Positions 1-61,871 of a stretch of 61,871 bases of DNA are shown here, in pieces. The notes under the pieces are model-generated. The model was given only the letters and a program-made list of their open reading frames with translations. It was not told the origin of the DNA and did not search any database. The position numbers were made by a program, and so were the translations under genes. Origin of the DNA: a virus; the IMG/VR virus record IMGVR_UViG_3300042465_001631, positions 1-61,871 of that record; one strand, 5' to 3'. Numbering within the stretch: the first letter of the stretch is position 1; each line of letters opens with the position of its first letter.

Positions 1-132
1 CTAACGGCTGCGGGTAGCATTGCAGAGCGGGATTTGAAACCGCTACACTATCCACCGCTACAAAAAGATATTGAAAGCAGTAAAGTTAAATATGCCGTAA
101 TACCCCGCTTTGCTGCTACCCGTTGTTAGGGG
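1..132 (-). other. attC-like recombination site, copy 2 of site A
   Basis: Inverted core boxes CTAAC (1-5) and GTTAGGGG (125-132) flank a long stem. CGGGTAGCA at 11-19 pairs exactly with 114-122, and 22-31 pairs with 104-113 with one G:T. A two-base TT bulge lies on the 5' arm and the loop is about 70 bases. The spacers are 5 bases on the left and 2 on the right. On the minus strand it reads CTAACA...CGTTAG, the order seen in classical attC sites such as aadA1. The left box extends into the preceding unit as TACTGCTAAC (61740-61749). Confidence 0.75.
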
Positions 133-154
133 CTGGTATTAATAAATAAACAAA

Positions 155-406
155 ATGCAAGTTGAAAAATTACCGCAAGACGATTGGAAATTAGACAAAA
201 TTGAGTTAGAATTTAAATCTTATGGTGAAGACCAAGGAAAATACGTTGGTAAAATTCGTTTTCAAAATGGCGAATACGAAAGTTTTTCTTTTAAAATAAG
301 ACCTGATATGGCACAGCCTTATATTGAATTAATAGGTGCTGATATTGTTAAATGTGCTGAGTCGCTTGGAGCAAGATTGGCTGAGTCACTTGGATTAAAG
401 AAGTAG
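155..406 (+). CDS. Cassette gene, 83-residue protein of unknown function (copy 2)
   Basis: The start is the first ATG after the hairpin, 23 bases from the end of the GTTAGGGG box. The protein is small, soluble and acidic, with no signal peptide or membrane segment. It ends in an alanine/leucine-rich helix containing two near-repeats (AESLGARL and AESLGLKK). It is identical to the product of 59004-59255. I do not recognise the family. Duplication of the complete unit within one array is the notable feature. Confidence 0.8.
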   Translation: MQVEKLPQDDWKLDKIELEFKSYGEDQGKYVGKIRFQNGEYESFSFKIRPDMAQPYIELIGADIVKCAESLGARLAESLGLKK

Positions 407-431
407 TAAAATCGGGGCGAGGTTATACTTG

Positions 432-562
432 CCCCTAACGATGGTGCTATACGAAGGAGGCGATTATTAGCACTAAAGTTGATGCGGAGTACAAAATTTG
501 AATATAGCAGAATGTTTCTGCGGAACACCGAACCGCCTCTTTTGTATAGCACGTGTTAGTGG
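432..562 (-). other. attC-like recombination site B
   Basis: Core boxes CCCCTAAC (432-439) and GTTAGTGG (555-562) enclose a stem: GTGCTATAC (444-452) pairs exactly with 544-552, and GAGGCG (457-462) with CGCCTC (534-539). The bases between these blocks pair through G:T wobbles only if the plus strand folds. Spacers are 4 bases (left) and 2 bases (right). The left box pairs with the head of the preceding gene unit (GTTAGGGG at 125-132), the right box with the tail of the following unit (CCACTAAC at 1590-1597). Confidence 0.78.
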
Positions 563-594
563 CTGGGGCGGTTTTTAACGATAAATATAAATAG

Positions 595-1584
595 ATGGAA
601 TTAAACAAAATATATCATAGTGATTGGATGAATAATAATCTACCTGATAAATCGGTGCAGTTGATTATTGCAGACCCGCCATACTACAAAGTAAAAGGAG
701 ATTTTGACTTTGTATGGAAAACCTTTGACGAGTACCTGCAAGATGTAGAACGCTGGGCAATAGAATGTAAAAGAGTTTTAGCAGATAATGGAACGCTTTA
801 TTGGTATGGAGATGCTAAAAATATTGCCTATGCTCAAATCATTTTTGATAAGCATTTTAACTTATTGAATAGTTTGGTATGGGAAAACACAAACGACCAT
901 AAGCAACAAATAAGATTTAATACCGATTTGCGAACATTTGCACCACTTACTGAAAGATTACTGATGTATGAGCAAAGAGGACAAAAGACTGGAGGAGAAT
1001 TGATATTTGAGCAATTTTTAAAGCCTAAAAATCCATTTTCTAAATACCTAAAAATTGAATTTAAAAACGCTGGATTAACAAATAGAGAAATTGCACAACT
1101 ATTCCCAAGTAGAACAGGCGGATTAACTGGATGTGTTTCTAATTGGTTAAATGGTGATAATGTAATAACAGAGGAGCAATACAATGTAATTAGAGAATAT
1201 TGCAATAACAAGTATCTGCAGAAGCCATACGAGGAACTAAAAGCCGAATACGAGGAACTAAAAGCCGAATATGAAGTGCTACGCAGACCGTTTAATAATG
1301 AACGATATTATGGTGATGTGATTAGAATACCAAATTATGAAACTGGAAACCACGAACACGACACGCCAAAACCCGAAAAGCTAACAAGGGAAATAATATT
1401 AATAAGTAGCAGACCAAACGACCTTATTTTAGTTCCTTTTGCTGGAAGTGGAACGGAGTGTGCAATGGCAATAAAAGAAAATAGAAACTTTTTAGGATTT
1501 GAAATAAACGAAAAACACGTTAATTATGGAAACAAACGAACTGACAATATTAAGGCACAACCGTCATTATTTGCAGTAACGTAG
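595..1584 (+). CDS. Cassette-borne DNA methyltransferase (N6-adenine/N4-cytosine, beta-like motif order)
   Basis: A 329-residue S-adenosylmethionine-dependent DNA methyltransferase. The catalytic motif IV DPPYY is at residues 27-31. The cofactor-binding motif FAGSGT is at 282-287, near the C-terminus and preceded by an HDTPKPEKL motif, so the order is IV before I as in beta-class enzymes. The middle region (about 140-205) contains a helix-turn-helix-like stretch and probably reads the target sequence. It is followed by a short heptad segment encoded by a tandem DNA repeat. No restriction endonuclease lies beside it, so it probably protects phage DNA from host restriction. The gene is one complete cassette unit, with GTTAGTGGC before and GCCACTAAC after it. 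Confidence 0.88.
   Translation: MELNKIYHSDWMNNNLPDKSVQLIIADPPYYKVKGDFDFVWKTFDEYLQDVERWAIECKRVLADNGTLYWYGDAKNIAYAQIIFDKHFNLLNSLVWENTNDHKQQIRFNTDLRTFAPLTERLLMYEQRGQKTGGELIFEQFLKPKNPFSKYLKIEFKNAGLTNREIAQLFPSRTGGLTGCVSNWLNGDNVITEEQYNVIREYCNNKYLQKPYEELKAEYEELKAEYEVLRRPFNNERYYGDVIRIPNYETGNHEHDTPKPEKLTREIILISSRPNDLILVPFAGSGTECAMAIKENRNFLGFEINEKHVNYGNKRTDNIKAQPSLFAVT
1228..1269 (+). repeat. Two perfect tandem 21-bp units inside the methyltransferase gene
   Basis: Bases 1228-1248 and 1249-1269 are identical. Each encodes the heptad YEELKAE (residues 212-218 and 219-225), followed by a diverged third partial unit. The in-frame heptads would form a short coiled coil between the putative recognition region and the C-terminal half. 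Copy-number change would keep frame. Confidence 0.9.
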
Positions 1585-1589
1585 CCTTG

Positions 1590-1597
1590 CCACTAAC
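1590..1597 (-). other. Terminal half-site of the cassette array
   Basis: CCACTAAC is the tail box of the methyltransferase unit and pairs with GTTAGTGG at 555-562. No stem or second box follows; instead phage-like sequence leads to the gene at 1630. Read on the minus strand, the junction is ...GGTTAGTAGGTAGTTAGTGG, so a second GTTAG lies 9 bases away. If the array has minus-strand polarity, this is its integration-proximal edge. Confidence 0.6.
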
Positions 1598-1629
1598 TAC
1601 CTACTAACCGATATAAATACAAATCTTTT

Positions 1630-1812
1630 ATGAAGTCATACACTAAAAATATTACGATAAACGTTTCTGAAATTCAGTATGAAACTTTAGAAAAAATAAG
1701 AGCTAATAATATAAAAGTAGGCAATTTCATCCGTGAATCAATTCAAGAGAAAATAAAACGTGAGTACCAACAATTAATATTAAAACCAAAAAAATCGGAT
1801 TGTCCGTTTTAA
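1630..1812 (+). CDS. Small ribbon-helix-helix-like protein
   Basis: A 60-residue basic protein. An N-terminal beta-type segment (KNITINVSEIQYETL) is followed by two short helices (KIRANNIKVGNFIRESI). That layout resembles ribbon-helix-helix DNA-binding proteins, which usually act as dimers. It is the first phage gene after the cassette array and lies three bases upstream of the primase gene, so the two are probably cotranscribed. A role as an early repressor or DNA-binding accessory is inference from size and layout. Confidence 0.55.
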   Translation: MKSYTKNITINVSEIQYETLEKIRANNIKVGNFIRESIQEKIKREYQQLILKPKKSDCPF

Positions 1813-1815
1813 ATT

Positions 1816-4227
1816 ATGGAAGTAACTATTTTCAAAAATATAAAACAAACATCAACACCATTCTTTAAGACGATTGGTGTGATGCTTGATAGGATACAGA
1901 ACGGTGCCTCTAAAGACATCGTCGAAGGTATTCGCAACGAGAAGGATAAGTCCGCTCGTAATGCACTAAAACAACAGCTACCTGCGGTATGTTTCTCAGG
2001 TAAGTTTACAAAGCGTGAGGATAAGGCTATTTTAGAGCACTCAGGGTTCATTTGCCTAGACTTTGATGGTTATGCCACCGACAAAGAAATGAAGGCTGAT
2101 AAGGCTATAATTTCAAAGAATAAATATACCTATTCAGTATTTGTTTCCCCATCTGGGAATGGACTAAAGATAATTGTTAAGATACCAAGAGATATTGATA
2201 ACCATAAGAACTACTTCAACTCACTTGAGAAGCACTTCAACTCAAAATACTTTGATAAGACATCAAAGAACATCTCAAGGGTATGTTATGAGTCGTACGA
2301 TCCAGAGATTTATGTGAACACCTCAAGCGAGTTGTGGAACACATTATCAGAACACGAGTATGTAGAGATGGATAGAGTAGCCTCTAAACCAACCATCCCA
2401 ATCACTAACGAGAACAAGATTATCGAAATATTGATGAAGTGGTGGACTAGAAAGTACGGACTCGTTGATGGTGAGCGTAATAACAATGTATTTATCTTAG
2501 CCTCAGCGTTTAATGACTATGGCGTAAGCAAGTCATTAGCAGAATATGTAATGGGACAGTTCGACAGTCAAGACTTCCCAATGCAAGAGATCAGGACTAT
2601 TATCGACTCAGCGTACAGACAGACACACAAGTTCGGCACAAAGTTCTATGAAGACGATGAAAAGCTAACACAAGTTCGTCAGAAGATTAAACGTGGAGTC
2701 TCTAAGAAAGACATCAAGTCAGAGTTAATGGGATTAAACATATCGGAGAATGCAATTGACGATGTGATTGATACAATCGACAGAGACGAGGCAAGTCAGA
2801 AGTACTGGAGCAAGTCGGATAAGGGAGCTATAAGCATTATTCACTACCTATTTAGAGAGTTCTTAGAGGACAACGGATTCTTTAAGTATATGCCGAATGG
2901 GGGTAAGAGTTACATCTTCGTAAGGGTAACAAATAACCTCATCGACCACACGTCGGAGGACGAGATTAAAGACTTTGTACTTAACCACTTACAAACTATA
3001 GATGACTTATCAGTTTACAACTACTTTGCAGACAAGACTAGGTTCTTTAAGGAGGACTTTTTATCTCTACTATCTTCTGTTGATGTATATTTTATGGAGG
3101 ATGATAAGGACAATGCGTACCTTTACTATAGGAATTGTGCTGTACGTATAGATAAGGACAACATCGACATCATCGACTATATTGACCTTGGTGGTTACAT
3201 ATGGGCAGATCAAGTTATCGACAGAGATTTTAAGATTTGTGAGATTACAGACTGTGACTTCAAGACATTTATAGCAAACGTATCAAACGATGAACAGACT
3301 CGCATTGACTCTCTTGAGAGCACGATTGGATTCCTTATGCATGGATATAAGAATTTATCTTACTGTCCTGCGGTCATTCTAAATGACGAGGTGATTACAG
3401 ATAACCCAGAGGGCGGAACTGGTAAGGGGTTATTTACTAACGCCATTTCTCAGATGAAGAAGTTAGCCTTTATAGATGGTAAGAGTGTGAACTTCGATAG
3501 TTCATTCCCATACCAGACCGTATCAGTTGATACACAGGTACTTGCGTTTGATGACGTTAAGAAACACTTCAACTTCGAGAGGTTATTCAGTGTGATCACA
3601 GAGGGTATAACTCTGGAGAGAAAGAATAAGGATGCAATGCATATTCCATTTAACAAGTCTCCTAAGATAATTATCACAACAAACTACGCCATCAAGGGTA
3701 AGGGTAATTCATTCGAGAGACGTAAGTGGGAGCTTGAGTTCAAGCAGTTCTACACCAAAGAGTTTACTCCACTAGTTGAGTTTGGTAGGTTATTATTTAC
3801 TGAATGGGACTCAGGCGAATGGTGCAAGTTTGATAACTACATGATTAAGAGTTTACAAGCATACTTAACGACTGGTTTAGTTAAGAGTGAATTTGTCAAT
3901 CTTAAGATACGTAAGTTGTCAGCTGATACGTGCCACGAGTTCATTGAGTGGGTTGGACTGATGGATGATAAGCCAACGATTGCACTAGGAGAGGTACTAT
4001 ATAAACAGGATCTATACCTTGACTTTATCCAAGACAATCCAGACTTTGCACCAAAGGCTAAGATGACCATATCACGTACTATATTTTATAAGTGGTTAAC
4101 ATCTTATGGACTATTTGTTACTGGAGTTTTACCTTCAGAAGGTCGTAATAACATAGGTAGATGGATCAAGTTCAAGGACGCAAGTGGTAAGGACGAAGAA
4201 GAAACTAATGATGAGCTCAGATTTTAA
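1816..4227 (+). CDS. Replicative primase-helicase (BT4734-like N-terminus, ATPase C-terminal half)
   Basis: An 803-residue protein. The N-terminal part (about 1-190) has the FSGKFTKREDKAILEHSG and CLDFDGY segments and the FVSPSGNGLKIIVK motif typical of the BT4734-like primase domain of Bacteroidota elements. The C-terminal half holds an ATPase/helicase domain with Walker A GGTGKG around residues 533-538 and a downstream LAFDDVKK Walker B-like segment, as in phage and plasmid D5/SF3-type helicases. It probably unwinds and primes the phage origin. It heads the replication operon, and its last codons overlap the next gene. The start ATG lies 3 bases after the preceding stop. Confidence 0.85.
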   Translation: MEVTIFKNIKQTSTPFFKTIGVMLDRIQNGASKDIVEGIRNEKDKSARNALKQQLPAVCFSGKFTKREDKAILEHSGFICLDFDGYATDKEMKADKAIISKNKYTYSVFVSPSGNGLKIIVKIPRDIDNHKNYFNSLEKHFNSKYFDKTSKNISRVCYESYDPEIYVNTSSELWNTLSEHEYVEMDRVASKPTIPITNENKIIEILMKWWTRKYGLVDGERNNNVFILASAFNDYGVSKSLAEYVMGQFDSQDFPMQEIRTIIDSAYRQTHKFGTKFYEDDEKLTQVRQKIKRGVSKKDIKSELMGLNISENAIDDVIDTIDRDEASQKYWSKSDKGAISIIHYLFREFLEDNGFFKYMPNGGKSYIFVRVTNNLIDHTSEDEIKDFVLNHLQTIDDLSVYNYFADKTRFFKEDFLSLLSSVDVYFMEDDKDNAYLYYRNCAVRIDKDNIDIIDYIDLGGYIWADQVIDRDFKICEITDCDFKTFIANVSNDEQTRIDSLESTIGFLMHGYKNLSYCPAVILNDEVITDNPEGGTGKGLFTNAISQMKKLAFIDGKSVNFDSSFPYQTVSVDTQVLAFDDVKKHFNFERLFSVITEGITLERKNKDAMHIPFNKSPKIIITTNYAIKGKGNSFERRKWELEFKQFYTKEFTPLVEFGRLLFTEWDSGEWCKFDNYMIKSLQAYLTTGLVKSEFVNLKIRKLSADTCHEFIEWVGLMDDKPTIALGEVLYKQDLYLDFIQDNPDFAPKAKMTISRTIFYKWLTSYGLFVTGVLPSEGRNNIGRWIKFKDASGKDEEETNDELRF

Positions 4228-4462
4228 CTGGTGTATAGAGAATGACTTTCAGGTGTACATAATACCTGAACATTCTTTTGCACGGATATGTATCCGAAGG
4301 GGAGGAATAACGTCTTGCGGAAAGGACTTCTACTACACAAGTGGAGTAAGAGTTAATGTAGTAGAGCAGAAGGGAACAGTACTGTATAAGTCTCAGGACC
4401 TAGCAGCTAAGGAATTAAAGAATGTATATAAATACTTAAGAGAAAGATATGAAACTACGTGA
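4208..4462 (+). CDS. Small early protein, unknown function
   Basis: About 84 residues, beginning at an ATG that overlaps the primase 3' end. An upstream GTG at 4184 would add eight basic residues and is less likely. The protein has a predicted beta-rich centre with the pattern CIRRGGITSCGKDFYY and a helical C-terminus rich in K, L and Y. It overlaps the start of the SF2 helicase by 14 bases, so translation is probably coupled. I do not recognise the family. Confidence 0.65.
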   Translation: MMSSDFNWCIENDFQVYIIPEHSFARICIRRGGITSCGKDFYYTSGVRVNVVEQKGTVLYKSQDLAAKELKNVYKYLRERYETT

Positions 4463-5690
4463 TTACCAGCAACAGTTATCAACTCAGGCATCAGAAATAC
4501 TGCTAGATAAAAAAATAGTATACCTAAACTTCTCGCCACGTGTGGGAAAGACATTAACAGCTCTTGAAACTTGTAAGAAAGTAAATGCACAGAAGGTTTT
4601 GTTCATTACCAAAATAAAGGCGTTTAGCTCGATACAAAGTGATTACGACGATTTCAGTTATCAATTTAGATTAACTATTATTAACAAGGAGTCTATTCAC
4701 AAAATTGATTTGAACGACTTTGACTTAGTAGTAGCAGATGAGGCTCACGGACTGTTCTCAACATTCCCCAAGCCAAATAACTTCTACAAGATATATAAGA
4801 AGCGCTTCGGACACCTTCCAATTATTATGTTAAGTGGTACAATGTGTGTTGAAAGCGGCTCACAGATATTTCATCAGTTCCAAGTTTCAGACTACTCTCC
4901 ATTTCGTAAGTACACTAACTTTTATAAGTGGGCTAAAGACTTCGTAAACATCAAGCAGAAGCAATTAGGATATGGTTTGATAAGCGATTATTCAGACTGC
5001 AATATGATAGAGGTAAATAAAATTATCGATCCTTATACACTTCGTTTTACACAAGAGCAAAGTGGTTTTATATCTACAGTTAATAAAAATATCTTAGAGT
5101 GCGAGATGAAGCCAATTATAAAGACGTTAATTGATAGACTGCTGAGGGATAGTATAATAGAAGGTAACGGAGAAGTTATTATAGCTGACACGTCAGTAGC
5201 AATGCAGCAGAAGGTACACCAACTAGGTTCAGGTACCATTAAATTCCATAGCGGTAACAGTAAAACAATAGATAACTCTAAGGCAGTATTCATTAAAGAA
5301 CACTTTAAAGGTAAGAAAATAGCTATAATTTACTACTACAAGGAGGAATTAAATATGCTGAATGAAGTTTTTAAGGACTTGATTACCACAGACTTAGAAG
5401 AATTTAACATAACCGATAAGATTTTTGTTGGTCAGCAAATATCAAGTTGTGAAGGAATTTCTTTGGCAAGAGCAGAATGTTTAGTATTTTTGAACTTTGG
5501 ATTTAGTGGCAAGAACTTCATACAAGCAATTGACAGACTGACGCTTAAGGACAGACCAACGAACGACGTGTACTTTGTGTTTAGTAGTATAGGGATTGAT
5601 AAGAAGATATATCAGTCGGTAAGTAAAAAAGAAAATTATAATAACTCACATTTTAAGAAAGATTATGGTAATAGTAATTCAAGAGTATGA
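4449..5690 (+). CDS. SF2 DEAD/DEAH-type helicase
   Basis: A 413-residue ATP-dependent helicase. Motif I is SPRVGKT (residues 29-35), motif II DEAH (97-100), motif III SGT (129-131), and the second RecA-like domain ends with a QAIDR motif VI. Glutamines near the N-terminus (DYQQQL) fit the Q-motif region. Such SNF2/DEAD-like phage helicases are common in replication operons and may assist fork restart, recombination or transcription. It sits directly after the primase-helicase with overlapping neighbours on both sides. The substrate cannot be told from sequence. Confidence 0.85.
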   Translation: MKLRDYQQQLSTQASEILLDKKIVYLNFSPRVGKTLTALETCKKVNAQKVLFITKIKAFSSIQSDYDDFSYQFRLTIINKESIHKIDLNDFDLVVADEAHGLFSTFPKPNNFYKIYKKRFGHLPIIMLSGTMCVESGSQIFHQFQVSDYSPFRKYTNFYKWAKDFVNIKQKQLGYGLISDYSDCNMIEVNKIIDPYTLRFTQEQSGFISTVNKNILECEMKPIIKTLIDRLLRDSIIEGNGEVIIADTSVAMQQKVHQLGSGTIKFHSGNSKTIDNSKAVFIKEHFKGKKIAIIYYYKEELNMLNEVFKDLITTDLEEFNITDKIFVGQQISSCEGISLARAECLVFLNFGFSGKNFIQAIDRLTLKDRPTNDVYFVFSSIGIDKKIYQSVSKKENYNNSHFKKDYGNSNSRV

Positions 5691-5898
5691 TTACTCAGAT
5701 AAAGAAGAGATAGTAATAGGAGTAGCATCTGATAGAGAAAATGCTATAAGAATTATAGACGAGTATTATGGTAAGAATGCGGTACAGTCTGATTTTAGAG
5801 ACATAAGAGATAGCGGTCTAAACTTCGATGTAAAGATTAAGGTAGATGGTTGTAATTATGGAGTTACAGGAATAGAATTTGAAATAGATGAGATATGA
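5665..5898 (+). CDS. Small acidic early protein, unknown function
   Basis: A 77-residue acidic protein that overlaps the helicase 3' end by 26 bases and the next start by 4 bases (ATGA type). Predicted alternating beta strands and one helix (ENAIRIIDEYYG). No recognisable motif. The tight overlaps support it as a real member of the replication operon. Confidence 0.65.
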   Translation: MVIVIQEYDYSDKEEIVIGVASDRENAIRIIDEYYGKNAVQSDFRDIRDSGLNFDVKIKVDGCNYGVTGIEFEIDEI

Positions 5899-6119
5899 CA
5901 CCAAAAGAAAAAGCAATAGATTTAGTTAGAGATATGGAGTTTGAAATTCCATATATTCATGATCCAACAGAACCACAGGGCGATGATATCGCCAAACGAT
6001 GTACGTTAATATTAGTTAATGAAATGTTAAATAATTTTTTATCAAATAGAACTACAGAATATGGTAGAGAAAGATATCATTTTTGGCAACAAGTTAAACA
6101 AGAAATATATGGCAAGTAA
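5895..6119 (+). CDS. Small helical protein, unknown function
   Basis: A 74-residue, mostly helical protein. It begins in an ATGA overlap with the previous gene, and its last codons overlap the nuclease gene start at 6109. The segment EPQGDDIAKRCTLILVNEML is a probable amphipathic helix. Similar short proteins occur in Bacteroidota phage replication clusters, but I cannot assign a role. Confidence 0.65.
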   Translation: MTPKEKAIDLVRDMEFEIPYIHDPTEPQGDDIAKRCTLILVNEMLNNFLSNRTTEYGRERYHFWQQVKQEIYGK

Positions 6120-6378
6120 GTTCCAAACGAAGACTAAGAAACACTATGAAGCCAATGGTTGGATAGTTATTAATACTATTAAGTTAAGTGTTAGCGGCTA
6201 TCCAGATTTGTTTCTATTTAAGAATGGTAAGACTATCTTTATAGAGTGTAAGGAAGGTAACGATACCCTTAAGCCACTTCAAGAGTATCGAATAGACGAG
6301 TTAATTAAACAAGGATTTGAGGCGTTCTGCCTACACGCAACTAAAGGAAAAATATACCCACATGATAGAGAAATTTAA
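6109..6378 (+). CDS. VRR-NUC-type nuclease (PD-(D/E)XK fold)
   Basis: An 89-residue nuclease of the VRR-NUC family, which often acts on branched DNA as a Holliday-junction-resolvase-like enzyme. The core motif is visible: GYPDLFLF with the catalytic Asp, then FIECKEG with the E-x-K pair, and a helix with PLQEYRIDEL. I chose the ATG at 6109 (MASKFQTKTKK) because homologous proteins start just before this helix; the longer frame from 6061 only overlaps the preceding gene. Located among replication genes, so a role in resolving replication intermediates is likely. Confidence 0.82.
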   Translation: MASKFQTKTKKHYEANGWIVINTIKLSVSGYPDLFLFKNGKTIFIECKEGNDTLKPLQEYRIDELIKQGFEAFCLHATKGKIYPHDREI

Positions 6379-6817
6379 AAAAATAATAGAGTTAGAAACT
6401 GGAGTAAATGTAGAAATAGTTTCAAGAAAGAAGGGATTTGTAGAGGCTAGAGCAATATACTATAAGCTACTTAGAGACATATCTAATATGACGCTACAGG
6501 CTATTGGAGATACTGTTAATAGAGATCACGCAACAATACTACATAGCTTAAAGAGTGTTGATGATTGGATGAAATATGACGCTGCATTAGCTCTTAAGTA
6601 CAAGAACATACTGTACGCTATAGATAATTTAGACGAAACAGATTTCAATAGCGTTAGGTATGAGAATATGATGTTAAATCTAAAGATAGTTGAACTTAAC
6701 AAACAGATAAAGAAATTATCAAACAATAGGTTCCAAGACCTTGTAGATAAGATACCTTACGATAAAGAAGAGCTTTTATACGATAGGTTCAGTACAATTG
6801 TAAGAATGAATTGTTAA
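6362..6817 (+). CDS. DnaA domain IV-like DNA-binding protein
   Basis: A 151-residue protein. The N-terminal 75 residues resemble the DnaA C-terminal DNA-binding domain: EARAIYYKLLRD, then a helix-turn-helix ending in the DnaA signature-like DHATILHS. No AAA+ ATPase domain is present. The C-terminal half is helical with a coiled-coil-like KIVELNKQIKKL segment. It could bind DnaA-box-like sites at the phage origin, or interfere with host initiation. The start ATG at 6362 was chosen at the domain boundary; the upstream in-frame extension overlaps the nuclease. Confidence 0.78.
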   Translation: MIEKFKKIIELETGVNVEIVSRKKGFVEARAIYYKLLRDISNMTLQAIGDTVNRDHATILHSLKSVDDWMKYDAALALKYKNILYAIDNLDETDFNSVRYENMMLNLKIVELNKQIKKLSNNRFQDLVDKIPYDKEELLYDRFSTIVRMNC

Positions 6818-6869
6818 TAACTTTATTTGCAAGTAAGCAAAATTGTTTATAAATTTGATAAAAAAAGAT

Positions 6870-7028
6870 ATGGAATATATTAACAGTACGATGAAGAATA
6901 TCAATGACTTAACAGATGAAATCTATGAAGGTCTTGCAGATGGAGATACAGCAGCATTGAACAAGAGTATTAATACTCTTATTGCTATCTTAAAAGATGT
7001 CCAACAATCAAATAAAGAGGGGTTATGA
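6870..7028 (+). CDS. Small helical protein, unknown function
   Basis: A 52-residue acidic helical protein (MEYINSTMKN...). An upstream in-frame TTG at 6843 could extend it by nine residues, but the ATG is preferred. Its end overlaps the next ATG by four bases. No recognised domain; the pattern suggests two amphipathic helices. Confidence 0.5.
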   Translation: MEYINSTMKNINDLTDEIYEGLADGDTAALNKSINTLIAILKDVQQSNKEGL

Positions 7029-7174
7029 CACATACAGTAATTCAAGGTAACGAATGTTATATATTTATGAATGGATTACTTATTCATAAAACAAGGACTG
7101 ATAACTCAGAGTCAGGAGTTACATTTGATGTTATGGCTTATAGAAAAAATGATACTTTAAAATCAATACAATGA
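7025..7174 (+). CDS. 49-residue early protein, unknown function
   Basis: A short frame that starts in an overlap with the previous stop (GGTTATGA) and ends in an ATGA overlap with the next gene at 7171. Both overlaps argue for a real, translationally coupled gene. The product is predicted beta-rich (ECYIFMNGLLIHKT) and soluble. No family recognised. Confidence 0.55.
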   Translation: MTHTVIQGNECYIFMNGLLIHKTRTDNSESGVTFDVMAYRKNDTLKSIQ

Positions 7175-7587
7175 AAGATTATAAAAATAGATACGGAGAT
7201 GTCTATACCTTCACCAAAGATGAGAATCACGATATTCTTTGGGAAGGTAACTTCGAGTGGTGTAGTTTTAGTATGTCAAACGATTATTCAAGGGCATACG
7301 AGTCTTATTGCAAAAATTTTGGAACCTTATTGACAATAGAAGAATTTAAAACCGCTGTTCATAAATACGATGATATTAAGAAAGAATATGTTTTAGGATT
7401 TAAATATGTATCAATGGTTGATTGCTTAAGAAACGAGATAGACTCGGTGGATCCAAGCGGTGGTCCATATATATCACGAGGCATGCCGTTAGACTCGTTT
7501 GGATTTAAAGGCTATAAGGTTAAAGACTTCAAGAGAATCGATACTGGATATAAAATAATAACTGAGAAAAATGGAGCCAATTCATAA
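7171..7587 (+). CDS. Phage early protein, unknown function
   Basis: A 138-residue soluble protein rich in aromatic residues (YTFTKDENHDILWEG; FEWCSFSMSNDYS). It begins in an ATGA overlap and overlaps the zinc-ribbon gene start by 17 bases. No catalytic motif can be identified. It lies within the continuous replication operon. Confidence 0.68.
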   Translation: MKDYKNRYGDVYTFTKDENHDILWEGNFEWCSFSMSNDYSRAYESYCKNFGTLLTIEEFKTAVHKYDDIKKEYVLGFKYVSMVDCLRNEIDSVDPSGGPYISRGMPLDSFGFKGYKVKDFKRIDTGYKIITEKNGANS

Positions 7588-7798
7588 ATTCAATAACGGT
7601 AGAGGAGCTATGCTTTGTAATGAATGCAGAACTATAATATCTACAGGTCCAAAGACAGATGAGCTTTATTGCGATAAGTGCAAACAAAAAAACCATATAA
7701 TCGAGATAATTAAAGATGACGAAAAAACAAAGTGTTATTGTGGTCATACTACTTATTGCGAATGCGGACCTGATATTGTAAAGGCTGAAGAAATCTAA
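7571..7798 (+). CDS. Small zinc-ribbon protein
   Basis: A 75-residue protein with two cysteine-rich knuckle groups: CNEC with CDKC (a four-cysteine ribbon, residues about 16-37), then CYCGH and CEC near the C-terminus. It likely binds one or two zinc ions. Such small ribbon proteins can bind nucleic acid or RNA polymerase; here the role is unknown. Translation start overlaps the end of the preceding gene. Confidence 0.68.
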   Translation: MEPIHKFNNGRGAMLCNECRTIISTGPKTDELYCDKCKQKNHIIEIIKDDEKTKCYCGHTTYCECGPDIVKAEEI

Positions 7799-7810
7799 AT
7801 AATTAAAAAT

Positions 7811-8068
7811 ATGAAATACACAACAAATGCAACGAATGACATTATAGTCAATGGTCATGAGATACTTAGTCCTCCGAAGGATACTGTAGTAGAGGCTGTA
7901 AGAGAGGACTTATTAAGAAGATCTAAGGTAGGTATCAATAAATATAATACTACACTTGACAGAACTGATATAGACCTTAAAGGTTGGGTAACTCACGCAA
8001 TTGAAGAGGCACTTGACCTATCACTTTATTTAAAACGAATCCAAATAGAACTAAATGAAAGAACATAA
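7811..8068 (+). CDS. Small helical phage protein, possibly MazG/NTPase-related
   Basis: An 85-residue protein whose second half (RSKVGINKYNTTLDR...WVTHAIEEALDLSLYL) has the arrangement of a common short phage family. An EEALDLSLYL helix resembles the metal-binding helix of MazG-like nucleotide pyrophosphohydrolases. The resemblance is weak and only one EExxD-like pattern is visible, so nucleotide hydrolysis is only a possibility. It overlaps the next small frame by 14 bases. Confidence 0.6.
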   Translation: MKYTTNATNDIIVNGHEILSPPKDTVVEAVREDLLRRSKVGINKYNTTLDRTDIDLKGWVTHAIEEALDLSLYLKRIQIELNERT

Positions 8069-8201
8069 ACAATCACCACTACAGAGAATTACAATTGTAA
8101 TGCAGTACCTATACCGTAAGGGAGGAAATAAGGAGTCAGTAAATAATGTTTACCGTAACATAATAAAAAAGAAGTATGAAAAAATATACGCAGGAGTTTA
8201 A
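8055..8201 (+). CDS. 48-residue basic protein, unknown function
   Basis: A short frame overlapping both neighbours (the 7811 gene by 14 bases and the 8176 gene by 26 bases). The product is basic and helical (RITIVMQYLYRKGGNKESVNNVYRN trimmed to its core VMQYLYRKGG). Overlaps suggest a real coupled gene, but the 8176 gene could also use this region only as its leader. Confidence 0.4.
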   Translation: MKEHKQSPLQRITIVMQYLYRKGGNKESVNNVYRNIIKKKYEKIYAGV

Positions 8202-9756
8202 GGACTCAGTACTACATTATTTTATGTCTGGAGGCACAATCACTAAGGCTTGTGAACTAACTTGCGAGGCACATAATATTCCTTATAATGATGGAGTTCG
8301 TAGAAAAGTATCTAAATGGTTAGAGGAGAATAATATCTCTAATAATATAGAGCTTGAGAAGACCGACGTATTCCAAGAGGCTAAGAAGAAAGTGTTTGAT
8401 GAGTCTAAGCAAAGGTTCATAATCTCATGGTGTCAGTCAGAGACGGATATTAATGAAAGATTTTTTACAAATATAGAGGCTTATGCTAAGCATATTGACG
8501 CATCAATACATATTATTGCTGGTCGCTATAAGAATCCAATTTCATTGTCTGCCAGTAAGTCGCTTAAGAATAAAGAAGATTTACTGCAAAATTCTTGGCA
8601 CGAAAGAGCTTTACCTTATTTAGATGCCAATAGACACAAAATACACAAGCATTTATGTATATTATCAGACCTTAAAATTCAGCCTACAGCATCTACACCA
8701 TTATCTGGAATTAATGGGCTTACAGGGCTTGAATCGTGTATCGTAGGGCATCCAAGGGTACACCTGAAGTCATTGCCAGTTTTAAATGGTTATCCTCAAA
8801 AAACACTACTAACTACTGGATCAGTTTCTATTGAGAATTATACTGACACAAAGGTTGGAAAGAAGGGTGAATTTCACCATACTTACGGATTTGTAGTAGT
8901 AGAACTTGATGGGGATAACTTCCATATTAGACAGGTTACTGCCGATGAAGATGGTACATTCTATGACCTTGAGTTGTCTGTTATAGATGGAATTGTAGAG
9001 AAGCATAATGAGCCTACGGTAATAGTATTTGGTGATTTACACCTTGGAGAAACTAATGAAGGAGCGCTTAAAGTGTCATTTGAAATGGCAGATAGATTAA
9101 AATGTAGCCAGATTATCTTACACGACGCATTTGATTCTCATAGTATCAGCCATCATGAAAGAACACAACCGTTTCAATTACTTAAGCGTGAGGAGAATGG
9201 AACAGATAATTTATTTGAAGAATTATTTAATTTATCTGATTTTTTTGAATCTCACTCAGAATATAACTTTGGAGTTGTTCGTTCAAATCATTGCGAATTT
9301 CTTGATAGATGGTTAAACGATGTTGACTGGAGAAAGTCTAGGAACAAAATGGCATATCTACAACTAGCTACATCATTAGCATTTGATAAAGATAATAAGG
9401 GGGTTATTCCAATGTACTTAAAGGAAGTTGGGGTTACTAATGCCTTCTGCCTAGGAATTGATGATAGTCTTAGAGTGCTAGACTGGGAGCTCGGGGTACA
9501 TGGTCATATTGGTGCTAATGGAAGCAGAGGAAGCGCTATACAGTTTGCTCAAATGAATACCAAAACTATTACAGGACATACTCACTCTCCCTTAAGATTA
9601 GACGGTCATGTTTGTGTTGGAACCATGACAGATTTAAGAGTAGGTTACAATAAAGGTTTGTCTAGCTGGAATCACGCAAATGCAGTTATTTATCCAAACG
9701 GCAAGGTTCAATTAATAATTATAAATAAAGATACTTATAAATACACTACGCTATGA
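8176..9756 (+). CDS. Calcineurin-like metallophosphoesterase with N-terminal DNA-binding-like region
   Basis: A 526-residue protein. The C-terminal half carries the metal-binding motifs of metallophosphoesterases in order: GDLHLG (286-291), HDAFDSH (316-322), SNHCEF (370-375, in the place of GNH), HGH (442-444) and GHTH (467-470). The N-terminal 60 residues look like a helix-turn-helix. Families with this layout in phages act on DNA or nucleotides, and the T5 A1 protein is a known relative type. The likely role is nuclease or phosphodiesterase activity in host takeover or DNA processing. The 4-base overlap with the following HNH gene suggests the endonuclease inserted at its 3' end. Confidence 0.78.
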   Translation: MKKYTQEFKDSVLHYFMSGGTITKACELTCEAHNIPYNDGVRRKVSKWLEENNISNNIELEKTDVFQEAKKKVFDESKQRFIISWCQSETDINERFFTNIEAYAKHIDASIHIIAGRYKNPISLSASKSLKNKEDLLQNSWHERALPYLDANRHKIHKHLCILSDLKIQPTASTPLSGINGLTGLESCIVGHPRVHLKSLPVLNGYPQKTLLTTGSVSIENYTDTKVGKKGEFHHTYGFVVVELDGDNFHIRQVTADEDGTFYDLELSVIDGIVEKHNEPTVIVFGDLHLGETNEGALKVSFEMADRLKCSQIILHDAFDSHSISHHERTQPFQLLKREENGTDNLFEELFNLSDFFESHSEYNFGVVRSNHCEFLDRWLNDVDWRKSRNKMAYLQLATSLAFDKDNKGVIPMYLKEVGVTNAFCLGIDDSLRVLDWELGVHGHIGANGSRGSAIQFAQMNTKTITGHTHSPLRLDGHVCVGTMTDLRVGYNKGLSSWNHANAVIYPNGKVQLIIINKDTYKYTTL

Positions 9757-10289
9757 AAGAAATATGGATTGATGTAATTAATTTTGAAGAAAATTATCAA
9801 GTATCTAATATGGGTAGATTTAGAAGTAAAGATGCCGTTATAAATAGAACTGATGGAAAGTCTTATGTAAAAAAGGGAAGAATACTAAAACCAACATACT
9901 ACTCAAACGGATACAATCAATTAATGTTATATAAAAATAAAAAAAGATATACATTTATTTCTCATAGAGTTGTAGCAAAACACTTTATACCTAATATAGA
10001 TAATAAAAAAGAAGTAAATCATATTAATAATTTAAAAGATGATAATAGGGTAGAAAATTTAGAGTGGTGTACTCCATCTGAAAATATACAAAAAGCACTA
10101 ATATATAATCCTAATTTTGGAAAAAATAGAGGAAGGGAGAATGATAGATTAACGGAGACAGATGTAATTCAAATAAAAAAAATGATTAATGATAATTTAA
10201 AAAATAGCGAAATACTATCTAAATATAAAATATCAGCATCTTCTTTTTTTAATATAAAATCTAATAAAACATGGTCTCATTTAAAATAA
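9753..10289 (+). CDS. Free-standing HNH homing endonuclease (NUMOD4 type)
   Basis: A 178-residue protein. The N-terminus (residues 3-25, EIW.DV..FEENYQVSNMGRF) is the NUMOD4 motif. The HNH core follows: HRVVAKHFIPN (71-81), VNHINNLKDDNRVENLEW (88-105), and CTPSENI (106-112). The C-terminal 40 residues resemble a DNA-recognition helix-turn-helix. The gene is more AT-rich than its neighbours and uses many AAA and ATA codons, consistent with recent acquisition. It overlaps the preceding gene by 4 bases. It is a selfish element that would cut alleles lacking it. Confidence 0.9.
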   Translation: MKEIWIDVINFEENYQVSNMGRFRSKDAVINRTDGKSYVKKGRILKPTYYSNGYNQLMLYKNKKRYTFISHRVVAKHFIPNIDNKKEVNHINNLKDDNRVENLEWCTPSENIQKALIYNPNFGKNRGRENDRLTETDVIQIKKMINDNLKNSEILSKYKISASSFFNIKSNKTWSHLK

Positions 10290-10296
10290 TAACATT

Positions 10297-10533
10297 ATGA
10301 GTAAAGCAGTAATCACATGGAACTTAAATGACTTTGAAGAGAATCAAGACTTCAAGAGATGTATAAAGTCAAATGATATGGCTAGGTTGTTGTGGGAGTT
10401 AAAGCATAACTCATATAAGAAATGTAGTTACAAGGCTGATGATTCAGGAGAAGATGACTTTCACGTTATATTTGAGCATATTAACAGCCTATTTGAGCAG
10501 TATAATGTTGACATTGATGATCTAATAGATTAA
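10297..10533 (+). CDS. Small acidic protein, last gene of the replication block
   Basis: A 78-residue acidic protein (NLNDFEENQDFKRCIKSND; VIFEHINSLFEQYNVDIDDL). The type is frequent in Bacteroidota phages as a short conserved early protein, but no function is known to me. It is directly followed by a strong bidirectional terminator, so it closes the plus-strand operon. Confidence 0.65.
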   Translation: MSKAVITWNLNDFEENQDFKRCIKSNDMARLLWELKHNSYKKCSYKADDSGEDDFHVIFEHINSLFEQYNVDIDDLID

Positions 10534-10540
10534 AAAAATA

Positions 10541-10566
10541 AAGCCTCCTAATTGGAGGCTTTTTTA
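10541..10566. terminator. Bidirectional intrinsic terminator
   Basis: AAGCCTCC (10541-10548) pairs with GGAGGCTT (10554-10561) across a short AT loop. A run of A on the left and T on the right provide U-tracts in both directions. It separates the convergent plus-strand replication operon and the minus-strand virion operon, with stop codons 8 and 4 bases away. Confidence 0.92.
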
Positions 10567-10569
10567 TTA

Positions 10570-13500
10570 TTATCTACTTCCACTCTGAGTTCTAGTTCCA
10601 GATGATTCTCTACTTCTACTTTCGCTTCTGCTTCCAGACGAACTTCTTCCTCCAGACGTATCTTTAACATCTTCAGGTCTTAATCCTAGTTGTTCTACCA
10701 TTCCTCCTTGGAAATATCCACTAGCAAATCCACTAGCCTTATACTCATGCTTAATTTCTGGTAATCCATTAAGTCCTCTATAAATATCTCGAACATCTCT
10801 TACTACTCTCCAAGGTATTATAGGTGTAGATAATCTACTTCCAACTAATTGACCAGCTCCTCCAAGTGCCTTCTGAGTTTTACCAGATGCAGCGTTCTTT
10901 AAGGCTCGTTGAATTTTCTTACCTTCATCAAAAGCATCTGCCTTTATGTTCATCTGCTGACCTAAGAACTCTCCAAGTTTTTTATCTTTTTGAGCTAACA
11001 TAAACTGTACAGCTGGAGGATTTGTTTTCTTCATATACTTATTAGCCCAAGGATTTTTCTTTAACCAGTCATACAGGTCATCATCTGCTCCTGTTGCGCT
11101 AGCTAATGCAAACGCAGCTAAAGTTACAGCAGCTCCAATAAACATTCTTGTATTAGCATTCTTCGCTAATAACTGATACTTCAAATCTTTTTCAAGATTC
11201 TTCATGCCTTCTTCAGTGCTAAGATCAAGTTTACTCCCTCTCGATTTAATGTTCCAGTATATTGTGCTTAAAGTAGGAATACCTGCCTTCTGAGCAGCAA
11301 GCAATGTCCAGTTAGTACCACCTCCAATATAAGGGTTAAGTATGTTAGTAGTAACTATAGAAGCGGCAGTTAATGCAGCAGCATCATTCCATTTCTTATC
11401 CTTTACAGCCTTATCAGTTCTAGTTTGAACCCAAGAGTTAAATAAGTTTAATGGTTTGGATATAATATTATTCGGTTCATGACCTAATTCAAATCCAGCT
11501 ACCGTTTCAGCAGATTTTAACGATGCCTCAAGCTCTTCTAATGTTATTTTATTTCCTCTAACTAATGCTTCATTAACTAAATCATTTGCAAATCTATAAA
11601 TACTTTCCTTAGAGTCTGGTATAACCTTTTTACCAGCATCTTCATTTATTTTATCAGTAATTTGTTTTGCTGTGACTAACGCATCTTCAAATGACTGACC
11701 AGTAAGTTGCTCTGAAACATAGTTCTTAGCTTCTGATTTAGAATAGCCCTTCTTTCTAAGTATTTTTATCAAGTTATAATGAAAGAATCCTTGAGCAAGA
11801 GCAGCCTTGTGCATACTATCGGCAGACTCTAAGAATGGTTTCCCAAGAGCAGTAGAAGTTAGTGCGTGATATAATCTACTATCACTTGCGTTAACAATTA
11901 AATCCATTGTCTTGCTCTTAGTAATGAATGGAGAGGTTACATCTCCAAATTCAAGACCATTACCTAATGTAATATCCTTAAATGTCATACTAGCGAGTTT
12001 ATTTCTTGATTCCTTTAATGATTTCGTATCTACATTATCAAACATAAAACCAACTTTTTTAAATGCTCTTGAAATATATCCAGACGTTGTATTCTCAATA
12101 GCTTGAGCTACAGATACTAATGCATTTCTTTGAGCAAGACCTACAAACTCTTTAGCAATAGTTATTGCTTTATATAATCCATTAGACTCAGACCAGGCAA
12201 CCTTACTAAGTAGTCTCTCAATCTTTTTATTTATAGCTCTCTCTGCTTGTTTTAAATATACTTGATTTAATTGATTTCCATCACTATCTTTTTGAGAAAA
12301 CAATTCAGATAAGCTCTTAGCTAAATTCTTAGCCTCATTAAAACTTTTCTGATCCAATTCGTTCATACCAAGGGCAGTATTTATTAAGTGGTCATAGGTA
12401 TCAGATTCTTTCTCAAATAAGCCATAGTTATATAGCTCGGCAAGTTTTTTAGCACTAGTCTTTAAGTTAACCTTCTTCCTAGGTATATTTCTTCTTTCTA
12501 ATTCGTTTAATGACTTCTCGATAATACTAGCTCTAAGATTATTATACTCTTCTACCAAGTCTTTAGCAGCATCTTCTCCTATTATCTTCTCTACATTTTC
12601 TTTTATTTTTTCTACACTTCCCTCTTCTCCAGCAAGTTTCTTCCAATCAAGTACATTACGTTTTTTACCCTTAACTGTAATTTCCTTACCAAACCCAGCC
12701 TCTATTAAAGCCTGGTTAACTATATCCTTATTAGATAATTCCTTATCCTTAATTTCTTTTTCAGATATTCCTTCAGTTTTAAATCCTTGAGTCATATCAT
12801 CTCTAAACATTCCCTCATTAGCCCAGTCCTTACCATACTTTTCTTTGATATGGTTTATACCAAGTTCAATAGCGTCAGCTATATTAACACCAGCCTTTAT
12901 AGAGTTTTTAATAACTGTTATACCAGAATCAATCAACGCAATAGGAAGACCTATAGTAGCATCATAAGCTCTGCCCTTAAGTTTCTTCTGTATCTTCTCT
13001 AACGCAGCTATAGCCTTATCAGCCCTAACTCTTCTAGCTGTAGGAAGTTTCTTATATATTTCGTTTATCTGTTTTTCAACGCCACTAAGTATAAGTTGTT
13101 CTATATCAGACTCACTAACTATAGATTCGTATTCTTTTTGAATGGTATTTGCATCGGATTGAATAGCTTTTTCAACTTCTTTCTTAGCTCTTAATTGATC
13201 ACCAGATAAGAATCCATCTGTAATTGACTCATAGTTAAATCCATCCTTCATGATAGCTCTTAATCTACCCATATTAATAGCTAAAGAAGATTCTCTTAAG
13301 AACTGTTGAGATTTTGCTCTAACTAAGTCCTGTAGTTTCTTTAATCCAACATTATTAGGTTCTGAATTAACTAAATCAAACATTTCATTCTCTAACGACA
13401 CATACACAAGAGCTTTCTCGTGAGCCTTTAAGTTTGCTGTATCAAGAAATTCAAGTGTCTTTTCAATATACTTATCACCATAAACTTCCTTAGCCATGGC

Positions 13501-16500
13501 AACAGTTTCCTTTCCATGAATACCAGCCTCAACAAGTGGCATAATATCTATCTCTTGAATATTGCGTGGAGCCTCTCCTTCAACTCTCTCTATAGTTTCG
13601 CCACTTAAGTATTTTCCAACCTTACTAGACTCAGGAATATCCTTAACCTTATCTCTAAAAGCCTCTATATCATTAGTAGCTTCCTTAACTTTAAAAGAAT
13701 CAAGTACCTTAGCTTCATTAACTACATCATCGAAATGTACATTAAAAGCCTTTGCAGCCTCCGAAATATGATTAGCAGTAACAATACCTCCCTCAGCAAT
13801 ACTTTTGGCTATTTTAGCCACCATATCGATTATGTCATTGGCACTAAATCCATTTTGTTTATAATCGTCTATATTTATATTTGCATTAGGAAACAAATCA
13901 TTAATAGCTTTTAATTTAGCTTTAATAGTATCTGCTACTTCATCTATCTTAGCGTTTGATAGCTTTATTTTTTCTTCGACTGTTTTTCTAGAAACCTCTT
14001 TAGCGCTAACGCTTTCAAAACCTGTGCTCTTGTTAAATTCTTCTTCATAGTAATTAATTGCATCCTCATCGGATAGTTCGTTTATATAATCATCTTCTGC
14101 TTTAATTGCTTCATACATCGCCAATTCTTTTTCAGATAAACCACCTAAAAAAGCATCAGCCTCTTGTTGTTTAAGTTTATCGGACTCCTCACTTGTTGCG
14201 CTCACTAATTTATCCCTAACTTCAGCCAACGAACCATTACTATTTATAATGTCAATAAGTTGATTTCTTATTTCTTGTTGGTCTAGTTCAGGATAATCAC
14301 TTGCTAAGTCTTCAGCTAATTTTTCAATAGAATCTGCTTTTTTGTCAGTAACCCAACCTGCTTTATCTCCAGTTTCTTGTTTAGGGTTATTTACCTTAAT
14401 TCCCTTTGCTAAAGCGTCTAATGCTACTTCATATTCAGTAGTAGGAGTAAACTTATCTAAAGCGTCTCTAAATATTTTTTCTTGCTCTACTTTAATTTTA
14501 TTATTAGTAGTAACGCCCATCGCTTCGGCTTCTATTATGGTATAATTGGAGTTTTTCTTTAATTTAACCTCTCCTTTATTGTTTTTATACTCAATAAATC
14601 GTTTGACTTCTACACCTTTCTTAGTAGTTATCTTAGTAACGTTACCATTATCGTCGTAGGTTATATCGTATTTAGATTTAACTTCTTTTGGTGCAGTTAG
14701 TTTTATAGGAGTAGGAACTATGTCTTCAGTAGGTTTAACCTCTACTGGAGTTACTTCTTTTACTGGTAACTCTTCTTTTTTATAATTTTCTATAACCTTA
14801 TCTAATAAAATAGCGTCTGGTACTCCATTTGGAAAATCAGTTTCTATTTTTTTAGCTATGCTTAATGCTTCATTTAAATCGTCAAAATATAAATTATCCT
14901 TAGGTAATTCACTTCCTTTTTCTCCTACATTTAAAACATATTTACCTTTATCACCATAATTATTATCGTTTAATCTATGTTTACTAGTTTCGAAATATAT
15001 GTTAGACCCATTTCCTAATTGTCCTATTGGCTTAATTTCTTCAGCAATTTCAGTAACCACCTCTTCAGTAGGTTTGACTACTTCAGTAACTACTTCAGGT
15101 TCATACTTAGCGTCTATAAGAGCATTTCTTTCTGTTTGAGCATCTCTATAATCTGATTCTAACGACTTGATTAGTTCTGCTTTGTTTGGTAAGTTGCCTT
15201 CATTTATAGCAACAGCCTCTGTTTTAATATCAGCAACTTTATTGTTTAAATCAATAATCTTTCTATACACATCGTCAGGCATATTATTTACCTTTTCTAT
15301 TGTATTAGCTATTATGTTAGAGTTCTGAGCTGTAGCCTTGTCTATTTGTTTGGTTATTACAGCTCTTTCAGTATCATTTAAAGATTCATTCTCTAATTGT
15401 TTAGAAAAGTCAATAATCTTTCTTGAGTTCTCATCTAAAACATTTAAATCGCTATTATTTTGATGTGACTTAAGTATTGCTCCAGCAACATGCGGAGCTG
15501 CTTTTAATATATTTGTTAGTGTAAATGTATCCTTAAGAACTGTACCAGCATTATCTAATAACCCTACATCTTTTTTGCCTAAAACGTATTTATTTGTAAA
15601 GTTTTGTGTAAAATTAGTAAACTCCTCACCAGATATTTCTTTACTCATATCAACAGACCAGTCCTTAGCCCATTCCTTAGCCCTTTCTTTTACAGTTTTT
15701 TTTATTAAATCACCTTCATTCTTTACAATAGCATCGATAACTCTTCCTCCTTTTGTAAGTATAGATAGCGTAGGTATCTCAGATATTACCTCAGCAGAAC
15801 CCCAAAGAGCTGGAGCTACCGCCATTTGTAGCGGAGAATAAGTAGCTTTACCTTCAAGAACTTCTTTATTCATTTCGGTATATTTCTCACCAGTAGATGA
15901 AATACCAACGACTCCTAACCCACCTATACCAGTTGACGTAGCTACAAGATTAGGTATTTGCTTAGATATAATGTCAGAAGCGTAGTTTATAAAACCTTCT
16001 GGGCTTTCAATACTTTCCACTGACTTTCTTAACTGACTCTCTTCGTCAGATATATAGTCGTTTATTTTATTTGTAACTTGCTGACCAGCTAGTGAATATA
16101 ACTCTCCCTGAGCCCCCATTCCAAATTTAGCAGCGTAGTTAGTAAAACCTAATATACCATTTAATATCTTAGTACCTCCTAAGCCAATATTTGTAACTGC
16201 ATTATCTATATCTCCATACCTTCTTTTAAGTAAATCAAATTCTTGTTTTACAGTGCCTAAATCCTCCTTGTTCTTGTTTATTACAGATTGTCTTTTCTGT
16301 ATGCTATTTCCAATACCAATTATCTCATTACCTAAAGATACGTACGATTCGTACGTTTCTTTTGGAAGCGGTTGATTATTATTCTTATACTTAAGAAGTT
16401 CTTGCTCTATAGTTTTATACTCATTTATTTTCTTGTTACCTATTACCTCATAGGCATTTATAGCTTTTTCTTCTTTTAGATTATTTTCTTGTAAGTGCTC

Positions 16501-17373
16501 ACCTAAATTTTTTCTACTTTGCTTTAATAGATTCTTATCATTTTCATCAAGATTATCTAAGAATGAATTTAAATTATCAGTTTCAATATAATCTTTTTGT
16601 TTGTTTTTATATAATTGCTTTGCACGTTCTTCTACTTCAACATCACTTAGCTCTATTTTATTTTTAGCAGCATCCTTTAAAACCTCTTTCTTTTCATCTG
16701 ATAATACATCGGTATCTGCCTTTAGTTTATCAACTCCAATAGCTCTTAGTGCAGGCTGATCTAAAACAGCGTTGTACATGTCTATTGAAGTGGACTTTAC
16801 ATTATTCCAAATACCAGTATTAGTAAGTGCATCATTTAGTCTTTTATCAGCCTCGACCTCAGCAGCCTCATCATCCTTAGCAGTCTTAAATTGCTGCTCT
16901 ATTTCAGATAATCTATTATTGCTAATCGCATCTTGTTCTTTAATTACAGATGAAAGCTCATCAGTCTTTCTTAATATTTCTTCTTGGTTCTGAGGAGTTA
17001 CTTTAGTAGTAGCTAATTCTTTCTGAAGTGTAAGTTTTTTGCCTATTAAAGCAGCTGATTTAGATATTTTAGGAACAGGTTTAGCCTGAAGAGTCTGTTG
17101 TTCTTCAGGTGTAAATCCAGTAAATATTTTCATTTTAGGTGGTCCACCTAAACCATCCGATTCCACAGGAGGTTGAGTTTCTTCTGTATCCGATGAAGTA
17201 GGAGTAGGTTGAGTTTGTGTATGAGAAGCCAATTGCTTTTTTGGAGCAGTAGGTTGAGTAGCTACTTTTTTTTTTGAGTCAGCAATATAAAGGTCTATAA
17301 TTCTCCTTACATCATTGTCACTAGCTCCTTGACTTTTAGCTCCTTCTATTAAATTTCTTAATTCCTCGTCCAT
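10570..17373 (-). CDS. Giant 2267-residue internal virion (ejection-type) protein
   Basis: The largest gene in the window and the last one of the virion operon. The N-terminus (about 1-80) is a helix followed by a P/T/Q-rich linker. The bulk is charged and helical, with long coiled-coil-like stretches. A glycine-rich weakly hydrophobic patch occurs near residue 470, and another (AAVTLAAFALASATG) in the last 250 residues; the C-terminus is an S/R/G-rich tail. No catalytic motif is evident. Position next to a glycine/alanine-rich internal protein and length point to an ejected protein like T7 gp16 or the polyvalent giant proteins of Bacteroidota phages. crAss-like phages carry a giant RNA polymerase nearby, but its DxDxD motif is not seen here. 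Confidence 0.7.
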   Translation of the reverse strand: MDEELRNLIEGAKSQGASDNDVRRIIDLYIADSKKKVATQPTAPKKQLASHTQTQPTPTSSDTEETQPPVESDGLGGPPKMKIFTGFTPEEQQTLQAKPVPKISKSAALIGKKLTLQKELATTKVTPQNQEEILRKTDELSSVIKEQDAISNNRLSEIEQQFKTAKDDEAAEVEADKRLNDALTNTGIWNNVKSTSIDMYNAVLDQPALRAIGVDKLKADTDVLSDEKKEVLKDAAKNKIELSDVEVEERAKQLYKNKQKDYIETDNLNSFLDNLDENDKNLLKQSRKNLGEHLQENNLKEEKAINAYEVIGNKKINEYKTIEQELLKYKNNNQPLPKETYESYVSLGNEIIGIGNSIQKRQSVINKNKEDLGTVKQEFDLLKRRYGDIDNAVTNIGLGGTKILNGILGFTNYAAKFGMGAQGELYSLAGQQVTNKINDYISDEESQLRKSVESIESPEGFINYASDIISKQIPNLVATSTGIGGLGVVGISSTGEKYTEMNKEVLEGKATYSPLQMAVAPALWGSAEVISEIPTLSILTKGGRVIDAIVKNEGDLIKKTVKERAKEWAKDWSVDMSKEISGEEFTNFTQNFTNKYVLGKKDVGLLDNAGTVLKDTFTLTNILKAAPHVAGAILKSHQNNSDLNVLDENSRKIIDFSKQLENESLNDTERAVITKQIDKATAQNSNIIANTIEKVNNMPDDVYRKIIDLNNKVADIKTEAVAINEGNLPNKAELIKSLESDYRDAQTERNALIDAKYEPEVVTEVVKPTEEVVTEIAEEIKPIGQLGNGSNIYFETSKHRLNDNNYGDKGKYVLNVGEKGSELPKDNLYFDDLNEALSIAKKIETDFPNGVPDAILLDKVIENYKKEELPVKEVTPVEVKPTEDIVPTPIKLTAPKEVKSKYDITYDDNGNVTKITTKKGVEVKRFIEYKNNKGEVKLKKNSNYTIIEAEAMGVTTNNKIKVEQEKIFRDALDKFTPTTEYEVALDALAKGIKVNNPKQETGDKAGWVTDKKADSIEKLAEDLASDYPELDQQEIRNQLIDIINSNGSLAEVRDKLVSATSEESDKLKQQEADAFLGGLSEKELAMYEAIKAEDDYINELSDEDAINYYEEEFNKSTGFESVSAKEVSRKTVEEKIKLSNAKIDEVADTIKAKLKAINDLFPNANINIDDYKQNGFSANDIIDMVAKIAKSIAEGGIVTANHISEAAKAFNVHFDDVVNEAKVLDSFKVKEATNDIEAFRDKVKDIPESSKVGKYLSGETIERVEGEAPRNIQEIDIMPLVEAGIHGKETVAMAKEVYGDKYIEKTLEFLDTANLKAHEKALVYVSLENEMFDLVNSEPNNVGLKKLQDLVRAKSQQFLRESSLAINMGRLRAIMKDGFNYESITDGFLSGDQLRAKKEVEKAIQSDANTIQKEYESIVSESDIEQLILSGVEKQINEIYKKLPTARRVRADKAIAALEKIQKKLKGRAYDATIGLPIALIDSGITVIKNSIKAGVNIADAIELGINHIKEKYGKDWANEGMFRDDMTQGFKTEGISEKEIKDKELSNKDIVNQALIEAGFGKEITVKGKKRNVLDWKKLAGEEGSVEKIKENVEKIIGEDAAKDLVEEYNNLRASIIEKSLNELERRNIPRKKVNLKTSAKKLAELYNYGLFEKESDTYDHLINTALGMNELDQKSFNEAKNLAKSLSELFSQKDSDGNQLNQVYLKQAERAINKKIERLLSKVAWSESNGLYKAITIAKEFVGLAQRNALVSVAQAIENTTSGYISRAFKKVGFMFDNVDTKSLKESRNKLASMTFKDITLGNGLEFGDVTSPFITKSKTMDLIVNASDSRLYHALTSTALGKPFLESADSMHKAALAQGFFHYNLIKILRKKGYSKSEAKNYVSEQLTGQSFEDALVTAKQITDKINEDAGKKVIPDSKESIYRFANDLVNEALVRGNKITLEELEASLKSAETVAGFELGHEPNNIISKPLNLFNSWVQTRTDKAVKDKKWNDAAALTAASIVTTNILNPYIGGGTNWTLLAAQKAGIPTLSTIYWNIKSRGSKLDLSTEEGMKNLEKDLKYQLLAKNANTRMFIGAAVTLAAFALASATGADDDLYDWLKKNPWANKYMKKTNPPAVQFMLAQKDKKLGEFLGQQMNIKADAFDEGKKIQRALKNAASGKTQKALGGAGQLVGSRLSTPIIPWRVVRDVRDIYRGLNGLPEIKHEYKASGFASGYFQGGMVEQLGLRPEDVKDTSGGRSSSGSRSESRSRESSGTRTQSGSR

Positions 17374-18869
17374 TATTTTTTCTTTGTTTGTTGTTTAAAG
17401 TATGTATCCGCATCGAATCCACTGCCACTTACATTACCACCCTTTTGAATAGTCTTCCAATTATCTACTGCTTGAGGCTTAAGATAGTCGTATAATTCTC
17501 GGTATCCACTCAAGTACCTTCTCCTTGCAGGATCATATATTTGAGTAGCAATATTAGATATTTTTGAAATATCAGGAGCTACATCACCTTTTTTCTTACT
17601 AGAATATGTAACATCTGCTACAGTTGTAATCCCGTCAACTACATTCTTTTCTTCTATCTTCATCTGTAACTCATTAGTTACAGGATCAATATAAATAGCC
17701 TTAAGGTTCTGAGCTGCCCCAGTAGATTTATCTATAACAGGAACATCCATTGTAAATCCAGATCTTGATGTTTTTTTACCACCAACTTCAGTAGATGTGG
17801 TATATCTTATGTCTTGAGTTGTTGGAATTACTGGAGCAGGTTTTCCATCTCCGCTTCTATCAGGTGCCCATCCACGCCAAGTAGCTTCCTGATTTTGAAC
17901 TTGAGTTTGAACATATTTCAACCTTTCTCTTAAATATCTTTTACCAGTTTCTTTAGCTGCTTCGTCTTGAGCTTTAGTAAGTACTGGTTCTGGATTTCCA
18001 GATGCGTTTAATTGAACATATATTTTAGAAGGATCTTTTTCAGCCTCTGCTTTATTTATTGTTGGAGTGTATCTTTTTCCATTAATATCTCCATAATCAA
18101 CAAGTACAGATAACGCTCTTAACGGATCTCCTGTAAGACCATTAGATACATTATTTTCATATAGTTCAAAATTAGCACGAGCAGTTGGATCACTTATTGT
18201 CCATATTCCACCAGCTCCAACTTTTCCATACTTTGTAAATTCAGCTATCTTATCTGCCTGAGCATCAAGCTCTTTGTCTAATTGCACTTTCGGTATTAAT
18301 AAGTTTCTTTGGTTATTTAACCAGTTTACTTCGACCAAGTCGTTAGGATCTTTACCAACAATAAAACCTCTTCCAGTCTTAGGATCAGCTATAATACTCT
18401 TATCTGTTAATGATGCAGCTAAACCAAGAGTTTGAGCCATATAGTCAGATGCAGCAGATAGATTACCAGCCTTGTTTTCTTCAATATAAGTGTCGTAAGC
18501 TGTTTTAGCATTTTTACCTACAGCATCAATCGTATTGAATGTATCGTTTATATTTTGATTGAAAAGATTGTAATCTTTCTGAGACATCTTGCCCTCACGA
18601 ACTAGCTGTGCATTCTTACCAACTAAACCTTTAAGATTGTAAGCAGCCTCTGTAAGTTTAGTATTAATAGCTTCGTCTTTGCCAAGAGTAACCTTACCCA
18701 TTGCGGTAATGGTGTCATTGGTATCTTTCTCTAGTTTATCTCTATTAGCCTGGCGAGCAGCTTCACTATCGGTTAATGATTTCTGAACATTGCTAATAAC
18801 TGTATTCCAATCAAATGTTGGATTTGCTTTTACTTCGGCTGGATTGACTATTCCTCTATATTCTGGCAT
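17373..18869 (-). CDS. Probable internal virion protein
   Basis: A 498-residue mostly helical protein with an N-terminal coiled-coil-like region (residues 25-140) and a beta-rich middle. It has no membrane segment or enzyme motif. It lies between the Gly/Ala-rich protein and the giant protein, with its stop overlapping the giant gene's start, so the three are probably assembled together inside the capsid for ejection. Assignment rests on position and composition only. Confidence 0.6.
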   Translation of the reverse strand: MPEYRGIVNPAEVKANPTFDWNTVISNVQKSLTDSEAARQANRDKLEKDTNDTITAMGKVTLGKDEAINTKLTEAAYNLKGLVGKNAQLVREGKMSQKDYNLFNQNINDTFNTIDAVGKNAKTAYDTYIEENKAGNLSAASDYMAQTLGLAASLTDKSIIADPKTGRGFIVGKDPNDLVEVNWLNNQRNLLIPKVQLDKELDAQADKIAEFTKYGKVGAGGIWTISDPTARANFELYENNVSNGLTGDPLRALSVLVDYGDINGKRYTPTINKAEAEKDPSKIYVQLNASGNPEPVLTKAQDEAAKETGKRYLRERLKYVQTQVQNQEATWRGWAPDRSGDGKPAPVIPTTQDIRYTTSTEVGGKKTSRSGFTMDVPVIDKSTGAAQNLKAIYIDPVTNELQMKIEEKNVVDGITTVADVTYSSKKKGDVAPDISKISNIATQIYDPARRRYLSGYRELYDYLKPQAVDNWKTIQKGGNVSGSGFDADTYFKQQTKKK

Positions 18870-18883
18870 AATTTATTTATTTA

Positions 18884-19657
18884 TTATCTTACTCCGCTCA
18901 TATTAAAAGAACTAAGCCAATCCATATTAGGAGCTGGTAACGGTCCAAAAGGATTAGCTGCTGCAGTAGACATTAGTGGATTATTTTGTTCGTAATAATT
19001 ACCATATCTTTGATTTGCTGGAGATTGAAAATTAGGGTTAGGTCCAGTATTTATGCTTGGTTTATTCATTCCAAAAGGAGAAATCATCCCAAGACCTGTA
19101 TTTATTGCACCAGCACCTGCCATTGCAGCACCTTGTTGTAATCCTAACTTAGCAGCATTTGCTGAAGCTGCAGCTGATTGAGCACCTGCTAATCTGTTAG
19201 CCTCTAGTTTAGCTAAATCTTGATTAACATTCATTCCTGACTGAGCCTGTGCTACACCTAGCTGATATAAGTCTTGTGCCGCTGCATCTCTTGTAGCAGC
19301 CTCTCCTTCTATACCAGCTGCGGCAAGTTTTCCAACTCCACCTGCTAGTTGACGAGAGTCACCCTCCTGAAGAGCTTGAGTCATCTGACCTACTTGAGCA
19401 GTAGTTTCTTTTGCTGCTCTATCATAAGCCGCCATAGGAGCCTGTAGTGCGCTAAAAAAGTCTTGACTTCTTAATTGTTCTTCTTTAGCAGCTGCATCTC
19501 TTGCTGCTCTTTCTGCTGACTTCTGTATATCTGCTTGTTTACTAGCTTGAATTAAATCAGTAGCTATATTAACTGCAGAAAGTCCCATTCCAATATATGG
19601 AGTTGCTGCTGCTAATCCTCCTGCTGCTCCTGCTGCTCCGCCTGCTGCTGCTCCCAT
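18884..19657 (-). CDS. Gly/Ala-rich internal virion protein (T7 gp14-like in character)
   Basis: A 257-residue protein with a strongly hydrophobic Gly/Ala-rich N-terminus (residues 1-45, including a possible membrane helix TPYIGMGLSAVNIA). A long alanine/glutamine-rich helical region (50-190) follows, then a P/N-rich tail. This composition is typical of podovirus ejection proteins that form a channel in the host envelope. Direct sequence similarity to gp14 cannot be claimed. It is followed by the two larger internal proteins in the same operon. Confidence 0.6.
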   Translation of the reverse strand: MGAAAGGAAGAAGGLAAATPYIGMGLSAVNIATDLIQASKQADIQKSAERAARDAAAKEEQLRSQDFFSALQAPMAAYDRAAKETTAQVGQMTQALQEGDSRQLAGGVGKLAAAGIEGEAATRDAAAQDLYQLGVAQAQSGMNVNQDLAKLEANRLAGAQSAAASANAAKLGLQQGAAMAGAGAINTGLGMISPFGMNKPSINTGPNPNFQSPANQRYGNYYEQNNPLMSTAAANPFGPLPAPNMDWLSSFNMSGVR

Positions 19658-19658
19658 A

Positions 19659-20054
19659 CTATATTTTTTTTATATATTCAACAATGTTTTTAGAAGATGA
19701 TATATAATTACTATCTTCAAATAATTTCTTTAATGTCGGAGTTCCGCTTACTGTCATAATAAGATTATATCCTATACTCTTCATATACTGCTCTACATTA
19801 TAAAGCAAAAAGTTAAGAGCATTCTTTCTATATTTCTTCTTGGTATCTTTATTTCCAGTTATAAAACCAATCCAACACCAAGAAGAATCACTAACATAAA
19901 CTGGAACTGCATATAAATCAACTCCTTCTGCACTTACTACGAATATTCTCTCAGGAAGTGATGACTTACCTAGTACTGGAAAATTCCATTTAGTCCACCA
20001 ATCTACCAATGTTTCGTAGTACCTTTCCTTATTCTCTAATCTACACTCATGCAT
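19659..20054 (-). CDS. Acetyltransferase-like (GNAT) protein in the virion operon
   Basis: A 131-residue protein with GNAT-like order: an N-terminal helix with W residues (LVDWWTKWNFP), central strands (FVVSAEGVDLYAVPVYVS; CWIGFITGN) and a C-terminal helix-strand (NFLLYNVEQYMKSIGY; LIMTVSG). The R/Q-x-x-G-x-G/A acetyl-CoA loop is not clearly present, so activity is uncertain. Short GNAT-like proteins occur at this position in some podoviruses. A -7 promoter element lies 5 bases upstream of its ATG. Confidence 0.5.
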   Translation of the reverse strand: MHECRLENKERYYETLVDWWTKWNFPVLGKSSLPERIFVVSAEGVDLYAVPVYVSDSSWCWIGFITGNKDTKKKYRKNALNFLLYNVEQYMKSIGYNLIMTVSGTPTLKKLFEDSNYISSSKNIVEYIKKI

Positions 20055-20058
20055 ACTG

Positions 20059-20066
20059 CAAAGATA
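20059..20066 (-). promoter_or_regulatory. Bacteroidota -7 promoter element, leaderless or nearly so
   Basis: Minus-strand TATCTTTG matches the TAnnTTTG consensus of Bacteroidota primary sigma factor promoters. The ATG of the downstream gene (20054) is five bases after it, so the mRNA would have almost no leader. Confidence 0.6.
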
Positions 20067-20072
20067 GTAAAT

Positions 20073-20813
20073 TTAAGGGTAACTTTTGAACATGTTACTT
20101 CCAACAGAGAACATCTCTACTCTTGACGTGTTGTCATTTATAAGCTCAAACTGCATGTAATATCCACGAACACCGTATGACTCAGCAACTGAGTTTTGGA
20201 AGTAAAATATAAAGTCTGTAACCAATGGTATATTTCCACCAGTAGTGTCGATAGTTATAGTTGTATTTGTCTTCCCAGTTATCTCTCCTAATTTTAAAGG
20301 AGTACCAGCATTATTTTTATATGCGTAAGCACCTATAGTTATAATGCTTCCAAGTTTGTAACTAAACTCTACTATAACAGCTGTAGGATCAGTATCATCA
20401 ATAGATATAGGCTTACCTATTCCTTGAGTAGAACGTAAGTTCAAGTCTTGAGTATCTGATTCGCTTCTTATATACGCAAAATAATCTCCCTCCTTTAATT
20501 CAAAATATGAAGAGCTTATATATCCAGTTGACAAGTCAGTAAGTATGTTACAATCCCAACTATCATCACTATTTAGAGATAATGTATTAAAATTCTTAAC
20601 AGTAGACTGATCTGCGTTAAATACGCTAGTCATCTTAGACGGATAATCCTGATCATAGAAGCAATTTCTTCTTTCATTAGTATTGTGACGATATAAATTA
20701 CCACCTTTAAATGAATAAAAGTAAGAGTTCATACCAATCATCATATCTGGTATGTAAGAAAAGAATGAAGTCCATCCTTGAGCAGCTTCGCTATATGATA
20801 ATGTTTTTTCCAT
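20073..20813 (-). CDS. Virion protein downstream of the stabilisation protein
   Basis: A 246-residue beta-rich protein without signal peptide, containing several Thr/Asn-rich strands (GKTNTTITIDTTGGN). Its start abuts the end of the 1591-residue protein with no gap, so the two are probably co-produced and co-assembled, perhaps at the tail tip. No enzyme motif. Confidence 0.55.
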   Translation of the reverse strand: MEKTLSYSEAAQGWTSFFSYIPDMMIGMNSYFYSFKGGNLYRHNTNERRNCFYDQDYPSKMTSVFNADQSTVKNFNTLSLNSDDSWDCNILTDLSTGYISSSYFELKEGDYFAYIRSESDTQDLNLRSTQGIGKPISIDDTDPTAVIVEFSYKLGSIITIGAYAYKNNAGTPLKLGEITGKTNTTITIDTTGGNIPLVTDFIFYFQNSVAESYGVRGYYMQFELINDNTSRVEMFSVGSNMFKSYP

Positions 20814-23800
20814 TTAGTCTACTATTACTATTGAACAAATTATTGTATCTGTAACTACTCCAAAATCATCTATCTTATAAGCTGTTGCTAACGAAGTCCA
20901 ATGGAAAGTATTATCTCCATCAAACGTAGTAGTTAATGAAGGATCATTATACACTGTATCTCCAACCTGTATAGGCAGATACACTACATATAAAGAAAGT
21001 GGATATGGAGAATTTGGAATACTTGGGCTTCCACAAGGTAATGCTGGAGTACTATTACTGAATCTTACATTATAATACGCTGGAGGAGGCGGACATGAAG
21101 GACATATAGTATATGCTAATAGCATTCCGTCTAATTGTCTTCTGTAATATCCACCGATACTATAGTATCCATCTGGAGCTTTAGTAGTTAATAATGAATC
21201 AGTATATACCGATAATGCATCAGTAAATAATGGAGCATCAAGATAAAATATATTACCAGTAAAATCGCAACAAGAATCTAACGCAGAAAATGCATTATAG
21301 TTCAAGTATATCTCATGAGACTGAGTATAATCCCATATCATATATAAGTACTGTTTAAGGTCTGGATTATCATATACAAATGAAGACTCATATTTACCAC
21401 TAGAAGGATTTAATGTAGGAGTAGCCTCGGTAGATTCAAACAATAAAGTAGGAATATCTAGCTCTGTGTACAAAGTATCAGAAACTAAATACTTAAATGA
21501 ATTAACGCCCTCTTCAAATATAAATGTGTCATCAGTTAGTTTTGTTGAGTTTATAGATATTGTACTTCCAATAGCTGGAATAACTCCTACAGAGTTCATA
21601 GCTGTATTAGCATCATATAAAGATATTCCATCAGCTTCCATAGTAATGAAATCAGAATTATAAGCACTATTAAATGAACCTAAAGCCCAGTTATAGTTGT
21701 TATGTATGGTTTGATCAACACTTCCAGATGAATTTATTACCACTCTAACCACTGTTATCTCTTCAGATATAGGACAGTTTGGGGTTAATATATATGAAGA
21801 CTCTACCTCGCAATCAATAATAACTGTTGCTGTTAATGGAAATATAGAGTCTTTATTAAATGAAAGAGTTCCATTTGTATCAACTAATTCATTAATAACT
21901 TCTACGACATCATATATAACAGTTATATTTATCTCTCCTTGTGTTACAGAATAGTCAAAACTAACCTCTCCAACTATAGGATTAAGTTCTAATGTGAACT
22001 CATAACTACCTACAAATAATTGCTGTGATATTGTGGTGCCACAAGAGTAAATATCCTTAGTATAAGGTAATTTTATATCGTTCAATGACAGTACATACTC
22101 GTTCATATAAGGATCAAATCCACCAAGTTTTTGATAACCTAACGCATCTTTAAATTCATCTCTAAACCAGTTCTTTAATCCATAGTTTGAAGATATGTCA
22201 AGTTGTTCGCTTGATGCAGAACCTCCCTTTAAATTCAATACCGCAGTACGTTTAGCATCTGTAAAAAATACCTCACCTCCACGAACTGCAAAACTTTCTG
22301 GATTGTTACTAATACCATAATCTTCAATCCTAGCTATTTGTGTTCCAAGAACCTCTGGAATAGATGTGATAGCACCTCCAGCAGCAGCATCAGAAAGCAA
22401 ATTCTTACCAGCTAATACATAAGATATTTTATCTTCCTGTAAAACTAATATATCAGTCTTACGAGCATATAATTTATTGATTGGACCAAATGATTTTTCA
22501 CAATCTTTCCAGTTTGAAAGTGCAAGATTAAATTCATTAAGTTTATTTATATTTGTTTCAGCGTTATATACTCCACTATAGGTAAGACCAGCATATCTAT
22601 CTGCTTTTTTAAATTCCTCTTGAGATACAGCAGTAACCCTACTTCCCAAGTAAAAAGGAGATCCAACTATAGAGTCATTTATCTTATAACTCTCAACACC
22701 GTTACCAAAAGTAAAACAGTTAAAGAAGTTTAATTCAACTACTGCTGGAGTAGAGATTGTTTGATTGGCTACATTACCAGTATGAAATCCATCTATAATA
22801 GGGAAACTATCACTTCCTTCGTAATATATTTCCCCATCAGCATCTTGAGCCTCTGTCTCAAATATCATTAATGAAGTAGCTCTCTGTACCGTTATTTCAC
22901 AAGAAATCCTTGATTTAGGAACCTTTATAAAATTACCTCCAAAACCAATAAGTGGTAAAAAAACAGCATCGTTAGAACAGTTTGGGGTACCACTCTTACA
23001 TACTAAATATAATGAATCTGTAGTATCGTCTTTAAAAAATTTATATTGATTCGTATTAATTACTGTTGGTATAGACTGAGAAATAGTCCAGTCACCTAAT
23101 TCAGGATCAAATACATTTAGATTATCAGTAGCCCCAGTTTCTATCCCTGCAGTTAAGTCTATATTTTGTCTAGTAACAAAATCATACATATCAGTATAAT
23201 CACTAGATGCTATATAAGTGTTCTTTAGTAAATAATCTCTTGAAGAACATTCAACTCCAGAAAATCTATATACTCTTAAGTTAATATCTACGAGGCTACC
23301 AGCAGGTATTGTATATATCTTATTAGGTAAACTCCCTGGTTCATCTGGATACAATTCGTTAGGAATGTGACAAGGATACGCTATTTGAGTATAACTTCCA
23401 GCAGACGAAACATTTCCTACATCTATAAATGAGTCTGCTTGATATTCAGCTGCAAAATTAGAAGGTTTTAACTTCATGTATAACCCAGCTGGTTCAATTA
23501 TAGGATCTCCATTTTCGTTATTATTATTAATGATAAAATCTCTTGGCTTGGACTCTAATGCCAACACTTTAGTCTTTATCAATTCATTTATTATACCGCT
23601 TGTATCTGCCTTTACTATTAAGTTCTGATTGTCTTGGACCTTACTTCTATTGTCTCCATCTAATTTAAACCAAGTATATCCAGTATCTTCAATAAAGAAT
23701 GAGTTTGAATATATGGTTTGATATAATGACTTAGAAGGCTTTACTACAAATTTATATCTAGTAGCCCAATCTGGGGGGTAATTATTTATAGTTGCCTTTA

Positions 23801-25589
23801 TAGAACTTTTTTTATCTGAATTGTTAGCTGGTACAAAAATAGTATTTTCAGTATTTACCAGTGCGGTAGAACTCCTATTATATTCGTCCATATAAACAAT
23901 AGCAACCTCGTAATCTCTATTACTATGTAAACTTCTTTTTGCTCCAGCAAGAGTAAATATAGATTGAGTATTAGAGTTTAAAAAATACTCGTATGCAAAT
24001 AAAAATGTTCCAGGATTGTCTGGATCCTCTATAGTAAATTCAACTGCTGGAACCTGTATGCTTAATATACTTGCGGTAGATGTTATTTTAAAACCTCCAT
24101 CAGCATTTATTATACCACTACCTACCTCAGTCCATCCTGACTTAGCCACTATTCCACAGTTGAATCTATCTGTTATGGAGTTACCACCACAACTAGATGA
24201 ATATATATCATGAGTATATATAGCATCAATAAATTCTTGACTTGTAGCTAAATCATTAACGTTAATATAATCTCTTTGAAAACTATAAACAAATTCAGTT
24301 GAAAAATTATTTAATGGCGGAGTTGTATCAGTATAAAGAGCATTTCCTCCAAAAGATGAATGAACTACATTAAAAGATATAGTCATAAAAGAACCATTAG
24401 ATAAATCTACCCCAGTTAAATCTATGTCAATCTTAGAATTTTCTACAGTTGTAGTATCTAACGTATCTATAGTATAATCAATACCGTCTGAATATCCAAT
24501 TGGATTAACTCTATACGCTATGTCTTCAGTAATTAATTCTAAAGAATAATCTAACTGCTCATTAATATCGTATCCATCTACATAATTTCCATATACAAGT
24601 CTATTTCCCATAACTGTCTGTGATTTAGCAGTTCTAGGAACATTGTCATATAGTCTAAGCAATTCGCTTTCAGTAAGGGTGGTGTATATCTTTCTATTAT
24701 TAAATAATATGCTCTGAGTCTCGTTATCCATCCATCCTTGATCGGATTTCCTATAACGTTCAATTACGTTTATAATATTAGAGTCAGATAATTTAAAACA
24801 CAAGTCAATACCAGTCACATTACTACTGCCCGTATCAAAAGAGATATTTACAGAATTAAATATATTACGCATTGATTTATTATCAAATGTAGCGTAATCT
24901 AATTGAAAATTTCCTGGTTCAAATGCTATTTCGCTAAATTGAGATAAGGCACTATATTCATTATCTTTATATTTATATCTGTATGCAAAAGATATGAATT
25001 TATCAGTCATATAATTCTCATCTCCAGATATATTTGAAAGAGTTAGTGTAGGTGCTTCTGTTGGAGGAGCTACAATAACTGAAACATCATCATTTGTTAT
25101 AAAATCAATTCCAGCAACTGGATTAGGATAGTTCCTGTTTACATTTATTTTTCTTGGAGGGTTTAAATTATCTGTCCAGAATAATAAGTCATCAACCTTA
25201 TTTATGCCAGTTATAAGGTTTTCTTGACTAAAATTCAATACAGACGTAGATATAACGTGATATTTTATAACTCCATTGTTTGTATTGTACGATAATATTA
25301 AATCTACATTGCTTGGATCACATACAAACCAATAAATAGTCTCTTTAGTACCGTCTTCAAATACACCTATACATCTAGCAGTATCTGGGTCTATAAAATC
25401 TATACTCGTAAGTTGAGTATTTCCTTTTGAATTTTCAACAGCTCCAACACTATTAGATTCACTAGAACCTATTCTAATATTTAATGCATCGATATATTGA
25501 CCAGGAGGTATTACTCTCTCGTCAAAATCCTTATTCATTTTACCCTGAATAAAATTTACTTCTATGCCTCCGTTAGATTGGTTTGCCAT
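20814..25589 (-). CDS. Large tail-tube/stabilisation protein (P22 gp10-like type)
   Basis: A 1591-residue protein. Its N-terminus (GGIEVNFIQGKMNKDFDERV, then PPGQYIDALNIRIG) is characteristic of the long stabilisation or tail-tubular B proteins of crAss-like and related podoviruses. Those proteins plug and extend the tail after DNA packaging. The rest is beta-rich with repeated domain-like stretches; the C-terminal 350 residues hold several Cys-containing beta modules and a CPSCPPPPA linker that may be appendage-like. Directly downstream of two collar/ring proteins, as expected for the tail module. Confidence 0.75.
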   Translation of the reverse strand: MANQSNGGIEVNFIQGKMNKDFDERVIPPGQYIDALNIRIGSSESNSVGAVENSKGNTQLTSIDFIDPDTARCIGVFEDGTKETIYWFVCDPSNVDLILSYNTNNGVIKYHVISTSVLNFSQENLITGINKVDDLLFWTDNLNPPRKINVNRNYPNPVAGIDFITNDDVSVIVAPPTEAPTLTLSNISGDENYMTDKFISFAYRYKYKDNEYSALSQFSEIAFEPGNFQLDYATFDNKSMRNIFNSVNISFDTGSSNVTGIDLCFKLSDSNIINVIERYRKSDQGWMDNETQSILFNNRKIYTTLTESELLRLYDNVPRTAKSQTVMGNRLVYGNYVDGYDINEQLDYSLELITEDIAYRVNPIGYSDGIDYTIDTLDTTTVENSKIDIDLTGVDLSNGSFMTISFNVVHSSFGGNALYTDTTPPLNNFSTEFVYSFQRDYINVNDLATSQEFIDAIYTHDIYSSSCGGNSITDRFNCGIVAKSGWTEVGSGIINADGGFKITSTASILSIQVPAVEFTIEDPDNPGTFLFAYEYFLNSNTQSIFTLAGAKRSLHSNRDYEVAIVYMDEYNRSSTALVNTENTIFVPANNSDKKSSIKATINNYPPDWATRYKFVVKPSKSLYQTIYSNSFFIEDTGYTWFKLDGDNRSKVQDNQNLIVKADTSGIINELIKTKVLALESKPRDFIINNNNENGDPIIEPAGLYMKLKPSNFAAEYQADSFIDVGNVSSAGSYTQIAYPCHIPNELYPDEPGSLPNKIYTIPAGSLVDINLRVYRFSGVECSSRDYLLKNTYIASSDYTDMYDFVTRQNIDLTAGIETGATDNLNVFDPELGDWTISQSIPTVINTNQYKFFKDDTTDSLYLVCKSGTPNCSNDAVFLPLIGFGGNFIKVPKSRISCEITVQRATSLMIFETEAQDADGEIYYEGSDSFPIIDGFHTGNVANQTISTPAVVELNFFNCFTFGNGVESYKINDSIVGSPFYLGSRVTAVSQEEFKKADRYAGLTYSGVYNAETNINKLNEFNLALSNWKDCEKSFGPINKLYARKTDILVLQEDKISYVLAGKNLLSDAAAGGAITSIPEVLGTQIARIEDYGISNNPESFAVRGGEVFFTDAKRTAVLNLKGGSASSEQLDISSNYGLKNWFRDEFKDALGYQKLGGFDPYMNEYVLSLNDIKLPYTKDIYSCGTTISQQLFVGSYEFTLELNPIVGEVSFDYSVTQGEINITVIYDVVEVINELVDTNGTLSFNKDSIFPLTATVIIDCEVESSYILTPNCPISEEITVVRVVINSSGSVDQTIHNNYNWALGSFNSAYNSDFITMEADGISLYDANTAMNSVGVIPAIGSTISINSTKLTDDTFIFEEGVNSFKYLVSDTLYTELDIPTLLFESTEATPTLNPSSGKYESSFVYDNPDLKQYLYMIWDYTQSHEIYLNYNAFSALDSCCDFTGNIFYLDAPLFTDALSVYTDSLLTTKAPDGYYSIGGYYRRQLDGMLLAYTICPSCPPPPAYYNVRFSNSTPALPCGSPSIPNSPYPLSLYVVYLPIQVGDTVYNDPSLTTTFDGDNTFHWTSLATAYKIDDFGVVTDTIICSIVIVD

Positions 25590-25590
25590 G

Positions 25591-26508
25591 CTATTTTATC
25601 CATTTGTTTTGACCTCTAAGATTCATCAATAATCTTCCAGGGTGCATATTACTCAATCTTATCTTTGCGTTCCTTAAATTAGCTGTTTTATCCTTCTTAG
25701 CTCGTTGTACTACGTATTCTTGAACTCCAAATTTATTATTTAATAGTGCGTACTTAATATACGAATATAAAAACTCTTCTGCAAGTTTATTTATAGTAAC
25801 CTCAGAGTCATCTCCACCCTCCATTCCATCAGAAATATACTCTAAAATACATAACTCACCAGACATTCCAGAGCTAAAGTTAATAACTCCAGACTGTTTA
25901 TCTATTCTATATGTCGGATTTGAGTTTGCGGTCTCTGTATTTAGACCATATCTTGATCCTACATTATAGTCAAAGTACCACCTTCCATCAATGTTATATC
26001 CCTCTCTACCAGAGAACTTTCCTTCTCCAAGGTAGATAGTTTTAATGTTATCATGGATTCTGTCGTAGTCTAGTATTGACGTACCTTCTAAAACATCCCC
26101 ATCCTGGTCAAATAATACTCTACAGTTATTATCTTGTAAATAACTGTTACTATAATTTGCTTGTATATTTTCAGAAAGCGGTCTAAGTATACCATCTTTA
26201 TATAGGGAAATTCTAACGTAGTTTACATAATTATTAGGAAGTATGAATTTTAAATCATCACAAATACTTATCTCAAGTATCTTTATTTCCTTTAAGGCAT
26301 CATAATTTACCTCCTGTATTCCTCTCTTGGCGTGAAATAATACGTTATATTTTGAGACGTTATTAAGTAGCTTATCATTTCCAACGTACATCAGCATAAA
26401 GTTATTGACCACGTCTGATAATGAAACGTATTGATATGAACCCCAGTTTTCACCCTCGGGATTTAAACCTGCATTCTCATAGTATTGATAACCAGTTAAA
26501 TATGCCAT
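25591..26508 (-). CDS. Collar/ring or tail-tube protein
   Basis: A 305-residue protein with the conserved stretch FHAKRGIQEVNYDALKEIK and LKFILPNNYVNYVRISLY, which I recognise from the tail-connector module of crAss-like and other Bacteroidota podoviruses. The C-terminus is basic and helical. It lies between the adaptor-like protein and the stabilisation protein with 1-base gaps, consistent with sequential assembly at the portal vertex. The exact ring it forms cannot be told. Confidence 0.7.
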   Translation of the reverse strand: MAYLTGYQYYENAGLNPEGENWGSYQYVSLSDVVNNFMLMYVGNDKLLNNVSKYNVLFHAKRGIQEVNYDALKEIKILEISICDDLKFILPNNYVNYVRISLYKDGILRPLSENIQANYSNSYLQDNNCRVLFDQDGDVLEGTSILDYDRIHDNIKTIYLGEGKFSGREGYNIDGRWYFDYNVGSRYGLNTETANSNPTYRIDKQSGVINFSSGMSGELCILEYISDGMEGGDDSEVTINKLAEEFLYSYIKYALLNNKFGVQEYVVQRAKKDKTANLRNAKIRLSNMHPGRLLMNLRGQNKWIK

Positions 26509-26509
26509 A

Positions 26510-27208
26510 TTATCCTTCTATTTGTTTATTAGCAGTTTCTTGAGATGTTCCAAATGCATACACATCAGCCTCTCTAATAGAGATTCCAGCGTATTGTAAT
26601 ATCTTAGAAACCAATGATACTTCATCGAATCCTGGTATCTCAAAGTCTTGGTAGTCACTAGCTGATTGGTCAAATAATGGAGTACCTCCAACTAGAGTAG
26701 TATATGTCCACTTAGGATCTTTAGGTAATCTTATGTACTGAGCATTAACTAAGGTGGTAACTGTATCTGGGTAAACCAAGATAGAAGTACTTTCCATTGA
26801 GTATACTGGAAATAATATAGACGGACTTGTAAGATTTGATGATAATAAGTACATCAACTTATCTTGAGTAACTCTATCTATTTCCTTGGTATTATTATAT
26901 CTAATACTATTCAAGAAAAAATAATCTTCTGGCAGTTCAAAAGTTCCAGAAGGAATATCATAAGCTAATGCAACAGTAGATGAGAACTTGTCCATAGTTT
27001 CTTCAAGATGCTTTACTACATCAGAGTACCCGCTACCAGAAGCTCTTGCATTCTGTTTTACTATCCAATTATTATATTGGTAAAAGTAATTCTCAAATAT
27101 ATCTAACTGTGCTTGCTTGGCGTATAAGTTGAAATCATCAGGTGTAATGTACCCAAAGTTATTCTTATTAGCTACCGATAATACAGTATTCCTAACCGAA
27201 TTTATCAT
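26510..27208 (-). CDS. Head-tail adaptor/ring protein
   Basis: A 232-residue protein beginning MINSVRNTVLSVANKNNFGY, then YITPDDFNLYAKQAQLDIF. This N-terminal type is seen in adaptor/ring proteins of Bacteroidota podoviruses, with helices that pack under the portal. The C-terminal half is beta-strand rich and ends in a short helix. It starts a new transcription unit, since a terminator lies upstream (27243-27261) and a -7 element is 16 bases from its ATG. Confidence 0.68.
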   Translation of the reverse strand: MINSVRNTVLSVANKNNFGYITPDDFNLYAKQAQLDIFENYFYQYNNWIVKQNARASGSGYSDVVKHLEETMDKFSSTVALAYDIPSGTFELPEDYFFLNSIRYNNTKEIDRVTQDKLMYLLSSNLTSPSILFPVYSMESTSILVYPDTVTTLVNAQYIRLPKDPKWTYTTLVGGTPLFDQSASDYQDFEIPGFDEVSLVSKILQYAGISIREADVYAFGTSQETANKQIEG

Positions 27209-27223
27209 TTATAAAACTTTTTA

Positions 27224-27231
27224 CAAAGATA
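27224..27231 (-). promoter_or_regulatory. Bacteroidota -7 promoter element for the collar/tail genes
   Basis: Minus-strand TATCTTTG (TAnnTTTG consensus) lies 16 bases before the ATG at 27208 and just after the terminator of the preceding gene. It would give a leader of about 10 bases. Confidence 0.65.
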
Positions 27232-27242
27232 CTAAAAAAAAA

Positions 27243-27261
27243 CACCCTATTTTTTAGGGTG
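27243..27261 (-). terminator. Intrinsic terminator after the 27272-28012 gene
   Basis: On the minus strand CACCCTA pairs with TAGGGTG across an A-rich loop and is followed by a run of nine or more T. It separates the head gene upstream from the collar genes downstream. Confidence 0.85.
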
Positions 27262-27271
27262 CTTTATTAAT

Positions 27272-28012
27272 TTACTTAACGTGATTCTCTAATAGTCGTA
27301 AGACCTCGATTCCTTCATCGGTCTGAAGATATGATGCTAAGATATATACTGTTTCCTCTCCAAATGGAACGGTTAGTAATTTCTTTTTATTGGAAGGTAA
27401 GTTATAATAAATATCTCTTCCTTTATTTTTTAATCTCAACAAGTCATACTCAAAGAACTTTGCGCAAGTATTTTGAAGTTGAAGCATTGGATCGTTTAAC
27501 ATCTCCAAGAATTGTCGTGGATTATTTCTTGAATATACAAATACATCACGTTTCAATTCAGCAGTAGACATCTTTTCAACCTTAGAGCCAAGTAGTACAC
27601 GAGCAACAGCCTCAAGCAAGTCGATACTTAAATCTCTTGCCGCAATCTGTGCGTCTAATTCACTTGATAATTTTTCAACGTCTGACGTTGCATCTTTCTC
27701 TGTATTAACCTCTTCATAAATAGATCCATTAGCTGGATGAATTTCTAAGAAGTATTGTAAAACTGGGTTATTTCCTGGAACGCTTAAAGCTCCATCCACA
27801 AAGATAATAGGTTCTAAAATAGCATTTCCATCCTGTTCGTCCTCAAAAGGACTTTTTTGATTTCTTGCATATCTTAATGCTCTTTGTGAAGTACCATCGA
27901 AGTGCAATAATGCAGCTCTATGCGTATTTCTTGATGCCAACATATAAGTAAGTGGCGTATTCTTTTTCTTTAAAACGTAGATTTTGTCTGTTAAGACTGT
28001 TTGATTTTTCAT
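27272..28012 (-). CDS. Head-associated virion protein, unknown function
   Basis: A 246-residue protein directly downstream of the capsid gene. The N-terminal half (residues 1-90) is beta-rich; then an acidic stretch (EEVNTEKDATSDVEKL) leads into a helical C-terminal half. It may be a capsid decoration or auxiliary head protein, judged by location. It has its own terminator on either side, implying independent dosage. Confidence 0.6.
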   Translation of the reverse strand: MKNQTVLTDKIYVLKKKNTPLTYMLASRNTHRAALLHFDGTSQRALRYARNQKSPFEDEQDGNAILEPIIFVDGALSVPGNNPVLQYFLEIHPANGSIYEEVNTEKDATSDVEKLSSELDAQIAARDLSIDLLEAVARVLLGSKVEKMSTAELKRDVFVYSRNNPRQFLEMLNDPMLQLQNTCAKFFEYDLLRLKNKGRDIYYNLPSNKKKLLTVPFGEETVYILASYLQTDEGIEVLRLLENHVK

Positions 28013-28040
28013 TTGATAAGATTTAAAATTTAAAAAAAAT

Positions 28041-28064
28041 AACAGGGGATTTTACTCCCCTGTT
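28041..28064 (-). terminator. Intrinsic terminator after the major capsid gene
   Basis: AACAGGGG (28041-28048) pairs with CCCCTGTT (28057-28064). On the minus strand a T-rich run follows. It lies 13 bases after the capsid stop codon. Confidence 0.88.
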
Positions 28065-28076
28065 AAGTATTATTGA

Positions 28077-29471
28077 TTATGCTTCAAAGATGAAGAAGTT
28101 ATTTGCACCTAAAGTACATAAAGCTCTTTCAGATAAGAAGTGAACTTCCATAGCATCTAAGCTAGAAGTAGAAGCTCCACCAGCAGAACCAGTGATCCAT
28201 GTTTTGTAACGTCTGTCTTCAGTTTCAGAAGCTCTGTAACGTACGTGTAAGAATGGACGTTTAGCGTTTTTACCAAGAACTTGGTCGTAAACTGTAGTAG
28301 AACCAGCAGGTACTAATACTCCATTAACAGATCCACCTACAATACCACCTCTTAATGTAGCATCGTTTAAGTATTTCCAGTCAGTTTTGTAGAAGTCATA
28401 ACCTCTACGGAAACCTGTAAATCCTAAATTCAATGACATCTCTCTATCGTTGTCAAACAAACCGTAAGAAACTCCACCAGCAGCATTAGAAGATTGTGCT
28501 CCCAACATATCGTCAACATCAAAAGAGAACTGACGGTTCAAGAACAATACGTTCTCTTCGATAGCTCCTTGTTTGTCAAGTCTTTGGATAATAGCATCAA
28601 AATCAGCTAAAGCAGTTGGATTTCCACCACCCCAAACATTTCCTCTATCATTGATAGAATAGAATAAACCTTCAGAACCTTTATTTCCGTAAACGCTTTG
28701 AGCAGCAGCTCCAGAACCAGCTTCAGCAGGAACAGCTTCAATCATACTCATTTCTAAGTAGTCATCAAAACGCAAACGAGTTTCGTGCTCTGATTTAATG
28801 TACCATAAGTAACCAGTAGCTCCATTCTCAGTAGTTACTTCTACCCATCCGATTTGTGCCATATCTGAACCAGATACTGCATATTTATCTTTGATGATGA
28901 TTGGGCTATTCTCGAAGATGTCATCAACTGACTCAAGAGACTCTTCCATTCCTTCAGTTCCTTTTCTAAACTCAGAACCGTAAACGAATGCAGTAATTGT
29001 AGCAGTACTTCCAAACATTTGACCAGTCCCAGCGTAGTAGGCTACATCAAACGTACCTAATGTGTAATCTACATCAGTAATGATAGCCTTGTTTGAGTTA
29101 GCAGCAGTTTGGTTAGATGATAAGAAAACTGTTTGACCTTTTCTAAAAGAAATTCCTCCAGATATAGTATCATTCACTGTAATAGTAGCTGTATCAGCAC
29201 CAACAGTAACGTCAGTAGAACAGTCTACATATTTAGTGTGTAAACGACCTTGTTCTGCCCATTTGATAAGGTCAGAGTTAGATGGCATCTCAGCTCCAAC
29301 TGCTCTTAAGAAAGATGCAACTGAGCGATTTCCGTAACGTTCAAATTCTTTCTCATAAGTATCAGGAAGATACTGGTTCAAGAAGTTGAAATCCGTGATG
29401 TAATTTGTAGAAAGAGTTTTTCTTTCTGACGAAGGGGTTAATGCAAACCCAGGCGTTGGTAATACTGACAT
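28077..29471 (-). CDS. Major capsid protein (HK97-fold type)
   Basis: A 464-residue protein. Identification rests on its position after a scaffold-like gene, its size, and its balanced, Gly/Ala-rich composition with regions expected for an HK97 fold: an N-terminal arm (FNFLNQYLPDTYEKEF), an extended loop region around 130-180, and a C-terminal spine/A-domain. The codon choice is noticeably richer in preferred codons than in neighbouring genes, and it has its own strong terminator, both fitting a highly expressed protein. No scaffold-protease motif is seen. Confidence 0.82.
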   Translation of the reverse strand: MSVLPTPGFALTPSSERKTLSTNYITDFNFLNQYLPDTYEKEFERYGNRSVASFLRAVGAEMPSNSDLIKWAEQGRLHTKYVDCSTDVTVGADTATITVNDTISGGISFRKGQTVFLSSNQTAANSNKAIITDVDYTLGTFDVAYYAGTGQMFGSTATITAFVYGSEFRKGTEGMEESLESVDDIFENSPIIIKDKYAVSGSDMAQIGWVEVTTENGATGYLWYIKSEHETRLRFDDYLEMSMIEAVPAEAGSGAAAQSVYGNKGSEGLFYSINDRGNVWGGGNPTALADFDAIIQRLDKQGAIEENVLFLNRQFSFDVDDMLGAQSSNAAGGVSYGLFDNDREMSLNLGFTGFRRGYDFYKTDWKYLNDATLRGGIVGGSVNGVLVPAGSTTVYDQVLGKNAKRPFLHVRYRASETEDRRYKTWITGSAGGASTSSLDAMEVHFLSERALCTLGANNFFIFEA

Positions 29472-29482
29472 AGTCTTGTTTT

Positions 29483-30568
29483 TTATTGTTTATAACTTCT
29501 AATTTTTAGTCCTCTACCACTATCGCTATCCGAAGCTGTTACTTTAAATCCTGACTGATTTGTAGATTGTGGTACACTACGTGTTTCCATATCTATGTTC
29601 TTAATTTTTCTTGTGCTATCTAATAGCGCATCAGTTTTGCCTTGCTCATAAAAGAACTTAGCCATTTTTTCAGGATTCATAGCTGCTGCTAATGAACGGT
29701 GATAACCTTTAGCATCTGATATTAGTCCATTTGCATCTAAATGTTTAGATATAAAATTTGTAACATCTGATTGAGCTTTCTTTAATTCTAAAGTATCTCC
29801 AGGTAAAAACGTTATACTCTTGTCTCCAACATTGAACTCAAAACCTTTGAACTCGTTAGAAAAAATTTCTTCAGTCTTCTTTTGAAAATATTCAGATTTC
29901 CTAGAACTCTCTTGCTGATAGGTCTGTGATTCTTGAACATATTTCTTGTAGGCTTCGTAACCTTCCTTTTCTTCATTTGAAACAGAGCTTCCAGCCGACT
30001 CGACAGGCACTCTATACGCTTCTTTTGAATCATCAAAAAATTTCTTTGCCTTAGCAAGTTCTTTTTTCTTAGCAATTTCCTTCTTCTTAATGTCTTTTGG
30101 CTCATCAAGATCCTCGTCATAAGCAAATTTATCCTCGATCATATATTCAATATCATCTTTATCTAAATCTTCTTCTGTATGAGAGTAGTACTCTGCTAAT
30201 AATTGTTCTGGACTTAAGTCATCATAGTTTCTGCTTAACTTAGCAAAATCTTCGATGCCTCTTCCAGTTTCTTTTTTGTACTTGAAGTATGCAGATACAT
30301 CGCCAGGCAATTCTTCTGCTTCTTCTCTTTTTTGAAGTAACTCATCAATTGAGCTAACCTCTTTATTGTATCTATTCTTAATATATGAAAGAACGTCTGA
30401 GTCTCCATATTCTGGAGTAACTACTTCTTCTGTAGTAACTATTCCTTCAGGAACTACCTCATTATGCTGTTGTAAACTTTCTTCGTGCTTATCTAAAAGC
30501 GTTTGTTCAACCTCTTGGATAGACTTCTGCTCAACAGATCCTACCTCTTTTACTGTAAAATTTTCCAT
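29483..30568 (-). CDS. Scaffold-like capsid assembly protein
   Basis: A 361-residue, very acidic and lysine-rich protein. Long helical, coiled-coil-like segments (residues 60-260) include a KKKEIAKKKELAKAKKFF stretch, followed by a basic C-terminus (SDSGRGLKIRSYKQ). This composition and its position just upstream of the major capsid gene are typical of phage scaffolding proteins. A -7 promoter element lies 17 bases before the ATG, so scaffold and capsid can be transcribed together. Confidence 0.72.
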   Translation of the reverse strand: MENFTVKEVGSVEQKSIQEVEQTLLDKHEESLQQHNEVVPEGIVTTEEVVTPEYGDSDVLSYIKNRYNKEVSSIDELLQKREEAEELPGDVSAYFKYKKETGRGIEDFAKLSRNYDDLSPEQLLAEYYSHTEEDLDKDDIEYMIEDKFAYDEDLDEPKDIKKKEIAKKKELAKAKKFFDDSKEAYRVPVESAGSSVSNEEKEGYEAYKKYVQESQTYQQESSRKSEYFQKKTEEIFSNEFKGFEFNVGDKSITFLPGDTLELKKAQSDVTNFISKHLDANGLISDAKGYHRSLAAAMNPEKMAKFFYEQGKTDALLDSTRKIKNIDMETRSVPQSTNQSGFKVTASDSDSGRGLKIRSYKQ

Positions 30569-30584
30569 TTGATTTAATTTTTTG

Positions 30585-30592
30585 CAAAGTTA
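30585..30592 (-). promoter_or_regulatory. Bacteroidota -7 promoter element for scaffold and capsid
   Basis: Minus-strand TAACTTTG (TAnnTTTG consensus) lies 17 bases before the ATG at 30568. It is placed to drive the scaffold-capsid pair. Confidence 0.65.
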
Positions 30593-30613
30593 ACTATTTA
30601 ATTTATATATTAT

Positions 30614-30886
30614 TTAGCAGTTCCACTTGTCTAATGCAAGTTTTTTTCTTGTAGGCTCACCATTAGGTTTCTTCATAGGTCCTGGCATTCCTGACATCCT
30701 AGCGCAGAAAGATTTTCTACGCATAGCGTCCTTACTTCCAGGTTTTAACTTAGAAGGTTTAGTTGTAACAGCTGTTTGAAGTTTACTTCCAGGATTTTCT
30801 TTTCTATAAGAAGCAACTCCTTTAGCATTTAAACCACCTGTTTTACTTTTTCCCTCGGCTCTTTGCCATGCTGCTGTTTTTGCCAT
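30614..30886 (-). CDS. Small basic head-region protein (DUF6321-like)
   Basis: A 90-residue, very basic protein beginning MAKTAAWQRAEGKSKTGGLN and ending in KKPNGEPTRKKLALDKWNC, with the conserved segment RRKSFCARMSGM. I recognise this as a small family found next to portal and capsid genes in many phages (I believe DUF6321). Two conserved cysteines occur. A role in DNA binding or head assembly is plausible but unproven. Confidence 0.72.
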   Translation of the reverse strand: MAKTAAWQRAEGKSKTGGLNAKGVASYRKENPGSKLQTAVTTKPSKLKPGSKDAMRRKSFCARMSGMPGPMKKPNGEPTRKKLALDKWNC

Positions 30887-30995
30887 TTATTTTACGTTCT
30901 TGTTTAAGCATCTCTACTGTTGGTTTTTTACCAGAGCCTTTATTTGCTCTAATATTATTCCACAATGAGTTTTCTACTCCTAATTTATTTATCAT
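30843..30995 (-). CDS. Small basic protein between portal and head genes
   Basis: A 50-residue basic protein (MINKLGVENSLWNNIRANKG). Its ATG overlaps the portal stop codon (TAATG), and its last 44 bases overlap the 30614-30886 gene in another frame. The N-terminal motif NSLWNNIRANKGSGK recurs in small phage proteins beside portal genes, so I regard it as real. Confidence 0.65.
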   Translation of the reverse strand: MINKLGVENSLWNNIRANKGSGKKPTVEMLKQERKINGKNSSMAKSRGKK

Positions 30996-33430
30996 TATCT
31001 TGGTCCGAATTGCGATAAGTCAAACGAATCTAAACTATCATTTGTAGATTCAAAATCTACTGGAGGTAAATTATTCTTACGTTGATCTATCAGTTTAGAT
31101 TGCTGTGTATTCTGCAAACTAACACGCTTATCCTTAGCCTCTTCCTTCATTTGTTCCTTAGACTTAGTATTTTGAACTTCAATTCCTTTTAGCTGCATAT
31201 TATAATTAAACTCAACCTCCATTAACTGTAACTTAGCTTGTACCTCTGACTGCATCTTTTGAATATCAAATGCTGATTCAGCTTGTTTAACTTGTAACTT
31301 AGCTTGTGTTTCAGCCTGTATCTGCTGCATAGCAACCTGAGCTGCCAACTGCTGTGATTGTTGCTGCATCTGACCCTGCATCTGCTGAGCCTCTTGAGCT
31401 TGCTTTTGCTTCTGTTCTTCTCTCTTCTTTCTCTTAAGTTTAAGAAGTTGATTAGCTAGTTTAAGATTCCTAACCTCTCTAATATCTATAGCATCTTCTA
31501 ATAATATAGAATCACGAGATAATGAGATTTGTATATTCTGTTCTAACTGAGCCTTCTCTTCTTCATCTGGAGATACCTCTATAAAAATACCAAAATCATA
31601 AATATATAAATCTTTAATATCTTCTAAAATACCGACACTATACTTACCGATCTGATTTATAAATTCTTCTTTAAAGTCAGAATACTCTAAAATATCAGCA
31701 ACTCTATAAGATATAGCCTCTGATAAAGATCGTGTTACATATAGACTTGATTCTAATATGTGTCTTGTAGCTGTGTTTGAATTTAAAGCCGCTAACTTTT
31801 GAACACCAACTAATGCATCTGGGTTAGGAGTAGATCCATCACGAGCCTCATTAAGACCAGTAACATCTCTAATCATACCCATATAGTGATTATAACTTCC
31901 AATTAAACTTTGTAGTTTTCCTTGACCGCTATTTGTACTTAATTCTTGTATTGGAATCCTTGCATTATTAAATTCACCATCTCCAGTATAGCTTCTACCA
32001 ATTACACTACCAGTTTGGAAGTATAATCTTAATGCATCTTCTGGATTATATGCAGCACCTGTTCCTAAATCAACCTCGTTAATACCATCAGCATCAATAA
32101 ATACCCCATCTGGTACAACTCTTGAAAGAACTTGTTGCATTTTAAGGTGAATGATCTGAATTAAATCAGCAAATGGAATCATTCTTTTTACTAATGATTC
32201 AATATTACCCTTATACATTCTTGGAGCAACTGCTACATAATTAGATATTGCATGTTGAGTAGCAGACTTAGGACGAACCATATTTTTAGATAGCTCCCAC
32301 TTCAACATAATTTGAGTACCAGCCACCATTATACCATCATACCAAACATCGATAGTTTTCTCAACCTTCTCGAAGTTACCTTCATCCATCATCTCTTGTG
32401 GTGGATTAAATGTATCATCTTTAGGTATCATCTTCTCAGAACCGTTCTCTAACTTCTTTTTCTTATAAACTATCTTCTTAGTGGTCTTATAATTAAAGTA
32501 TAATAATGTAGCCGTATCTTTACTAAACATACTATTATCATATACTTGAGCAGAGTTATAAAAGTTATTCCAAGACTGACCGTATTTAGATATTTCAGCT
32601 AAATCTTCATTTGTAAGTGTAGGATCTATTTTAACTAATTCGGTAATATGAACCGTCTTAACTTCTCCCCAATAGAAACAATCCTTAAAGTATGGATTTT
32701 CTGTATAACTATAGATTACATTTGCTGGATCTACATATTCAATCCTTACTCCGTCTCCTTGTAAGAACATGTGTTTAGCCATACCCACACCGATAGTAGC
32801 TATATCTAAGTCAATACTCTTACGAATATCATTATATTTATTATCGTCAAATATTGTATTAATTGCTTGTTCTTCAGCTATTTCAATTGCAGGCTTATAA
32901 TTAATCTGCATAAACAATGATAACTCATCATCTGTCTCTGGAAGTTCTTCTGGAGGAGTATCGAATGCATCAATTCCAAACTTATCTTTAACATTTAATA
33001 GTAAATCCTTAGCAGCCATGTCGGTCTGAACTGATTGTTGGAATCTATTTCGCTTATCAGTAGACATAGCATCTTGCGCATAAGCCTTTACCTTAAACAT
33101 TCTATCAGTCATTCCGTTAACTACAATATCAATAAACTTTGGTATAATAGGAACTGGAGTCCAGTCTAAATTTAAATGGCTTAAATCGCCATCAACAGAA
33201 AGTTCGTTCTTATACTTACCAATAGACTGTTCGCCTCTTGCATAAAGCCTTAGTTTATGAAAGTTTGCACGTTGGTCGTAAAACTTACATCCGTGACTAT
33301 CCTTTTTAAACCACTCATATTGAATTGCGGTCCCTATTTGCAAACCGTATTCAACAGATTCTTTTTCTTTATCTGTAGCGAATTGATTAGGAAAGCTGAC
33401 TTGAGGTGTGCTTATTTTTATATCTTTCAT
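30995..33430 (-). CDS. Portal protein
   Basis: An 811-residue portal protein, forming the dodecameric ring through which DNA is packaged. The core (about 60-600) has the expected order, with a PVPIIPKFIDIVVNGM segment near the start and the GSYNHYMGMIRDVTGLNEAR stem-like region around 500. The C-terminal 150 residues are a Gln-rich, coiled-coil-like region (QKQKQAQEAQQMQGQMQQQ), as in the barrel of P22-like portals. It lies between terminase and scaffold. A GIY-YIG gene is inserted between it and the terminase. Confidence 0.85.
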   Translation of the reverse strand: MKDIKISTPQVSFPNQFATDKEKESVEYGLQIGTAIQYEWFKKDSHGCKFYDQRANFHKLRLYARGEQSIGKYKNELSVDGDLSHLNLDWTPVPIIPKFIDIVVNGMTDRMFKVKAYAQDAMSTDKRNRFQQSVQTDMAAKDLLLNVKDKFGIDAFDTPPEELPETDDELSLFMQINYKPAIEIAEEQAINTIFDDNKYNDIRKSIDLDIATIGVGMAKHMFLQGDGVRIEYVDPANVIYSYTENPYFKDCFYWGEVKTVHITELVKIDPTLTNEDLAEISKYGQSWNNFYNSAQVYDNSMFSKDTATLLYFNYKTTKKIVYKKKKLENGSEKMIPKDDTFNPPQEMMDEGNFEKVEKTIDVWYDGIMVAGTQIMLKWELSKNMVRPKSATQHAISNYVAVAPRMYKGNIESLVKRMIPFADLIQIIHLKMQQVLSRVVPDGVFIDADGINEVDLGTGAAYNPEDALRLYFQTGSVIGRSYTGDGEFNNARIPIQELSTNSGQGKLQSLIGSYNHYMGMIRDVTGLNEARDGSTPNPDALVGVQKLAALNSNTATRHILESSLYVTRSLSEAISYRVADILEYSDFKEEFINQIGKYSVGILEDIKDLYIYDFGIFIEVSPDEEEKAQLEQNIQISLSRDSILLEDAIDIREVRNLKLANQLLKLKRKKREEQKQKQAQEAQQMQGQMQQQSQQLAAQVAMQQIQAETQAKLQVKQAESAFDIQKMQSEVQAKLQLMEVEFNYNMQLKGIEVQNTKSKEQMKEEAKDKRVSLQNTQQSKLIDQRKNNLPPVDFESTNDSLDSFDLSQFGPR

Positions 33431-33434
33431 TTAT

Positions 33435-34109
33435 TTATATATGTTTCCACGTTTTTCTATTCAATATACTAGTTACATTAGATTTAGATATAGAATACAT
33501 TTCAGATAATTTTTTATGGCTATATTTATTATTTAAATATAAATTCCTTATCGATAAAACATCTTTATCATTTAATTTTGAAGAAGTATTACACTCTCCT
33601 CTTTTTGCTGATTTTATTTTATTATCCAAATGTTTAGCAGATATTTTTTTGCCATACATATGATTATTTACACCACTATTAGCTAAAGATATTTTATCTT
33701 TATGCTCTTGACTAAGAACCTTTCCTTTATGAAATAGAGATACCTTGTCTCTTTGTTCTTGACTAATGATTTTTCCCTTATTAGGAATACTCATTTTTAA
33801 TTTAGAATCGTCTGAATGAATTAAACCCAAACAGCCGTCTCCACCATTAGTTAAATTACATAAAGTTCCATTACTCAAATCTTTTCTTCCATGCAGACTT
33901 ATAAATTCAATTTCTTTTTGCTTTATAAGTTCATAGTCATCATTTTCAAATAATATTTCTACATCATATTCAGTTTTAGAAACTATATTTAACCAATGAG
34001 AATTTCTATTTTTATTTGAATTTGCTCTCGAATATGTTTCATCAGAACCTATCCCTATATAAAACGGAACATTTTTATCTAACCTAATATGTCTATATAA
34101 ATAAGCCAT
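33435..34109 (-). CDS. GIY-YIG homing endonuclease with NUMOD3 repeats
   Basis: A 224-residue protein. The N-terminal domain reads AYLYRHIR...PFYIGIG (residues 2-21), a GIY-YIG variant. HKGKVLSQEHKDKISLANSG and flanking segments form repeated NUMOD3 DNA-binding motifs, and the C-terminus is a helix-turn-helix-like SEMYSISKSNVTSIL. It is more AT-rich than the flanking terminase and portal genes and sits exactly between them, with 0- and 4-base gaps. That is typical for a free-standing homing endonuclease invading a late-gene junction. Confidence 0.88.
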   Translation of the reverse strand: MAYLYRHIRLDKNVPFYIGIGSDETYSRANSNKNRNSHWLNIVSKTEYDVEILFENDDYELIKQKEIEFISLHGRKDLSNGTLCNLTNGGDGCLGLIHSDDSKLKMSIPNKGKIISQEQRDKVSLFHKGKVLSQEHKDKISLANSGVNNHMYGKKISAKHLDNKIKSAKRGECNTSSKLNDKDVLSIRNLYLNNKYSHKKLSEMYSISKSNVTSILNRKTWKHI

Positions 34110-36362
34110 TTATCTTATTATTTCGCTACGTGTTCCGTTATTATTATACTTTGCAAAGTTAAAGATTATTTTCGATTCTTTTTTAACTTGCAGATAAACA
34201 TTCTTTTGGTTAGCCATTATAGCTAATCCTGAACTAATTGCAGCATCAAACTTAGTTCTATTGTTAATATCAAACTTAGCCCACTCTTCAATTGTTCTTG
34301 TAAAGTACATCGAGCCCATCTCATCGGAGTCTCTATACGTGCCCTCTAAATCAAGTCCTACATACTTCTCAATATAAGACTCAATTGCCGCTGCGTGAGA
34401 CTGCTTAACATCTTCAGATGAGTTAGGAATACCACCAAGCTCTTTCTCTGTCTTAGAAAGGTTAGTATAGTGCTTGTCTGGTCTATTCATAGAGAATCCT
34501 CTATAGCCTCTATTCTTAAAATGGTATAAAAGTCTTGGTTTGTTATTCTCAACTAAAATAGGCATTCCATAAAATATACACGCCATCAGTACTTCTTCAA
34601 AGAATATCTCTGCCGTCTGTGGTCTTGCAATATACTCTAAAAAGAATTGATTACTTGGTGCATTGTCCATATTAAACTTAGTAAGTCCATGGAGAGATCC
34701 GTTAGATCCGCCTCCACCAACAGTACCTGATATATCGTACGGATCACATCCAAATGCACCAATGTGGTCATTTCCTGGATGCTTCATTCCGTTCTTGTGT
34801 ATTACATTGTTCTGAAGATCCTTCTCAGGAATCCATGATACATTAAATCTACCTCTTGGATCTGGAGTCCAAACTACCTTAGTATCTTTCGCTCCATTTA
34901 ACCAACTAAAAGATCCTCGTGTAAGTACCCTATCTCTAATTAAAGAGTCATTATAGTCGATCTGCTGATAGATCTTTGTTAAATTGAATATTGATGACTT
35001 ACTCTCATCTCTGAAGGCGTGAGACTCTGTTCTTGAGAACTGTCTATAGAACTCATTAAGTGCATCAGCATCGTTCTTCAAGGATGCAACCTCATTCTCC
35101 CAGTAATCAATAGCACCGTTAGAAATCATCTGACCATCAATACCAAGTACTGGTTTCTCAGGCTTTCTAAATACTGGCATCCCATATCTATCAATATATC
35201 CCTCAAAGTTCCATTCCATTGGAATATAAAGAGAATACATACCAGATTTGGTTTGACCATTGGCGTTACGAGTTTTTACATTTGATTCTTCGTATAATTT
35301 TTTGAAGTTAGCACCTCCCTTTTCAAGTGCGTTAGGTGTTGAACCCATCATACACTTTCCGATAATTTTAGATCCTAACCTAAGACATGTCTTGGTTACA
35401 CGCCAGTTATTTAAAATATTATCGGGCTTGATCCATTTACCAGACTCGTCATGTACGAGAAGAAGTAATTTCTCACCATCATAGCTATTGTCCGCTGTAT
35501 TCTTCCAGTCGATTGTAGTATCAAGACCTTTTATATCAGAATTATTATCTGTACTTTCGTACATATTCTTCTTAGTAATCTTAGCCGCAGGAACTCTAAA
35601 TGCAAGTTCTGTCTTTGGCTTATCCATACCATCCTGAATAGGTTTAAAGAAGAACGGATAGTTATTTATAATTGGAACTACCTTGTTGGTAAACATTGTC
35701 TTAGCATCGTTACCAGTCTTTGATAATATTCCAAGTCTTGCATCCTTTGCAAGTGTTCCTGTATTAGATAGTTCATTTGAACCCATGAACGAGAATCCAG
35801 AACGTCTAATCTTTAAGTAAACCATTCCAAAGGAACGATTATCTGCCTTGCAAGCCTCCCAAAATATAAAGTATATTCTATTAGCCTCACGATAATCAGG
35901 TAGTCCAACATCTATCTTAGTCCACTGGAGGTACATATAATGAGATCCAGTGATGTACGTCTCTACTCCATTATTCATGAAGAAGAATCCGTGCTCTCTT
36001 CTGTCAAACTCTCCCTCTATATAATCAACCCACTCATCCTTAAAATTCTTAGGCATAGTGTGCCAGTTGAATATAGTCTTAATATTACTAAGTTCTTTAG
36101 GATATTCAGATGGTTCCCAGTACTGATTTTCTTTTTTATTGTCACGTTTATATACTAAATTTGTTACAGAAGGGAGTGCAACTAATAGCCCACTTATATT
36201 GTAAATATCACCGATAGTTCCATCCTTAGATATAACCACCATATCATACTTTTCGTTATAACCATACTCCCAGCCCTTGTTTTTGTTTTTATTAACAATA
36301 ACCGTCTTAGGAATGTGGTCGTGAACTATAGTATATAATTTATTTTGATCGTCGTTCTGCAA
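34110..36362 (-). CDS. Terminase large subunit
   Basis: A 750-residue packaging motor. The ATPase part shows a Walker A-like RRSGFSF (186-192), which lacks the usual GK[ST], a clear Walker B LLLLVHDE (299-306) and a coupling-like GSTP motif (340-343). The C-terminal nuclease domain has GAFGCDPYDI with the catalytic-type Asp540. The longest frame starts at a TTG overlapping the upstream gene; no upstream ATG exists and the first internal ATG (residue 41) would remove conserved sequence, so the TTG is likely real. It acts with the portal to fill the head. Confidence 0.85.
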   Translation of the reverse strand: MQNDDQNKLYTIVHDHIPKTVIVNKNKNKGWEYGYNEKYDMVVISKDGTIGDIYNISGLLVALPSVTNLVYKRDNKKENQYWEPSEYPKELSNIKTIFNWHTMPKNFKDEWVDYIEGEFDRREHGFFFMNNGVETYITGSHYMYLQWTKIDVGLPDYREANRIYFIFWEACKADNRSFGMVYLKIRRSGFSFMGSNELSNTGTLAKDARLGILSKTGNDAKTMFTNKVVPIINNYPFFFKPIQDGMDKPKTELAFRVPAAKITKKNMYESTDNNSDIKGLDTTIDWKNTADNSYDGEKLLLLVHDESGKWIKPDNILNNWRVTKTCLRLGSKIIGKCMMGSTPNALEKGGANFKKLYEESNVKTRNANGQTKSGMYSLYIPMEWNFEGYIDRYGMPVFRKPEKPVLGIDGQMISNGAIDYWENEVASLKNDADALNEFYRQFSRTESHAFRDESKSSIFNLTKIYQQIDYNDSLIRDRVLTRGSFSWLNGAKDTKVVWTPDPRGRFNVSWIPEKDLQNNVIHKNGMKHPGNDHIGAFGCDPYDISGTVGGGGSNGSLHGLTKFNMDNAPSNQFFLEYIARPQTAEIFFEEVLMACIFYGMPILVENNKPRLLYHFKNRGYRGFSMNRPDKHYTNLSKTEKELGGIPNSSEDVKQSHAAAIESYIEKYVGLDLEGTYRDSDEMGSMYFTRTIEEWAKFDINNRTKFDAAISSGLAIMANQKNVYLQVKKESKIIFNFAKYNNNGTRSEIIR

Positions 36363-36624
36363 ATCCTTGTACTTTAGGTTCAGTTTTTACACTGGTTACA
36401 GAATCGTCAATTAATTTTTCTTGCTCTAACTCTATTCTACTAAGAATATGAAAGGCATCTTCTACAGCTAAGCGTTTTGTTGATGCTGCATTCTTTAATT
36501 TATCAGATGAAAGATCGTCATCACCGCCTCTTATTATAGTATCCTCAGCAATTTTAATTAACTCTTCAACCGCTTTATAACCAGCAGCTATAATTTTATG
36601 TTTTAATTCTTTAGATTTATCCAT
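36340..36624 (-). CDS. Putative terminase small subunit
   Basis: A 94-residue helical, charged protein immediately upstream of, and overlapping, the large terminase gene by 23 bases. It contains the segment DKLKNAASTKRLAVEDAFHI. Position and size suit a small terminase or DNA-recognition subunit, but a clear helix-turn-helix is not visible, so the assignment is positional. Confidence 0.5.
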   Translation of the reverse strand: MDKSKELKHKIIAAGYKAVEELIKIAEDTIIRGGDDDLSSDKLKNAASTKRLAVEDAFHILSRIELEQEKLIDDSVTSVKTEPKVQGFAERRSK

Positions 36625-36657
36625 TACGCATAAATTAAATTACTAGGGTTTCTTTAT

Positions 36658-37224
36658 TTAATTCCATTTTAATGTAATATTTTTAGTAAGCATTCTATAC
36701 AGCTTCTCTTCATTTATATAAAATGGGTACTCACTATTTGGCTCAAACGAAATCTCATTTCCAATGCTTAGACCTAAATCTAGCAACTCTTGATTTATAT
36801 ATTCTATCGTACCAACTAATGGCTCCTCTAATGTATTCTTATATATTACAGAATCCTTAGATTTTATTGGTTTAATAAAGCAATATTTAGAGTGAGCACT
36901 CCATTTATTATTATGAAAATACATAAAGAACTGCTCGTCATCTACCATAAATAAATCATCTTTAAGATAACTAGCTCCGCTCTTTTCATTTCCTTTCATG
37001 TCATAATATAACTTGAATACGTTATGATGTACAAGTAGTAAATCACCGACTATTACATCTCCCTTATATCCAATAGGAGTAGATACTACTACACCTAATC
37101 TATTTGATACTGTATGATCCTCTTGAGATGTGCTTACAACTAAATCAATACCTCCTATTTTCTTAGTATTATTATATCGCTTACCATCTAATGGCTTTAC
37201 GATAAAGCAGTATGGAGATTTCAT
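36658..37224 (-). CDS. GroES-like double-domain protein
   Basis: A 188-residue protein that seems to contain two GroES-like beta domains. The first (residues 5-75) reads CFIVKPLDGK... LGVVVSTPIGYKGDVIVGDL, including the VGD turn before a strand. The second (about 110-185) reads YCFIKPI... LVGTIEYIN... SIGNEISFEPNSEYPFYI. Phage co-chaperonin-like proteins with this layout occur near terminase genes. It may help capsid folding or be a head protein that borrowed the fold; this is inferred from pattern only. Confidence 0.5.
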   Translation of the reverse strand: MKSPYCFIVKPLDGKRYNNTKKIGGIDLVVSTSQEDHTVSNRLGVVVSTPIGYKGDVIVGDLLLVHHNVFKLYYDMKGNEKSGASYLKDDLFMVDDEQFFMYFHNNKWSAHSKYCFIKPIKSKDSVIYKNTLEEPLVGTIEYINQELLDLGLSIGNEISFEPNSEYPFYINEEKLYRMLTKNITLKWN

Positions 37225-37449
37225 TTAGAAATTTATATTGTACTCTACTGAAACTGGCATATTAGAGTTGAACTCCTTCCAAAGCAATACTTCATTAGAA
37301 TCGTTCTCTATCCATACCTTAATACTATCCTTTAACTCATCAAAAAATATAAGATGTATCTTATGAGAACCTCCAAGTACTTCTTGATCTTGAAGATAGC
37401 TCATAGCATTTTTATAGTCTGGTCCTATAGATATTTTACGAATATCCAT
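37225..37449 (-). CDS. Small virion-operon protein, unknown function
   Basis: A 74-residue protein (MDIRKISIGPDYKNAMSYLQ), with a beta-rich C-terminal half. It abuts the upstream fibre-like gene (TAATGG overlap) and the downstream GroES-like gene. The N-terminal segment GPDYKNAMSYLQDQEVLGG looks conserved among Bacteroidota phages, but no function is known to me. Confidence 0.62.
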   Translation of the reverse strand: MDIRKISIGPDYKNAMSYLQDQEVLGGSHKIHLIFFDELKDSIKVWIENDSNEVLLWKEFNSNMPVSVEYNINF

Positions 37450-37904
37450 TAGTTATATACTCTAATTTCAATCATAGTTCCTTGTAATCCGTCAACATAA
37501 GCATCATCTCCGTTAAACTGATACAATATAACTCCAGTAATACCATCTTTATTATTATATTTAATAGTCTGCCACAGTCCATCATCTGGTCTACAAGATA
37601 CTTGACAAAATGCTACTGTTTTATTACCAGTTAATAATGTTCCAGCGTTAGCTAAATATGTTCCAGATTCATCACGAGTCCAAGTAATTTCTCCAATATC
37701 ATTATATATAACTGTAGACGCTGGATCACTTATTCCAGATTGATTCAATAAACAAACATAAGACTTATATGGCAATGCTCCTAAAGCAATAACATCACTA
37801 ATCTTAAAATTCATTGTAACATCATTGTTCTCTACATCTGTACCAATTAATAAGTCGTCAATTGTAGGTACTGATATTTCTGGGTATAGACTAATTTTTG
37901 TCAT
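37449..37904 (-). CDS. Short fibre-like virion protein (MTKIS anchor plus QSG module)
   Basis: A 151-residue protein made of an N-terminal anchor (MTKISLYPEI... LLIGTDVENNDVTMNFKISD) shared with the 843-residue fibre, and a C-terminal module (CLLNQSGISDPASTVIYND ... MIEIRVYN) shared with the 48869-49342 protein. The module is beta-rich and small, perhaps a tip or knob. It is likely attached to the virion through the anchor. Confidence 0.65.
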   Translation of the reverse strand: MTKISLYPEISVPTIDDLLIGTDVENNDVTMNFKISDVIALGALPYKSYVCLLNQSGISDPASTVIYNDIGEITWTRDESGTYLANAGTLLTGNKTVAFCQVSCRPDDGLWQTIKYNNKDGITGVILYQFNGDDAYVDGLQGTMIEIRVYN

Positions 37905-38136
37905 TTATCTCTCCTGTTTCTAAGTTAATACTAATATCGCCATACTTCTCTAGTAAATTAGTTTCAACATCTTTATATGATAAAGATATTTTTTCTAATT
38001 CAGAAAATATTACAGTCTTGTTGTTTTCTAATCGTTTGATTGAAATTTCATTATCTGCTAATGATGTTTTTAAAGAGTTAAACTTTAGGTTAGCCTCTTT
38101 CAATAATTCTAATTCTTCTGTAGTTACTGTTTTCAT
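37891..38136 (-). CDS. Coiled-coil protein
   Basis: An 81-residue protein dominated by one helix with heptad-like hydrophobic spacing (ELELLKEANLKFNSLK, EISIKRLENNK, IFSELEKIS). It overlaps the following short fibre gene by 14 bases and has a -7 promoter element 17 bases upstream. It may be a structural spacer or chaperone for the fibre proteins. Confidence 0.62.
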   Translation of the reverse strand: MKTVTTEELELLKEANLKFNSLKTSLADNEISIKRLENNKTVIFSELEKISLSYKDVETNLLEKYGDISINLETGEINDKN

Positions 38137-38152
38137 TTTATTAAATTTTTTA

Positions 38153-38160
38153 CAAAGATA
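38153..38160 (-). promoter_or_regulatory. Bacteroidota -7 promoter element
   Basis: Minus-strand TATCTTTG lies 17 bases before the ATG at 38136, marking a promoter for the fibre-to-terminase genes. Confidence 0.62.
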
Positions 38161-38165
38161 GTAAA

Positions 38166-38327
38166 TTATTCTTTATTATAAAAAGTTCTACTTTCAAAAT
38201 CAAAATAAGGATTTTCAAAATATTCAGTTAATAATTCATCTATTGCAATTTCATTTTCTAATAAGTGTATTTCAACTATTGAAGCGTATAAAACTTTACC
38301 TGTAAATTTGTCTATTATTGTTAGCAT
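38166..38327 (-). CDS. 53-residue acidic protein after the large fibre gene
   Basis: A short frame (MLTIIDKFTGKVLYASIVEI) whose ATG overlaps the stop codon of the large fibre gene by one base. The product is acidic with a helical middle. Its stop codon lies beside the next -7 element. Small proteins here may be fibre chaperones, but nothing specific is seen. Confidence 0.55.
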   Translation of the reverse strand: MLTIIDKFTGKVLYASIVEIHLLENEIAIDELLTEYFENPYFDFESRTFYNKE

Positions 38328-40858
38328 TAGTTTGTTATATTTATTGATTCTTGATTTGCTATATCTGTAGATATAGTATTAGTTACTGCAAAAATTATAT
38401 ATTTGCTTTGTGTTAAATCATAAAGAACTGACTGCATTGCTGTTGTTACTGGAGAAGTTTCTGAAGTTGAAAACACGGATGGATAACCCCTTAAATTAGT
38501 ACCATTTAAAGAATAATGTCTTGTAAATAAGGTAAAAAATTGAGTAACAATAATTGGATTACTTGCAGCTATTATGGTCGCACCTGTTAAACTTTCTATT
38601 GAATTAATATAAATTCTTATAGTCATAGTGCCTGTTCCACTACGAGTAAACATTGATGGGTCAATTTTTAAAGTATCTCCAGCAACAAACGTATTTGCAG
38701 GAATTAAATAACTCGAAATCATAGTATTTACAACTGTTCCTGTTACTGTTTTTTGAACAGCATTTTTTACAATATTTTTAACGGAATTGTTTAATTGCGT
38801 TTGAATAGAACTTGTAGCTCCTTTTACATAACTTAATTCAGTTAATGAAGGATATGTTGCAGTATCTAATGACTGAACGTTTTTACTTGCGTCTAATGCC
38901 AATAACTGTGATGCAGTTAATGAACTTAATATTGGAGTAGTTGATAATGTCTTTGCTCCTGCTAATGTTTGCGCTTCTGTTGTTACTAATCCTCTTGCAG
39001 TTGCTGATGCAGACGGTAAATTGAATGTATGTGTTTCAAGCGCACTATCGATATTAAAATCTGTTCCTGAAGTTCCTACTGCTAAATATTGATTATTAGA
39101 AGTTAACCCATTAATCGCAGAAATTCCTGACGAAAAAGTAGTAATTATTTGGCACAAATGACCATCCTCAGTATGTAACGTAGCTGTTCTTCCACCTGAA
39201 TTATTAACTATATAAACCCTAACAGCTAATCTATCTGTTAATAACAATGTAGTTGTAGGTACTGCTAAAGATGATAAATATAAATCAAGCAGAGTACCCC
39301 CGCTTATTGTTTCAGGAGCTAAAGATCCATTTGCAATACTTGTAAATACAGCCCCGTCATATTTTAAAAGTTCAACGTAAAATTTAGGAGTCCCTCCGTT
39401 TGATGACATTGAAAAAAACATCTCAAAGTTCCAAGCACCTCCAGGTATCTCAAGTCTATTTGGATTACCTGCGTCTGTTAAAAATTGTGCAATTAATCCA
39501 TTACCTGTTAAACTAAAATCAGTACCCGTTCCAATTACCGCAGCGTTTGACATTTGCTTGTAAGTGGCAACTGACGCAGCAACTGAACCATTTAGATAAT
39601 AGAACACAGATGAACCTCCACCCCCACTTGTTGGAAAAGTCGCTAACTGTCCATCTCCTCTAATATATTGAGAAGCTGTTCCTGCTCCTGTTATTGCAAA
39701 TGTTCCTGATGTTGTAATAGAGCTCGGTGTAACACTAAATGCAGGAGGCACAGTAATACCTATAGACGTTACAGCCGTAGTTAGGTATGTATTTGTATCC
39801 AATGAAAATATTCCATCAGCGGTCATTTTTACAAATGGTGTTCCACTTAACCAAATTGGATAGTCTAATATTCCCCAAGTACCTATAGTTGGAATATCGT
39901 CGGTAGTTGCGATTGTATAAGTCCCTACGGATTTATTAGGAAACTCTAATACTACATTCGCTGTTATGTCGTTTACTCTTATAGAGCCAAAGTTATCGTT
40001 TTTATAAAAAGTAATCTTACCTCCTCCTAATCCAGGTTCTCCAGGACTTAAATTTACAGAACCAGTTTCAAGTAATTTACTCCAGTACAAGTTAACTCCA
40101 TAAGTATCAATATTACTATTCCTATTCTCACCTTCAAAATCTGTGGTTAAAAATATACCGTATCCAGCATAATCAGCTATATAATTTGTCTCAGTAGGAG
40201 AAACATATTCGTAGTAAGAGTTTAATGAAGTTAATGTATTAGTTAATGTGTAATCTGGAGTATAAGGATTAGTTAGAATTATACTTTCATCTGAAGTATT
40301 TCCCTCAGTAAGCACTTCATCTAACGTAGGTGTAGGTCCTCCTCCAGTAGATACGTCAATTAAAGATATTAAATAATCTCTATCTTCCTCTATTGATCCA
40401 TTACCAGTTATATATTCAAGTGTTACCTCAAAGAAATTAGGTTCTGGAATATACTCTTCTATACTCACTACAGAAAAATATCCAAACTTATTTACATCGC
40501 TTGATTTACTAATTAATACCTTTGTTCCTATTAAGAAATTAAGATACTCAGTAACATCATTACCTTTTAAAGTATACTTACTTAATAAAAATGTAGATAT
40601 ATTTGAAAAACTATACGGAGTACCAACCTGTGGATTAAATGTTATTGTACCAGGAAGTCTAGTATCTCCAATTTCAAGAATATCATACCTATATCGTATC
40701 GATGCTCCAATATCTATTACCTGATTCTCATTAAAGTATTCAGCTAACTTTGCAGGAGTAAAATTCTTTGTAGCATACTGATTCTGAGCATCAGATCCAA
40801 TCCACTTATCATTTCCAGCTACCTTCTCATCAATCTTGTATATACTTATTTTTGTCAT
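38327..40858 (-). CDS. Large tail fibre / appendage protein
   Basis: An 843-residue, Ser/Thr/Gly-rich beta protein. The N-terminal 40 residues (MTKISIYKIDEKV... WIGSDAQNQYATKNFTPAKL) match the virion-anchor module of the 151-residue protein. The central region repeats short fibre-like segments (LSGTPFVKMTADGIFSLD; GLVTTEAQTLAGAKTLSTT; SLTASQLLALDASKNVQSLD) seen in phage and prophage long fibres. The C-terminal 150 residues are probably a receptor-binding domain. It sits next to the lysis genes, as host-range genes often do. Confidence 0.72.
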   Translation of the reverse strand: MTKISIYKIDEKVAGNDKWIGSDAQNQYATKNFTPAKLAEYFNENQVIDIGASIRYRYDILEIGDTRLPGTITFNPQVGTPYSFSNISTFLLSKYTLKGNDVTEYLNFLIGTKVLISKSSDVNKFGYFSVVSIEEYIPEPNFFEVTLEYITGNGSIEEDRDYLISLIDVSTGGGPTPTLDEVLTEGNTSDESIILTNPYTPDYTLTNTLTSLNSYYEYVSPTETNYIADYAGYGIFLTTDFEGENRNSNIDTYGVNLYWSKLLETGSVNLSPGEPGLGGGKITFYKNDNFGSIRVNDITANVVLEFPNKSVGTYTIATTDDIPTIGTWGILDYPIWLSGTPFVKMTADGIFSLDTNTYLTTAVTSIGITVPPAFSVTPSSITTSGTFAITGAGTASQYIRGDGQLATFPTSGGGGSSVFYYLNGSVAASVATYKQMSNAAVIGTGTDFSLTGNGLIAQFLTDAGNPNRLEIPGGAWNFEMFFSMSSNGGTPKFYVELLKYDGAVFTSIANGSLAPETISGGTLLDLYLSSLAVPTTTLLLTDRLAVRVYIVNNSGGRTATLHTEDGHLCQIITTFSSGISAINGLTSNNQYLAVGTSGTDFNIDSALETHTFNLPSASATARGLVTTEAQTLAGAKTLSTTPILSSLTASQLLALDASKNVQSLDTATYPSLTELSYVKGATSSIQTQLNNSVKNIVKNAVQKTVTGTVVNTMISSYLIPANTFVAGDTLKIDPSMFTRSGTGTMTIRIYINSIESLTGATIIAASNPIIVTQFFTLFTRHYSLNGTNLRGYPSVFSTSETSPVTTAMQSVLYDLTQSKYIIFAVTNTISTDIANQESINITN

Positions 40859-41286
40859 TTGAATTTATATATGATATACGCTGGTATTATTAGTAAAAGT
40901 AACCACCACCAATTAAAACCTGATTTACGTTCAGTTTCTTTTACCTCCTTTATAGCCTCGATTTTTTCAGTAGTCTTTTTTATGCTTAAATCAGACGTTG
41001 TTTTATCTGAAACTATACTAGTATTGACTTTTCTTTTTTTGTGGCTAATTTTAGCGTTTAGATAGCTCTTTCCATCTATAACCATGGGCTTGATACTATC
41101 GATTGGCTCTATACAAATCTCATCAGTGCTATCTATAACTTTTATAGCTACATTTTCTTTAGTCTGTACGTTATTTTGTACGTCTTCTACACGTGTCTGT
41201 TTTATCTCTTCTGTAGACTTATTAACCTTACGAGTGGCACACGATGTTATTATTACTATGCTAACTAAAATATATAATGCTTTCAT
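40855..41286 (-). CDS. Putative unimolecular spanin (lipoprotein with C-terminal membrane segment)
   Basis: A 143-residue protein. The N-terminus is a lipoprotein signal with lipobox ITSC (residues 13-16, lipidated Cys16). A charged periplasm-spanning helix of about 105 residues follows, and the C-terminus is a membrane anchor with a WWWLLLLIIPAYII core. One polypeptide tethered to the outer membrane by lipid and to the inner membrane by a transmembrane helix is the known layout of u-spanins such as T1 gp11. It overlaps the endolysin gene, consistent with outer-membrane disruption at lysis. Confidence 0.8.
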   Translation of the reverse strand: MKALYILVSIVIITSCATRKVNKSTEEIKQTRVEDVQNNVQTKENVAIKVIDSTDEICIEPIDSIKPMVIDGKSYLNAKISHKKRKVNTSIVSDKTTSDLSIKKTTEKIEAIKEVKETERKSGFNWWWLLLLIIPAYIIYKFK

Positions 41287-41707
41287 ATAGTCGTCTTCTT
41301 GTTAAACCTAGTACTTCTTTTTTATTTACTTTGTTCCACTTCTTGAACTCTAATGCTATTAACGTGTCATTAGGATCTTTATTTACTTTTTTCAATAATG
41401 TACTATTCATAAATGCTGCAATTCCAATATTATATGTTAGACTTGTCAGTGCATTTATTTGATTTTGATTTACATCTTTTTTTAATTGTTTTTCTACAGC
41501 TAAGCAAAATCTATCGGCAATTAGTTTGAACATTTCAAACGCCTCGTCTTTAGTTACTGGCTTATCTAGTAATGTAACTCTTTTCCCGTTAGGATAATAA
41601 GTGTTTCCGTATCCAATCGTAGGGATTTTTGCGGAACATAGGTAAGGTTTTGCACTAAATCCTTCAAATTCTGTAATAAGTTTGTATCCTTTTTCGTTTA
41701 ATTTCAT
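41261..41707 (-). CDS. Endolysin, T4-lysozyme-like (GH24)
   Basis: A 148-residue muramidase. The catalytic triad spacing of the family is visible as E15 in EFEG, C24 in PYLC (in place of the T4 lysozyme Asp) and T30 in PTIGYGNT. The E-8aa-C/D-5aa-T pattern is a known variant. Later segments (VNQNQINALTSLTYNIG; LTRRRLYE) also match the family. There is no signal peptide, so a holin is required for release. It overlaps the spanin gene and follows two small membrane proteins. Confidence 0.92.
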   Translation of the reverse strand: MKLNEKGYKLITEFEGFSAKPYLCSAKIPTIGYGNTYYPNGKRVTLLDKPVTKDEAFEMFKLIADRFCLAVEKQLKKDVNQNQINALTSLTYNIGIAAFMNSTLLKKVNKDPNDTLIALEFKKWNKVNKKEVLGLTRRRLYESIIYFS

Positions 41708-41937
41708 TTGAACGCTTTAAATAGTAGTGTTATTAGTGCTCCGAATAGTATTACGAATGCTACCTTGAATTGATTAACATATACAGATATTTCATTCTTA
41801 AACTTCTCAAGGTCTCCAACCCTATCGTCTATCTCTTTTACTTGATGGACCATTCCTTTAAAGTCATTAAACTCATTACCTAATAATGCTTGTTTAATTT
41901 CCTTTATATCTTTGCTTAATTGTTCAAGATTATCCAT
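41704..41937 (-). CDS. Holin-like protein with coiled coil and C-terminal membrane helix
   Basis: A 77-residue protein: a charged helix (residues 1-50, with EQLSKDIKEIKQALLG and VGDLEKFKNEI) followed by a single membrane segment (FKVAFVILFGALITLLFKAF). The layout is like XhlA-type holin accessory proteins. It overlaps the endolysin by 4 bases (ATGA) and so is translated with it. It may be the holin or its partner. Confidence 0.68.
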   Translation of the reverse strand: MDNLEQLSKDIKEIKQALLGNEFNDFKGMVHQVKEIDDRVGDLEKFKNEISVYVNQFKVAFVILFGALITLLFKAFK

Positions 41938-42121
41938 TCTTCTTAGTTAATCGTTCAACAATATTCGTAGCTCCTTCTATTCCAATGTAAACAGTAGCTA
42001 TAATAACCCAGTCAGAAGAAGTAAGACTTCCTGAGAATAATCCACCACAAGCCGTTAGAAATACTAATAGCTTGCGTGAAATCCACTTACTTAAAATTAT
42101 ATCTATCTGTTCTTTACTCAT
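41930..42121 (-). CDS. Small membrane protein, holin candidate
   Basis: A 63-residue protein with two probable membrane helices (KLLVFLTACGGLFSGSL; DWVIIATVYIGIEGATNI) and a basic C-terminus. It directly precedes the XhlA-like gene and endolysin, overlapping by 8 bases. A two-helix holin is the natural guess; the pairing with the neighbouring coiled-coil membrane protein resembles XhlA/XhlB modules. Confidence 0.65.
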   Translation of the reverse strand: MSKEQIDIILSKWISRKLLVFLTACGGLFSGSLTSSDWVIIATVYIGIEGATNIVERLTKKNG

Positions 42122-42122
42122 C

Positions 42123-42389
42123 TTACCAAAGTGCTACTACTTTTTCAACAGCATCTACACTTATTATTTCTATAACGCTAAATGGAAGTACAGCACCTTG
42201 AATAGGATTATAAAAAGTAACTATATCTCCAGATATATTTTTTACTGTAATAGTAGATTCTGGAACAGATGAGCCAATATATAAATTACATCCACCATTT
42301 ATTCCTCCAGATACAGACTCTATAATTAATGGGAGAGTATTTAAATCTAATTCAACACCTCTAAGGTACTGTGTTTTTATTACGTTCAT
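42123..42389 (-). CDS. Small beta-rich virion-operon protein
   Basis: An 88-residue protein, beta-rich, with Val/Ile/Gly-rich strands and no enzyme motif (GGCNLYIGSSVPESTITVKN). Its ATG overlaps the stop codon of the upstream small basic gene (ATGA). Perhaps a small fibre tip or decoration protein; position before the lysis genes is the only clue. Confidence 0.58.
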   Translation of the reverse strand: MNVIKTQYLRGVELDLNTLPLIIESVSGGINGGCNLYIGSSVPESTITVKNISGDIVTFYNPIQGAVLPFSVIEIISVDAVEKVVALW

Positions 42390-42541
42390 AGTATTTTGTT
42401 TATTAACAAGTTAGGATTATTAAGTTTAGCCTTACGAGCAGCACATCCACAGTCCTTGCCAGTTTTTTTAGCAATCTTATCTACTACAGACTTTATACCT
42501 GTAGCGGTAGTTACCTTCTCTATTGCGTTACCTAATAACAT
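42386..42541 (-). CDS. 51-residue basic protein with CGC motif
   Basis: A short basic frame (MLLGNAIEKVTTATGIKSVV ... DCGCAARKAKLNNP). It ends in an ATGA overlap with the next gene. The DCGCAARKAKLN segment is a pattern I have seen in short proteins of Bacteroidota phages. It belongs to a run of four tiny basic proteins between the collagen-like fibre and the lysis genes. Confidence 0.6.
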   Translation of the reverse strand: MLLGNAIEKVTTATGIKSVVDKIAKKTGKDCGCAARKAKLNNPNLLINKIL

Positions 42542-42560
42542 TATTTCTTTTTTTCATAGT

Positions 42561-43109
42561 TTAACAAGTTTTACAAGATGTGTCTTTATTTTTATTATTT
42601 AGTAATGATCCACCACTATTACTGCTCTTTGCTTTTTCAGAATTTATATTTGCTCTTTCTTGGATTCTTTTTCTATATTGATCAAAAGACTCGTCAGAAG
42701 TTTTGTTTTTATTATAATCTGATATTTTATTCTCTATAACCTTCTCTTTCTTAGATTTAGGAGTAAACTTATCCTCCTTCTTCATTAAAGGAGCCGAAAT
42801 TTCTTGCTTCTTTTCTTCAGCTGCTTTAGGAATAGGTGCAGATGTAATCTCTCTTGATCCAGAAGTTGCTGTCTTAGAAGATTTTGCCTTAGATCCTACA
42901 GATGATATTGAAGGTGAAGCATTTGTTCTTTTAGCTGAAGTATTAGTTGACGTATCGCTCCAAGATTGTCTGTAAGTTACAGCCCCAGTATCTGGATCTG
43001 TAGTTTGAGTTCTTTTTATAATCGGATCCGACTTAGTACCAGCCTCCTGAGCTAATCTTTTAGCAGCAATTGCTACTAAGGCAGAATTTTTCATTGGAAT
43101 ATTGTCCAT
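42561..43109 (-). CDS. Low-complexity Ser/Lys-rich protein
   Basis: A 182-residue, Ser/Thr/Lys-rich and probably disordered protein. Its N-terminus (NSALVAIAAKRLAQEAG) is a helix and the C-terminus ends in KDTSCKTC. The central segment TQTTDPDTGAVTYRQSW is less repetitive. Its start overlaps the stop of the upstream gene. Likely a virion-internal or assembly protein; the disordered composition prevents further assignment. Confidence 0.55.
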   Translation of the reverse strand: MDNIPMKNSALVAIAAKRLAQEAGTKSDPIIKRTQTTDPDTGAVTYRQSWSDTSTNTSAKRTNASPSISSVGSKAKSSKTATSGSREITSAPIPKAAEEKKQEISAPLMKKEDKFTPKSKKEKVIENKISDYNKNKTSDESFDQYRKRIQERANINSEKAKSSNSGGSLLNNKNKDTSCKTC

Positions 43110-43249
43110 TACTTCTTCTTTTTAGTTTTACCAGCAACACTTAAAGCGATTGCTACTGCTTGCTTAACTTTCATTGCTGGATGTTTTTTCATCTCAGTTC
43201 TAATATTTGAACTAATTGTTTTTGAATTATTTTCCCTTTTTAACGGCAT
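43109..43249 (-). CDS. 46-residue lysine-rich protein
   Basis: A short, very basic frame ([20 protein letters not shown] ... VAGKTKKKK). Stop and next start overlap by one base (TAATGG). The segment [20 protein letters not shown] recalls a common family of tiny basic phage proteins. DNA or capsid binding is possible. Confidence 0.55.
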
Positions 43250-43352
43250 TTCCTTGTTTTTTAACGTTACCCTTTAAATAAGACATCTTTCCATCTAAAG
43301 ATTTCTTTGAATCCCATTTTTTAGTTAATTCTAGTATCTTTTTCGTTGGCAT
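43227..43352 (-). CDS. 41-residue lysine-rich protein
   Basis: A short basic frame ([20 protein letters not shown]), overlapping the next small gene by 23 bases. A -7 promoter element lies 11 bases before the ATG, supporting expression. It heads the run of small basic genes that leads into the lysis module. Confidence 0.55.
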
Positions 43353-43362
43353 TTTTTATTTG

Positions 43363-43370
43363 CAAAGATA
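43363..43370 (-). promoter_or_regulatory. Bacteroidota -7 promoter element for small basic and lysis genes
   Basis: Minus-strand TATCTTTG lies 11 bases before the ATG at 43352 and just after the fibre gene stop (43376). Confidence 0.62.
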
Positions 43371-43375
43371 GTAAA

Positions 43376-45262
43376 TTATAATTTTACTATAGTTAGTATT
43401 CTATTATTTAATATACATCTACCAACATCGGTTCTCCAATTTATACTAATAGGTTGTGTACCATCAACAGTTGTAACACAAGTTAAAGCTACATCTTCTG
43501 TATACGTGTAGTATCTTCTTAATCTACTGGAGTTTGGAACCATTGTATTCCCATTATATATACTAAACATATTAGTACTACCTAATTGTTGAGTATCATC
43601 ATAAGCATTTCCATTAAATATACTTGTTGCAAATATAGTAACATTTCCAAAATTAGTACCCATATCTCCTGTTATTACTGCTAAAGCTGTATTTGCAACA
43701 TTACCTTGATTTGTAAAGCAAAGGAAGTTTTCCAATATACCCATATTGATAACACTTATTGCAGTTGGTTTAGATTGTATTCCTGAGCTAAATGCTAAAG
43801 CACCACTTGTAGAAAACAATCTACCATTAAAAATACAATTTGCACCTAAAGCAGCAGCTGCTCCATAAGCAATAAAGTTTCCACTAACAACATTATCTGC
43901 ACCAATTCCTACAGCTCCAATAGCCATAAAAAATACATTAGCAGCATTAGCACTATTACTCAATTGAATAGTGGTTGCAATTGCTGTGTTTATAGCTCCT
44001 GTTACTCTAAATATAAATAAAGCATTTGGATCACCTCCACCATCAAGCGTTAGTGTTCCAGCAACTGACATAGCTCCTGAAACTGTATAAACTCCAGCTG
44101 TAATAGTTTCTCCTGAACCAAAAGTTAATCCATGAGTTCCTGTAGCTGGTGTATTTAATAGTGCTAGATACATATTCTGTAAATCTAGTGTAGCTATTGT
44201 ACAAACATTTCCAGGTATTACATCATAGTTTCCATTAAAATCTACTTTATAAGTTCCTGCAGGGGGAGTTATAGTCATACCTGTTACTACTACATCTGTT
44301 AAAGAAGTTGTTGATACTTCTTCTGATGCATTTATAGAGTTATAATATCCACCACTAACTGTAACTACATTCCCATTTGCATCAACTCCTATTGCTTGTC
44401 CTGTTGATGTTGGAGAAGAACTTGTTAGTCTTTCAAGTCTTAGACCAGAATCATTAGCAGCTTCACCATATATATGAAGTCTTTTTGTTGGCGCTATTGT
44501 TCCTATACCTATCTTACCTACATTGTCTATATAAAGTCTTGTAGTTGATGACGTCCTTAAATGTAAAAAATTCTGATTACCCCCATAAAACATAGTTGAA
44601 CCTGATAATTCAGCTACATATACATCGCCAATAGTTATTGAATTATTTGCAGGAACAAGATTAATACCTAATAATCCTGTTGCATCAGCAGCTCTTATGC
44701 TTCCTATTACATGCAAAGGTACTTGTGGACTTGTTGTGAGTATTCCTAATCTATTATTTGTGTCATTCCAAAAGAAATTAGGATTATCTTGCGCAATTGT
44801 TGTTCCATTTGAGAATAATACAGATCCAGATGTTAATGGACCTATAACTGCTCCTGGACCTTGTGGACCTATTGGACCTTGTTCTCCAGCTGGACCTACA
44901 GCACCTTGTAATGCAAGTAATGCCCAATGTGTTGGATCTAAGTAAGGCTCTATAGTTCCATCAGTAGCTAATATACAGAAATAAGAACCATTATTATTAC
45001 CAACAGCATCATCCTCTATATAAGAAGTTCCTGATTCCCATTCTCCTCTCCATTCTAATCCTGCTGGACCAACTGCACCTGGTGCTCCTGTTAATCCTAT
45101 CTCTCCCTGTGGACCAATAGGTCCCTGTTCTCCAGGACCTACAAATTCTGCAATATCCTCTATGGTAAAAGGCTCTGTTGTTTTGTTCAACACAGCAGAC
45201 TTTCTTTCTACTAAGTCAACCGATGTCGCTATTCCTATAAATCTTGTACCATTTGGTATCAT
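43376..45262 (-). CDS. Collagen-like tail fibre with an ice-binding-like (DUF3494) domain
   Basis: A 628-residue fibre. Residues 1-40 (RFIGIATSVDL... FTIEDI) are an anchor shared with the 157-residue protein at 48869. Gly-x-y triplets follow (GPGEQGPIGPQGEIGLTGAP; a second block GPAGEQGPIGPQGPG), as in collagen-like phage fibres. Residues about 310-510 show the ice-binding-like fold signature: ITAGVYTVSGAMSVAGTLTL, DPNALFIFRVTG, NVFFMAIGA and NGRLFSTSGALAF. This domain is widespread in cold-adapted microbes; here it is probably an adhesin binding cell-surface polymer or ice. The last about 120 residues are a further beta domain. Confidence 0.82.
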   Translation of the reverse strand: MIPNGTRFIGIATSVDLVERKSAVLNKTTEPFTIEDIAEFVGPGEQGPIGPQGEIGLTGAPGAVGPAGLEWRGEWESGTSYIEDDAVGNNNGSYFCILATDGTIEPYLDPTHWALLALQGAVGPAGEQGPIGPQGPGAVIGPLTSGSVLFSNGTTIAQDNPNFFWNDTNNRLGILTTSPQVPLHVIGSIRAADATGLLGINLVPANNSITIGDVYVAELSGSTMFYGGNQNFLHLRTSSTTRLYIDNVGKIGIGTIAPTKRLHIYGEAANDSGLRLERLTSSSPTSTGQAIGVDANGNVVTVSGGYYNSINASEEVSTTSLTDVVVTGMTITPPAGTYKVDFNGNYDVIPGNVCTIATLDLQNMYLALLNTPATGTHGLTFGSGETITAGVYTVSGAMSVAGTLTLDGGGDPNALFIFRVTGAINTAIATTIQLSNSANAANVFFMAIGAVGIGADNVVSGNFIAYGAAAALGANCIFNGRLFSTSGALAFSSGIQSKPTAISVINMGILENFLCFTNQGNVANTALAVITGDMGTNFGNVTIFATSIFNGNAYDDTQQLGSTNMFSIYNGNTMVPNSSRLRRYYTYTEDVALTCVTTVDGTQPISINWRTDVGRCILNNRILTIVKL

Positions 45263-45274
45263 ATCGGTAAATGT

Positions 45275-45296
45275 TATATCTTTGCAAAGATATAAA
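45275..45296. promoter_or_regulatory. Palindromic divergent promoter (two back-to-back -7 elements)
   Basis: A perfect 22-bp palindrome with half-site TTATATCTTTG. The plus strand carries TATCTTTG at 45278-45285 and the minus strand the same box at 45286-45293. The first directs transcription to the gene at 45307, the second to the fibre gene starting at 45262. The two -7 elements are directly adjacent, so two polymerases cannot occupy them at once. Confidence 0.75.
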
Positions 45297-45306
45297 ATAT
45301 AATCTA

Positions 45307-45873
45307 ATGGAATTTAAACCAAAATTACGTAAAAACTACGACAGATACGAACCAAAGTACGACTACTTGAAATATTACAAGGTAGTTCGGTACTGGGTAA
45401 AGCGAAAGTATGGTGTCGGAACATCTGACCTTGAGATGCTGTGCTTCTTGTACACTCAAAAACTATTCAAGCGTGCAGACTTTAAAGAATACGAGTGCCT
45501 ATTCGCATGGGATGTGAATCGATTCCAAAGACTTATGGATGAGGGGTGGATCTCTCGTTGGCGTGAACGCAAAGGAACAGAGGGTGCTTTATATGAACTA
45601 TCACAGAAGGGTAAGCTGTTGATTACTACCGTGTACAGAAAGCTAAATGGAGAGGAGCCTATATCTGAGGCTCAACAGAACAATCCACTATTCAATACAA
45701 ACGTGTCATATACTGACAATATGTACAAGAGAATTATAAAGACAATGAATATAAACTATGCCGAAAAAAGAAGGCTGAAGAAGATAGACGAAATCGCCTT
45801 TCAAAAACAGCCTTGTACAATTGAAAAAAGGAAAGCTATAGGACTACCACCACATCCCTTTCTTGAATTATAG
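45307..45873 (+). CDS. Winged-helix (MarR-like) protein
   Basis: A 188-residue basic protein, the only plus-strand gene among the late genes. The middle (residues 30-100) follows a winged-helix order: DLEMLCFLYTQKLF, then a recognition-type helix FAWDVNRFQRLMDEGWISR and a wing ending in ALYELSQKGKLLI. The C-terminus is basic. I chose the ATG at 45307, which follows the divergent promoter by 22 bases; an upstream frame opening to 45271 lies within the promoter. It could regulate the late genes or be a structural DNA-binding protein. Its 3' end overlaps groES by 38 bases, convergently. Confidence 0.72.
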   Translation: MEFKPKLRKNYDRYEPKYDYLKYYKVVRYWVKRKYGVGTSDLEMLCFLYTQKLFKRADFKEYECLFAWDVNRFQRLMDEGWISRWRERKGTEGALYELSQKGKLLITTVYRKLNGEEPISEAQQNNPLFNTNVSYTDNMYKRIIKTMNINYAEKRRLKKIDEIAFQKQPCTIEKRKAIGLPPHPFLEL

Positions 45874-46102
45874 TATAGGGTATATTCTCTATTAACATAG
45901 TATATCCAGCTCCTTTATCGTAGTAGATATAATTTCCCTCGTTAACGCAGTCTACATTCGTGCCTGGCTTTACTACTAGCCCCTTCTTGTATCTAAACTT
46001 CTCAGCATCACTACCCGTAAGTAGTAACCCTGATTCTGTTTTTATCTGTTCATCAATCGTTGTGATTAAAATGTATTTATTTATTGGAATTGCTGTCATC
46101 AT
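45836..46102 (-). CDS. groES: Co-chaperonin GroES
   Basis: An 88-residue GroES-like protein: IPINKYILITTIDEQIK strand, the mobile-loop region ESGLLLTGSDAEKFRYKKGL, then KGLVVKPGTNVDCVNEGNYI and a C-terminal ERDVVVVL. It is short, as in phage co-chaperonins. It follows groEL with its ATG overlapping the groEL stop region and would cap the phage chaperonin. It converges on the winged-helix gene. Confidence 0.85.
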   Translation of the reverse strand: MMTAIPINKYILITTIDEQIKTESGLLLTGSDAEKFRYKKGLVVKPGTNVDCVNEGNYIYYDKGAGYTMLIENIPYTIIQERDVVVVL

Positions 46103-48681
46103 TACGCTCGTGTCATTGTTATAATTGCATTTGTACTTAATATCGTAGTGGCTACACTCACCGCATTCTTCAGTGCGTTCTTCGTAACCTTCAGTGGATC
46201 AATTACACCCATCTTGAACATATCACCATATACCTCATTCTTAACATCATACCCTTGATCCTTACCAAATGGAACCTCCATCACCTCATAACCATCCAAC
46301 CCAGCATTGGTCATGATCTGTAGCAATGGTGCTTGTATAGCCCTTGCTATAATATGCATCGCTGCGTACTGGTTAGCACTAATGTCATCAATCGTGTCAT
46401 CTGCGTTAGCGATAATCGTGTAAGACTCACTGAATAAGGCTAAACCTCCTCCTGGCAAGATACCTTCCTCTAATGCAGAACGTACAGCACATACTGCGTC
46501 ATCAACTCTGTCTTTACGTTCTTTCTGCTCAAGGTCTGAGTTACCTCCTACGTAAATTACACCAATACCTCCTGTCAAGCTAGCAATACGCTGTTTGATA
46601 AAGTCCTTGTCTGACTTTCTATTTGATAGGTTATAGCTATCCCAAAGCTGAGAAACTCTATCGTTGATCTCGTCGCTTGCAACCTCTGACCTTACAATCA
46701 CAGTGTTGTCTCTTCCTACAATGATCTTGTCTGCTCTACCAAGGTCGTCAACGCTAATAAGGCTCAAGTCATCTCCAGTGCTCTCTGAGAAATACTTAGC
46801 TCCTACAGCCAGTGCAATGTCACCCATCAACTCGTTACGTTTATAACCAAACTGAGGAGGTATAATGTTGCATAACCTCAATCCCTTCTGTACTACGTTG
46901 GCAGCCAATGTGTTAATAACATTCTGACTACACGTACCGATGATCAATAGCTTCTTCTGTTGCTGTATAACTGGCATAAGTACCTTCTCAATTGACAAGA
47001 TATTATTTATCTCTTGATCCGTAACAAGTACCAGTACATCATCCATAATGCACTCGTCTTTCTTATGGTTGTTGATGAACATGTTCGATGTATATCCTCT
47101 ATCAATCTTAATACCATTGGTAACCTGCGTATACGTCTCTGATGTCTGAGAGTCCTCGATAGTGACAATACCATCCTTACCAACCTTCTCGTATGTGCTC
47201 GCTATAATACCGCCAAGCTCCGTGTCATTGTTGGCTGAGATTGATGCCACGTTCTTCAGCGTCTTTCCGCTAACCTTCTTGGACCTCTTCTCCAGACTAG
47301 TTACCAACCTATCAGTTACGTCGTTCATGTGTCTAATAACCTCTGTGATGTTGTGCTTGTCGTTCAAAATCTCTTGACCTTGCTTAACAATAGCCTCTGT
47401 AAGCACAATCGCTGTTGTGGTATTGTGAGTAGGAATATAATTATCTGTTATGTATAAGTGGTTTTCATTACTTACCTTTATACACATCATTTCTGTTCTA
47501 ATTCCAGTATTTACTACGTTTACTATTTTAGCTCCGTACTTATATCCAGATAATTGAGCTATTCTATGAATACTTTTATTTGAGTATGAATTAACATCAT
47601 TCTCTCTTGAATGTAATCTCCTGTTAAAAGAATGACCAAGACTAACGATTAATTCTTGAAAGTCGTCAGCTAATTTATCAGAAACCGTACTAAATTCAAA
47701 TAACCCTCTTTTATTAATATATCCGTCAGTAGCTAATAGTCCTTCTAATAATCTTTTTCTATCCTCTATTGGGGAATATAAATAAGTTTCTGGTATTAAT
47801 TTCGTATCGCTTTTTGTTCCAAGTAAACCTATTGAATTAACTAAATCAAACATAGTAAGTCCAGATTCAGTAACTCCTTTAAATTTTACTCTAAAATAAT
47901 TCTTATCATCACACCATCTAACTGATGTAGTTATTCCGTCTGGAATAATTATACTGCTAATTATATGTTCTTTATTTAATCCAAGAGATAACTCAATAGC
48001 TCCTGTTCCGCTTAAACTACCATCACCAAGAAGTACACCTACTAAAAATGGATCTAACGGCATAGGATTTACTTGAGTAAACTCAACTGGAGACGTTTCT
48101 ATAAAATATTTGTATGTATTTGAATTATCTTTATTTAAAGATGAAAAATCTTTCATTATATCTAAAGTAGTAATAGTTTTAGATACTCCGTAATTAGTTG
48201 TAACGGTCCATAAATGATTTTCAGAACACTCAACTAACCTTCCATCTCCAAATGAAACTTCGTATATGTCTAAATTTCCTTTAGGGAATACCCCTAAAAC
48301 AGTTTGACTAGTTTCGTGAGTTCCGCAAATAGTATCTCCAACACTTAAATCACTTATCTTAGTCCATCCAAATGGGGTTAAGACATTGGCATCTAATGGT
48401 TGTGGTCCATCTCCTGCACTAGTCGCTGTGCGATCTGCCGCTTCCTTCATCATCTTAACTGCTAGGTTCTCTACTGGATCGATGAGGTAAATAGACTTGG
48501 CTACTGTTACCCCATCTTTCGTGACTGTAATTCCATGCGTGTGCTCTGGTGATTCAATCAAGACTGTCTTACCTCGTGGTCCGAGTGTGCTCTTAACTGC
48601 CTTGGCAATAGTGGTGATGCCATTAATTAACTTATCCCTTCCTTCTGTATCGAAGACTAAATCCTTTGGACTGTAACTCAT
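46102..48681 (-). CDS. groEL: Chaperonin GroEL interrupted by an intein
   Basis: An 859-residue precursor. Exteins form a GroEL of about 531 residues: N-terminal STLGPRGKTVLIE and KDGVTVAKSIYL, then the conserved ATP-site segment TATSAGDG interrupted after DG, continuing TTTAIVLTEAIVKQG, and later GGIGVIYVGGNSDLEQKERK and EEGILPGGGLALF. The intein occupies 47422-48405. A start at the ATG at 48681 is preferred over an upstream TTG (48711) because GroEL begins at about this point and the TTG lies in the promoter. The chaperonin probably folds phage structural proteins together with the adjacent GroES. Confidence 0.93.
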   Translation of the reverse strand: MSYSPKDLVFDTEGRDKLINGITTIAKAVKSTLGPRGKTVLIESPEHTHGITVTKDGVTVAKSIYLIDPVENLAVKMMKEAADRTATSAGDGPQPLDANVLTPFGWTKISDLSVGDTICGTHETSQTVLGVFPKGNLDIYEVSFGDGRLVECSENHLWTVTTNYGVSKTITTLDIMKDFSSLNKDNSNTYKYFIETSPVEFTQVNPMPLDPFLVGVLLGDGSLSGTGAIELSLGLNKEHIISSIIIPDGITTSVRWCDDKNYFRVKFKGVTESGLTMFDLVNSIGLLGTKSDTKLIPETYLYSPIEDRKRLLEGLLATDGYINKRGLFEFSTVSDKLADDFQELIVSLGHSFNRRLHSRENDVNSYSNKSIHRIAQLSGYKYGAKIVNVVNTGIRTEMMCIKVSNENHLYITDNYIPTHNTTTAIVLTEAIVKQGQEILNDKHNITEVIRHMNDVTDRLVTSLEKRSKKVSGKTLKNVASISANNDTELGGIIASTYEKVGKDGIVTIEDSQTSETYTQVTNGIKIDRGYTSNMFINNHKKDECIMDDVLVLVTDQEINNILSIEKVLMPVIQQQKKLLIIGTCSQNVINTLAANVVQKGLRLCNIIPPQFGYKRNELMGDIALAVGAKYFSESTGDDLSLISVDDLGRADKIIVGRDNTVIVRSEVASDEINDRVSQLWDSYNLSNRKSDKDFIKQRIASLTGGIGVIYVGGNSDLEQKERKDRVDDAVCAVRSALEEGILPGGGLALFSESYTIIANADDTIDDISANQYAAMHIIARAIQAPLLQIMTNAGLDGYEVMEVPFGKDQGYDVKNEVYGDMFKMGVIDPLKVTKNALKNAVSVATTILSTNAIITMTRA
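47422..48405 (-). mobile_element. Class 3-like intein with LAGLIDADG endonuclease in GroEL
   Basis: A 328-residue insertion between GDG and TTT of the GroEL ATP-binding loop. It begins PQPLDANVLTPFGW, so residue 1 is Pro and not Cys or Ser. Block B has ENHLW, block F has MMCIKV with Cys in the place of the usual Asp, and block G is THN followed by Thr+1. W, C and T are the diagnostic residues of class 3 inteins. Two LAGLIDADG-type motifs are present (LVGVLLGDGSL and LLEGLLATDGYI), so the homing endonuclease is probably intact. Numbering within the precursor is about residues 93-420. Confidence 0.92.
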
Positions 48682-48708
48682 TTTATTATATTTAATTGTT
48701 TTATGGGA

Positions 48709-48716
48709 CAAATATA
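48709..48716 (-). promoter_or_regulatory. Bacteroidota -7 promoter element for groEL-groES
   Basis: Minus-strand TATATTTG lies 28 bases before the chosen ATG at 48681. It overlaps the alternative TTG codon, which argues against that codon as the start. Confidence 0.65.
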
Positions 48717-48836
48717 CAAAAAAAAACGCATATCACTTAAGACACACGTTTATCTGTTATACTTTACTCAAATATAACTTTCACCCAACTATAACATCAT
48801 GATGTCCAAAATCGTTGCTGCCTTGGCTGTCCACAA

Positions 48837-48863
48837 CTATTTCTTCATGATTATGTTATGATG
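48837..48863 (-). pseudogene. Remnant of the 3' end of the small gene at 49342-49521
   Basis: The minus strand encodes VHHNIIMKK and a stop, matching the LHHNIIMKKK end of the protein at 49342. It is a 23-bp exact copy (48841-48863 and 49349-49371) followed by unrelated sequence. It suggests the fibre gene between them was inserted or duplicated together with this fragment. Confidence 0.6.
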
Positions 48864-49371
48864 AACTATTAGTTATATACTCTTATTTCAATTAACGTAT
48901 TATTTAGTATTCCATCTTTTTCTATACTATTATTATTAGTTATATCTACATCTACTGTAGTTAATACTAAATAATTAGTCTCTCCTTCATCAAGTATATT
49001 TGCATAAGTACAGTACGTATTAAGTCCTGATATTACTCCAATACTTACATTACCATTAGGATTAGGGCATACTGTTTTCCCTATTGTAAAAAAATTAATC
49101 CCATTAATTAAATATACTCCAATTCTATCGTATGTAAACCAAATATCCCCAATAGTGTTTTCTAATACAGTTGCCACTGGAGCATTTTCTCCGCTTTGTG
49201 TTAACAAAGCTGTATAAACCTTATAGCCCTTAATATCATCAAGAGTAAATGCCTCAGTCTGATCATTAACCAACTTGCTCCTTTTTTCAGTTAGATCTAC
49301 GCTAGGAGCAATGCCTATGAATCTAAACCCATTAGTAGCCACTACTTCTTCTTCATGATTATGTTATGATG
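48841..49371. repeat. 23-bp direct repeats bracketing a fibre gene
   Basis: Bases 48841-48863 and 49349-49371 are identical. The repeats enclose the 48869-49342 fibre gene almost exactly, so recombination between them would delete or exchange that gene cleanly. Confidence 0.85.
48869..49342 (-). CDS. Short fibre-like protein (RFIGIA anchor plus QSG module)
   Basis: A 157-residue protein. The N-terminal 40 residues (GFRFIGIAPSVDLTEKRSKL ... EAFTLDDI) match the anchor of the collagen-like fibre. The C-terminal module (ALLTQSGENAPVATVLEN ... NTLIEIRVYN) matches the short fibre at 37449-37904. It is thus a natural recombinant of modules found elsewhere in this genome. It lies far from the main fibre genes, flanked by 23-bp repeats. 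Confidence 0.68.
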   Translation of the reverse strand: MATNGFRFIGIAPSVDLTEKRSKLVNDQTEAFTLDDIKGYKVYTALLTQSGENAPVATVLENTIGDIWFTYDRIGVYLINGINFFTIGKTVCPNPNGNVSIGVISGLNTYCTYANILDEGETNYLVLTTVDVDITNNNSIEKDGILNNTLIEIRVYN

Positions 49372-49521
49372 CAATGGACCTTGCTTCATAGCATCTGCCA
49401 TAGCCATAGCATTTGCCATTCGCATCGTCTTTTTAACTTCCTTCTGAGCCTTAGCAGCCCGTACTATCTTTGTGATACCAATCGTCTGGTCTGGCATCGG
49501 GTTGTTTATGCAGTTCTTCAT
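49342..49521 (-). CDS. Small Met-rich basic protein
   Basis: A 59-residue basic protein (MKNCINNPMPDQTIGITKIV ... KKTMRMANAMAMADAMKQG) with a methionine/alanine-rich helix. Its stop overlaps the start of the fibre gene by one base. The repeated copy of its tail downstream of that fibre gene is described separately. Confidence 0.55.
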   Translation of the reverse strand: MKNCINNPMPDQTIGITKIVRAAKAQKEVKKTMRMANAMAMADAMKQGPLHHNIIMKKK

Positions 49522-49523
49522 AG

Positions 49524-49910
49524 TTATTTGTTTTTATTTTTTTTATACCCATTTGCTGCGAAATCTTTAGATTCCTTTTCTGTTTTAAATGGACCATATC
49601 TTTCTCCTCTTGCTACGGCAGTATCTGCAAATGCAAAAGATTTTGAAGGACTTTCATACCAATCCTTTGGATCTTTAGAAGAAGTTCCCTTTCTATCTTT
49701 TGGATATATTGTAGGAGCTGCATAATATTTACCATCTGACTCATATGAAGCCATTTTATGCGTTGAAGTAGTATTATCAGAATTTTGTCTATACTCTCCA
49801 TTATTCCATCTTTTTACAATTACAGATTTTGGATCAACAAATCCAGGATTATTTGTAGAGGCTAATGGAGTATCTGCTCTTGATTGTTTTTTAATGTTTA
49901 ACCCTCTCAT
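49524..49910 (-). CDS. Conserved phage protein, unknown function
   Basis: A 128-residue basic protein (MRGLNIKKQSRADTPLASTN...). The segment KYYAAPTIYPKDRKGTSSKD with KDWYES and a C-terminal FADTAVARGERYGPFKTEKE looks like a small conserved family found in phages and linked to virion genes. The ATG at 49910 is preferred over one six codons upstream because a -7 element ends 16 bases before it. Confidence 0.62.
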   Translation of the reverse strand: MRGLNIKKQSRADTPLASTNNPGFVDPKSVIVKRWNNGEYRQNSDNTTSTHKMASYESDGKYYAAPTIYPKDRKGTSSKDPKDWYESPSKSFAFADTAVARGERYGPFKTEKESKDFAANGYKKNKNK

Positions 49911-49925
49911 ATCTATTTTTTTTTG

Positions 49926-49933
49926 CAAAGTTA
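49926..49933 (-). promoter_or_regulatory. Bacteroidota -7 promoter element
   Basis: Minus-strand TAACTTTG lies 16 bases before the ATG at 49910. Confidence 0.6.
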
Positions 49934-49938
49934 CAAAT

Positions 49939-50070
49939 TTAATTCCATCTAATCATGATGCCAATAAATAACAAATACAGCTCAAACTCACTGTAAGGGA
50001 ACTCCTCATCTGGGTAGTTAAATGTAAATCCTATTAGTGGTCCGCTTGTAAATCCTAGTTCTATCTCCAT
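49939..50070 (-). CDS. 43-residue acidic protein
   Basis: A short frame (MEIELGFTSGPLIGFTFNYP ... EFELYLLFIGIMIRWN) with a hydrophobic C-terminal half that may be a weak membrane segment. A -7 element lies five bases before its ATG, so the mRNA would be leaderless. Similar tiny proteins starting MEIELGF occur in Bacteroidota phages. Confidence 0.58.
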   Translation of the reverse strand: MEIELGFTSGPLIGFTFNYPDEEFPYSEFELYLLFIGIMIRWN

Positions 50071-50074
50071 GCGA

Positions 50075-50082
50075 CAAAGATA
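50075..50082 (-). promoter_or_regulatory. Bacteroidota -7 promoter element, leaderless
   Basis: Minus-strand TATCTTTG ends five bases before the ATG at 50070, leaving no room for a ribosome-binding site. A second identical box lies at 50271-50278. Confidence 0.6.
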
Positions 50083-50310
50083 GTAAAAAAAAATTATTAT
50101 ATATCTGTAAGTATCGGGTTATACCCCTGATCTGCGTAAACCTTCCAGAAAAGAAACCCAACTATTTCGACCACCTGGGGTACCATTTCCAACATTTCCC
50201 CTCAAACTTTTGGCGTTTTTGTCCCACCACCTGCACGGACGGCAACAGTCATGACAAACATTGTCATCGGCAAAGATAAAGCCCACGTGTTATGCGGGCT
50301 TGCTTGGTTG
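50083..50310. other. Short non-coding interval
   Basis: No convincing gene is seen in these 228 bases. They contain a second minus-strand -7 box (50271-50278), the terminator of the 50311 gene, and a locally GC-richer stretch (about 50110-50250) with no obvious repeat structure. Confidence 0.5.
50279..50302 (-). terminator. Intrinsic terminator of the zinc-finger gene
   Basis: AAGCCCAC and GCGGGCTT form a stem (50279-50300) with a 7-base loop, with one A-C mismatch near the loop. On the minus strand it is followed by TTTATC, so the U-tract is short. Confidence 0.7.
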
Positions 50311-50655
50311 TTAGTTGGTTCGTCGGTCTTCCTTATACTTGTCGATCACGTCCCTATATGTAAACTCCTTTGGATCCAAAACCTTTGGTAATTTATTAGC
50401 TTGTCTATACAGTCGAGCCTTCTCGTTTATAACGTCCTTGTTTTTATGTCGGTACGTCTTACGGTACTCGTTAGCCTTGTCCTTCTCGAGTTGCAATACG
50501 TTAGCCCTCGACTCATTCCGTTGGTTCTCCTGCATTAAAAAATTAATATAAACACTTTCACAATCAAAACAATTATCAACACGTCCACGAGTCAAAAATT
50601 CATTCTCTTGAAATTCTCTAGGTTCTTTTTCCAAACCACATTTTAAACACTTCAT
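50311..50655 (-). CDS. Zinc-finger protein with charged helical tail
   Basis: A 114-residue protein beginning MKCLKCGLEKEPREF. Paired cysteines (CLKC at 3-6; CFDC at about 30-33) form a four-cysteine zinc site of the type seen in HNH-like and recombination-mediator phage proteins. A long charged helix (ENQRNESRANVLQLEKDKAN) follows. I use the ATG at 50655; the longer frame from 50766 would include the hairpin leader and is less likely. Transcription would start near 50757. Confidence 0.62.
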   Translation of the reverse strand: MKCLKCGLEKEPREFQENEFLTRGRVDNCFDCESVYINFLMQENQRNESRANVLQLEKDKANEYRKTYRHKNKDVINEKARLYRQANKLPKVLDPKEFTYRDVIDKYKEDRRTN

Positions 50656-50671
50656 ACTTTTGTAAATTAAA

Positions 50672-50721
50672 TAGCCCAATAAAAAAATGTAGGTTCTCAT
50701 GCTACATAAATTTAAAGGGCT
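50672..50721 (-). promoter_or_regulatory. Structured leader of the zinc-finger gene
   Basis: Two nested inverted repeats lie between the promoter and the ATG: AGCCC (50673-50677) with GGGCT (50717-50721), and ATGTAG (50687-50692) with CTACAT (50702-50707). The mRNA leader of about 100 bases would fold into a hairpin. It could be an attenuator or a regulatory structure. Confidence 0.5.
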
Positions 50722-50763
50722 TAGTCTTTTTAAGTTGCCATATTTGAGAACGCAACCGAAATA

Positions 50764-50771
50764 CAAAGATA
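50764..50771 (-). promoter_or_regulatory. Bacteroidota -7 promoter element for the zinc-finger gene
   Basis: Minus-strand TATCTTTG lies 109 bases before the ATG at 50655, a much longer leader than the 5-28 bases found for the other -7 boxes. Confidence 0.6.
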
Positions 50772-50782
50772 CAAAATATAAA

Positions 50783-50818
50783 CCAATATATAAATTAGTG
50801 TCGATTATTATATATTGG
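50783..50818. repeat. Inverted repeat in the candidate origin
   Basis: CCAATATAT (50783-50791) and ATATATTGG (50810-50818) are perfect inverted copies with 18 bases between. The interval contains the first copy of the 13-bp direct repeat. Confidence 0.75.
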
Positions 50819-50898
50819 TGTCGACCTTATGACGATTTTACGACGAAAATAAACCACAAAAAATCAATGAATATAAGTCCTAACGTAAATTAGTGTCG
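50791..50898 (+). repeat. 13-bp direct repeat TAAATTAGTGTCG
   Basis: TAAATTAGTGTCG occurs exactly at 50791-50803 and 50886-50898, and a diverged form (ATTGGTGTCG) at 50814-50823. All contain GTGTCG, related to the ACGTCG core of the iterons further right. Confidence 0.75.
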
Positions 50899-51052
50899 TG
50901 GTGACGTTTTTATAGTCAATACTAGCTATATATACATCTCCCCTTTTTAAATACTTTTTTTTATCTCATAACATTAAAAAAAATCAGAATGAAATGATAA
51001 AATCCTTCTTAGCCCTTTGATACCAAGACTTAAGACCATGACAAACTTTTTT

Positions 51053-51125
51053 AAAAACGTCGTAAAAACGTCGCAAGAATTAAAAAAACGTCGCAGCCCT
51101 TGTAAACATTGGTATAAAAACGTCG
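51053..51125 (+). repeat. Iteron-like repeats AAAAACGTCG
   Basis: Exact copies start at 51053, 51064, 51084 and 51116, with spacings of 11, 20 and 32 bases. An inverted relative (GACGTTTTTAT) lies at about 50903. AT-rich DNA flanks the cluster. These are candidate sites for the DnaA-like protein (6362-6817) or another initiator. Confidence 0.8.
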
Positions 51126-51473
51126 CAGTCAATGACACCAAGGGTTCACGTTGTTTATTGTTTTTATTGGTATTTTGATTCTAAGGAATAAACTCAGGAT
51201 TTTAATGCTAGTGTATGTATTGGTTTATTATCGTGGCGCAAATGTAGCTTAAAATCGATTTAGGAGGTCGCACGTGCTGACTAACCCCCGTTAGTTAAAT
51301 TTACTCAAAATATCATTTACATATTATAGTACTAATAATGATAAAAGCCCTATTCTATTGACTTGTATAATATCTTTATGGTTAAACCCTATTAATCAAA
51401 ACAAACTATCGTTGATAATCAAGTAGTTAGAAAATAAACTGTTAAAGTTTTCCCAATTTTTTAGCAAGTATAG

Positions 51474-51503
51474 TTTGTAATTCAAACATGCGTTGTAAGT
51501 TTG
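51474..51503 (+). promoter_or_regulatory. Candidate early promoter
   Basis: TTTG (51474-51477), an 18-base spacer and TAAGTTTG (51496-51503) match the -33 TTTG / -7 TAnnTTTG pattern of Bacteroidota promoters. It faces the early genes that start at 51800, giving a leader of about 290 bases. Confidence 0.5.
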
Positions 51504-51689
51504 TACCAGCAAAACAGATAAAGGATATTATTTAAAATCATAAAGTTTTGTTAAAAATTTGCAGGTATCAAATAAAAGTATTTAATTTGTACCATAATAA
51601 TAAAGCAGTAAAATATTCAGGTTGACGTGTTTAAAAACATTAGTTAACGGTGTTGAGGTCGAAAGGCTTCCGCCAGGTTTAATAAACTT

Positions 51690-51775
51690 ATGCAATGCGC
51701 TTGCATATCTTTATTAAGCGATATAAGACTATATTATTGTGATATATTAACGGTGGTTCGCAACCCCTATAGTCT
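51690..51775 (+). promoter_or_regulatory. Structured leader or operator before the first early gene
   Basis: ATGCAA (51690-51695) and TTGCAT (51701-51706) form a short palindrome around TGCGC. AGACTATA (51726-51733) and TATAGTCT (51768-51775) are perfect inverted copies. Within the latter, GGTT and AACC form a small inner stem. These could be operators or an RNA structure controlling the first early gene. Confidence 0.5.
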
Positions 51776-51799
51776 ACTAACATTTAAACACTATGCATT

Positions 51800-52174
51800 A
51801 TGAACACAAATTTAAAAAATGCAGTTTTAGAACAAATAGGAATTTCAAAAAAAGAATTTAAAAACAATGCTTCAGATTATGCGGATGCATCAAACGGGGT
51901 AAGCGGTTTTATTTACTGTTCAGATACTCACAAATTTGCCTTAGATAATCAAAACGAAATTAACAACCTATTGGATGAACTTGCAGACGACCAAGGAATT
52001 GAAGTCGTGGAACTAGTGAAAAGTTTCGGAGTGTTCAGAGGAAATATGGATAAAGAAGAATTAAAAGACCTTTATAAATTCATATCAGGAAATAAAAACA
52101 TAAAACAAGGAAGCGTAACAAACGTTTTAGCGTGGTTATGCGTAGAACAATTATCTTTCGAACTTAATAACTAA
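51800..52174 (+). CDS. First early protein, conserved small phage protein
   Basis: A 124-residue acidic soluble protein. The N-terminal half has NLKNAVLEQIGISKKEF and the motif ASNGVSGFIYCSDTHKF, followed by helices (INNLLDELADDQGIEVVELV). I recognise the pattern as a small phage family abundant in Bacteroidota viruses, without known function. As the first gene of the early block after a structured leader, it is a candidate host-takeover protein. Confidence 0.68.
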   Translation: MNTNLKNAVLEQIGISKKEFKNNASDYADASNGVSGFIYCSDTHKFALDNQNEINNLLDELADDQGIEVVELVKSFGVFRGNMDKEELKDLYKFISGNKNIKQGSVTNVLAWLCVEQLSFELNN

Positions 52175-52178
52175 CATC

Positions 52179-52289
52179 ATGAAAAAAACAGCCCTACAAT
52201 TAATAATCGCCACTATTGGCATATTAACAACATCGAGCCTAGTATTAATCGCGTGTATCATAGCAGGCATAATAACACTATTGAAATAA
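52179..52289 (+). CDS. 36-residue membrane protein
   Basis: A tiny hydrophobic protein with one or two membrane segments (LQLIIATIGILTTS; LVLIACIIAGIITLL). It lies 4 bases after the first early gene and overlaps the next ATG by one base (TAATGG). Possibly a superinfection or membrane-targeting factor; no family recognised. Confidence 0.5.
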   Translation: MKKTALQLIIATIGILTTSSLVLIACIIAGIITLLK

Positions 52290-52498
52290 TGGAAGCAACA
52301 TTTTATAAATTTGGAACGAATAAACACGGATATTTTGTACAAGACAAAACAATTGACTTTAAAAAAGAAATAAGCAAAAAGGACTTGTTTAATATGGTTA
52401 AACTAGATCACCCAGTATTAAGCAACAAAGATTATTTTAATATCTTACTAAGTAAAAAAACTTTTTTAAGTAGCAACCATTATATAACAATATTATGA
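52289..52498 (+). CDS. Small early protein, unknown function
   Basis: A 69-residue protein (MEATFYKFGTNKHGYFVQDK), beta-rich N-terminus and helical end. I use the ATG at 52289 that overlaps the preceding stop, not the in-frame upstream start. It ends in an ATGA-type overlap with the next gene. Confidence 0.6.
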   Translation: MEATFYKFGTNKHGYFVQDKTIDFKKEISKKDLFNMVKLDHPVLSNKDYFNILLSKKTFLSSNHYITIL

Positions 52499-52737
52499 AA
52501 ACATTTTATTTAAACAACAGCGCAAAGCACCACGTTAACGAGTACACGAACCAAGACGGCAACCACTATTCCGACCTAATAAGCTATGAGACACGCGTCG
52601 CCAGTTACAACCACACCACAAATGAAATAAGCGTATACGGTTGGCATAGTAACACAACACAAAAACACGTTAACGCCTTCTTAGAATTTTACGGCTTCGA
52701 CAAACAAACTAAACAACAACTTTTAAATCAAATATAA
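52495..52737 (+). CDS. Small early protein, unknown function
   Basis: An 80-residue protein (MKTFYLNNSAKHHVNEYTNQ ... GWHSNTTQKHVNAFLEFYGF). The segment SYETRVASYNHTTNEISVYG followed by a helix resembles a common short phage family. The function is unknown. Confidence 0.62.
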   Translation: MKTFYLNNSAKHHVNEYTNQDGNHYSDLISYETRVASYNHTTNEISVYGWHSNTTQKHVNAFLEFYGFDKQTKQQLLNQI

Positions 52738-52738
52738 C

Positions 52739-52987
52739 ATGAGTTATTTAACACTACCAAAACGGGTTTCAAACAGCCCGTTAATCGATTATAAAAATTA
52801 TCCAGACGGATCATATATTAACCTTATAAAGTTAATAAAACCATACGCCAACGGCAACGCTTGGGCAGTACATGAGACCACTTCTAATCCATTTTGCTCA
52901 AATGGTTTATTTAAAACCGAACAACAAGCTAGAGATAAATTTGACCTAATGGTAAGAAATAACAAAGATAAAACAGTAAAATCATGA
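52739..52987 (+). CDS. Small early protein, unknown function
   Basis: An 82-residue soluble protein (MSYLTLPKRVSNSPLIDYKN ... GLFKTEQQARDKFDLMV) with a beta-hairpin-like centre and a C-terminal helix. It begins one base after the preceding stop and ends in a 4-base overlap. Not recognised. Confidence 0.6.
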   Translation: MSYLTLPKRVSNSPLIDYKNYPDGSYINLIKLIKPYANGNAWAVHETTSNPFCSNGLFKTEQQARDKFDLMVRNNKDKTVKS

Positions 52988-53181
52988 CATACAGCGAAAA
53001 AATAGAGAAACAAATTGAGAACGGATCCATAGATACAAAAGACTTACAATGTGATTTTTTTAATTATCTAGTATTAAACGGATATAATAGAGACGAAGCA
53101 AATAATTTCACACGTAACAACTTTGAAAATTTACTAACATTTGAACAAAACAAGCAAAATTTTAAAAAATACATATCATGA
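52984..53181 (+). CDS. Small helical early protein
   Basis: A 65-residue helical protein (MTYSEKIEKQIENGSIDTKD). Both ends overlap the neighbours by 4 bases. Not recognised. Confidence 0.58.
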   Translation: MTYSEKIEKQIENGSIDTKDLQCDFFNYLVLNGYNRDEANNFTRNNFENLLTFEQNKQNFKKYIS

Positions 53182-53324
53182 CAACATATAAATATTTAGC
53201 CGAGACAGCAGACAGACGCACGGCACAATACAAGAAAGTACAAAACGACTTAGACGAACTAATACAAAAGTACGGCTACAACTCAAAACAAGTAAATAAA
53301 TACTTTAATAAAGAAATACTATGA
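53178..53324 (+). CDS. 48-residue helical early protein
   Basis: A short frame (MTTYKYLAETADRRTAQYKK) predicted as a single long helix. It has 4-base overlaps on both sides, which fits the coupled style of this operon. Confidence 0.55.
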   Translation: MTTYKYLAETADRRTAQYKKVQNDLDELIQKYGYNSKQVNKYFNKEIL

Positions 53325-53647
53325 CACAAACAGAAATAATCCAATCACTGGATAACTGCATTGAAATTGCAAAAAATTCAGAAAATAAGTATATTGAGAA
53401 CAGGCTTACGGAAATTGCAAATTCCTTAATGAATGACAGCGTAAAACACGCAAAACAGACATTAAAAGACGCTGGGTACTTCGTAGACAACCTTTGGCAC
53501 GTGAACGATGTACAGGACAACTTCGAGTGCGACGAAGAAACGGCTCAAAATATATTGTATTGGAGTATGACTAGTCCAGCAGTGATTGAGTACATTAACG
53601 AGACAATAAACAGAGTAGCAACAAACGAACAACTTAACACAAAATAA
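53321..53647 (+). CDS. Early protein, unknown function
   Basis: A 108-residue helical, acidic protein (MTQTEIIQSLDNCIEIAKNS). The segment TLKDAGYFVDNLWHVNDVQD, then FECDEETAQNILYWSM, recurs in phage early proteins that I cannot name. The ATG overlaps the preceding gene's stop. Confidence 0.62.
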   Translation: MTQTEIIQSLDNCIEIAKNSENKYIENRLTEIANSLMNDSVKHAKQTLKDAGYFVDNLWHVNDVQDNFECDEETAQNILYWSMTSPAVIEYINETINRVATNEQLNTK

Positions 53648-53648
53648 C

Positions 53649-53711
53649 ATGGAAATAATAGTTTTTGAACAAGACAACAAACAAGTAATTCAAAAAGGAA
53701 ATAGAATATGA
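53649..53711 (+). CDS. 20-residue peptide frame
   Basis: A very short frame (MEIIVFEQDN...) between two overlapping genes. It starts two bases after a stop and ends in an ATGA overlap with the 53708 gene. The overlap pattern suggests it may be translated, at least as a coupling leader. Confidence 0.3.
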   Translation: MEIIVFEQDNKQVIQKGNRI

Positions 53712-53929
53712 AAGCCGAATATATTAAGATGCGCAACACTAAGCAGTATAACCTTAGTTGGTTCCACAGATACTACCTAGAGAGCAGTAAAGACAACATC
53801 AACATTAACAAGTTCGCCATGATATTCAATCAGGTATCGCTTGACAACATTTTGGAACACCTTGATAAGAAGTACGACCTAACGGGATTGTACGATAAAA
53901 ATAATAACTTAATAAAAATAGTATTATGA
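53708..53929 (+). CDS. Small early protein, unknown function
   Basis: A 73-residue basic protein (MKAEYIKMRNTKQYNLSWFH). The segment YYLESSKDNININKFAMIF, then SLDNILEHLDKKYDL, looks helical. 4-base overlaps at both ends. Not recognised. Confidence 0.58.
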   Translation: MKAEYIKMRNTKQYNLSWFHRYYLESSKDNININKFAMIFNQVSLDNILEHLDKKYDLTGLYDKNNNLIKIVL

Positions 53930-54168
53930 TTATCATTAACGGAAGGTGGACAACCCAATACGGTGAGCCACTAACAACACCACAACAACATCAGGACTTC
54001 ACGGACAGGCTAAACAGAGTTAAGCAGTTCGCCTCTGGCAGGACGTTAACGCCTAGAAAAGTTGAGGTATTGTTTAAGATACTTGACACCAACGAGGTTA
54101 CAGATAATGCCATGACAAAGTTATTGGAGATGAGTAAAAAAGAAATAAAGAACCTATGTTTGGTATAG
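53926..54168 (+). CDS. Small early protein, unknown function
   Basis: An 80-residue protein (MIIINGRWTTQYGEPLTTPQ). A helix-rich C-terminal half (TPRKVEVLFKILDTNEVTDN, then MTKLLEMSKKEIKNL) could be a small helix-turn-helix. It overlaps the next gene by 13 bases. Confidence 0.58.
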   Translation: MIIINGRWTTQYGEPLTTPQQHQDFTDRLNRVKQFASGRTLTPRKVEVLFKILDTNEVTDNAMTKLLEMSKKEIKNLCLV

Positions 54169-54470
54169 GCGACAAAGTAGTATGCGTTGATTCAAGTAAG
54201 CAACCGCAAACGGCAGACGAATTAGCGATAGACGTACCTAATTGGGTGCAGCAGGATAAAAGGTACACAATACGAGCTATAGAACATCACGACTTCGGTG
54301 CGGTAGGCGTACTATTGGAAGAAATTGTAAACCAACCAAAGTATTTTAGGTTGGTAGGTAAAGTAAAGGAGCCAATGTTTGCAGAATGGCGCTTCAAAAA
54401 ACTAAAAGAAAATGAAATTAAACAACAACATTATGAAAATATCAATTTACAAGAAAGGATTTACGGGTAG
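54156..54470 (+). CDS. SH3-like small early protein
   Basis: A 104-residue protein. Its first half (FGIGDKVVCVDSS ... VQQDKRYTIRAIEHHDFGAV) has the beta-barrel pattern of small SH3-like proteins common in phages, often annotated as hypothetical. The C-terminus is a charged helix. It overlaps neighbours on both sides. Confidence 0.6.
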   Translation: MFGIGDKVVCVDSSKQPQTADELAIDVPNWVQQDKRYTIRAIEHHDFGAVGVLLEEIVNQPKYFRLVGKVKEPMFAEWRFKKLKENEIKQQHYENINLQERIYG

Positions 54471-54699
54471 ACTATTCGATGTATACACTTCAGACGAGTT
54501 CTTTAAGCAGGAGTTTGTTATGAAGGTTAGTTGGAATAAGATAGAGTTCACGAGACCTACGGTAGACACGAAGACTAAGATCAGGAGAGCCTCAAAAAAC
54601 AACAAAGGATTTAGATTTACGATAGCACTTGATGAAGACGCATGTGGCAAGTATGATATAGAACAAGACGAAGATAAACTAATAGTACAACTAGTATGA
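54433..54699 (+). CDS. Small early protein, unknown function
   Basis: An 88-residue basic protein (MKISIYKKGFTGRLFDVYTS), beta-rich, with KTKIRRASKNNKGFRF in the middle and an acidic end. I use the ATG at 54433; the upstream in-frame ATG lies inside the previous gene. Not recognised. Confidence 0.55.
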   Translation: MKISIYKKGFTGRLFDVYTSDEFFKQEFVMKVSWNKIEFTRPTVDTKTKIRRASKNNKGFRFTIALDEDACGKYDIEQDEDKLIVQLV

Positions 54700-54890
54700 C
54701 AACAGTAGAATATTTACTAAAAAAACTTGAAACAGATGAGCTTTGTATTGAACAAGCCAAAGAATTTGAAAAAGAAATGTTATTCCAATGTTGGAAAGCA
54801 TCAGAGCAGAATATGAGATCTCAGTTCAGCAGTTCAGCATACAAGAACATAACATTCGATACGTGGTTTAAACAATTTAAAAAGAAATAA
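54696..54890 (+). CDS. Small helical early protein
   Basis: A 64-residue helical protein (MTTVEYLLKKLETDELCIEQ). ATGA overlap with the previous gene. The segment KEFEKEMLFQCWKASEQNMR followed by TFDTWFKQFKK is a pattern I have seen in phage early proteins of unknown role. Confidence 0.58.
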   Translation: MTTVEYLLKKLETDELCIEQAKEFEKEMLFQCWKASEQNMRSQFSSSAYKNITFDTWFKQFKKK

Positions 54891-54891
54891 G

Positions 54892-54996
54892 ATGAAAGCA
54901 ATATTAGAAGTTATAATAATATTATTTTTTATAATTGGTGTTTTTACGATTGCAGGAATAGTAATAGAATATTTAGTAAACAAATTTAGTAAATAA
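54892..54996 (+). CDS. 34-residue single-pass membrane protein
   Basis: A tiny protein with one long membrane segment (EVIIILFFIIGVFTIAGIVI) and a short basic tail. It lies one base after the previous stop and one base before the next ATG, so it sits in the coupled operon. Third of several tiny membrane proteins in the early region. Confidence 0.5.
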   Translation: MKAILEVIIILFFIIGVFTIAGIVIEYLVNKFSK

Positions 54997-54997
54997 A

Positions 54998-55174
54998 ATG
55001 AAGCCATCAGAAGTAAAAAGTATTAGATTAATGACCAGAGTATCTCAAAAAGAAATTGATGCTTTAGGAGGTCGTAAAAACGTATTAAAACTACTCAAGG
55101 CTATAGTAAGAATAAGATTAGATAACAAGTTAGAAATAATAAAACAATATGAACATCAGAGAGCAAATTTTTGA
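54998..55174 (+). CDS. Small basic early protein
   Basis: A 58-residue basic protein (MKPSEVKSIRLMTRVSQKEI). A helical middle (DALGGRKNVLKLLKAIVRIR) suggests a small DNA-binding protein. Overlaps the next gene by 26 bases. Confidence 0.5.
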   Translation: MKPSEVKSIRLMTRVSQKEIDALGGRKNVLKLLKAIVRIRLDNKLEIIKQYEHQRANF

Positions 55175-55541
55175 ACAAGCCTACAGCGATAGGTTAGGAG
55201 TTAAGATAACAACGCCAGACTCGGTATCTGTAATTTACAGAGGCGTTAAGGTAGAGAATAAAGACGGTAAGGCAAGGGTACTAAACATGTCCCTCAATGG
55301 AGACTTTTATAAGGAGATAACGCAGGATCAGTACGATATATTCCTTAAGTACGGATTCAGGAGAGGCGTATACGAGGTATGCATGACAAACTATAAGCGC
55401 ACGTTAGAGATGCTATCTAAGAGTATAAGCAACGAAGTATCCAAGCGCAATAATGTAAAGCATTACGAGGCTTTAAAAGAGTACAGAAACACAATAATGA
55501 CAAAAATTACCGATACATTAAAATTAAAACAAGCAATATGA
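55149..55541 (+). CDS. Early protein, unknown function
   Basis: A 130-residue basic protein with a beta-rich N-terminal half (VKITTPDSVSVIYRGVKVEN; ARVLNMSLNGDFYKEI) and a helical C-terminus. It overlaps both neighbours. Not recognised. Confidence 0.6.
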   Translation: MNIREQIFEQAYSDRLGVKITTPDSVSVIYRGVKVENKDGKARVLNMSLNGDFYKEITQDQYDIFLKYGFRRGVYEVCMTNYKRTLEMLSKSISNEVSKRNNVKHYEALKEYRNTIMTKITDTLKLKQAI

Positions 55542-55888
55542 GAACATTAGAAGAAGTAAAACAACATTTTAAAGGAGTAGAGACAGCAAAATGTTTCGTA
55601 AATGGTAAAAAATTTAACTTTGAAGATGCAGACGAAAGAGGTATACATTGGGAGCTTAATAGTTTTTGGATTACAAACAAAAAAAATGGTCATGCAAGTA
55701 TGGTATATTCTACAATAAGTAATGAATTTGCTGAAATAATTGAAAAAGAAAATGTATTCCAATTCTATTCAGAAATATTAGACGAGTGGTTAGAATTGTC
55801 ACCTGACAGAAAATACAGAATTAAACCAGATCATTCAATAGAGATTGCAGAGTTAGAGAGAAAAATTGAAATCTTAAAAAATTTATAA
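55538..55888 (+). CDS. Early protein, unknown function
   Basis: A 116-residue protein (MRTLEEVKQHFKGVETAKCF). The N-terminal helix and strand pattern is followed by GIHWELNSFWITNKKNGHAS and an acidic C-terminal coiled coil (SIEIAELERKIEILKNL). ATGA overlap with the preceding gene. Not recognised. Confidence 0.6.
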   Translation: MRTLEEVKQHFKGVETAKCFVNGKKFNFEDADERGIHWELNSFWITNKKNGHASMVYSTISNEFAEIIEKENVFQFYSEILDEWLELSPDRKYRIKPDHSIEIAELERKIEILKNL

Positions 55889-55889
55889 C

Positions 55890-56138
55890 ATGAGACTAGA
55901 CGACAACTACAGTATTGACACAAAAGGAGCAGGAACAGTTCTAAACTTCCAACAACAACGCCAGAGAGAAAAGAATAAAGTAATGGTAGATTTCATCCAC
56001 AAAGACAGTTGGTTCTTCTTATCTTTGCCACAGGCATTGAATAAGTACTTAGATTTAAAGTTAGAAGGATCAGAGGACGTTAAGGACTGTTTAAATAAGA
56101 TCGAAGAGGTTAGACAAATAATTAAACAAATTAAATAA
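55890..56138 (+). CDS. Small early protein upstream of the recombination module
   Basis: An 82-residue protein (MRLDDNYSIDTKGAGTVLNF). The N-terminus is polar; a helical C-terminal half (QALNKYLDLKL; CLNKIEEVRQIIKQI) follows. Lies immediately upstream of the putative single-strand DNA partner of the exonuclease, with a 4-base gap. Confidence 0.58.
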   Translation: MRLDDNYSIDTKGAGTVLNFQQQRQREKNKVMVDFIHKDSWFFLSLPQALNKYLDLKLEGSEDVKDCLNKIEEVRQIIKQIK

Positions 56139-56142
56139 AATT

Positions 56143-56655
56143 ATGGGAAACTGGAGAAATTCATTTACATCGCCATTTATGGCAAGTTGGGATATAGACA
56201 AGCCAACAATATTAACGATAGAATCTGTAGAACAGAAAGTTGTGCAGTTACAAAAGTCAGAGCAAAAAGTATTAGCAACATTTGTTGAGAAAAAGTTTGA
56301 CAACGGAGAGGAAGTTAAAAAGATGATATTAAATGCGTCAAATTGCAAAATACTTCATAAAGCTACAAATTCAAACAACACAGATAACTGGAAAGGTATT
56401 AAAGTTGAGATTGGAGTAATTGCCAACAAAGGAAGGATTGGAAACGAACTTGGATTATCTATTTTAAGGGTTATCGGAACGCAACAAACACCAACGGTAA
56501 TTGAACTAAAAATTGACGACGCAAATTGGAGTAAGGTATTGGAATACATAAAAGCTAATAAACACTTAGGATTGGCTCCAATAGTAAAAAACCTACAATC
56601 AAAATATACTATATCAACAGATGTTAAAAAAGAACTTGGAAAAATACTAGGATAA
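56143..56655 (+). CDS. Putative recombination partner protein
   Basis: A 170-residue protein (MGNWRNSFTSPFMASWDIDK). The segment ILTIESVEQKVVQLQKSEQK, then EVKKMILNASNCKIL and GLSILRVIGTQQTPTVIEL, is beta-rich with an OB-like tempo. I have seen such proteins directly before RecB-like exonucleases in Bacteroidota phages. A role as annealing or single-strand DNA accessory is inferred from that pairing. The exonuclease gene starts two bases after its stop. Confidence 0.6.
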   Translation: MGNWRNSFTSPFMASWDIDKPTILTIESVEQKVVQLQKSEQKVLATFVEKKFDNGEEVKKMILNASNCKILHKATNSNNTDNWKGIKVEIGVIANKGRIGNELGLSILRVIGTQQTPTVIELKIDDANWSKVLEYIKANKHLGLAPIVKNLQSKYTISTDVKKELGKILG

Positions 56656-56657
56656 AT

Positions 56658-57380
56658 ATGAAAGAAATAATAAATAATTTAAGAGATGATTCTAAATATT
56701 ATGGATCATACGGAGACCAATTCTTATCAAATAGCTCAGTAGGAGTATTACTAAATAATCCTAAATTATTTGGAGTAAAGCAACAACCAACCGTGCCAAT
56801 GCTACAAGGTAGCTACTTCCATACAGCACTTCTGGAACCTGAGAAGTTAAACAACTTTGAAATAGTTGAAGCAAGTACAAGGAATACAAATATTTATAAA
56901 GACGCTTCAAATGGTACATTATTACTTCTTAAAAATGAAGTAGATAATCTAAATGAAATGATTAAAACTATCAAATCTAATTTTAAATTTTATGAAGATA
57001 TTTATTCAGAAGGAAATGTATATGAAGAACCAGCGGTAAAAGAACTGTTTGGGCACCAATTCAAAGGTAAGTGCGATATTATAACAAATGATTTTTTAAT
57101 TGATATAAAAACAACATCAAGCATTAAAGATTTTAAATGGTCAGCTCGTAAATACAATTACGATTCGCAATCGTTTATATACCAACATTTATTTGGGAAA
57201 CCATTAGTTTTTTATGTAATAGATAAAACAACACTTGACTTAGGTATTTTTGAATGTTCTGAAGAATTTATAATGAATGGAAGAGCTAAAGTATTGGAAG
57301 CAATAGGAATTTATGAAAAGTTTTATGGTAAAAAGGCTTCAGAAGATATAAATAATTTCTTTTTGCAAGAAGAATTGTAA
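56658..57380 (+). CDS. PD-(D/E)XK exonuclease (Cas4/RecB-like)
   Basis: A 240-residue nuclease with the catalytic order of RecB-like exonucleases: a GSYFH motif (51-55) with His55, then FKGKCD with Asp140, IDIKTT with Asp149 and Lys151, and a downstream helix containing YDSQSFIYQ. Phage enzymes of this type degrade one strand from DNA ends for recombination. It forms a module with the preceding partner protein. It ends 9 bases before a -7 box that drives the tRNA-like gene. Confidence 0.82.
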   Translation: MKEIINNLRDDSKYYGSYGDQFLSNSSVGVLLNNPKLFGVKQQPTVPMLQGSYFHTALLEPEKLNNFEIVEASTRNTNIYKDASNGTLLLLKNEVDNLNEMIKTIKSNFKFYEDIYSEGNVYEEPAVKELFGHQFKGKCDIITNDFLIDIKTTSSIKDFKWSARKYNYDSQSFIYQHLFGKPLVFYVIDKTTLDLGIFECSEEFIMNGRAKVLEAIGIYEKFYGKKASEDINNFFLQEEL

Positions 57381-57389
57381 TTATTATAT

Positions 57390-57397
57390 TATATTTG
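57390..57397 (+). promoter_or_regulatory. Bacteroidota -7 promoter element for the tRNA-like gene
   Basis: TATATTTG fits TAnnTTTG. Transcription would start about seven bases later, close to the first base of the tRNA (57404). Confidence 0.6.
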
Positions 57398-57403
57398 CAT
57401 TTC

Positions 57404-57473
57404 AGCTACGTGGTATAGTGGTATTATATTGAGTTTTTCCTCATTGAGGCAGGTTCGATTCCTGTCGTAGTGC
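57404..57473 (+). tRNA. tRNA-like gene with an atypical anticodon arm
   Basis: Seventy bases that fold as a tRNA. The acceptor stem (57405-57410 with 57466-57471) has one G:T pair. The D-arm has AGTGGT in the loop, and the T-arm is GCAGG-TTCGATT-CCTGT with one G:T closing pair. The anticodon stem (TTGAG with CTCAT) leaves a loop of six bases (TTTTTC) instead of seven, so the anticodon is unclear: TTT (Lys) or TTC (Glu) could be read. It may be a degenerate tRNA or one with an unusual loop. CCA is not encoded. Confidence 0.6.
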
Positions 57474-57531
57474 TAAACAAACAGGGTAGCCGAAAACTGA
57501 TTAGAGTAGGCGAATTTAAAATAAAATAAAA

Positions 57532-57855
57532 ATGGAATTAACAGGGAAAATTGAAGTAATTAGTTTGAATGTAGGAAATGAAAAATTCAAAAAAAGCGAA
57601 TTAGTAGTAACCACAGATGAAAAATATACACAAAGTATCTTAATTGAGTTTGGTGGTGATAAATCAGACTTAATAGATGCTTATAAAGTAGGAGACGAAG
57701 TAGAGGTATCGATTAATATTGGAGGTAGAAAATGGACTAATCCAGAAGGTATTGACAAGTACTTCAATTCGATAAAGGGATGGAAAATCAAAAAACTATC
57801 TGAAGAGGCACAACCAACGCAAGCACAGGAACTAGCAGATATTCTTCCATTCTAA
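57532..57855 (+). CDS. DUF3127-like single-strand DNA-binding protein
   Basis: A 107-residue protein resembling the DUF3127 family of Bacteroidota, an OB-fold single-strand DNA-binding-like group. It shows MELTGKIEVI at the start, an EVEVSINIGGRKW strand, YFNSIKGWKI, and an acidic tail ending ELADILPF like many SSB tails. The acidic, proline-containing C-terminus is typical for recruiting partner proteins. It is followed by a terminator. Confidence 0.78.
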   Translation: MELTGKIEVISLNVGNEKFKKSELVVTTDEKYTQSILIEFGGDKSDLIDAYKVGDEVEVSINIGGRKWTNPEGIDKYFNSIKGWKIKKLSEEAQPTQAQELADILPF

Positions 57856-57863
57856 ACTAACTA

Positions 57864-57889
57864 AGCCTCCTGTAAAACGGAGGCTTTTT
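57864..57889 (+). terminator. Intrinsic terminator after the DUF3127-like gene
   Basis: AGCCTCC (57864-57870) pairs with GGAGGCT (57879-57885) across an 8-base loop and is followed by TTTTT. The stem matches the one at 10541, so the same terminator type is used at both ends of the early region. Confidence 0.9.
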
Positions 57890-57902
57890 AACAAAACAAA
57901 TT

Positions 57903-58109
57903 ATGAAAAACACAATAAATTATTTAGGACACGAGTTTGAATATAGATTCAGTTATTCACCAGGAAGACCAGCAACTCACGAAGATCCAGAAGAATATGA
58001 AGAGTTTGATATTTACGACATTACATTAAATGGTATAGACGCAACTGACTTATTAGACAGACAAATTGATGATTTTGAAGGAGAAGTAATTAGATACCTT
58101 AAAGACTAA
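57903..58109 (+). CDS. Small acidic protein, unknown function
   Basis: A 68-residue acidic protein (MKNTINYLGHEFEYRFSYSP), with GRPATHEDPEEYEEFDIYDI in the middle and a short acidic helix at the end. It lies after the terminator, so it may have its own promoter or use read-through. The next tiny gene starts in a TAATG overlap. Confidence 0.6.
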   Translation: MKNTINYLGHEFEYRFSYSPGRPATHEDPEEYEEFDIYDITLNGIDATDLLDRQIDDFEGEVIRYLKD

Positions 58110-58207
58110 TGGAAAATATAGCAGCATTTTTAGTAGGATGTTTCTTCGTCCTATTTATATGGGTAAATACTTGGATCTATGAACAGTGGAATAATAAATT
58201 GAAGTAA
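58109..58207 (+). CDS. 32-residue membrane protein at the edge of the cassette array
   Basis: A tiny protein with one membrane segment (IAAFLVGCFFVLFIWVN). Its stop codon TAA is the start of TAACGG, the core of the left-most site of the cassette array. The array may have inserted right at this stop. Confidence 0.5.
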   Translation: MENIAAFLVGCFFVLFIWVNTWIYEQWNNKLK

Positions 58208-58226
58208 CGGATGGTGTTACCGCTAG
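58205..58226 (-). other. Stem-less remnant site at the left edge of the array
   Basis: TAACGGATGGTGTTACC contains both conserved ends (TAACG and TGTTA) with only five bases between. A complete site has about 80-120 bases there. The hairpin seems to have been deleted, or this is a minimal target. Confidence 0.5.
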
Positions 58227-58276
58227 TTGTGGGTTTTTACCGAAAAATTAATTATAAATACTAAATACAAAAAAAT

Positions 58277-58810
58277 ATGGGATGTGATATACACAGTTTT
58301 GCCGAAATAAAAAGAAACGGTAAATGGGAAAAAGTAGGAGAACATTTTTCGTTAGGAGAATGGGAAAAAGAATATTATAAAAAAGAAAAAAACGACAGTC
58401 CTTTTGATTGGAGAAGTTATTCAATGTTTGCATTTTTAGCTGATGTTAGAAATTATGACCATTGCGAACCAATAAGCGAACCAAAAGGAATACCCGAAGA
58501 TGTTTGTGACGAAATCAAAAGCGAATATGATGATTGGGAAAGTGACGCACATTCATCGTCTTACTTGACACTAAAAGAACTTTTAGATTTTGATTACGAT
58601 AAAGTGTTTTGGAACAGAAGAATTAATAGAACTACGTATAATGAAAATGGTGGTAGTTATACTAACGGAGCGTCATTAGCAGAAGAAGGAGAAGGAACTA
58701 ATGTAACGTATAGAGAAAATCTAGGAGAATTTTTCTTTATTCATTTGAAAGAATTGGAAGAATTAGGAAATCCTGATGAAGTCAGAATAGTTTTTTGGTT
58801 CGACAATTAA
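58277..58810 (+). CDS. Cassette gene, MGCDIH-type protein of unknown function
   Basis: A 177-residue acidic protein beginning MGCDIHSFAEIKRNGKWEKV. Proteins starting MGCDIH are frequent in phages and mobile elements, with no known activity. The strongly conserved start (Cys, Asp, His close together) may bind metal. The region SPFDWRSYSMFAFLADVRNY, then a segment GASLAEEGEGTNVTYRENLG, is present. The unit's tail box GCATCTAAC does not pair with its head, so this unit is rearranged. Confidence 0.78.
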   Translation: MGCDIHSFAEIKRNGKWEKVGEHFSLGEWEKEYYKKEKNDSPFDWRSYSMFAFLADVRNYDHCEPISEPKGIPEDVCDEIKSEYDDWESDAHSSSYLTLKELLDFDYDKVFWNRRINRTTYNENGGSYTNGASLAEEGEGTNVTYRENLGEFFFIHLKELEELGNPDEVRIVFWFDN

Positions 58811-58849
58811 CTAAATTTCATTAAGAACCGCTAATGTAGTAATTAGCAT

Positions 58850-58981
58850 CTAACGGCTGCGGGTAGCATTGCAGAGCGGGATTTGAAACCGCTACACTAT
58901 CCACCGCTACAAAAAGATATTGAAAGCAGTAAAGTTAAATATGCCGTAATACCCCGCTTTGCTGCTACCCGTTGTTAGGGG
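58850..58981 (-). other. attC-like recombination site A, copy 1
   Basis: Identical to 1-132. Core boxes CTAAC (58850-58854) and GTTAGGGG (58974-58981) flank the stem. The bases before the left box (gcat) differ from those before copy 2 (tactg), as expected when each tail belongs to a different preceding unit. Confidence 0.76.
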
Positions 58982-59003
58982 CTGGTATTAATAAATAAAC
59001 AAA

Positions 59004-59255
59004 ATGCAAGTTGAAAAATTACCGCAAGACGATTGGAAATTAGACAAAATTGAGTTAGAATTTAAATCTTATGGTGAAGACCAAGGAAAATACGTTGGTA
59101 AAATTCGTTTTCAAAATGGCGAATACGAAAGTTTTTCTTTTAAAATAAGACCTGATATGGCACAGCCTTATATTGAATTAATAGGTGCTGATATTGTTAA
59201 ATGTGCTGAGTCGCTTGGAGCAAGATTGGCTGAGTCACTTGGATTAAAGAAGTAG
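59004..59255 (+). CDS. Cassette gene, 83-residue protein (copy 1)
   Basis: Identical to the product of 155-406. The protein is acidic and soluble and has no recognised domain. Complete identity at DNA level of gene and hairpin indicates a recent duplication or re-insertion. Confidence 0.8.
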   Translation: MQVEKLPQDDWKLDKIELEFKSYGEDQGKYVGKIRFQNGEYESFSFKIRPDMAQPYIELIGADIVKCAESLGARLAESLGLKK

Positions 59256-59280
59256 TAAAATCGGGGCGAGGTTATACTTG

Positions 59281-59316
59281 CCCCTAACGGTATCTCGCTT
59301 TGTGTCAGTGGCGGAT
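59281..59316 (-). other. Stem-less, degenerate cassette site
   Basis: CCCCTAACG is intact, but only about 13 bases later comes TGTCAGTGG, apparently TGTTAG with one change. No stem can form. The next unit's tail (GTTTGCTAAC at 59910-59919) has no partner at its head. The site is probably inactive, which would lock the two adjacent units together. Confidence 0.6.
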
Positions 59317-59358
59317 TAAAAAAGACTGACTTTCCGATTAATAACTAAACATACAAAA

Positions 59359-59907
59359 ATGCAAGAAACATTAAATTTAGACCAAAACCCGCCATTGCAC
59401 AAAACTAGTGTTAGCAAATCGGTTCCGAAAATTAAAACTTATGTGCTAACAGTTTCAGAATTTTTCCCTAAAACGCACAATAAATCAGGATTACCAACAG
59501 GATTTATTGATAAAATCGGAAGCAAAATTAAAAAGCACACCATTCGTGGAAATTACGAATTATGGAAAAAAAGAATTGAAGAAATACAAAAAGGAAATGC
59601 TGTTTTATCAATTCGTTATTGGCTTGGAAAACCTTATAATTCCAAGCAAAAAGAAGTTCATGTTTTAGATAAATATTCTGGAATTGGAGTTCAAAAATTA
59701 ACTTTTGAAGAGATGATTATGACTTGCGAAGATGTTTTAGAAACAAAATCAAAAGTAGGACTGCATATTTGGAAACCAAATTTTTCAAATATTAAAACTC
59801 TAGCGAAAAATGACGGACTTGAATTTGAAGATTTTAAAGAATGGTTTAAAGGTTATGATTTAAACGAACCAATGGCAATAGTTCATTTTACCGATGAACG
59901 TTATTAA
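59359..59907 (+). CDS. Cassette gene, ASCH/PUA-like protein
   Basis: A 182-residue protein. The central part (IKKHTIRGNYELWKKRIEEI, then QKGNAVLSIRYWLGKPYNSK and GIGVQKLTF) has the order of ASCH domains: HTIR, a charged helix, a beta strand with LSIR and KPY. ASCH-type proteins can bind or cleave RNA. The match is by pattern, so RNA-related activity is inferred. The gene lies in the unit that lost its hairpin. There is no neighbour that would form a toxin-antitoxin pair. Confidence 0.6.
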   Translation: MQETLNLDQNPPLHKTSVSKSVPKIKTYVLTVSEFFPKTHNKSGLPTGFIDKIGSKIKKHTIRGNYELWKKRIEEIQKGNAVLSIRYWLGKPYNSKQKEVHVLDKYSGIGVQKLTFEEMIMTCEDVLETKSKVGLHIWKPNFSNIKTLAKNDGLEFEDFKEWFKGYDLNEPMAIVHFTDERY

Positions 59908-59909
59908 CT

Positions 59910-59993
59910 GTTTGCTAACGTTCCCACGATAGGGGCTGTTTGCCTATGCGGTTGCGTAAATTCGGCAAATAGACATTATCGTGTGTTAGCACC
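59910..59993 (-). other. attC-like recombination site E
   Basis: Left box GTTTGCTAAC (59910-59919) and right box GTTAGCACC (59985-59993). The stem pairs CACGATA (59925-59931) with TATCGTG (59977-59983), and TGTTTGCC (59937-59944) with GGCAAATA (59964-59971) with one G:T. Unpaired segments lie between the two stem blocks, as in attC sites. The right box pairs with the tail GGTGCTAAC at 60193-60201. Confidence 0.8.
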
Positions 59994-60040
59994 AGTAGCG
60001 GATTAATTAAACAAAAATATTAACTTAAAACAAAATAAAT

Positions 60041-60187
60041 ATGCCACCATTAAAAGAATACAGATTTGAGGATATGATGAACTCAAATGTACAAGTAGTA
60101 ATTAAATCATACAGCTTTACACAGGCTTATGAAATTTTGGTAATGATAACTAAACACCCTGCGGATTTTAAATGTACGAGTTTGTAG
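60041..60187 (+). CDS. Cassette gene, 48-residue protein
   Basis: A short frame (MPPLKEYRFEDMMNSNVQVV) that fills the unit between sites E and F. The product looks helical and strand-mixed (IKSYSFTQAYEILVMI) and soluble. No family recognised. Site placement supports this as the cargo of the unit, 48 bases after the head box. Confidence 0.6.
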   Translation: MPPLKEYRFEDMMNSNVQVVIKSYSFTQAYEILVMITKHPADFKCTSL

Positions 60188-60192
60188 CTATT

Positions 60193-60331
60193 GGTGCTAA
60201 CGTACGTTGAGCATTGTTGTAGTTGTGGATTAGGGCTGCCAAATTATCGATTAAACACTAATACAACCAAGTACAAAAACCAATTATTAATTAAGCCAAA
60301 TGCCACAATTGCCACAACGCATTGTTATATG
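60193..60331 (-). other. attC-like recombination site F
   Basis: Left box GGTGCTAAC (60193-60201) and right box GTTATATG (60324-60331). The stem is imperfect: TACGTTGAGCATTGT on the left aligns with the reverse complement of the CCACAATTGCCACAACGCA region (60303-60321). The right box pairs with the tail CATATAAC at 60627-60634, with 12 of 13 extended bases complementary. Confidence 0.7.
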
Positions 60332-60354
60332 ATGGCTTTTTATTCACACAAATT

Positions 60355-60621
60355 ATGAAAGATTTTAAACAATTCAGAAGAAGTCAAATTGCAGAAATTA
60401 GAGAAGTAACAGAAGTAGATATTAATGTATTTAAGAATCACGGATTTATATATATATCAGAATATCTATTTGGTTTTAATATATCAATTTCCGATGCAGA
60501 TAAAAATAACGGAAGCCCTAAAATTGGCGATATGATTGCAAGAAATCCAAAAGACTACTCTGACCAATGGTTAATAGCTGAACAATATTTCAAAGATAAT
60601 TTTGAACAGTTAGTTGAGTAA
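60355..60621 (+). CDS. Cassette gene, 88-residue protein of unknown function
   Basis: A protein starting MKDFKQFRRSQIAEIREVTE, with a beta-rich C-terminal part (YLFGFNISISDADK) and GDMIARNPKDYSDQWLIAEQ. This last motif (ARNPKD..DQWL) is common in phage proteins of unknown role. I chose the ATG at 60355; the longer frame from 60322 begins in the site. Also known from phages outside arrays. Confidence 0.68.
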   Translation: MKDFKQFRRSQIAEIREVTEVDINVFKNHGFIYISEYLFGFNISISDADKNNGSPKIGDMIARNPKDYSDQWLIAEQYFKDNFEQLVE

Positions 60622-60626
60622 GCTAT

Positions 60627-60720
60627 CATATAACGGAAAAGCTTGTAGCTGTATGCCAAGAAAAACGTGAATCTAAAGAAAATAGTCGTAGCATATAGCT
60701 ACAAGCGTGTGTTAGGGTGC
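60627..60720 (-). other. attC-like recombination site G
   Basis: Left box CATATAAC (60627-60634) and right box GTTAGGGTGC (60711-60720). The stem is almost perfect: GCTTGTAGCTGTATGC (60641-60656) with 60691-60706, one G:T. The right box pairs with the tail GCACCCTAAC at 61413-61422. Confidence 0.82.
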
Positions 60721-60749
60721 GTAGTGGGTAATTAAAAATAAAAGTTATT

Positions 60750-61421
60750 ATGAAAAAGAATGTTTTAGAATTATTTGCAGGATCCCGCTCAATAGGAAAT
60801 AAAGCCGAGCAATTAGGAATGAATGTTTTTAGCGTAGATTGGACACCATACGAAAAAATAGATTTATCAATTGATATTGAATTATTGACTAAAGACCAAG
60901 TCCCATTTATTCCTGATGTTGTATGGGCAAGTCCTGATTGCACAACTTATACGATTGCCGCAATATCACATCATAGAAATGGAACAGAACCTAAAAGCGA
61001 TTATGCTTTAAAATGTGATAATGTAAATAAGCACTGGCTAGGCTTAATAAATGAATGGTTAATCATTAATCCTAAAATGGTATTCTTTATTGAAAATCCT
61101 CGTGGAATGATGCGAAAAATGCCGTTTATGAAAGGATTACAAAGAACTACTGTATGGTATTGTACTTACGGAGATTCGAGAGCAAAACCAACTGACATCT
61201 GGAGCAATAATATACAATCAATTTTTAATCAAAACGGATGGAATCCAAGAGCTGAATGTTTTAACGGTAATAAAAAATGCCAACACGAAAGCGCACCGAG
61301 AGGATCAAAAACAGGGACACAAGGAAAAAAAGGAAGTTACAACCGTTCTAAAATACCTGAATTATTATGCGAGGATGTGCTAAATTCAATTATGAATGAT
61401 AATCGTAGCTATGCACCCTAA
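60750..61421 (+). CDS. Cassette-borne C5-cytosine DNA methyltransferase
   Basis: A 223-residue protein with the C5-methyltransferase signature: motif I LELFAGSRSIG (6-16), the catalytic Cys64 in ASPDCTTYT (a variant of the PC motif), and motif VI FIENPRG (113-119). It is shorter than typical restriction-modification enzymes, as in phage orphan methyltransferases, with a small target-recognition region. Its stop codon lies inside the tail box of its unit (GCACCCTAAC). No restriction enzyme is near, so it probably protects phage DNA. Confidence 0.82.
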   Translation: MKKNVLELFAGSRSIGNKAEQLGMNVFSVDWTPYEKIDLSIDIELLTKDQVPFIPDVVWASPDCTTYTIAAISHHRNGTEPKSDYALKCDNVNKHWLGLINEWLIINPKMVFFIENPRGMMRKMPFMKGLQRTTVWYCTYGDSRAKPTDIWSNNIQSIFNQNGWNPRAECFNGNKKCQHESAPRGSKTGTQGKKGSYNRSKIPELLCEDVLNSIMNDNRSYAP

Positions 61422-61550
61422 CGGCGGATGCTACACGATGGCTGGGAAAAGCACACACCCAAACTTCGGATAATGACTGATTAAAAAAGTACAAACTGAA
61501 CTTTAAATTTAAAAATTAACCCAACTATTGTATAGCGTATGTTAGCAGTA
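61413..61550 (-). other. attC-like recombination site H
   Basis: Left box GCACCCTAAC (61413-61422) and right box GTTAGCAGTA (61541-61550). The stem pairs GCTACACGATGGCTGGG (61430-61446) with 61520-61536, including four non-Watson-Crick positions (two G:T in plus-strand folding). The right box pairs with the tail TACTGCTAAC at 61740-61749, 10 of 10. Confidence 0.78.
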
Positions 61551-61570
61551 GTTATAATACAGAATTTGTT

Positions 61571-61738
61571 ATGAAAGCACTATGCTTAATTATTTGGATG
61601 ATTATTTCATTATTATTTGTTTGCAGTATCATTGGATTGGTAATGTTTATACCTAAAGACAATTGGCAAAATCAAGAAAACACACCATCAACTTGGTATT
61701 CTATTGGTAAAAAATTGTTGAACAGTGTGGTTGAATAA
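61571..61738 (+). CDS. Cassette gene, 55-residue membrane protein
   Basis: A small protein with an N-terminal membrane segment (CLIIWMIISLLFVCSIIGLV) and a polar tail. It lies in the last unit before the circle junction. Expression may be low or inducible. No recognised family. Similar small membrane proteins are common integron cassette cargo. Confidence 0.6.
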   Translation: MKALCLIIWMIISLLFVCSIIGLVMFIPKDNWQNQENTPSTWYSIGKKLLNSVVE

Positions 61739-61744
61739 TTACTG

Positions 61745-61871
61745 CTAACGGCTGCGGGTAGCATTGCAGAGCGGGATTTGAAACCGCTACACTATCCACC
61801 GCTACAAAAAGATATTGAAAGCAGTAAAGTTAAATATGCCGTAATACCCCGCTTTGCTGCTACCCGTTGTT
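61745..61871. repeat. 127-bp terminal direct repeat (identical to 1-127), assembly overlap
   Basis: The end of the window repeats the start for exactly 127 bases, ending at the same base as position 127 in site A. An overlap of this length equals a common assembler k-mer, so it most likely reflects closure of a circular genome and not a biological repeat. It lies inside the repeated site A, where the graph would be ambiguous. Confidence 0.9.

What the first reader, a model, noticed from the sequence alone, without database searches (positions are those of the whole stretch)
43376..45262. Ice-binding-like domain in a collagen-type tail fibre
Residues about 310-510 carry the DUF3494 signature (ITAGVYTVSGAMS, DPNALFIFRV, NGRLFSTSGALAF). 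In bacteria this fold binds ice or serves as an adhesin. In a phage fibre, it could bind ice or a surface polymer on cold-adapted hosts. This combination with Gly-x-y repeats is unusual.
Basis: partly seen in the sequence, partly recalled or inferred. Interest (0 to 1): 0.7.

Follow-up and report, generated by a model that had tools for sequence, protein, structure and literature searches.

The report
Phage fibre tip carrying ice-binding domain
The tip of this phage's tail fibre is a knob out of which grows a rearranged copy of the protein bacteria use to hold on to ice, with the ice-gripping surface apparently intact, so the virus may park itself on ice next to the cold-living bacteria it infects.

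Summary
The 628-aa ORF at 43376-45262(-) is a tail fibre of a Flavobacterium-phage relative, with a DUF3494/PF11999 domain (E 4e-22). The last ~327 residues are a nested module: a TNF/C1q-like jelly roll split in two (307-349 and ~558-628), with a circularly permuted DUF3494 beta-solenoid inserted (352-557; helix and coils B2-B6 first, N-terminal coil B1 last). An AlphaFold2 model (pLDDT 94.9) matches ice-binding protein 5uyt (Z 21.2, 1.3 A) and, with the two halves together, TNF-like lectins (Z 15.8). The same module ends tail or fibre proteins of 15 other uncultivated phages and secreted proteins of cold Bacteroidota, including glacier-isolated Flavobacterium restrictum. I found none in 50,697 annotated phage records. 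The experimentally mapped ice-binding row of the closest structure reads A-A-A-A plus one N here; most other phage DUF3494 domains read A-S-S-T. Best reading: a trimeric fibre tip that tethers the virion to ice. Fold, nesting and permutation are well supported; ice binding is predicted; the biological role is inference. The main rival is a host-surface adhesin. Novelty: new variant of a known kind.

The parts
45140..45262 (-). Fibre N-terminal virion anchor (residues 1-41)
   Evidence: Residues 2-121 are 51% identical to the tail fibre protein of Flavobacterium phage elemoviruses; L009 fibre shares it; also resembles the start of ORF 48869-49342
45059..45139 (-). Collagen-like Gly-x-y stretch 1 (residues 42-68)
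   Evidence: Sequence; Pfam Collagen E 0.005, below cut-off; PHROG 5073 tail fiber
44906..45058 (-). W-x-G-W...PxxxxHWALLA domain between collagen stretches (residues 69-119)
   Evidence: Within the PHROG 5073 tail fibre match; same element in L002 fibre
44852..44905 (-). Collagen-like Gly-x-y stretch 2 (residues 120-137)
   Evidence: Sequence
44345..44851 (-). Fibre stalk with LGIxTxxP repeats (residues 138-306)
   Evidence: Residues 229-288 match Bdellovibrio fibre Bd2133 (8ond), E 7.5e-7
44216..44344 (-). TNF/C1q-like jelly roll, half 1 (residues 307-349)
   Evidence: AF2 strands; together with half 2 aligns to TNF-like lectins over model 2..327
43766..44209 (-). DUF3494 helix plus coils B2-B6 (residues 352-499), containing ice-face Ala423, Ala450, Ala469, Ala488
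   Evidence: PF11999 E 4e-22; core HMM 3e-65; model vs 5uyt Z 21.2, rmsd 1.3 over 154; mapping to IBPv ice-binding row
43592..43765 (-). DUF3494 coil B1, N-terminal in ordinary members but C-terminal here (residues 500-557)
   Evidence: phmmer aligns it to residues 5-63 of ice-binding protein chains while the core aligns to later residues; B1 HMM finds B1 upstream of the core in ordinary bacterial members
43379..43591 (-). TNF/C1q-like jelly roll, half 2 and C-terminus (residues 558-628)

Best explanation
The protein is a phage tail fibre: N-terminal virion anchor, short collagen-like and beta stalk, and a C-terminal tip of TNF/C1q-like fold (trimeric in its known relatives). A loop of the tip carries an inserted, circularly permuted DUF3494 beta-solenoid, so a trimer would project three. 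The solenoid keeps the flat small-residue face that binds ice in IBPv. The most likely job is to attach the virion to ice crystals, many weak contacts adding up, holding it at the ice surface where cold-living Bacteroidota, some of which secrete proteins ending in the same module, also live; another fibre, or the jelly roll itself, would then recognise the host cell. Supported here: fibre identity, fold, nesting, permutation, retained ice-face residues, exchange among phages, bacterial relatives. Inferred: trimer, ice binding, ecological role.
For: PF11999 E 4e-22. AF2 model pLDDT 94.9; 5uyt Z 21.2, 1.3 A over 154; SfIBP 6bg8 Z 17.5; TNF-like lectin PLTL Z 15.8, 113 of 133 residues, with alignment range 5..327 spanning the insert. 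Order half1-core-B1-half2 in phages and Bacteroidota; B1-core in ordinary tandem ice-binding proteins. phmmer shows the swapped order against 5uyt, 7bwx, 7bwy, 8x1l. Ice-binding rows of IBPv, where mutation to bulky residues lowered activity (PMC5673226), map to A423, A450, A469, A488, N521 and N425, G452, A471, A490, A523; row 1 is A/G in 86% and row 2 small in 98% of 18 phage modules, against 27% A/G and 55% small over the whole insert. Ala in this column marks polar-marine and glacier-ice DUF3494, Ser/Thr other habitats (PMC12337378); most other phage DUF3494 domains read A-S-S-T. In RTX adhesins, ligand-binding domains emerge from split beta-sandwich domains (PMC12077191). Bacterial carriers include F. 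restrictum, isolated from glaciers. dN 0.14, dS about 1.1 (near saturation) against L008.
Against: No ice-binding measurement is known to me for any permuted member. The Ala row also occurs throughout the related Bacteroidota domains, so it may reflect ancestry rather than selection in the phage. The window's habitat is unknown; one relative phage is from a Florida spring, though it lacks PF11999. One of five first-row positions is Asn. TNF-like relatives are sugar lectins, so the tip could bind glycans. The model is a monomer and coordinates were not inspected, so B1 packing and trimer geometry were not measured.
Confidence: 0.5

Rival explanations
1. Host-surface adhesin: the DUF3494 solenoid, the TNF-like lectin fold, or both bind a polysaccharide or protein on the flavobacterial host; ice binding is lost or incidental. 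The phage borrowed a host adhesin tip to bind the same partner.
For: Fibre tips normally recognise hosts; the closest jelly-roll matches are sugar-binding TNF-like lectins; Bdellovibrio fibres carry TNF-like tips, one seen with bound GlcNAc (PMC10769870); PF11999 is also found in many ice-free environments (PMC12337378); bacterial relatives occur as repeated secreted genes.
Against: The retained alanine row and flat face are the features tied to ice binding and differ from the A-S-S-T pattern of most other phage DUF3494 domains.
Confidence: 0.33
2. Freeze protection of the particle: the domain restrains ice recrystallisation near the virion so that it survives freeze-thaw; tethering is secondary.
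For: DUF3494 proteins can inhibit ice recrystallisation (literature); position on the virion surface inferred from fibre identity.
Against: Few fibre copies per virion would give low bulk concentration; the split-domain placement points to ligand binding.
Confidence: 0.1
3. Auxiliary gene that protects the host cell from freezing, as proposed for viral ice-binding-like genes in Arctic viromes (PMC11515562).
For: PF11999 genes in viral contigs were interpreted that way.
Against: Here the domain is the tip of a virion fibre with a phage anchor and no evident signal peptide at the start of the ORF.
Confidence: 0.03

Closest known systems
IBPv, tandem DUF3494 ice-binding protein of Flavobacteriaceae bacterium 3519-10 (PDB 5uyt)
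   Same: Solenoid plus helix fold, Z 21.2 and 1.3 A over 154 residues; same small-residue ice rows
   Different: IBPv has coil B1 first in each domain and is a free protein; here B1 is last, as if cut out across two tandem domains, and the domain is nested in a jelly roll on a phage fibre
TNF-like lectins PLTL (9ib7) and BC2L-C N-domain (6tid); C1q and BclA
   Same: The two halves together give a full TNF/C1q-like domain, Z 15.8 over 113 residues
   Different: Interrupted by a ~206-residue insert; sugar pocket not examined
Bdellovibrio mosaic adhesive trimers (Bd2133, Bd2439, Bd2734; PMC10769870)
   Same: Fibre stalk similarity (8ond, E 7.5e-7) and exchangeable tips, including TNF-like tips
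   Different: Bacterial proteins; no ice-binding insert described in the passages read
RTX adhesin split domains (M. primoryensis MpIBP, A. hydrophila AhLap; PMC12077191)
   Same: Ligand-binding domains, one of them ice-binding in MpIBP; ligand domains bud out of split beta-sandwich domains
   Different: Very large RTX proteins; a different ice-binding domain by my own knowledge; works alike, not a member
PF11999 'auxiliary' genes in Arctic vOTUs (PMC11515562)
   Same: Same Pfam family in viral contigs
   Different: Treated there as host cryoprotection genes; no fibre tip or permutation described in the passages read

Membership tests
DUF3494 / PF11999 ice-binding-like | Profile score above curated cut-off | tested here: met
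   79.3 vs 28.7 bits
DUF3494 / PF11999 ice-binding-like | Triangular beta-solenoid with alongside alpha-helix | tested here: met
   Model pLDDT 94.9; Z 16-21 to IBP structures, rmsd 1.2-2.1
DUF3494 / PF11999 ice-binding-like | Usual chain order, coil B1 then helix then B2-B6 | tested here: not met
   Order here is helix, B2-B6, B1: circularly permuted. It is therefore a permuted variant, not an ordinary member
DUF3494 / PF11999 ice-binding-like | Ice-binding face residues (two rows of small residues) | tested here: met
   A423, A450, A469, A488, N521 and A523, A490, A471, G452, N425; sequence mapping only
DUF3494 / PF11999 ice-binding-like | Binds ice | not testable with these tools
   No experiment possible
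TNF/C1q-like jelly roll | Fold | tested here: met
   Z 15.8, 1.8 A, 113 of 133 residues
TNF/C1q-like jelly roll | Homotrimer | not testable with these tools
   Only a monomer was predicted; collagen-like stalk suggests it
Phage tail fibre | Fibre anchor and stalk shared with annotated tail fibres, in matching gene neighbourhood | tested here: met
   Elemovirus tail fibre 51% over residues 2-121; near GroES/GroEL in elemovirus and L009 too; PHROG 5073
RTX split-domain adhesin | RTX repeats and type I secretion signal | not tested
   Compared for architecture only
Bdellovibrio MAT fibre | Trimeric beta-helix fibre with swappable tip in a predatory bacterium | tested here: inconclusive
   Stalk match to 8ond E 7.5e-7; this one is a phage protein

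The most novel reading that the evidence does not exclude
Phages use ice as a staging surface: an exchangeable, circularly permuted ice-binding cassette shared with secreted proteins of cold Bacteroidota lets virion and host gather on the same ice, and DUF3494 domains more broadly are recurrent virion decorations (fibre tips, tail sheath, other tail proteins), some for ice and some for other surfaces.
Probability: 0.4. Interest if true: 0.85.

Novelty: new variant of a known kind. Interest (0 to 1): 0.72.

Why it matters
If the tip binds ice, it would be a virion part adapted to a non-living solid, giving a simple, testable explanation of how phages meet hosts in sea ice, lake ice and glaciers. 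The natural circular permutation inside a split jelly roll is also a ready-made design for displaying several ice-binding domains on one fibre, and it shows that PF11999 genes in viromes need not be host-protection genes.

Tried and rejected
First AlphaFold2 run with a 2-row alignment failed (pLDDT 34); repeated with 56 rows. Pfam alone does not detect the B1 segment, so permutation was tested with purpose-built HMMs and PDB sequence alignments. Joined jelly-roll halves gave no hit in annotated phages. No match to the module in 50,697 annotated phage records with several queries, up to E = 1 for one of them. Synechococcus phage S-SKS1, named in PMC11515562 in connection with homologs, has no PF11999 match at E 1e-3. 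In the rows shown by the fold searches, matches to solved structures fall on either the solenoid or the jelly roll, not both; this does not exclude such a structure. Prophage origin of the bacterial copies was considered: in F. restrictum the neighbouring ORFs read like ordinary chromosomal genes by eye, not tested further. Literature searches for DUF3494 with phage fibres or with circular permutation found nothing; subscription journals and preprints are not in that library.

Full report
CHECK. ORF 43376-45262(-) encodes 628 aa. PF11999 Ice_binding scores 79.3 bits against a cut-off of 28.7, E 4.2e-22; the best solved relative by sequence is 5uyt, E 9e-41. The collagen-like stretches are short (42-68, 120-137).

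WHAT CARRIES IT. Residues 2-121 are 51% identical to annotated tail fibres of Flavobacterium elemoviruses, and residues 44-142 match PHROG 5073 tail fiber. Terminase and portal genes resemble those of uncultivated podovirus MW202828 (74% and 70%); the terminase also matches the elemoviruses (45%). The fibre lies near GroES/GroEL as in elemovirus elemoF and in L009. Neither MW202828 nor elemoF has a PF11999 match, so this phage appears to have gained a different tip on a conserved anchor.

ANATOMY. Profiles built from the permuted phage modules, run on 3,377 ORFs, give the order half1 - core - B1 - half2 in this phage, in other viral contigs and in Bacteroidota genomes. Ordinary tandem ice-binding proteins give B1 - core - B1 - core; every ORF hit by the B1 profile also had a core or half2 hit. 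phmmer shows the same swap against solved proteins: residues after the core align to the N-terminal part of 5uyt, 7bwx, 7bwy and 8x1l, and the core to later positions. The single best match to 5uyt runs across the end of its first domain and the start of its second, which suggests that the permutation arose from a tandem array cut one coil out of phase (inference).

STRUCTURE. With 56 aligned sequences AlphaFold2 gives pLDDT 94.9. VIA-align: model 51-247 to 5uyt, Z 21.2, 1.3 A, 154 residues; single-domain ice-binding proteins Z 16-19 over about 145 residues, with their N-terminal coil left unaligned, as a permutation predicts. The two outer parts together match TNF-like lectins PLTL (Z 15.8, 113 of 133 residues) and BC2L-C (15.5), exosporium BxpB/ExsFA (about 14), BclA (12.6) and C1q (12.4), over a model range that spans the insert.

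DISTRIBUTION. Scans found the whole module at the end of tail- or fibre-like ORFs in 15 other viral contigs after removing duplicates; contigs range from 8 to 131 kb. Against these, the window fibre matches only in the tip, or in tip plus adjoining stalk, apart from the anchor in L009 and the collagen-W-domain stretch in L002, so the tip moves between stalks. L010 and L018 have two module genes in a row. L015 joins it to an otherwise different long protein. In bacteria it ends ORFs with signal-peptide-like starts in Flavobacterium restrictum, F. franklandianum, Aequorivita antarctica, a Saprospiraceae MAG and three Bacteroidota MAGs, and a related ORF in Polaribacter glomeratus, in some as arrays of several consecutive genes. 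F. restrictum was isolated from glaciers and is unable to survive above 20 C (PMC12799291). A tree puts the window in a well-supported all-phage group; the deeper order of phage and bacterial copies is not resolved. Between window and L008, dN is 0.14 with dS about 1.1, near saturation, pointing to purifying selection.

ICE FACE. In IBPv the ice-binding site is a row of Ala/Gly on loops and a second row of mostly Thr/Ser; changing small residues to bulky ones lowers activity, and Leu174 partly explains the weaker first domain (PMC5673226). Mapping gives Ala423, Ala450 (in place of Leu174), Ala469, Ala488 and Asn521 for row 1, and Asn425, Gly452, Ala471, Ala490, Ala523 for row 2 (row 1; row 2 taken as two residues further on, inference). 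Across 18 phage modules row 1 is A/G in 86% and row 2 small in 98%; the whole insert is 27% A/G and 55% small. PMC12337378 reports alanine in this column for polar-marine and glacier-ice sequences and more Ser/Thr elsewhere. DUF3494 domains in other phage proteins mostly read A-S-S-T with Thr in row 2. This favours ice binding for the fibre family, with the caution that ancestry could give the same pattern.

MECHANISM. A trimeric knob projecting three solenoids per fibre would give multivalent ice attachment. The split-domain layout is the one that marks ligand-binding domains in RTX adhesins (PMC12077191), and TNF-like tips are known adhesive ends of Bdellovibrio fibres (PMC10769870). Confidence: fold, nesting, permutation about 0.95; ice binding by the domain about 0.65; ice tethering of the virion as the main role about 0.5. 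The chief rival is a host-surface adhesin.

NOVELTY. PF11999 in viral contigs is known and was read as host cryoprotection (PMC11515562). A circularly permuted DUF3494 nested in a TNF/C1q-like domain at a phage fibre tip was not found in annotated phages or in the open literature searched. I rate it a new variant of a known kind.

Noticed in passing
window 46102-48711 (-): Phage GroEL with an intein-like insert (LAGLIDADG_3, E 5e-4) at the GDG|TTT nucleotide-binding motif; the insert begins PQPLDANVLTPFGW, without the usual Cys/Ser at position 1. GroES follows at 45836-46102.
   Followed up: partly
L105 2377-5220; genome G029: Contractile tail sheath protein (PHROG 279, E 5e-28) with an inserted DUF3494, also permuted at the same point (profile 26-204, then 2-73); the same phage has three more DUF3494 copies in two long ORFs. 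L084-L088 carry a similar sheath-like protein.
   Followed up: partly
L103 1459-5088: A 1210-aa viral protein holds an ordinary-order DUF3494 domain set between Gly-Ser linkers (GGGSGGGGSSS ... GGGGSGGGGG).
   Followed up: no
L063, L064, L072, L079, L093: Fn3-like viral proteins (NVYRGTLPGNEG) with ordinary DUF3494 domains and the A-S-S-T type face pattern, perhaps binding something other than ice.
   Followed up: partly
L012 5114-5569: Natural short version of the module gene lacking coils B2-B6 but keeping part of B1 and jelly-roll half 2, next to an intact module gene.
   Followed up: no
L037-L041: Arrays of several consecutive secreted bacterial genes, each ending in the nested permuted DUF3494 module.
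   Followed up: partly
window 48869-49342 (-): A second ORF begins with the same anchor-like sequence as the fibre (NGFRFIGIAPSVDL), perhaps another fibre or tip carrier.
   Followed up: no
window 57404-57473 (+): A tRNA-like gene of undetermined anticodon reported by ARAGORN.
   Followed up: no

Follow-up and report, generated by a model that had tools for sequence, protein, structure and literature searches.

An array of gene cassettes with attC-like hairpins in a flavobacterial podovirus probably belongs to a phage-borne, integron-like system with a new layout

Introduction

Integrons are usually treated as bacterial devices that are occasionally picked up by phages. The DNA analyzed here (IMG/VR record IMGVR_UViG_3300042465_001631, 61,871 nucleotides, in the following called the window) is a contig of a flavobacterial podovirus, and an initial sequence-only reading had described an integron-type array of nine units in it, each with one small gene and an attC-like hairpin. 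The question raised by this locus is whether the array consists of ordinary integron parts within a phage or belongs to a system of the phages themselves, and which enzyme might move its cassettes.

Results

Genes, hairpins and boxes of the array

Nine genes and eight attC-like hairpins, all eight on the plus strand, occupy positions 58205-61744 and 1-1597. The features are, from left to right:

57903..58109, +, phage gene of 68 aa that flanks the array on the left; 79% identity to its counterpart in the relative L059/L097
58109..58207, +, phage gene, 32 aa; the first R''-like box, TAACGG, is formed by its stop codon (TAA)
58205..58234, +, remnant of the first hairpin (attC0), decayed, where the array begins on the left; compared with L059:4687-4814
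58277..58810, +, U1 cassette gene, 177 aa; PHROG_10141, function unknown, widespread in phages
58850..59289, +, duplicated unit of hairpin 1, U2 gene and tail box; identical to 1-440
58851..58977, +, attC-like hairpin 1; covariance model E 1.4e-9, and fold
59004..59255, +, U2 cassette gene, 83 aa; no family
59285..59413, +, attC-like hairpin 2; covariance model E 8e-18
59410..59919, +, U3 cassette; PHROG_8581; ORF 59359-59907, homology starts within the cassette
59916..59988, +, attC-like hairpin 3; covariance model E 8.1e-5
60041..60187, +, U4 cassette gene, 48 aa; no family
60198..60327, +, attC-like hairpin 4; covariance model E 4.9e-14
60355..60621, +, U5 cassette gene; no family
60631..60714, +, attC-like hairpin 5; covariance model E 3.5e-5
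60750..61421, +, U6 cassette gene, DNA methyltransferase; PHROG_757, E 6e-26
61419..61544, +, attC-like hairpin 6; covariance model E 2.4e-14
61571..61738, +, U7 cassette gene, 55 aa; N-terminal part hydrophobic
61745..61871, +, hairpin 7, first copy (61746-61871), in the terminal repeat of 127 nt, which equals 1-127 and 58850-58976
2..128, +, hairpin 7 read from the contig start; covariance model E 1.4e-9
155..406, +, U8 cassette gene; same sequence as U2
436..558, +, attC-like hairpin 8; covariance model E 1.6e-8
595..1584, +, U9 cassette gene, N6/N4 DNA methyltransferase; PF01555, E 9e-40
1586..1597, +, tail box that closes the last cassette (U9), CTTGCCACTAAC; pairs with the U9 head at 555
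1598..1629, +, conserved leader between tail AAC and o1630, putative attI-like insertion site
1630..1812, +, o1630, 60 aa; PHROG_25647; C-terminal -SDCPF
1816..4227, +, phage primase/VirE-like protein, right flank; PHROG_28855

The covariance search that the sequence-only reading had suggested was performed with a model trained on 35 hairpins from other phages only, all of them from arrays with a recombinase gene (recombinase-type arrays). The model matched exactly the eight hairpins of the window (E 8e-18 to 8e-5; next match E 0.21), which therefore belong to the same hairpin family, and the presence of attC-like cassettes in a phage genome was thus verified. Compensatory changes were found in 18 of the 24 pairs of the model (229 cells versus 80 in shuffles; 89% paired). 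An architecture scan, used after two earlier hairpin scores had separated poorly, gave scores of at least 16 for five hairpins of the window; in dinucleotide-shuffled sequence (1.24 Mb) no match reached a score of 14. As in attC sites, R and L boxes are paired and the structure rather than the sequence is conserved. Rfam contains no attC family, and its sole match was a tRNA-like element. The tyrosine recombinase family PF00589 had no match in the window, so that intI is not present in cis. With eight hairpins and no recombinase, the window has the composition of a CALIN, that is at least two attC sites within a few kb and no intI nearby.

The boxes at the two ends of each unit are complementary to one another. 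In the eight testable units 10, 10, 11, 11, 11, 11, 10, and 10 of 12 positions were complementary, and with the duplicate unit left out only 1 of 5040 permutations was equally good. This points to circular cassette forms, in line with the initial interpretation. The description of nine units with a gene and a hairpin each held for the nine genes, but only eight hairpins were present: U1 (58277-58810) has no matching head and the hairpin preceding it is decayed, and no hairpin follows U9 and its tail box (1586..1597). In L059 a full hairpin begins where the window has the TAACGG of the 58109..58207 gene. The decay of the first unit and the first hairpin was counted against the model that is described in the Discussion.

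The units end at the upstream AAC and the array ends at a phage gene

The units consist of a hairpin followed by a gene, with the boundary at the AAC on the upstream side (R'' in canonical terms), and the 440-nt duplicate comprises exactly hairpin, gene and tail. Canonical units, with the gene ahead of the attC site and crossover at R' (G|TTRRRY), were not found. On the right, the array terminates at the conserved leader of o1630. In o1630-type loci a variable tail ending with AAC precedes this leader, and in most of these phages the AAC is followed by TAYTNGCTAACCGMTATAAAT..., which reaches the start codon of o1630. In all loci with an identifiable last head, the tail pairs with it over 9-15 nt. 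Arrays of unrelated phages, cultured Flavobacterium psychrophilum phages among them, stop at this gene too, and in phages 6H and 23T one and the same unit is found both internally and adjoining o1630. The absence of a hairpin after U9 is no defect but marks where the array really ends on the right. A canonical CALIN with a truncated last hairpin had been considered, and was overturned by a dozen phage loci that end alike and then by the cultured phages described below.

The o1630 gene is phage-restricted. It was absent from the plasmids searched and, in a strict scan, from 84,980 species genomes; the scanned genome contigs contained no match to the hairpin sequence of the window either. Both the 58109 gene and o1630 agree with the earlier notion of phage-like flanking genes. 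The AlphaFold2 model of o1630 (pLDDT 82) has two helices, its best PDB matches are mostly ribbon-helix-helix proteins (CopG, Arc, ParD) with weak E values of 0.85 or worse, and the comparison with DUF6290 gave an E value of 0.002. The gene product is a putative ribbon-helix-helix DNA-binding protein. The SSB and the 57903 gene, when used as queries, retrieved few relatives.

Most related arrays end at the gene of a XerA-like recombinase

Of 77 related viral loci, 60 have a gene for a XerA-like tyrosine recombinase in the slot of o1630. The hairpins around 77 recombinase genes were nearly all upstream (231 versus 1 downstream), and the distance from the tail AAC to the recombinase start was 36-53 nt, in most cases 51-53 nt, in about 40 recombinase-type loci. 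Among 180 cassettes of related arrays, the longest open reading frame was on the strand of the recombinase or o1630 in 178 cases and on the other strand in two, so that the cassette genes point to the recombinase/o1630 end, and not away from an attI site. A single terminase model matched 12 of 30 recombinase-type contigs, which confirms the phage identity for this part of the IMG/VR contigs.

The recombinases scored 92-157 bits with the IntI model TIGR02249, below its cut-off of 265. The spacing between the catalytic lysine and histidine is 60 residues (K158, H218), compared with about 106 in IntI1, and the IntI-specific insertion is absent. The best sequence match was the XerA-like family NF040815 (PDB 4a8e, 5hxy), with the same catalytic residues and 129-195 bits, below the cut-off of 220. 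The recombinases of L088 and L099 (398 and 432 aa) were set aside, because their size and family score resemble ordinary phage integrases, and likewise the 401-aa integrase of Unahavirus.

For most o1630-type records no recombinase was found. The window, which has o1630 in the slot and no recombinase in the record, represents a recombinase-less form. A cassette of a recombinase-type locus (L139:1340-1854) matches its U3 with 94.4% identity over 515 nt, a similarity that suggests exchange between the two forms. The U3 gene is common to both and neither flanking hairpin is shared, indicating that genes and hairpins also reassort and that transfer of hairpin-gene units alone is insufficient. Such arrays recur across many flavobacterial phages, cultured ones included, and the view of phages as unusual carriers had to be given up.

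Cultured phages differ by whole cassettes

The genome of FPSV-D35 equals that of FPSV-D15 plus exactly one 390-bp hairpin-gene unit, inserted at TAACG before o1630, with 8,000 identical nt on the left. Among the Polaribacter phages Freya_1, 5, 8, and 10, which share 41,963 identical nt, whole cassettes at AAC, ahead of the XerA-like recombinase gene, are the only difference; Freya_1 has an empty site. The junctions in both groups share only 3-5 nt (AAC to TAACG).

Discussion

Alternative explanations

Both ends of the contig fall inside the 440-nt repeat (58850-59289 and 1-440; the hairpins after the two copies differ), and they overlap by exactly 127 nt, which is a SPAdes k-mer size. The linkage of 59290-61744 thus depends on resolving a 440-nt repeat, and one might suspect an assembly chimera of a phage and a host integron. 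Such an artifact is hardly credible, because unique sequence links both array ends (58205-58850 and 441-1597) to phage genes, cultured complete phage genomes are organized alike, and L059/L097, from a different metagenome, carries another array between the same flanking genes. The search for alternative cassettes in related phages, as initially proposed, thus yielded independent support for the phage linkage. A very improbable origin of the cassette differences is homologous or RecT-type recombination between hairpins in the absence of a site-specific recombinase. Freya indeed encodes RecT, hairpins within one array can be similar, and identical units such as U2 and U8 could recombine homologously; however, the 3-5 nt at the Freya and D15/D35 junctions are too short for homologous exchange, and head-tail complementarity within mutually different units demands a hairpin-specific step.

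A more serious alternative, albeit still an unlikely one, is a CALIN as described by Qi et al. (2023; PMC9892861), i.e., bacterial integron cassettes captured by a phage and moved in trans by a host IntI. Phage CALINs have been described, e.g., in Polaribacter phage P12002L, TJE1, and PH101, and they resemble the window in having attC-like sites, small genes, and methyltransferases in phages and no intI nearby. They were interpreted as normal components of integrons on which IntI1 acts at R', and phage-borne attC sites, including one of P12002L, recombine with attI1 when IntI1 is provided (PMC9892861). The lack of a recombinase in the window and the attC-like R and L boxes would fit this explanation. 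In contrast, the units end at the upstream AAC instead of G|TTRRRY, the gene at the array end was confined to phages in the plasmid search and the strict genome scan, and in the relatives a non-IntI recombinase occupies exactly this slot. The main text of that study mentions no fixed array-end gene, boundary at the upstream AAC, hairpin-gene unit, XerA-like recombinase, or Flavobacterium or Freya cases.

A phage-borne, integron-like system

From the sequence comparisons, we conclude with a probability of roughly 0.8 that the region is a cassette array of a phage-borne, integron-like system with a new layout, of which the window is a recombinase-less form. The initial classification as an integron-type array was thus apt for the attC-like cassettes, but not for the layout, which differs in the boundary at the upstream AAC, the hairpin-gene unit, the genes facing the insertion end, and the phage-restricted end gene. 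Canonical integrons (class 1 and chromosomal integrons of Vibrio) also have hairpin attC cassettes, an array adjoining the recombinase gene, and insertion proximal to the recombinase. In contrast, IntI has an extra domain that the phage recombinase lacks, the genes of canonical cassettes face away from attI, not towards the insertion site, and are driven by a platform promoter, and the canonical unit of gene and attC is cut at R' on the bottom strand, whereas the phage unit would be cut at R''. Integrons of the Treponema type, with inverted intI, share with the phage system that cassette genes and recombinase are on one strand; there, intI is transcribed towards attI and the genes away from it (PMC3607928), whereas in the phages transcription of the recombinase gene leads away from the site, to which the cassette genes point. 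From XerA-like recombinases the phage enzyme differs by its genetic linkage to hairpin cassette arrays.

In the proposed mechanism, a cassette would be a small circle with one gene and one hairpin, and a tyrosine recombinase would recognize the hairpin folded from one DNA strand. Exchange would occur between the AAC of the upstream box of the hairpin and the AAC at the leader of the fixed right-end gene, which is o1630 in the window and, in the complete form, the gene of the XerA-like recombinase. With each insertion a hairpin-gene unit would be placed beside the fixed gene, and the reverse reaction would remove, move or duplicate units. As the search for a tyrosine recombinase gave nothing in the window, its array is most likely remodeled in trans by the recombinase of a complete-type phage or prophage that co-infects the cell; less likely, host IntI or Xer might act on it. 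The o1630 protein would bind the leader, as a regulator or as an accessory factor of recombination. The cassette genes all face the insertion end, and are thus probably transcribed from phage promoters on their left. One-sided bulges of the hairpins are more frequent in the upstream arm (14 versus 4 in the other), which fits canonical bottom-strand use, whereas the unit boundaries imply the opposite strand; this counts against the model.

It is tempting to go one step further, and we lean slightly towards a distinct phage integron class, which would have a recombinase of the XerA lineage, its own attI-like leader, hairpins used opposite to all described integrons, and a recombinase-less form, anchored by a ribbon-helix-helix protein, living off the complete form. 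Its hosts would be Flavobacteriia and others, and it might extend to jumbo phages. If true, this evolvability platform would belong to viruses and not to bacteria. The system would let viruses trade small genes singly, often genes of DNA methyltransferases, and a cargo rich in these enzymes suggests evasion of host restriction. A recombinase outside IntI appears to handle hairpin sites, and the system would offer a way into the evolution of strand choice in hairpin recombination. The series from Freya_1, with its empty site, to Freya_10 is ready test material.

Phage Identity and the Cassette Array of the Window

The window stems from an IMG/VR virus record and encodes a large terminase subunit, virion and tail-fibre proteins, an SSB, an exonuclease and a VirE-like primase, which is 62% identical to that of the uncultured podovirus MW202828 and matches a segment of the Flavobacterium elemo podovirus primase at 41%. 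In an independent relative (L059/L097) the same flanking genes enclose a different array, with identities of 86% (57532), 79% (57903) and 61% (1630), and of 95% for the primase. This relative independently supports the phage linkage proposed by the sequence-only reading, and alternative cassettes do occur at this position in a related phage. The features of the array are as follows:

58109-58207, phage gene on the left
58205-61871 and 1-1597, nine small plus-strand genes and eight hairpins, across the contig ends
58850-59289, exact copy of 1-440
59410-59919, third cassette (U3)
1630-1812, phage-restricted 60-aa gene (o1630) on the right

The final 127 nt of the window are identical to its initial 127 nt, which is a common assembler k-mer size, and therefore the contig ends fall within a repeat. 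The part from 59290 to 61744 is delimited by the 440-nt repeat, and the remaining array is tied to phage DNA via unique sequence.

A covariance model trained on 35 hairpins from other phages detected exactly the eight hairpins of the window (E 8e-18 to 8e-5; next match E 0.21). The boxes differ between units; nevertheless, in each of the eight units that could be tested 10-11 of the first 12 positions of the head match the complement of the tail, and an equally good pairing was obtained in only 1 of 5040 permutations. Both the attC-like structures and the head-tail complementarity of the earlier reading were thereby borne out.

Two further elements of the window were observed. A tRNA-like element without a normal anticodon (57404-57473; ARAGORN: 'tt'; 37.5 bits in Rfam) lies immediately left of the SSB gene and the array. 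An 869-aa ORF (46102-48711), separate from the large terminase at 34110-36362, resembles terminase/DnaC-like ATPase families in its first half and a family named chaperonin GroEL in its second.

A Recurrent Gene Marks the End of the Array

The final unit of the window has a tail box and no hairpin after it. Truncation was rejected as the cause, because the downstream o1630 is a recurrent array-end marker. It was found at fourteen viral loci with differing phage gene orders, 12 of which have upstream hairpins in the fetched sequence; the other two (L087, L091) are ended by a contig edge shortly upstream. At the junction a variable tail ending in AAC is followed by a conserved leader, and this tail and the last gene's head are complementary over 9-15 nt at every locus where the head is identifiable (not in L088). 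No copy of o1630 was found in plasmids, and a strict pattern scan gave none among 84,980 species genomes; the cultured phages that carry it are F. psychrophilum Unahavirus and Polaribacter phage P12002S. Its C-terminus, -SDCPF, resembles the acidic tips (-DxPF) in which SSB proteins end (-DILPF in the SSB of the window phage), and o1630 might contact SSB-binding partners.

Exchange Point and Cassette Gain and Loss

In F. psychrophilum phages the last cassettes vary, while the right flank is constant. FPSV-D35 differs from FPSV-D15 by exactly 390 additional nt, one unit of hairpin and gene adjoining o1630 with TAACG on both flanks, and at least 8,000 nt to its left are identical. Phages 6H and 23T contain one unit in two copies, internal and adjoining o1630, and the last copy of 6H matches the D15 unit without a difference over 378 nt. 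Compared with 2A, D15 has about 930 nt extra between units that are adjacent in 2A. The duplicate of the window also consists of hairpin plus gene. Together, these joints place the exchange point in the upstream box, at its AAC. Canonical integrons, in contrast, exchange in the downstream box (R'), at G|TTRRRY, with a strong preference for the hairpin bottom strand (PMC9892861; PMC6393395). From where the joints fall we infer the strand used. The proposal of an integron-type array holds for the attC-like hairpins and the head-tail complementarity; the unit, which is hairpin plus gene, and the exchange point at the upstream AAC are not those of an ordinary integron array. The layout differs from that of canonical integrons and also from that of Treponema.

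The Polaribacter phages Freya_1, 5, 8 and 10 (Bartlau et al., PMC8776804; 44.0-48.9 kb, one integrase) are identical at 41,963 of 41,963 nt once the region preceding the integrase is set aside. Freya_1 has an empty site, TTTACAAC|ACCCCTATAAC, Freya_5 has cassettes totalling 1,744 nt, Freya_10 has these plus 3,198 nt adjoining the integrase, and one internal piece of 902 nt is missing from Freya_8. All joints are at AAC, and the comparison shows cassette gain and loss directly. The main text of Bartlau et al. does not contain the word integron (PMC8776804). The five isolates of the Polaribacter phages Danklef vary similarly in genome size (47.2-48.2 kb; PMC8776804), and they likely differ in cassettes.

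A XerA-Like Recombinase Ends Related Arrays

One o1630-type phage (L100) also encodes a 268-aa tyrosine recombinase, relatives of which were found at 77 viral loci; the Freya integrase is 34% identical to this type. Hairpins (score at least 15) numbered 231 in 500 kb upstream of these genes, one in 686 kb downstream and four on the other strand. A hairpin lies within 2 kb upstream at 60 of the 77 loci, and 10 of the remainder have less than 600 nt of upstream sequence. The distance from the AAC of the last tail to the recombinase start codon is 51-53 nt in most cases and 36 or 43 nt elsewhere. The enzyme retains the catalytic residues R133, K158, H218, R221, H244 and Y253, has no space for the IntI-specific insertion, and scores best with XerA models, yet under all NCBIfam cut-offs. 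In 178 of 180 cassettes with a decision the longest ORF is on the strand of the recombinase or o1630. A single terminase model matched 12 of 30 recombinase-type contigs, which verifies the phage nature of a part of them; Freya and Unahavirus are cultured phages.

No tyrosine recombinase was found in the window, P12002S or P12002L. The array end of the window follows the same rule as that of recombinase-type arrays, and its hairpins were detected by a model trained on the latter. The o1630 form is therefore read as lacking a recombinase of its own and relying on one supplied in trans, most likely by phages of the complete, recombinase-bearing form (probability about 0.6); service by a host IntI or Xer is less likely. 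U3 shares 94.4% identity over 515 nt with a cassette in a recombinase-type phage locus (L139), and the flanking hairpins differ. Because of this difference, genes and hairpins seem to reassort over time, as would be expected if either box were sometimes used.

Qi et al. (2023) reported 17 attC clusters without intI (CALINs) among 10,705 phage genomes, function of 5 of 6 tested phage attC sites with IntI1, and, for P12002L, methyltransferases and divergent attC directions (PMC9892861). Flavobacterium phages, a fixed end gene and a reversed unit are absent from its main text (PMC9892861). No prior report of this system was found in the open-access journal literature, and a description may exist elsewhere.

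Cargo and Related Elements

Among the cassette proteins of related arrays (146 non-redundant sequences), most had no Pfam match. DNA methyltransferases form the largest assigned group (eight PF01555, others of the C5, Dam, D12 and Mom families). The window also encodes two DNA methyltransferases, and it is plausible that such enzymes serve to evade restriction.

Further phage hairpin arrays lie at other genome positions with no o1630 nearby (L004, 7795-9241; L069, 5586-6617; L080, 182-4039, immediately preceding a terminase-like gene). On Flagellimonas plasmid NZ_CP092416 (L202, 3910-6819) two attC-like hairpins upstream of a XerA relative (42% identical) surround a dihydrofolate-reductase-family gene, and erm(F) immediately precedes xerA; this is perhaps a bacterial relic of a platform of this kind. 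Plasmid pHH1107 (L207, 5064-7085) carries tpnF beside tet(X3); this recombinase gene shares 45% identity with the phage enzyme, and tet(X) mobility might be linked to this family. On Chryseobacterium plasmid NZ_CP041688 (L201, 6955-11572) a XerA gene is followed downstream, at three places, by near-palindromic hairpins that score on both strands.
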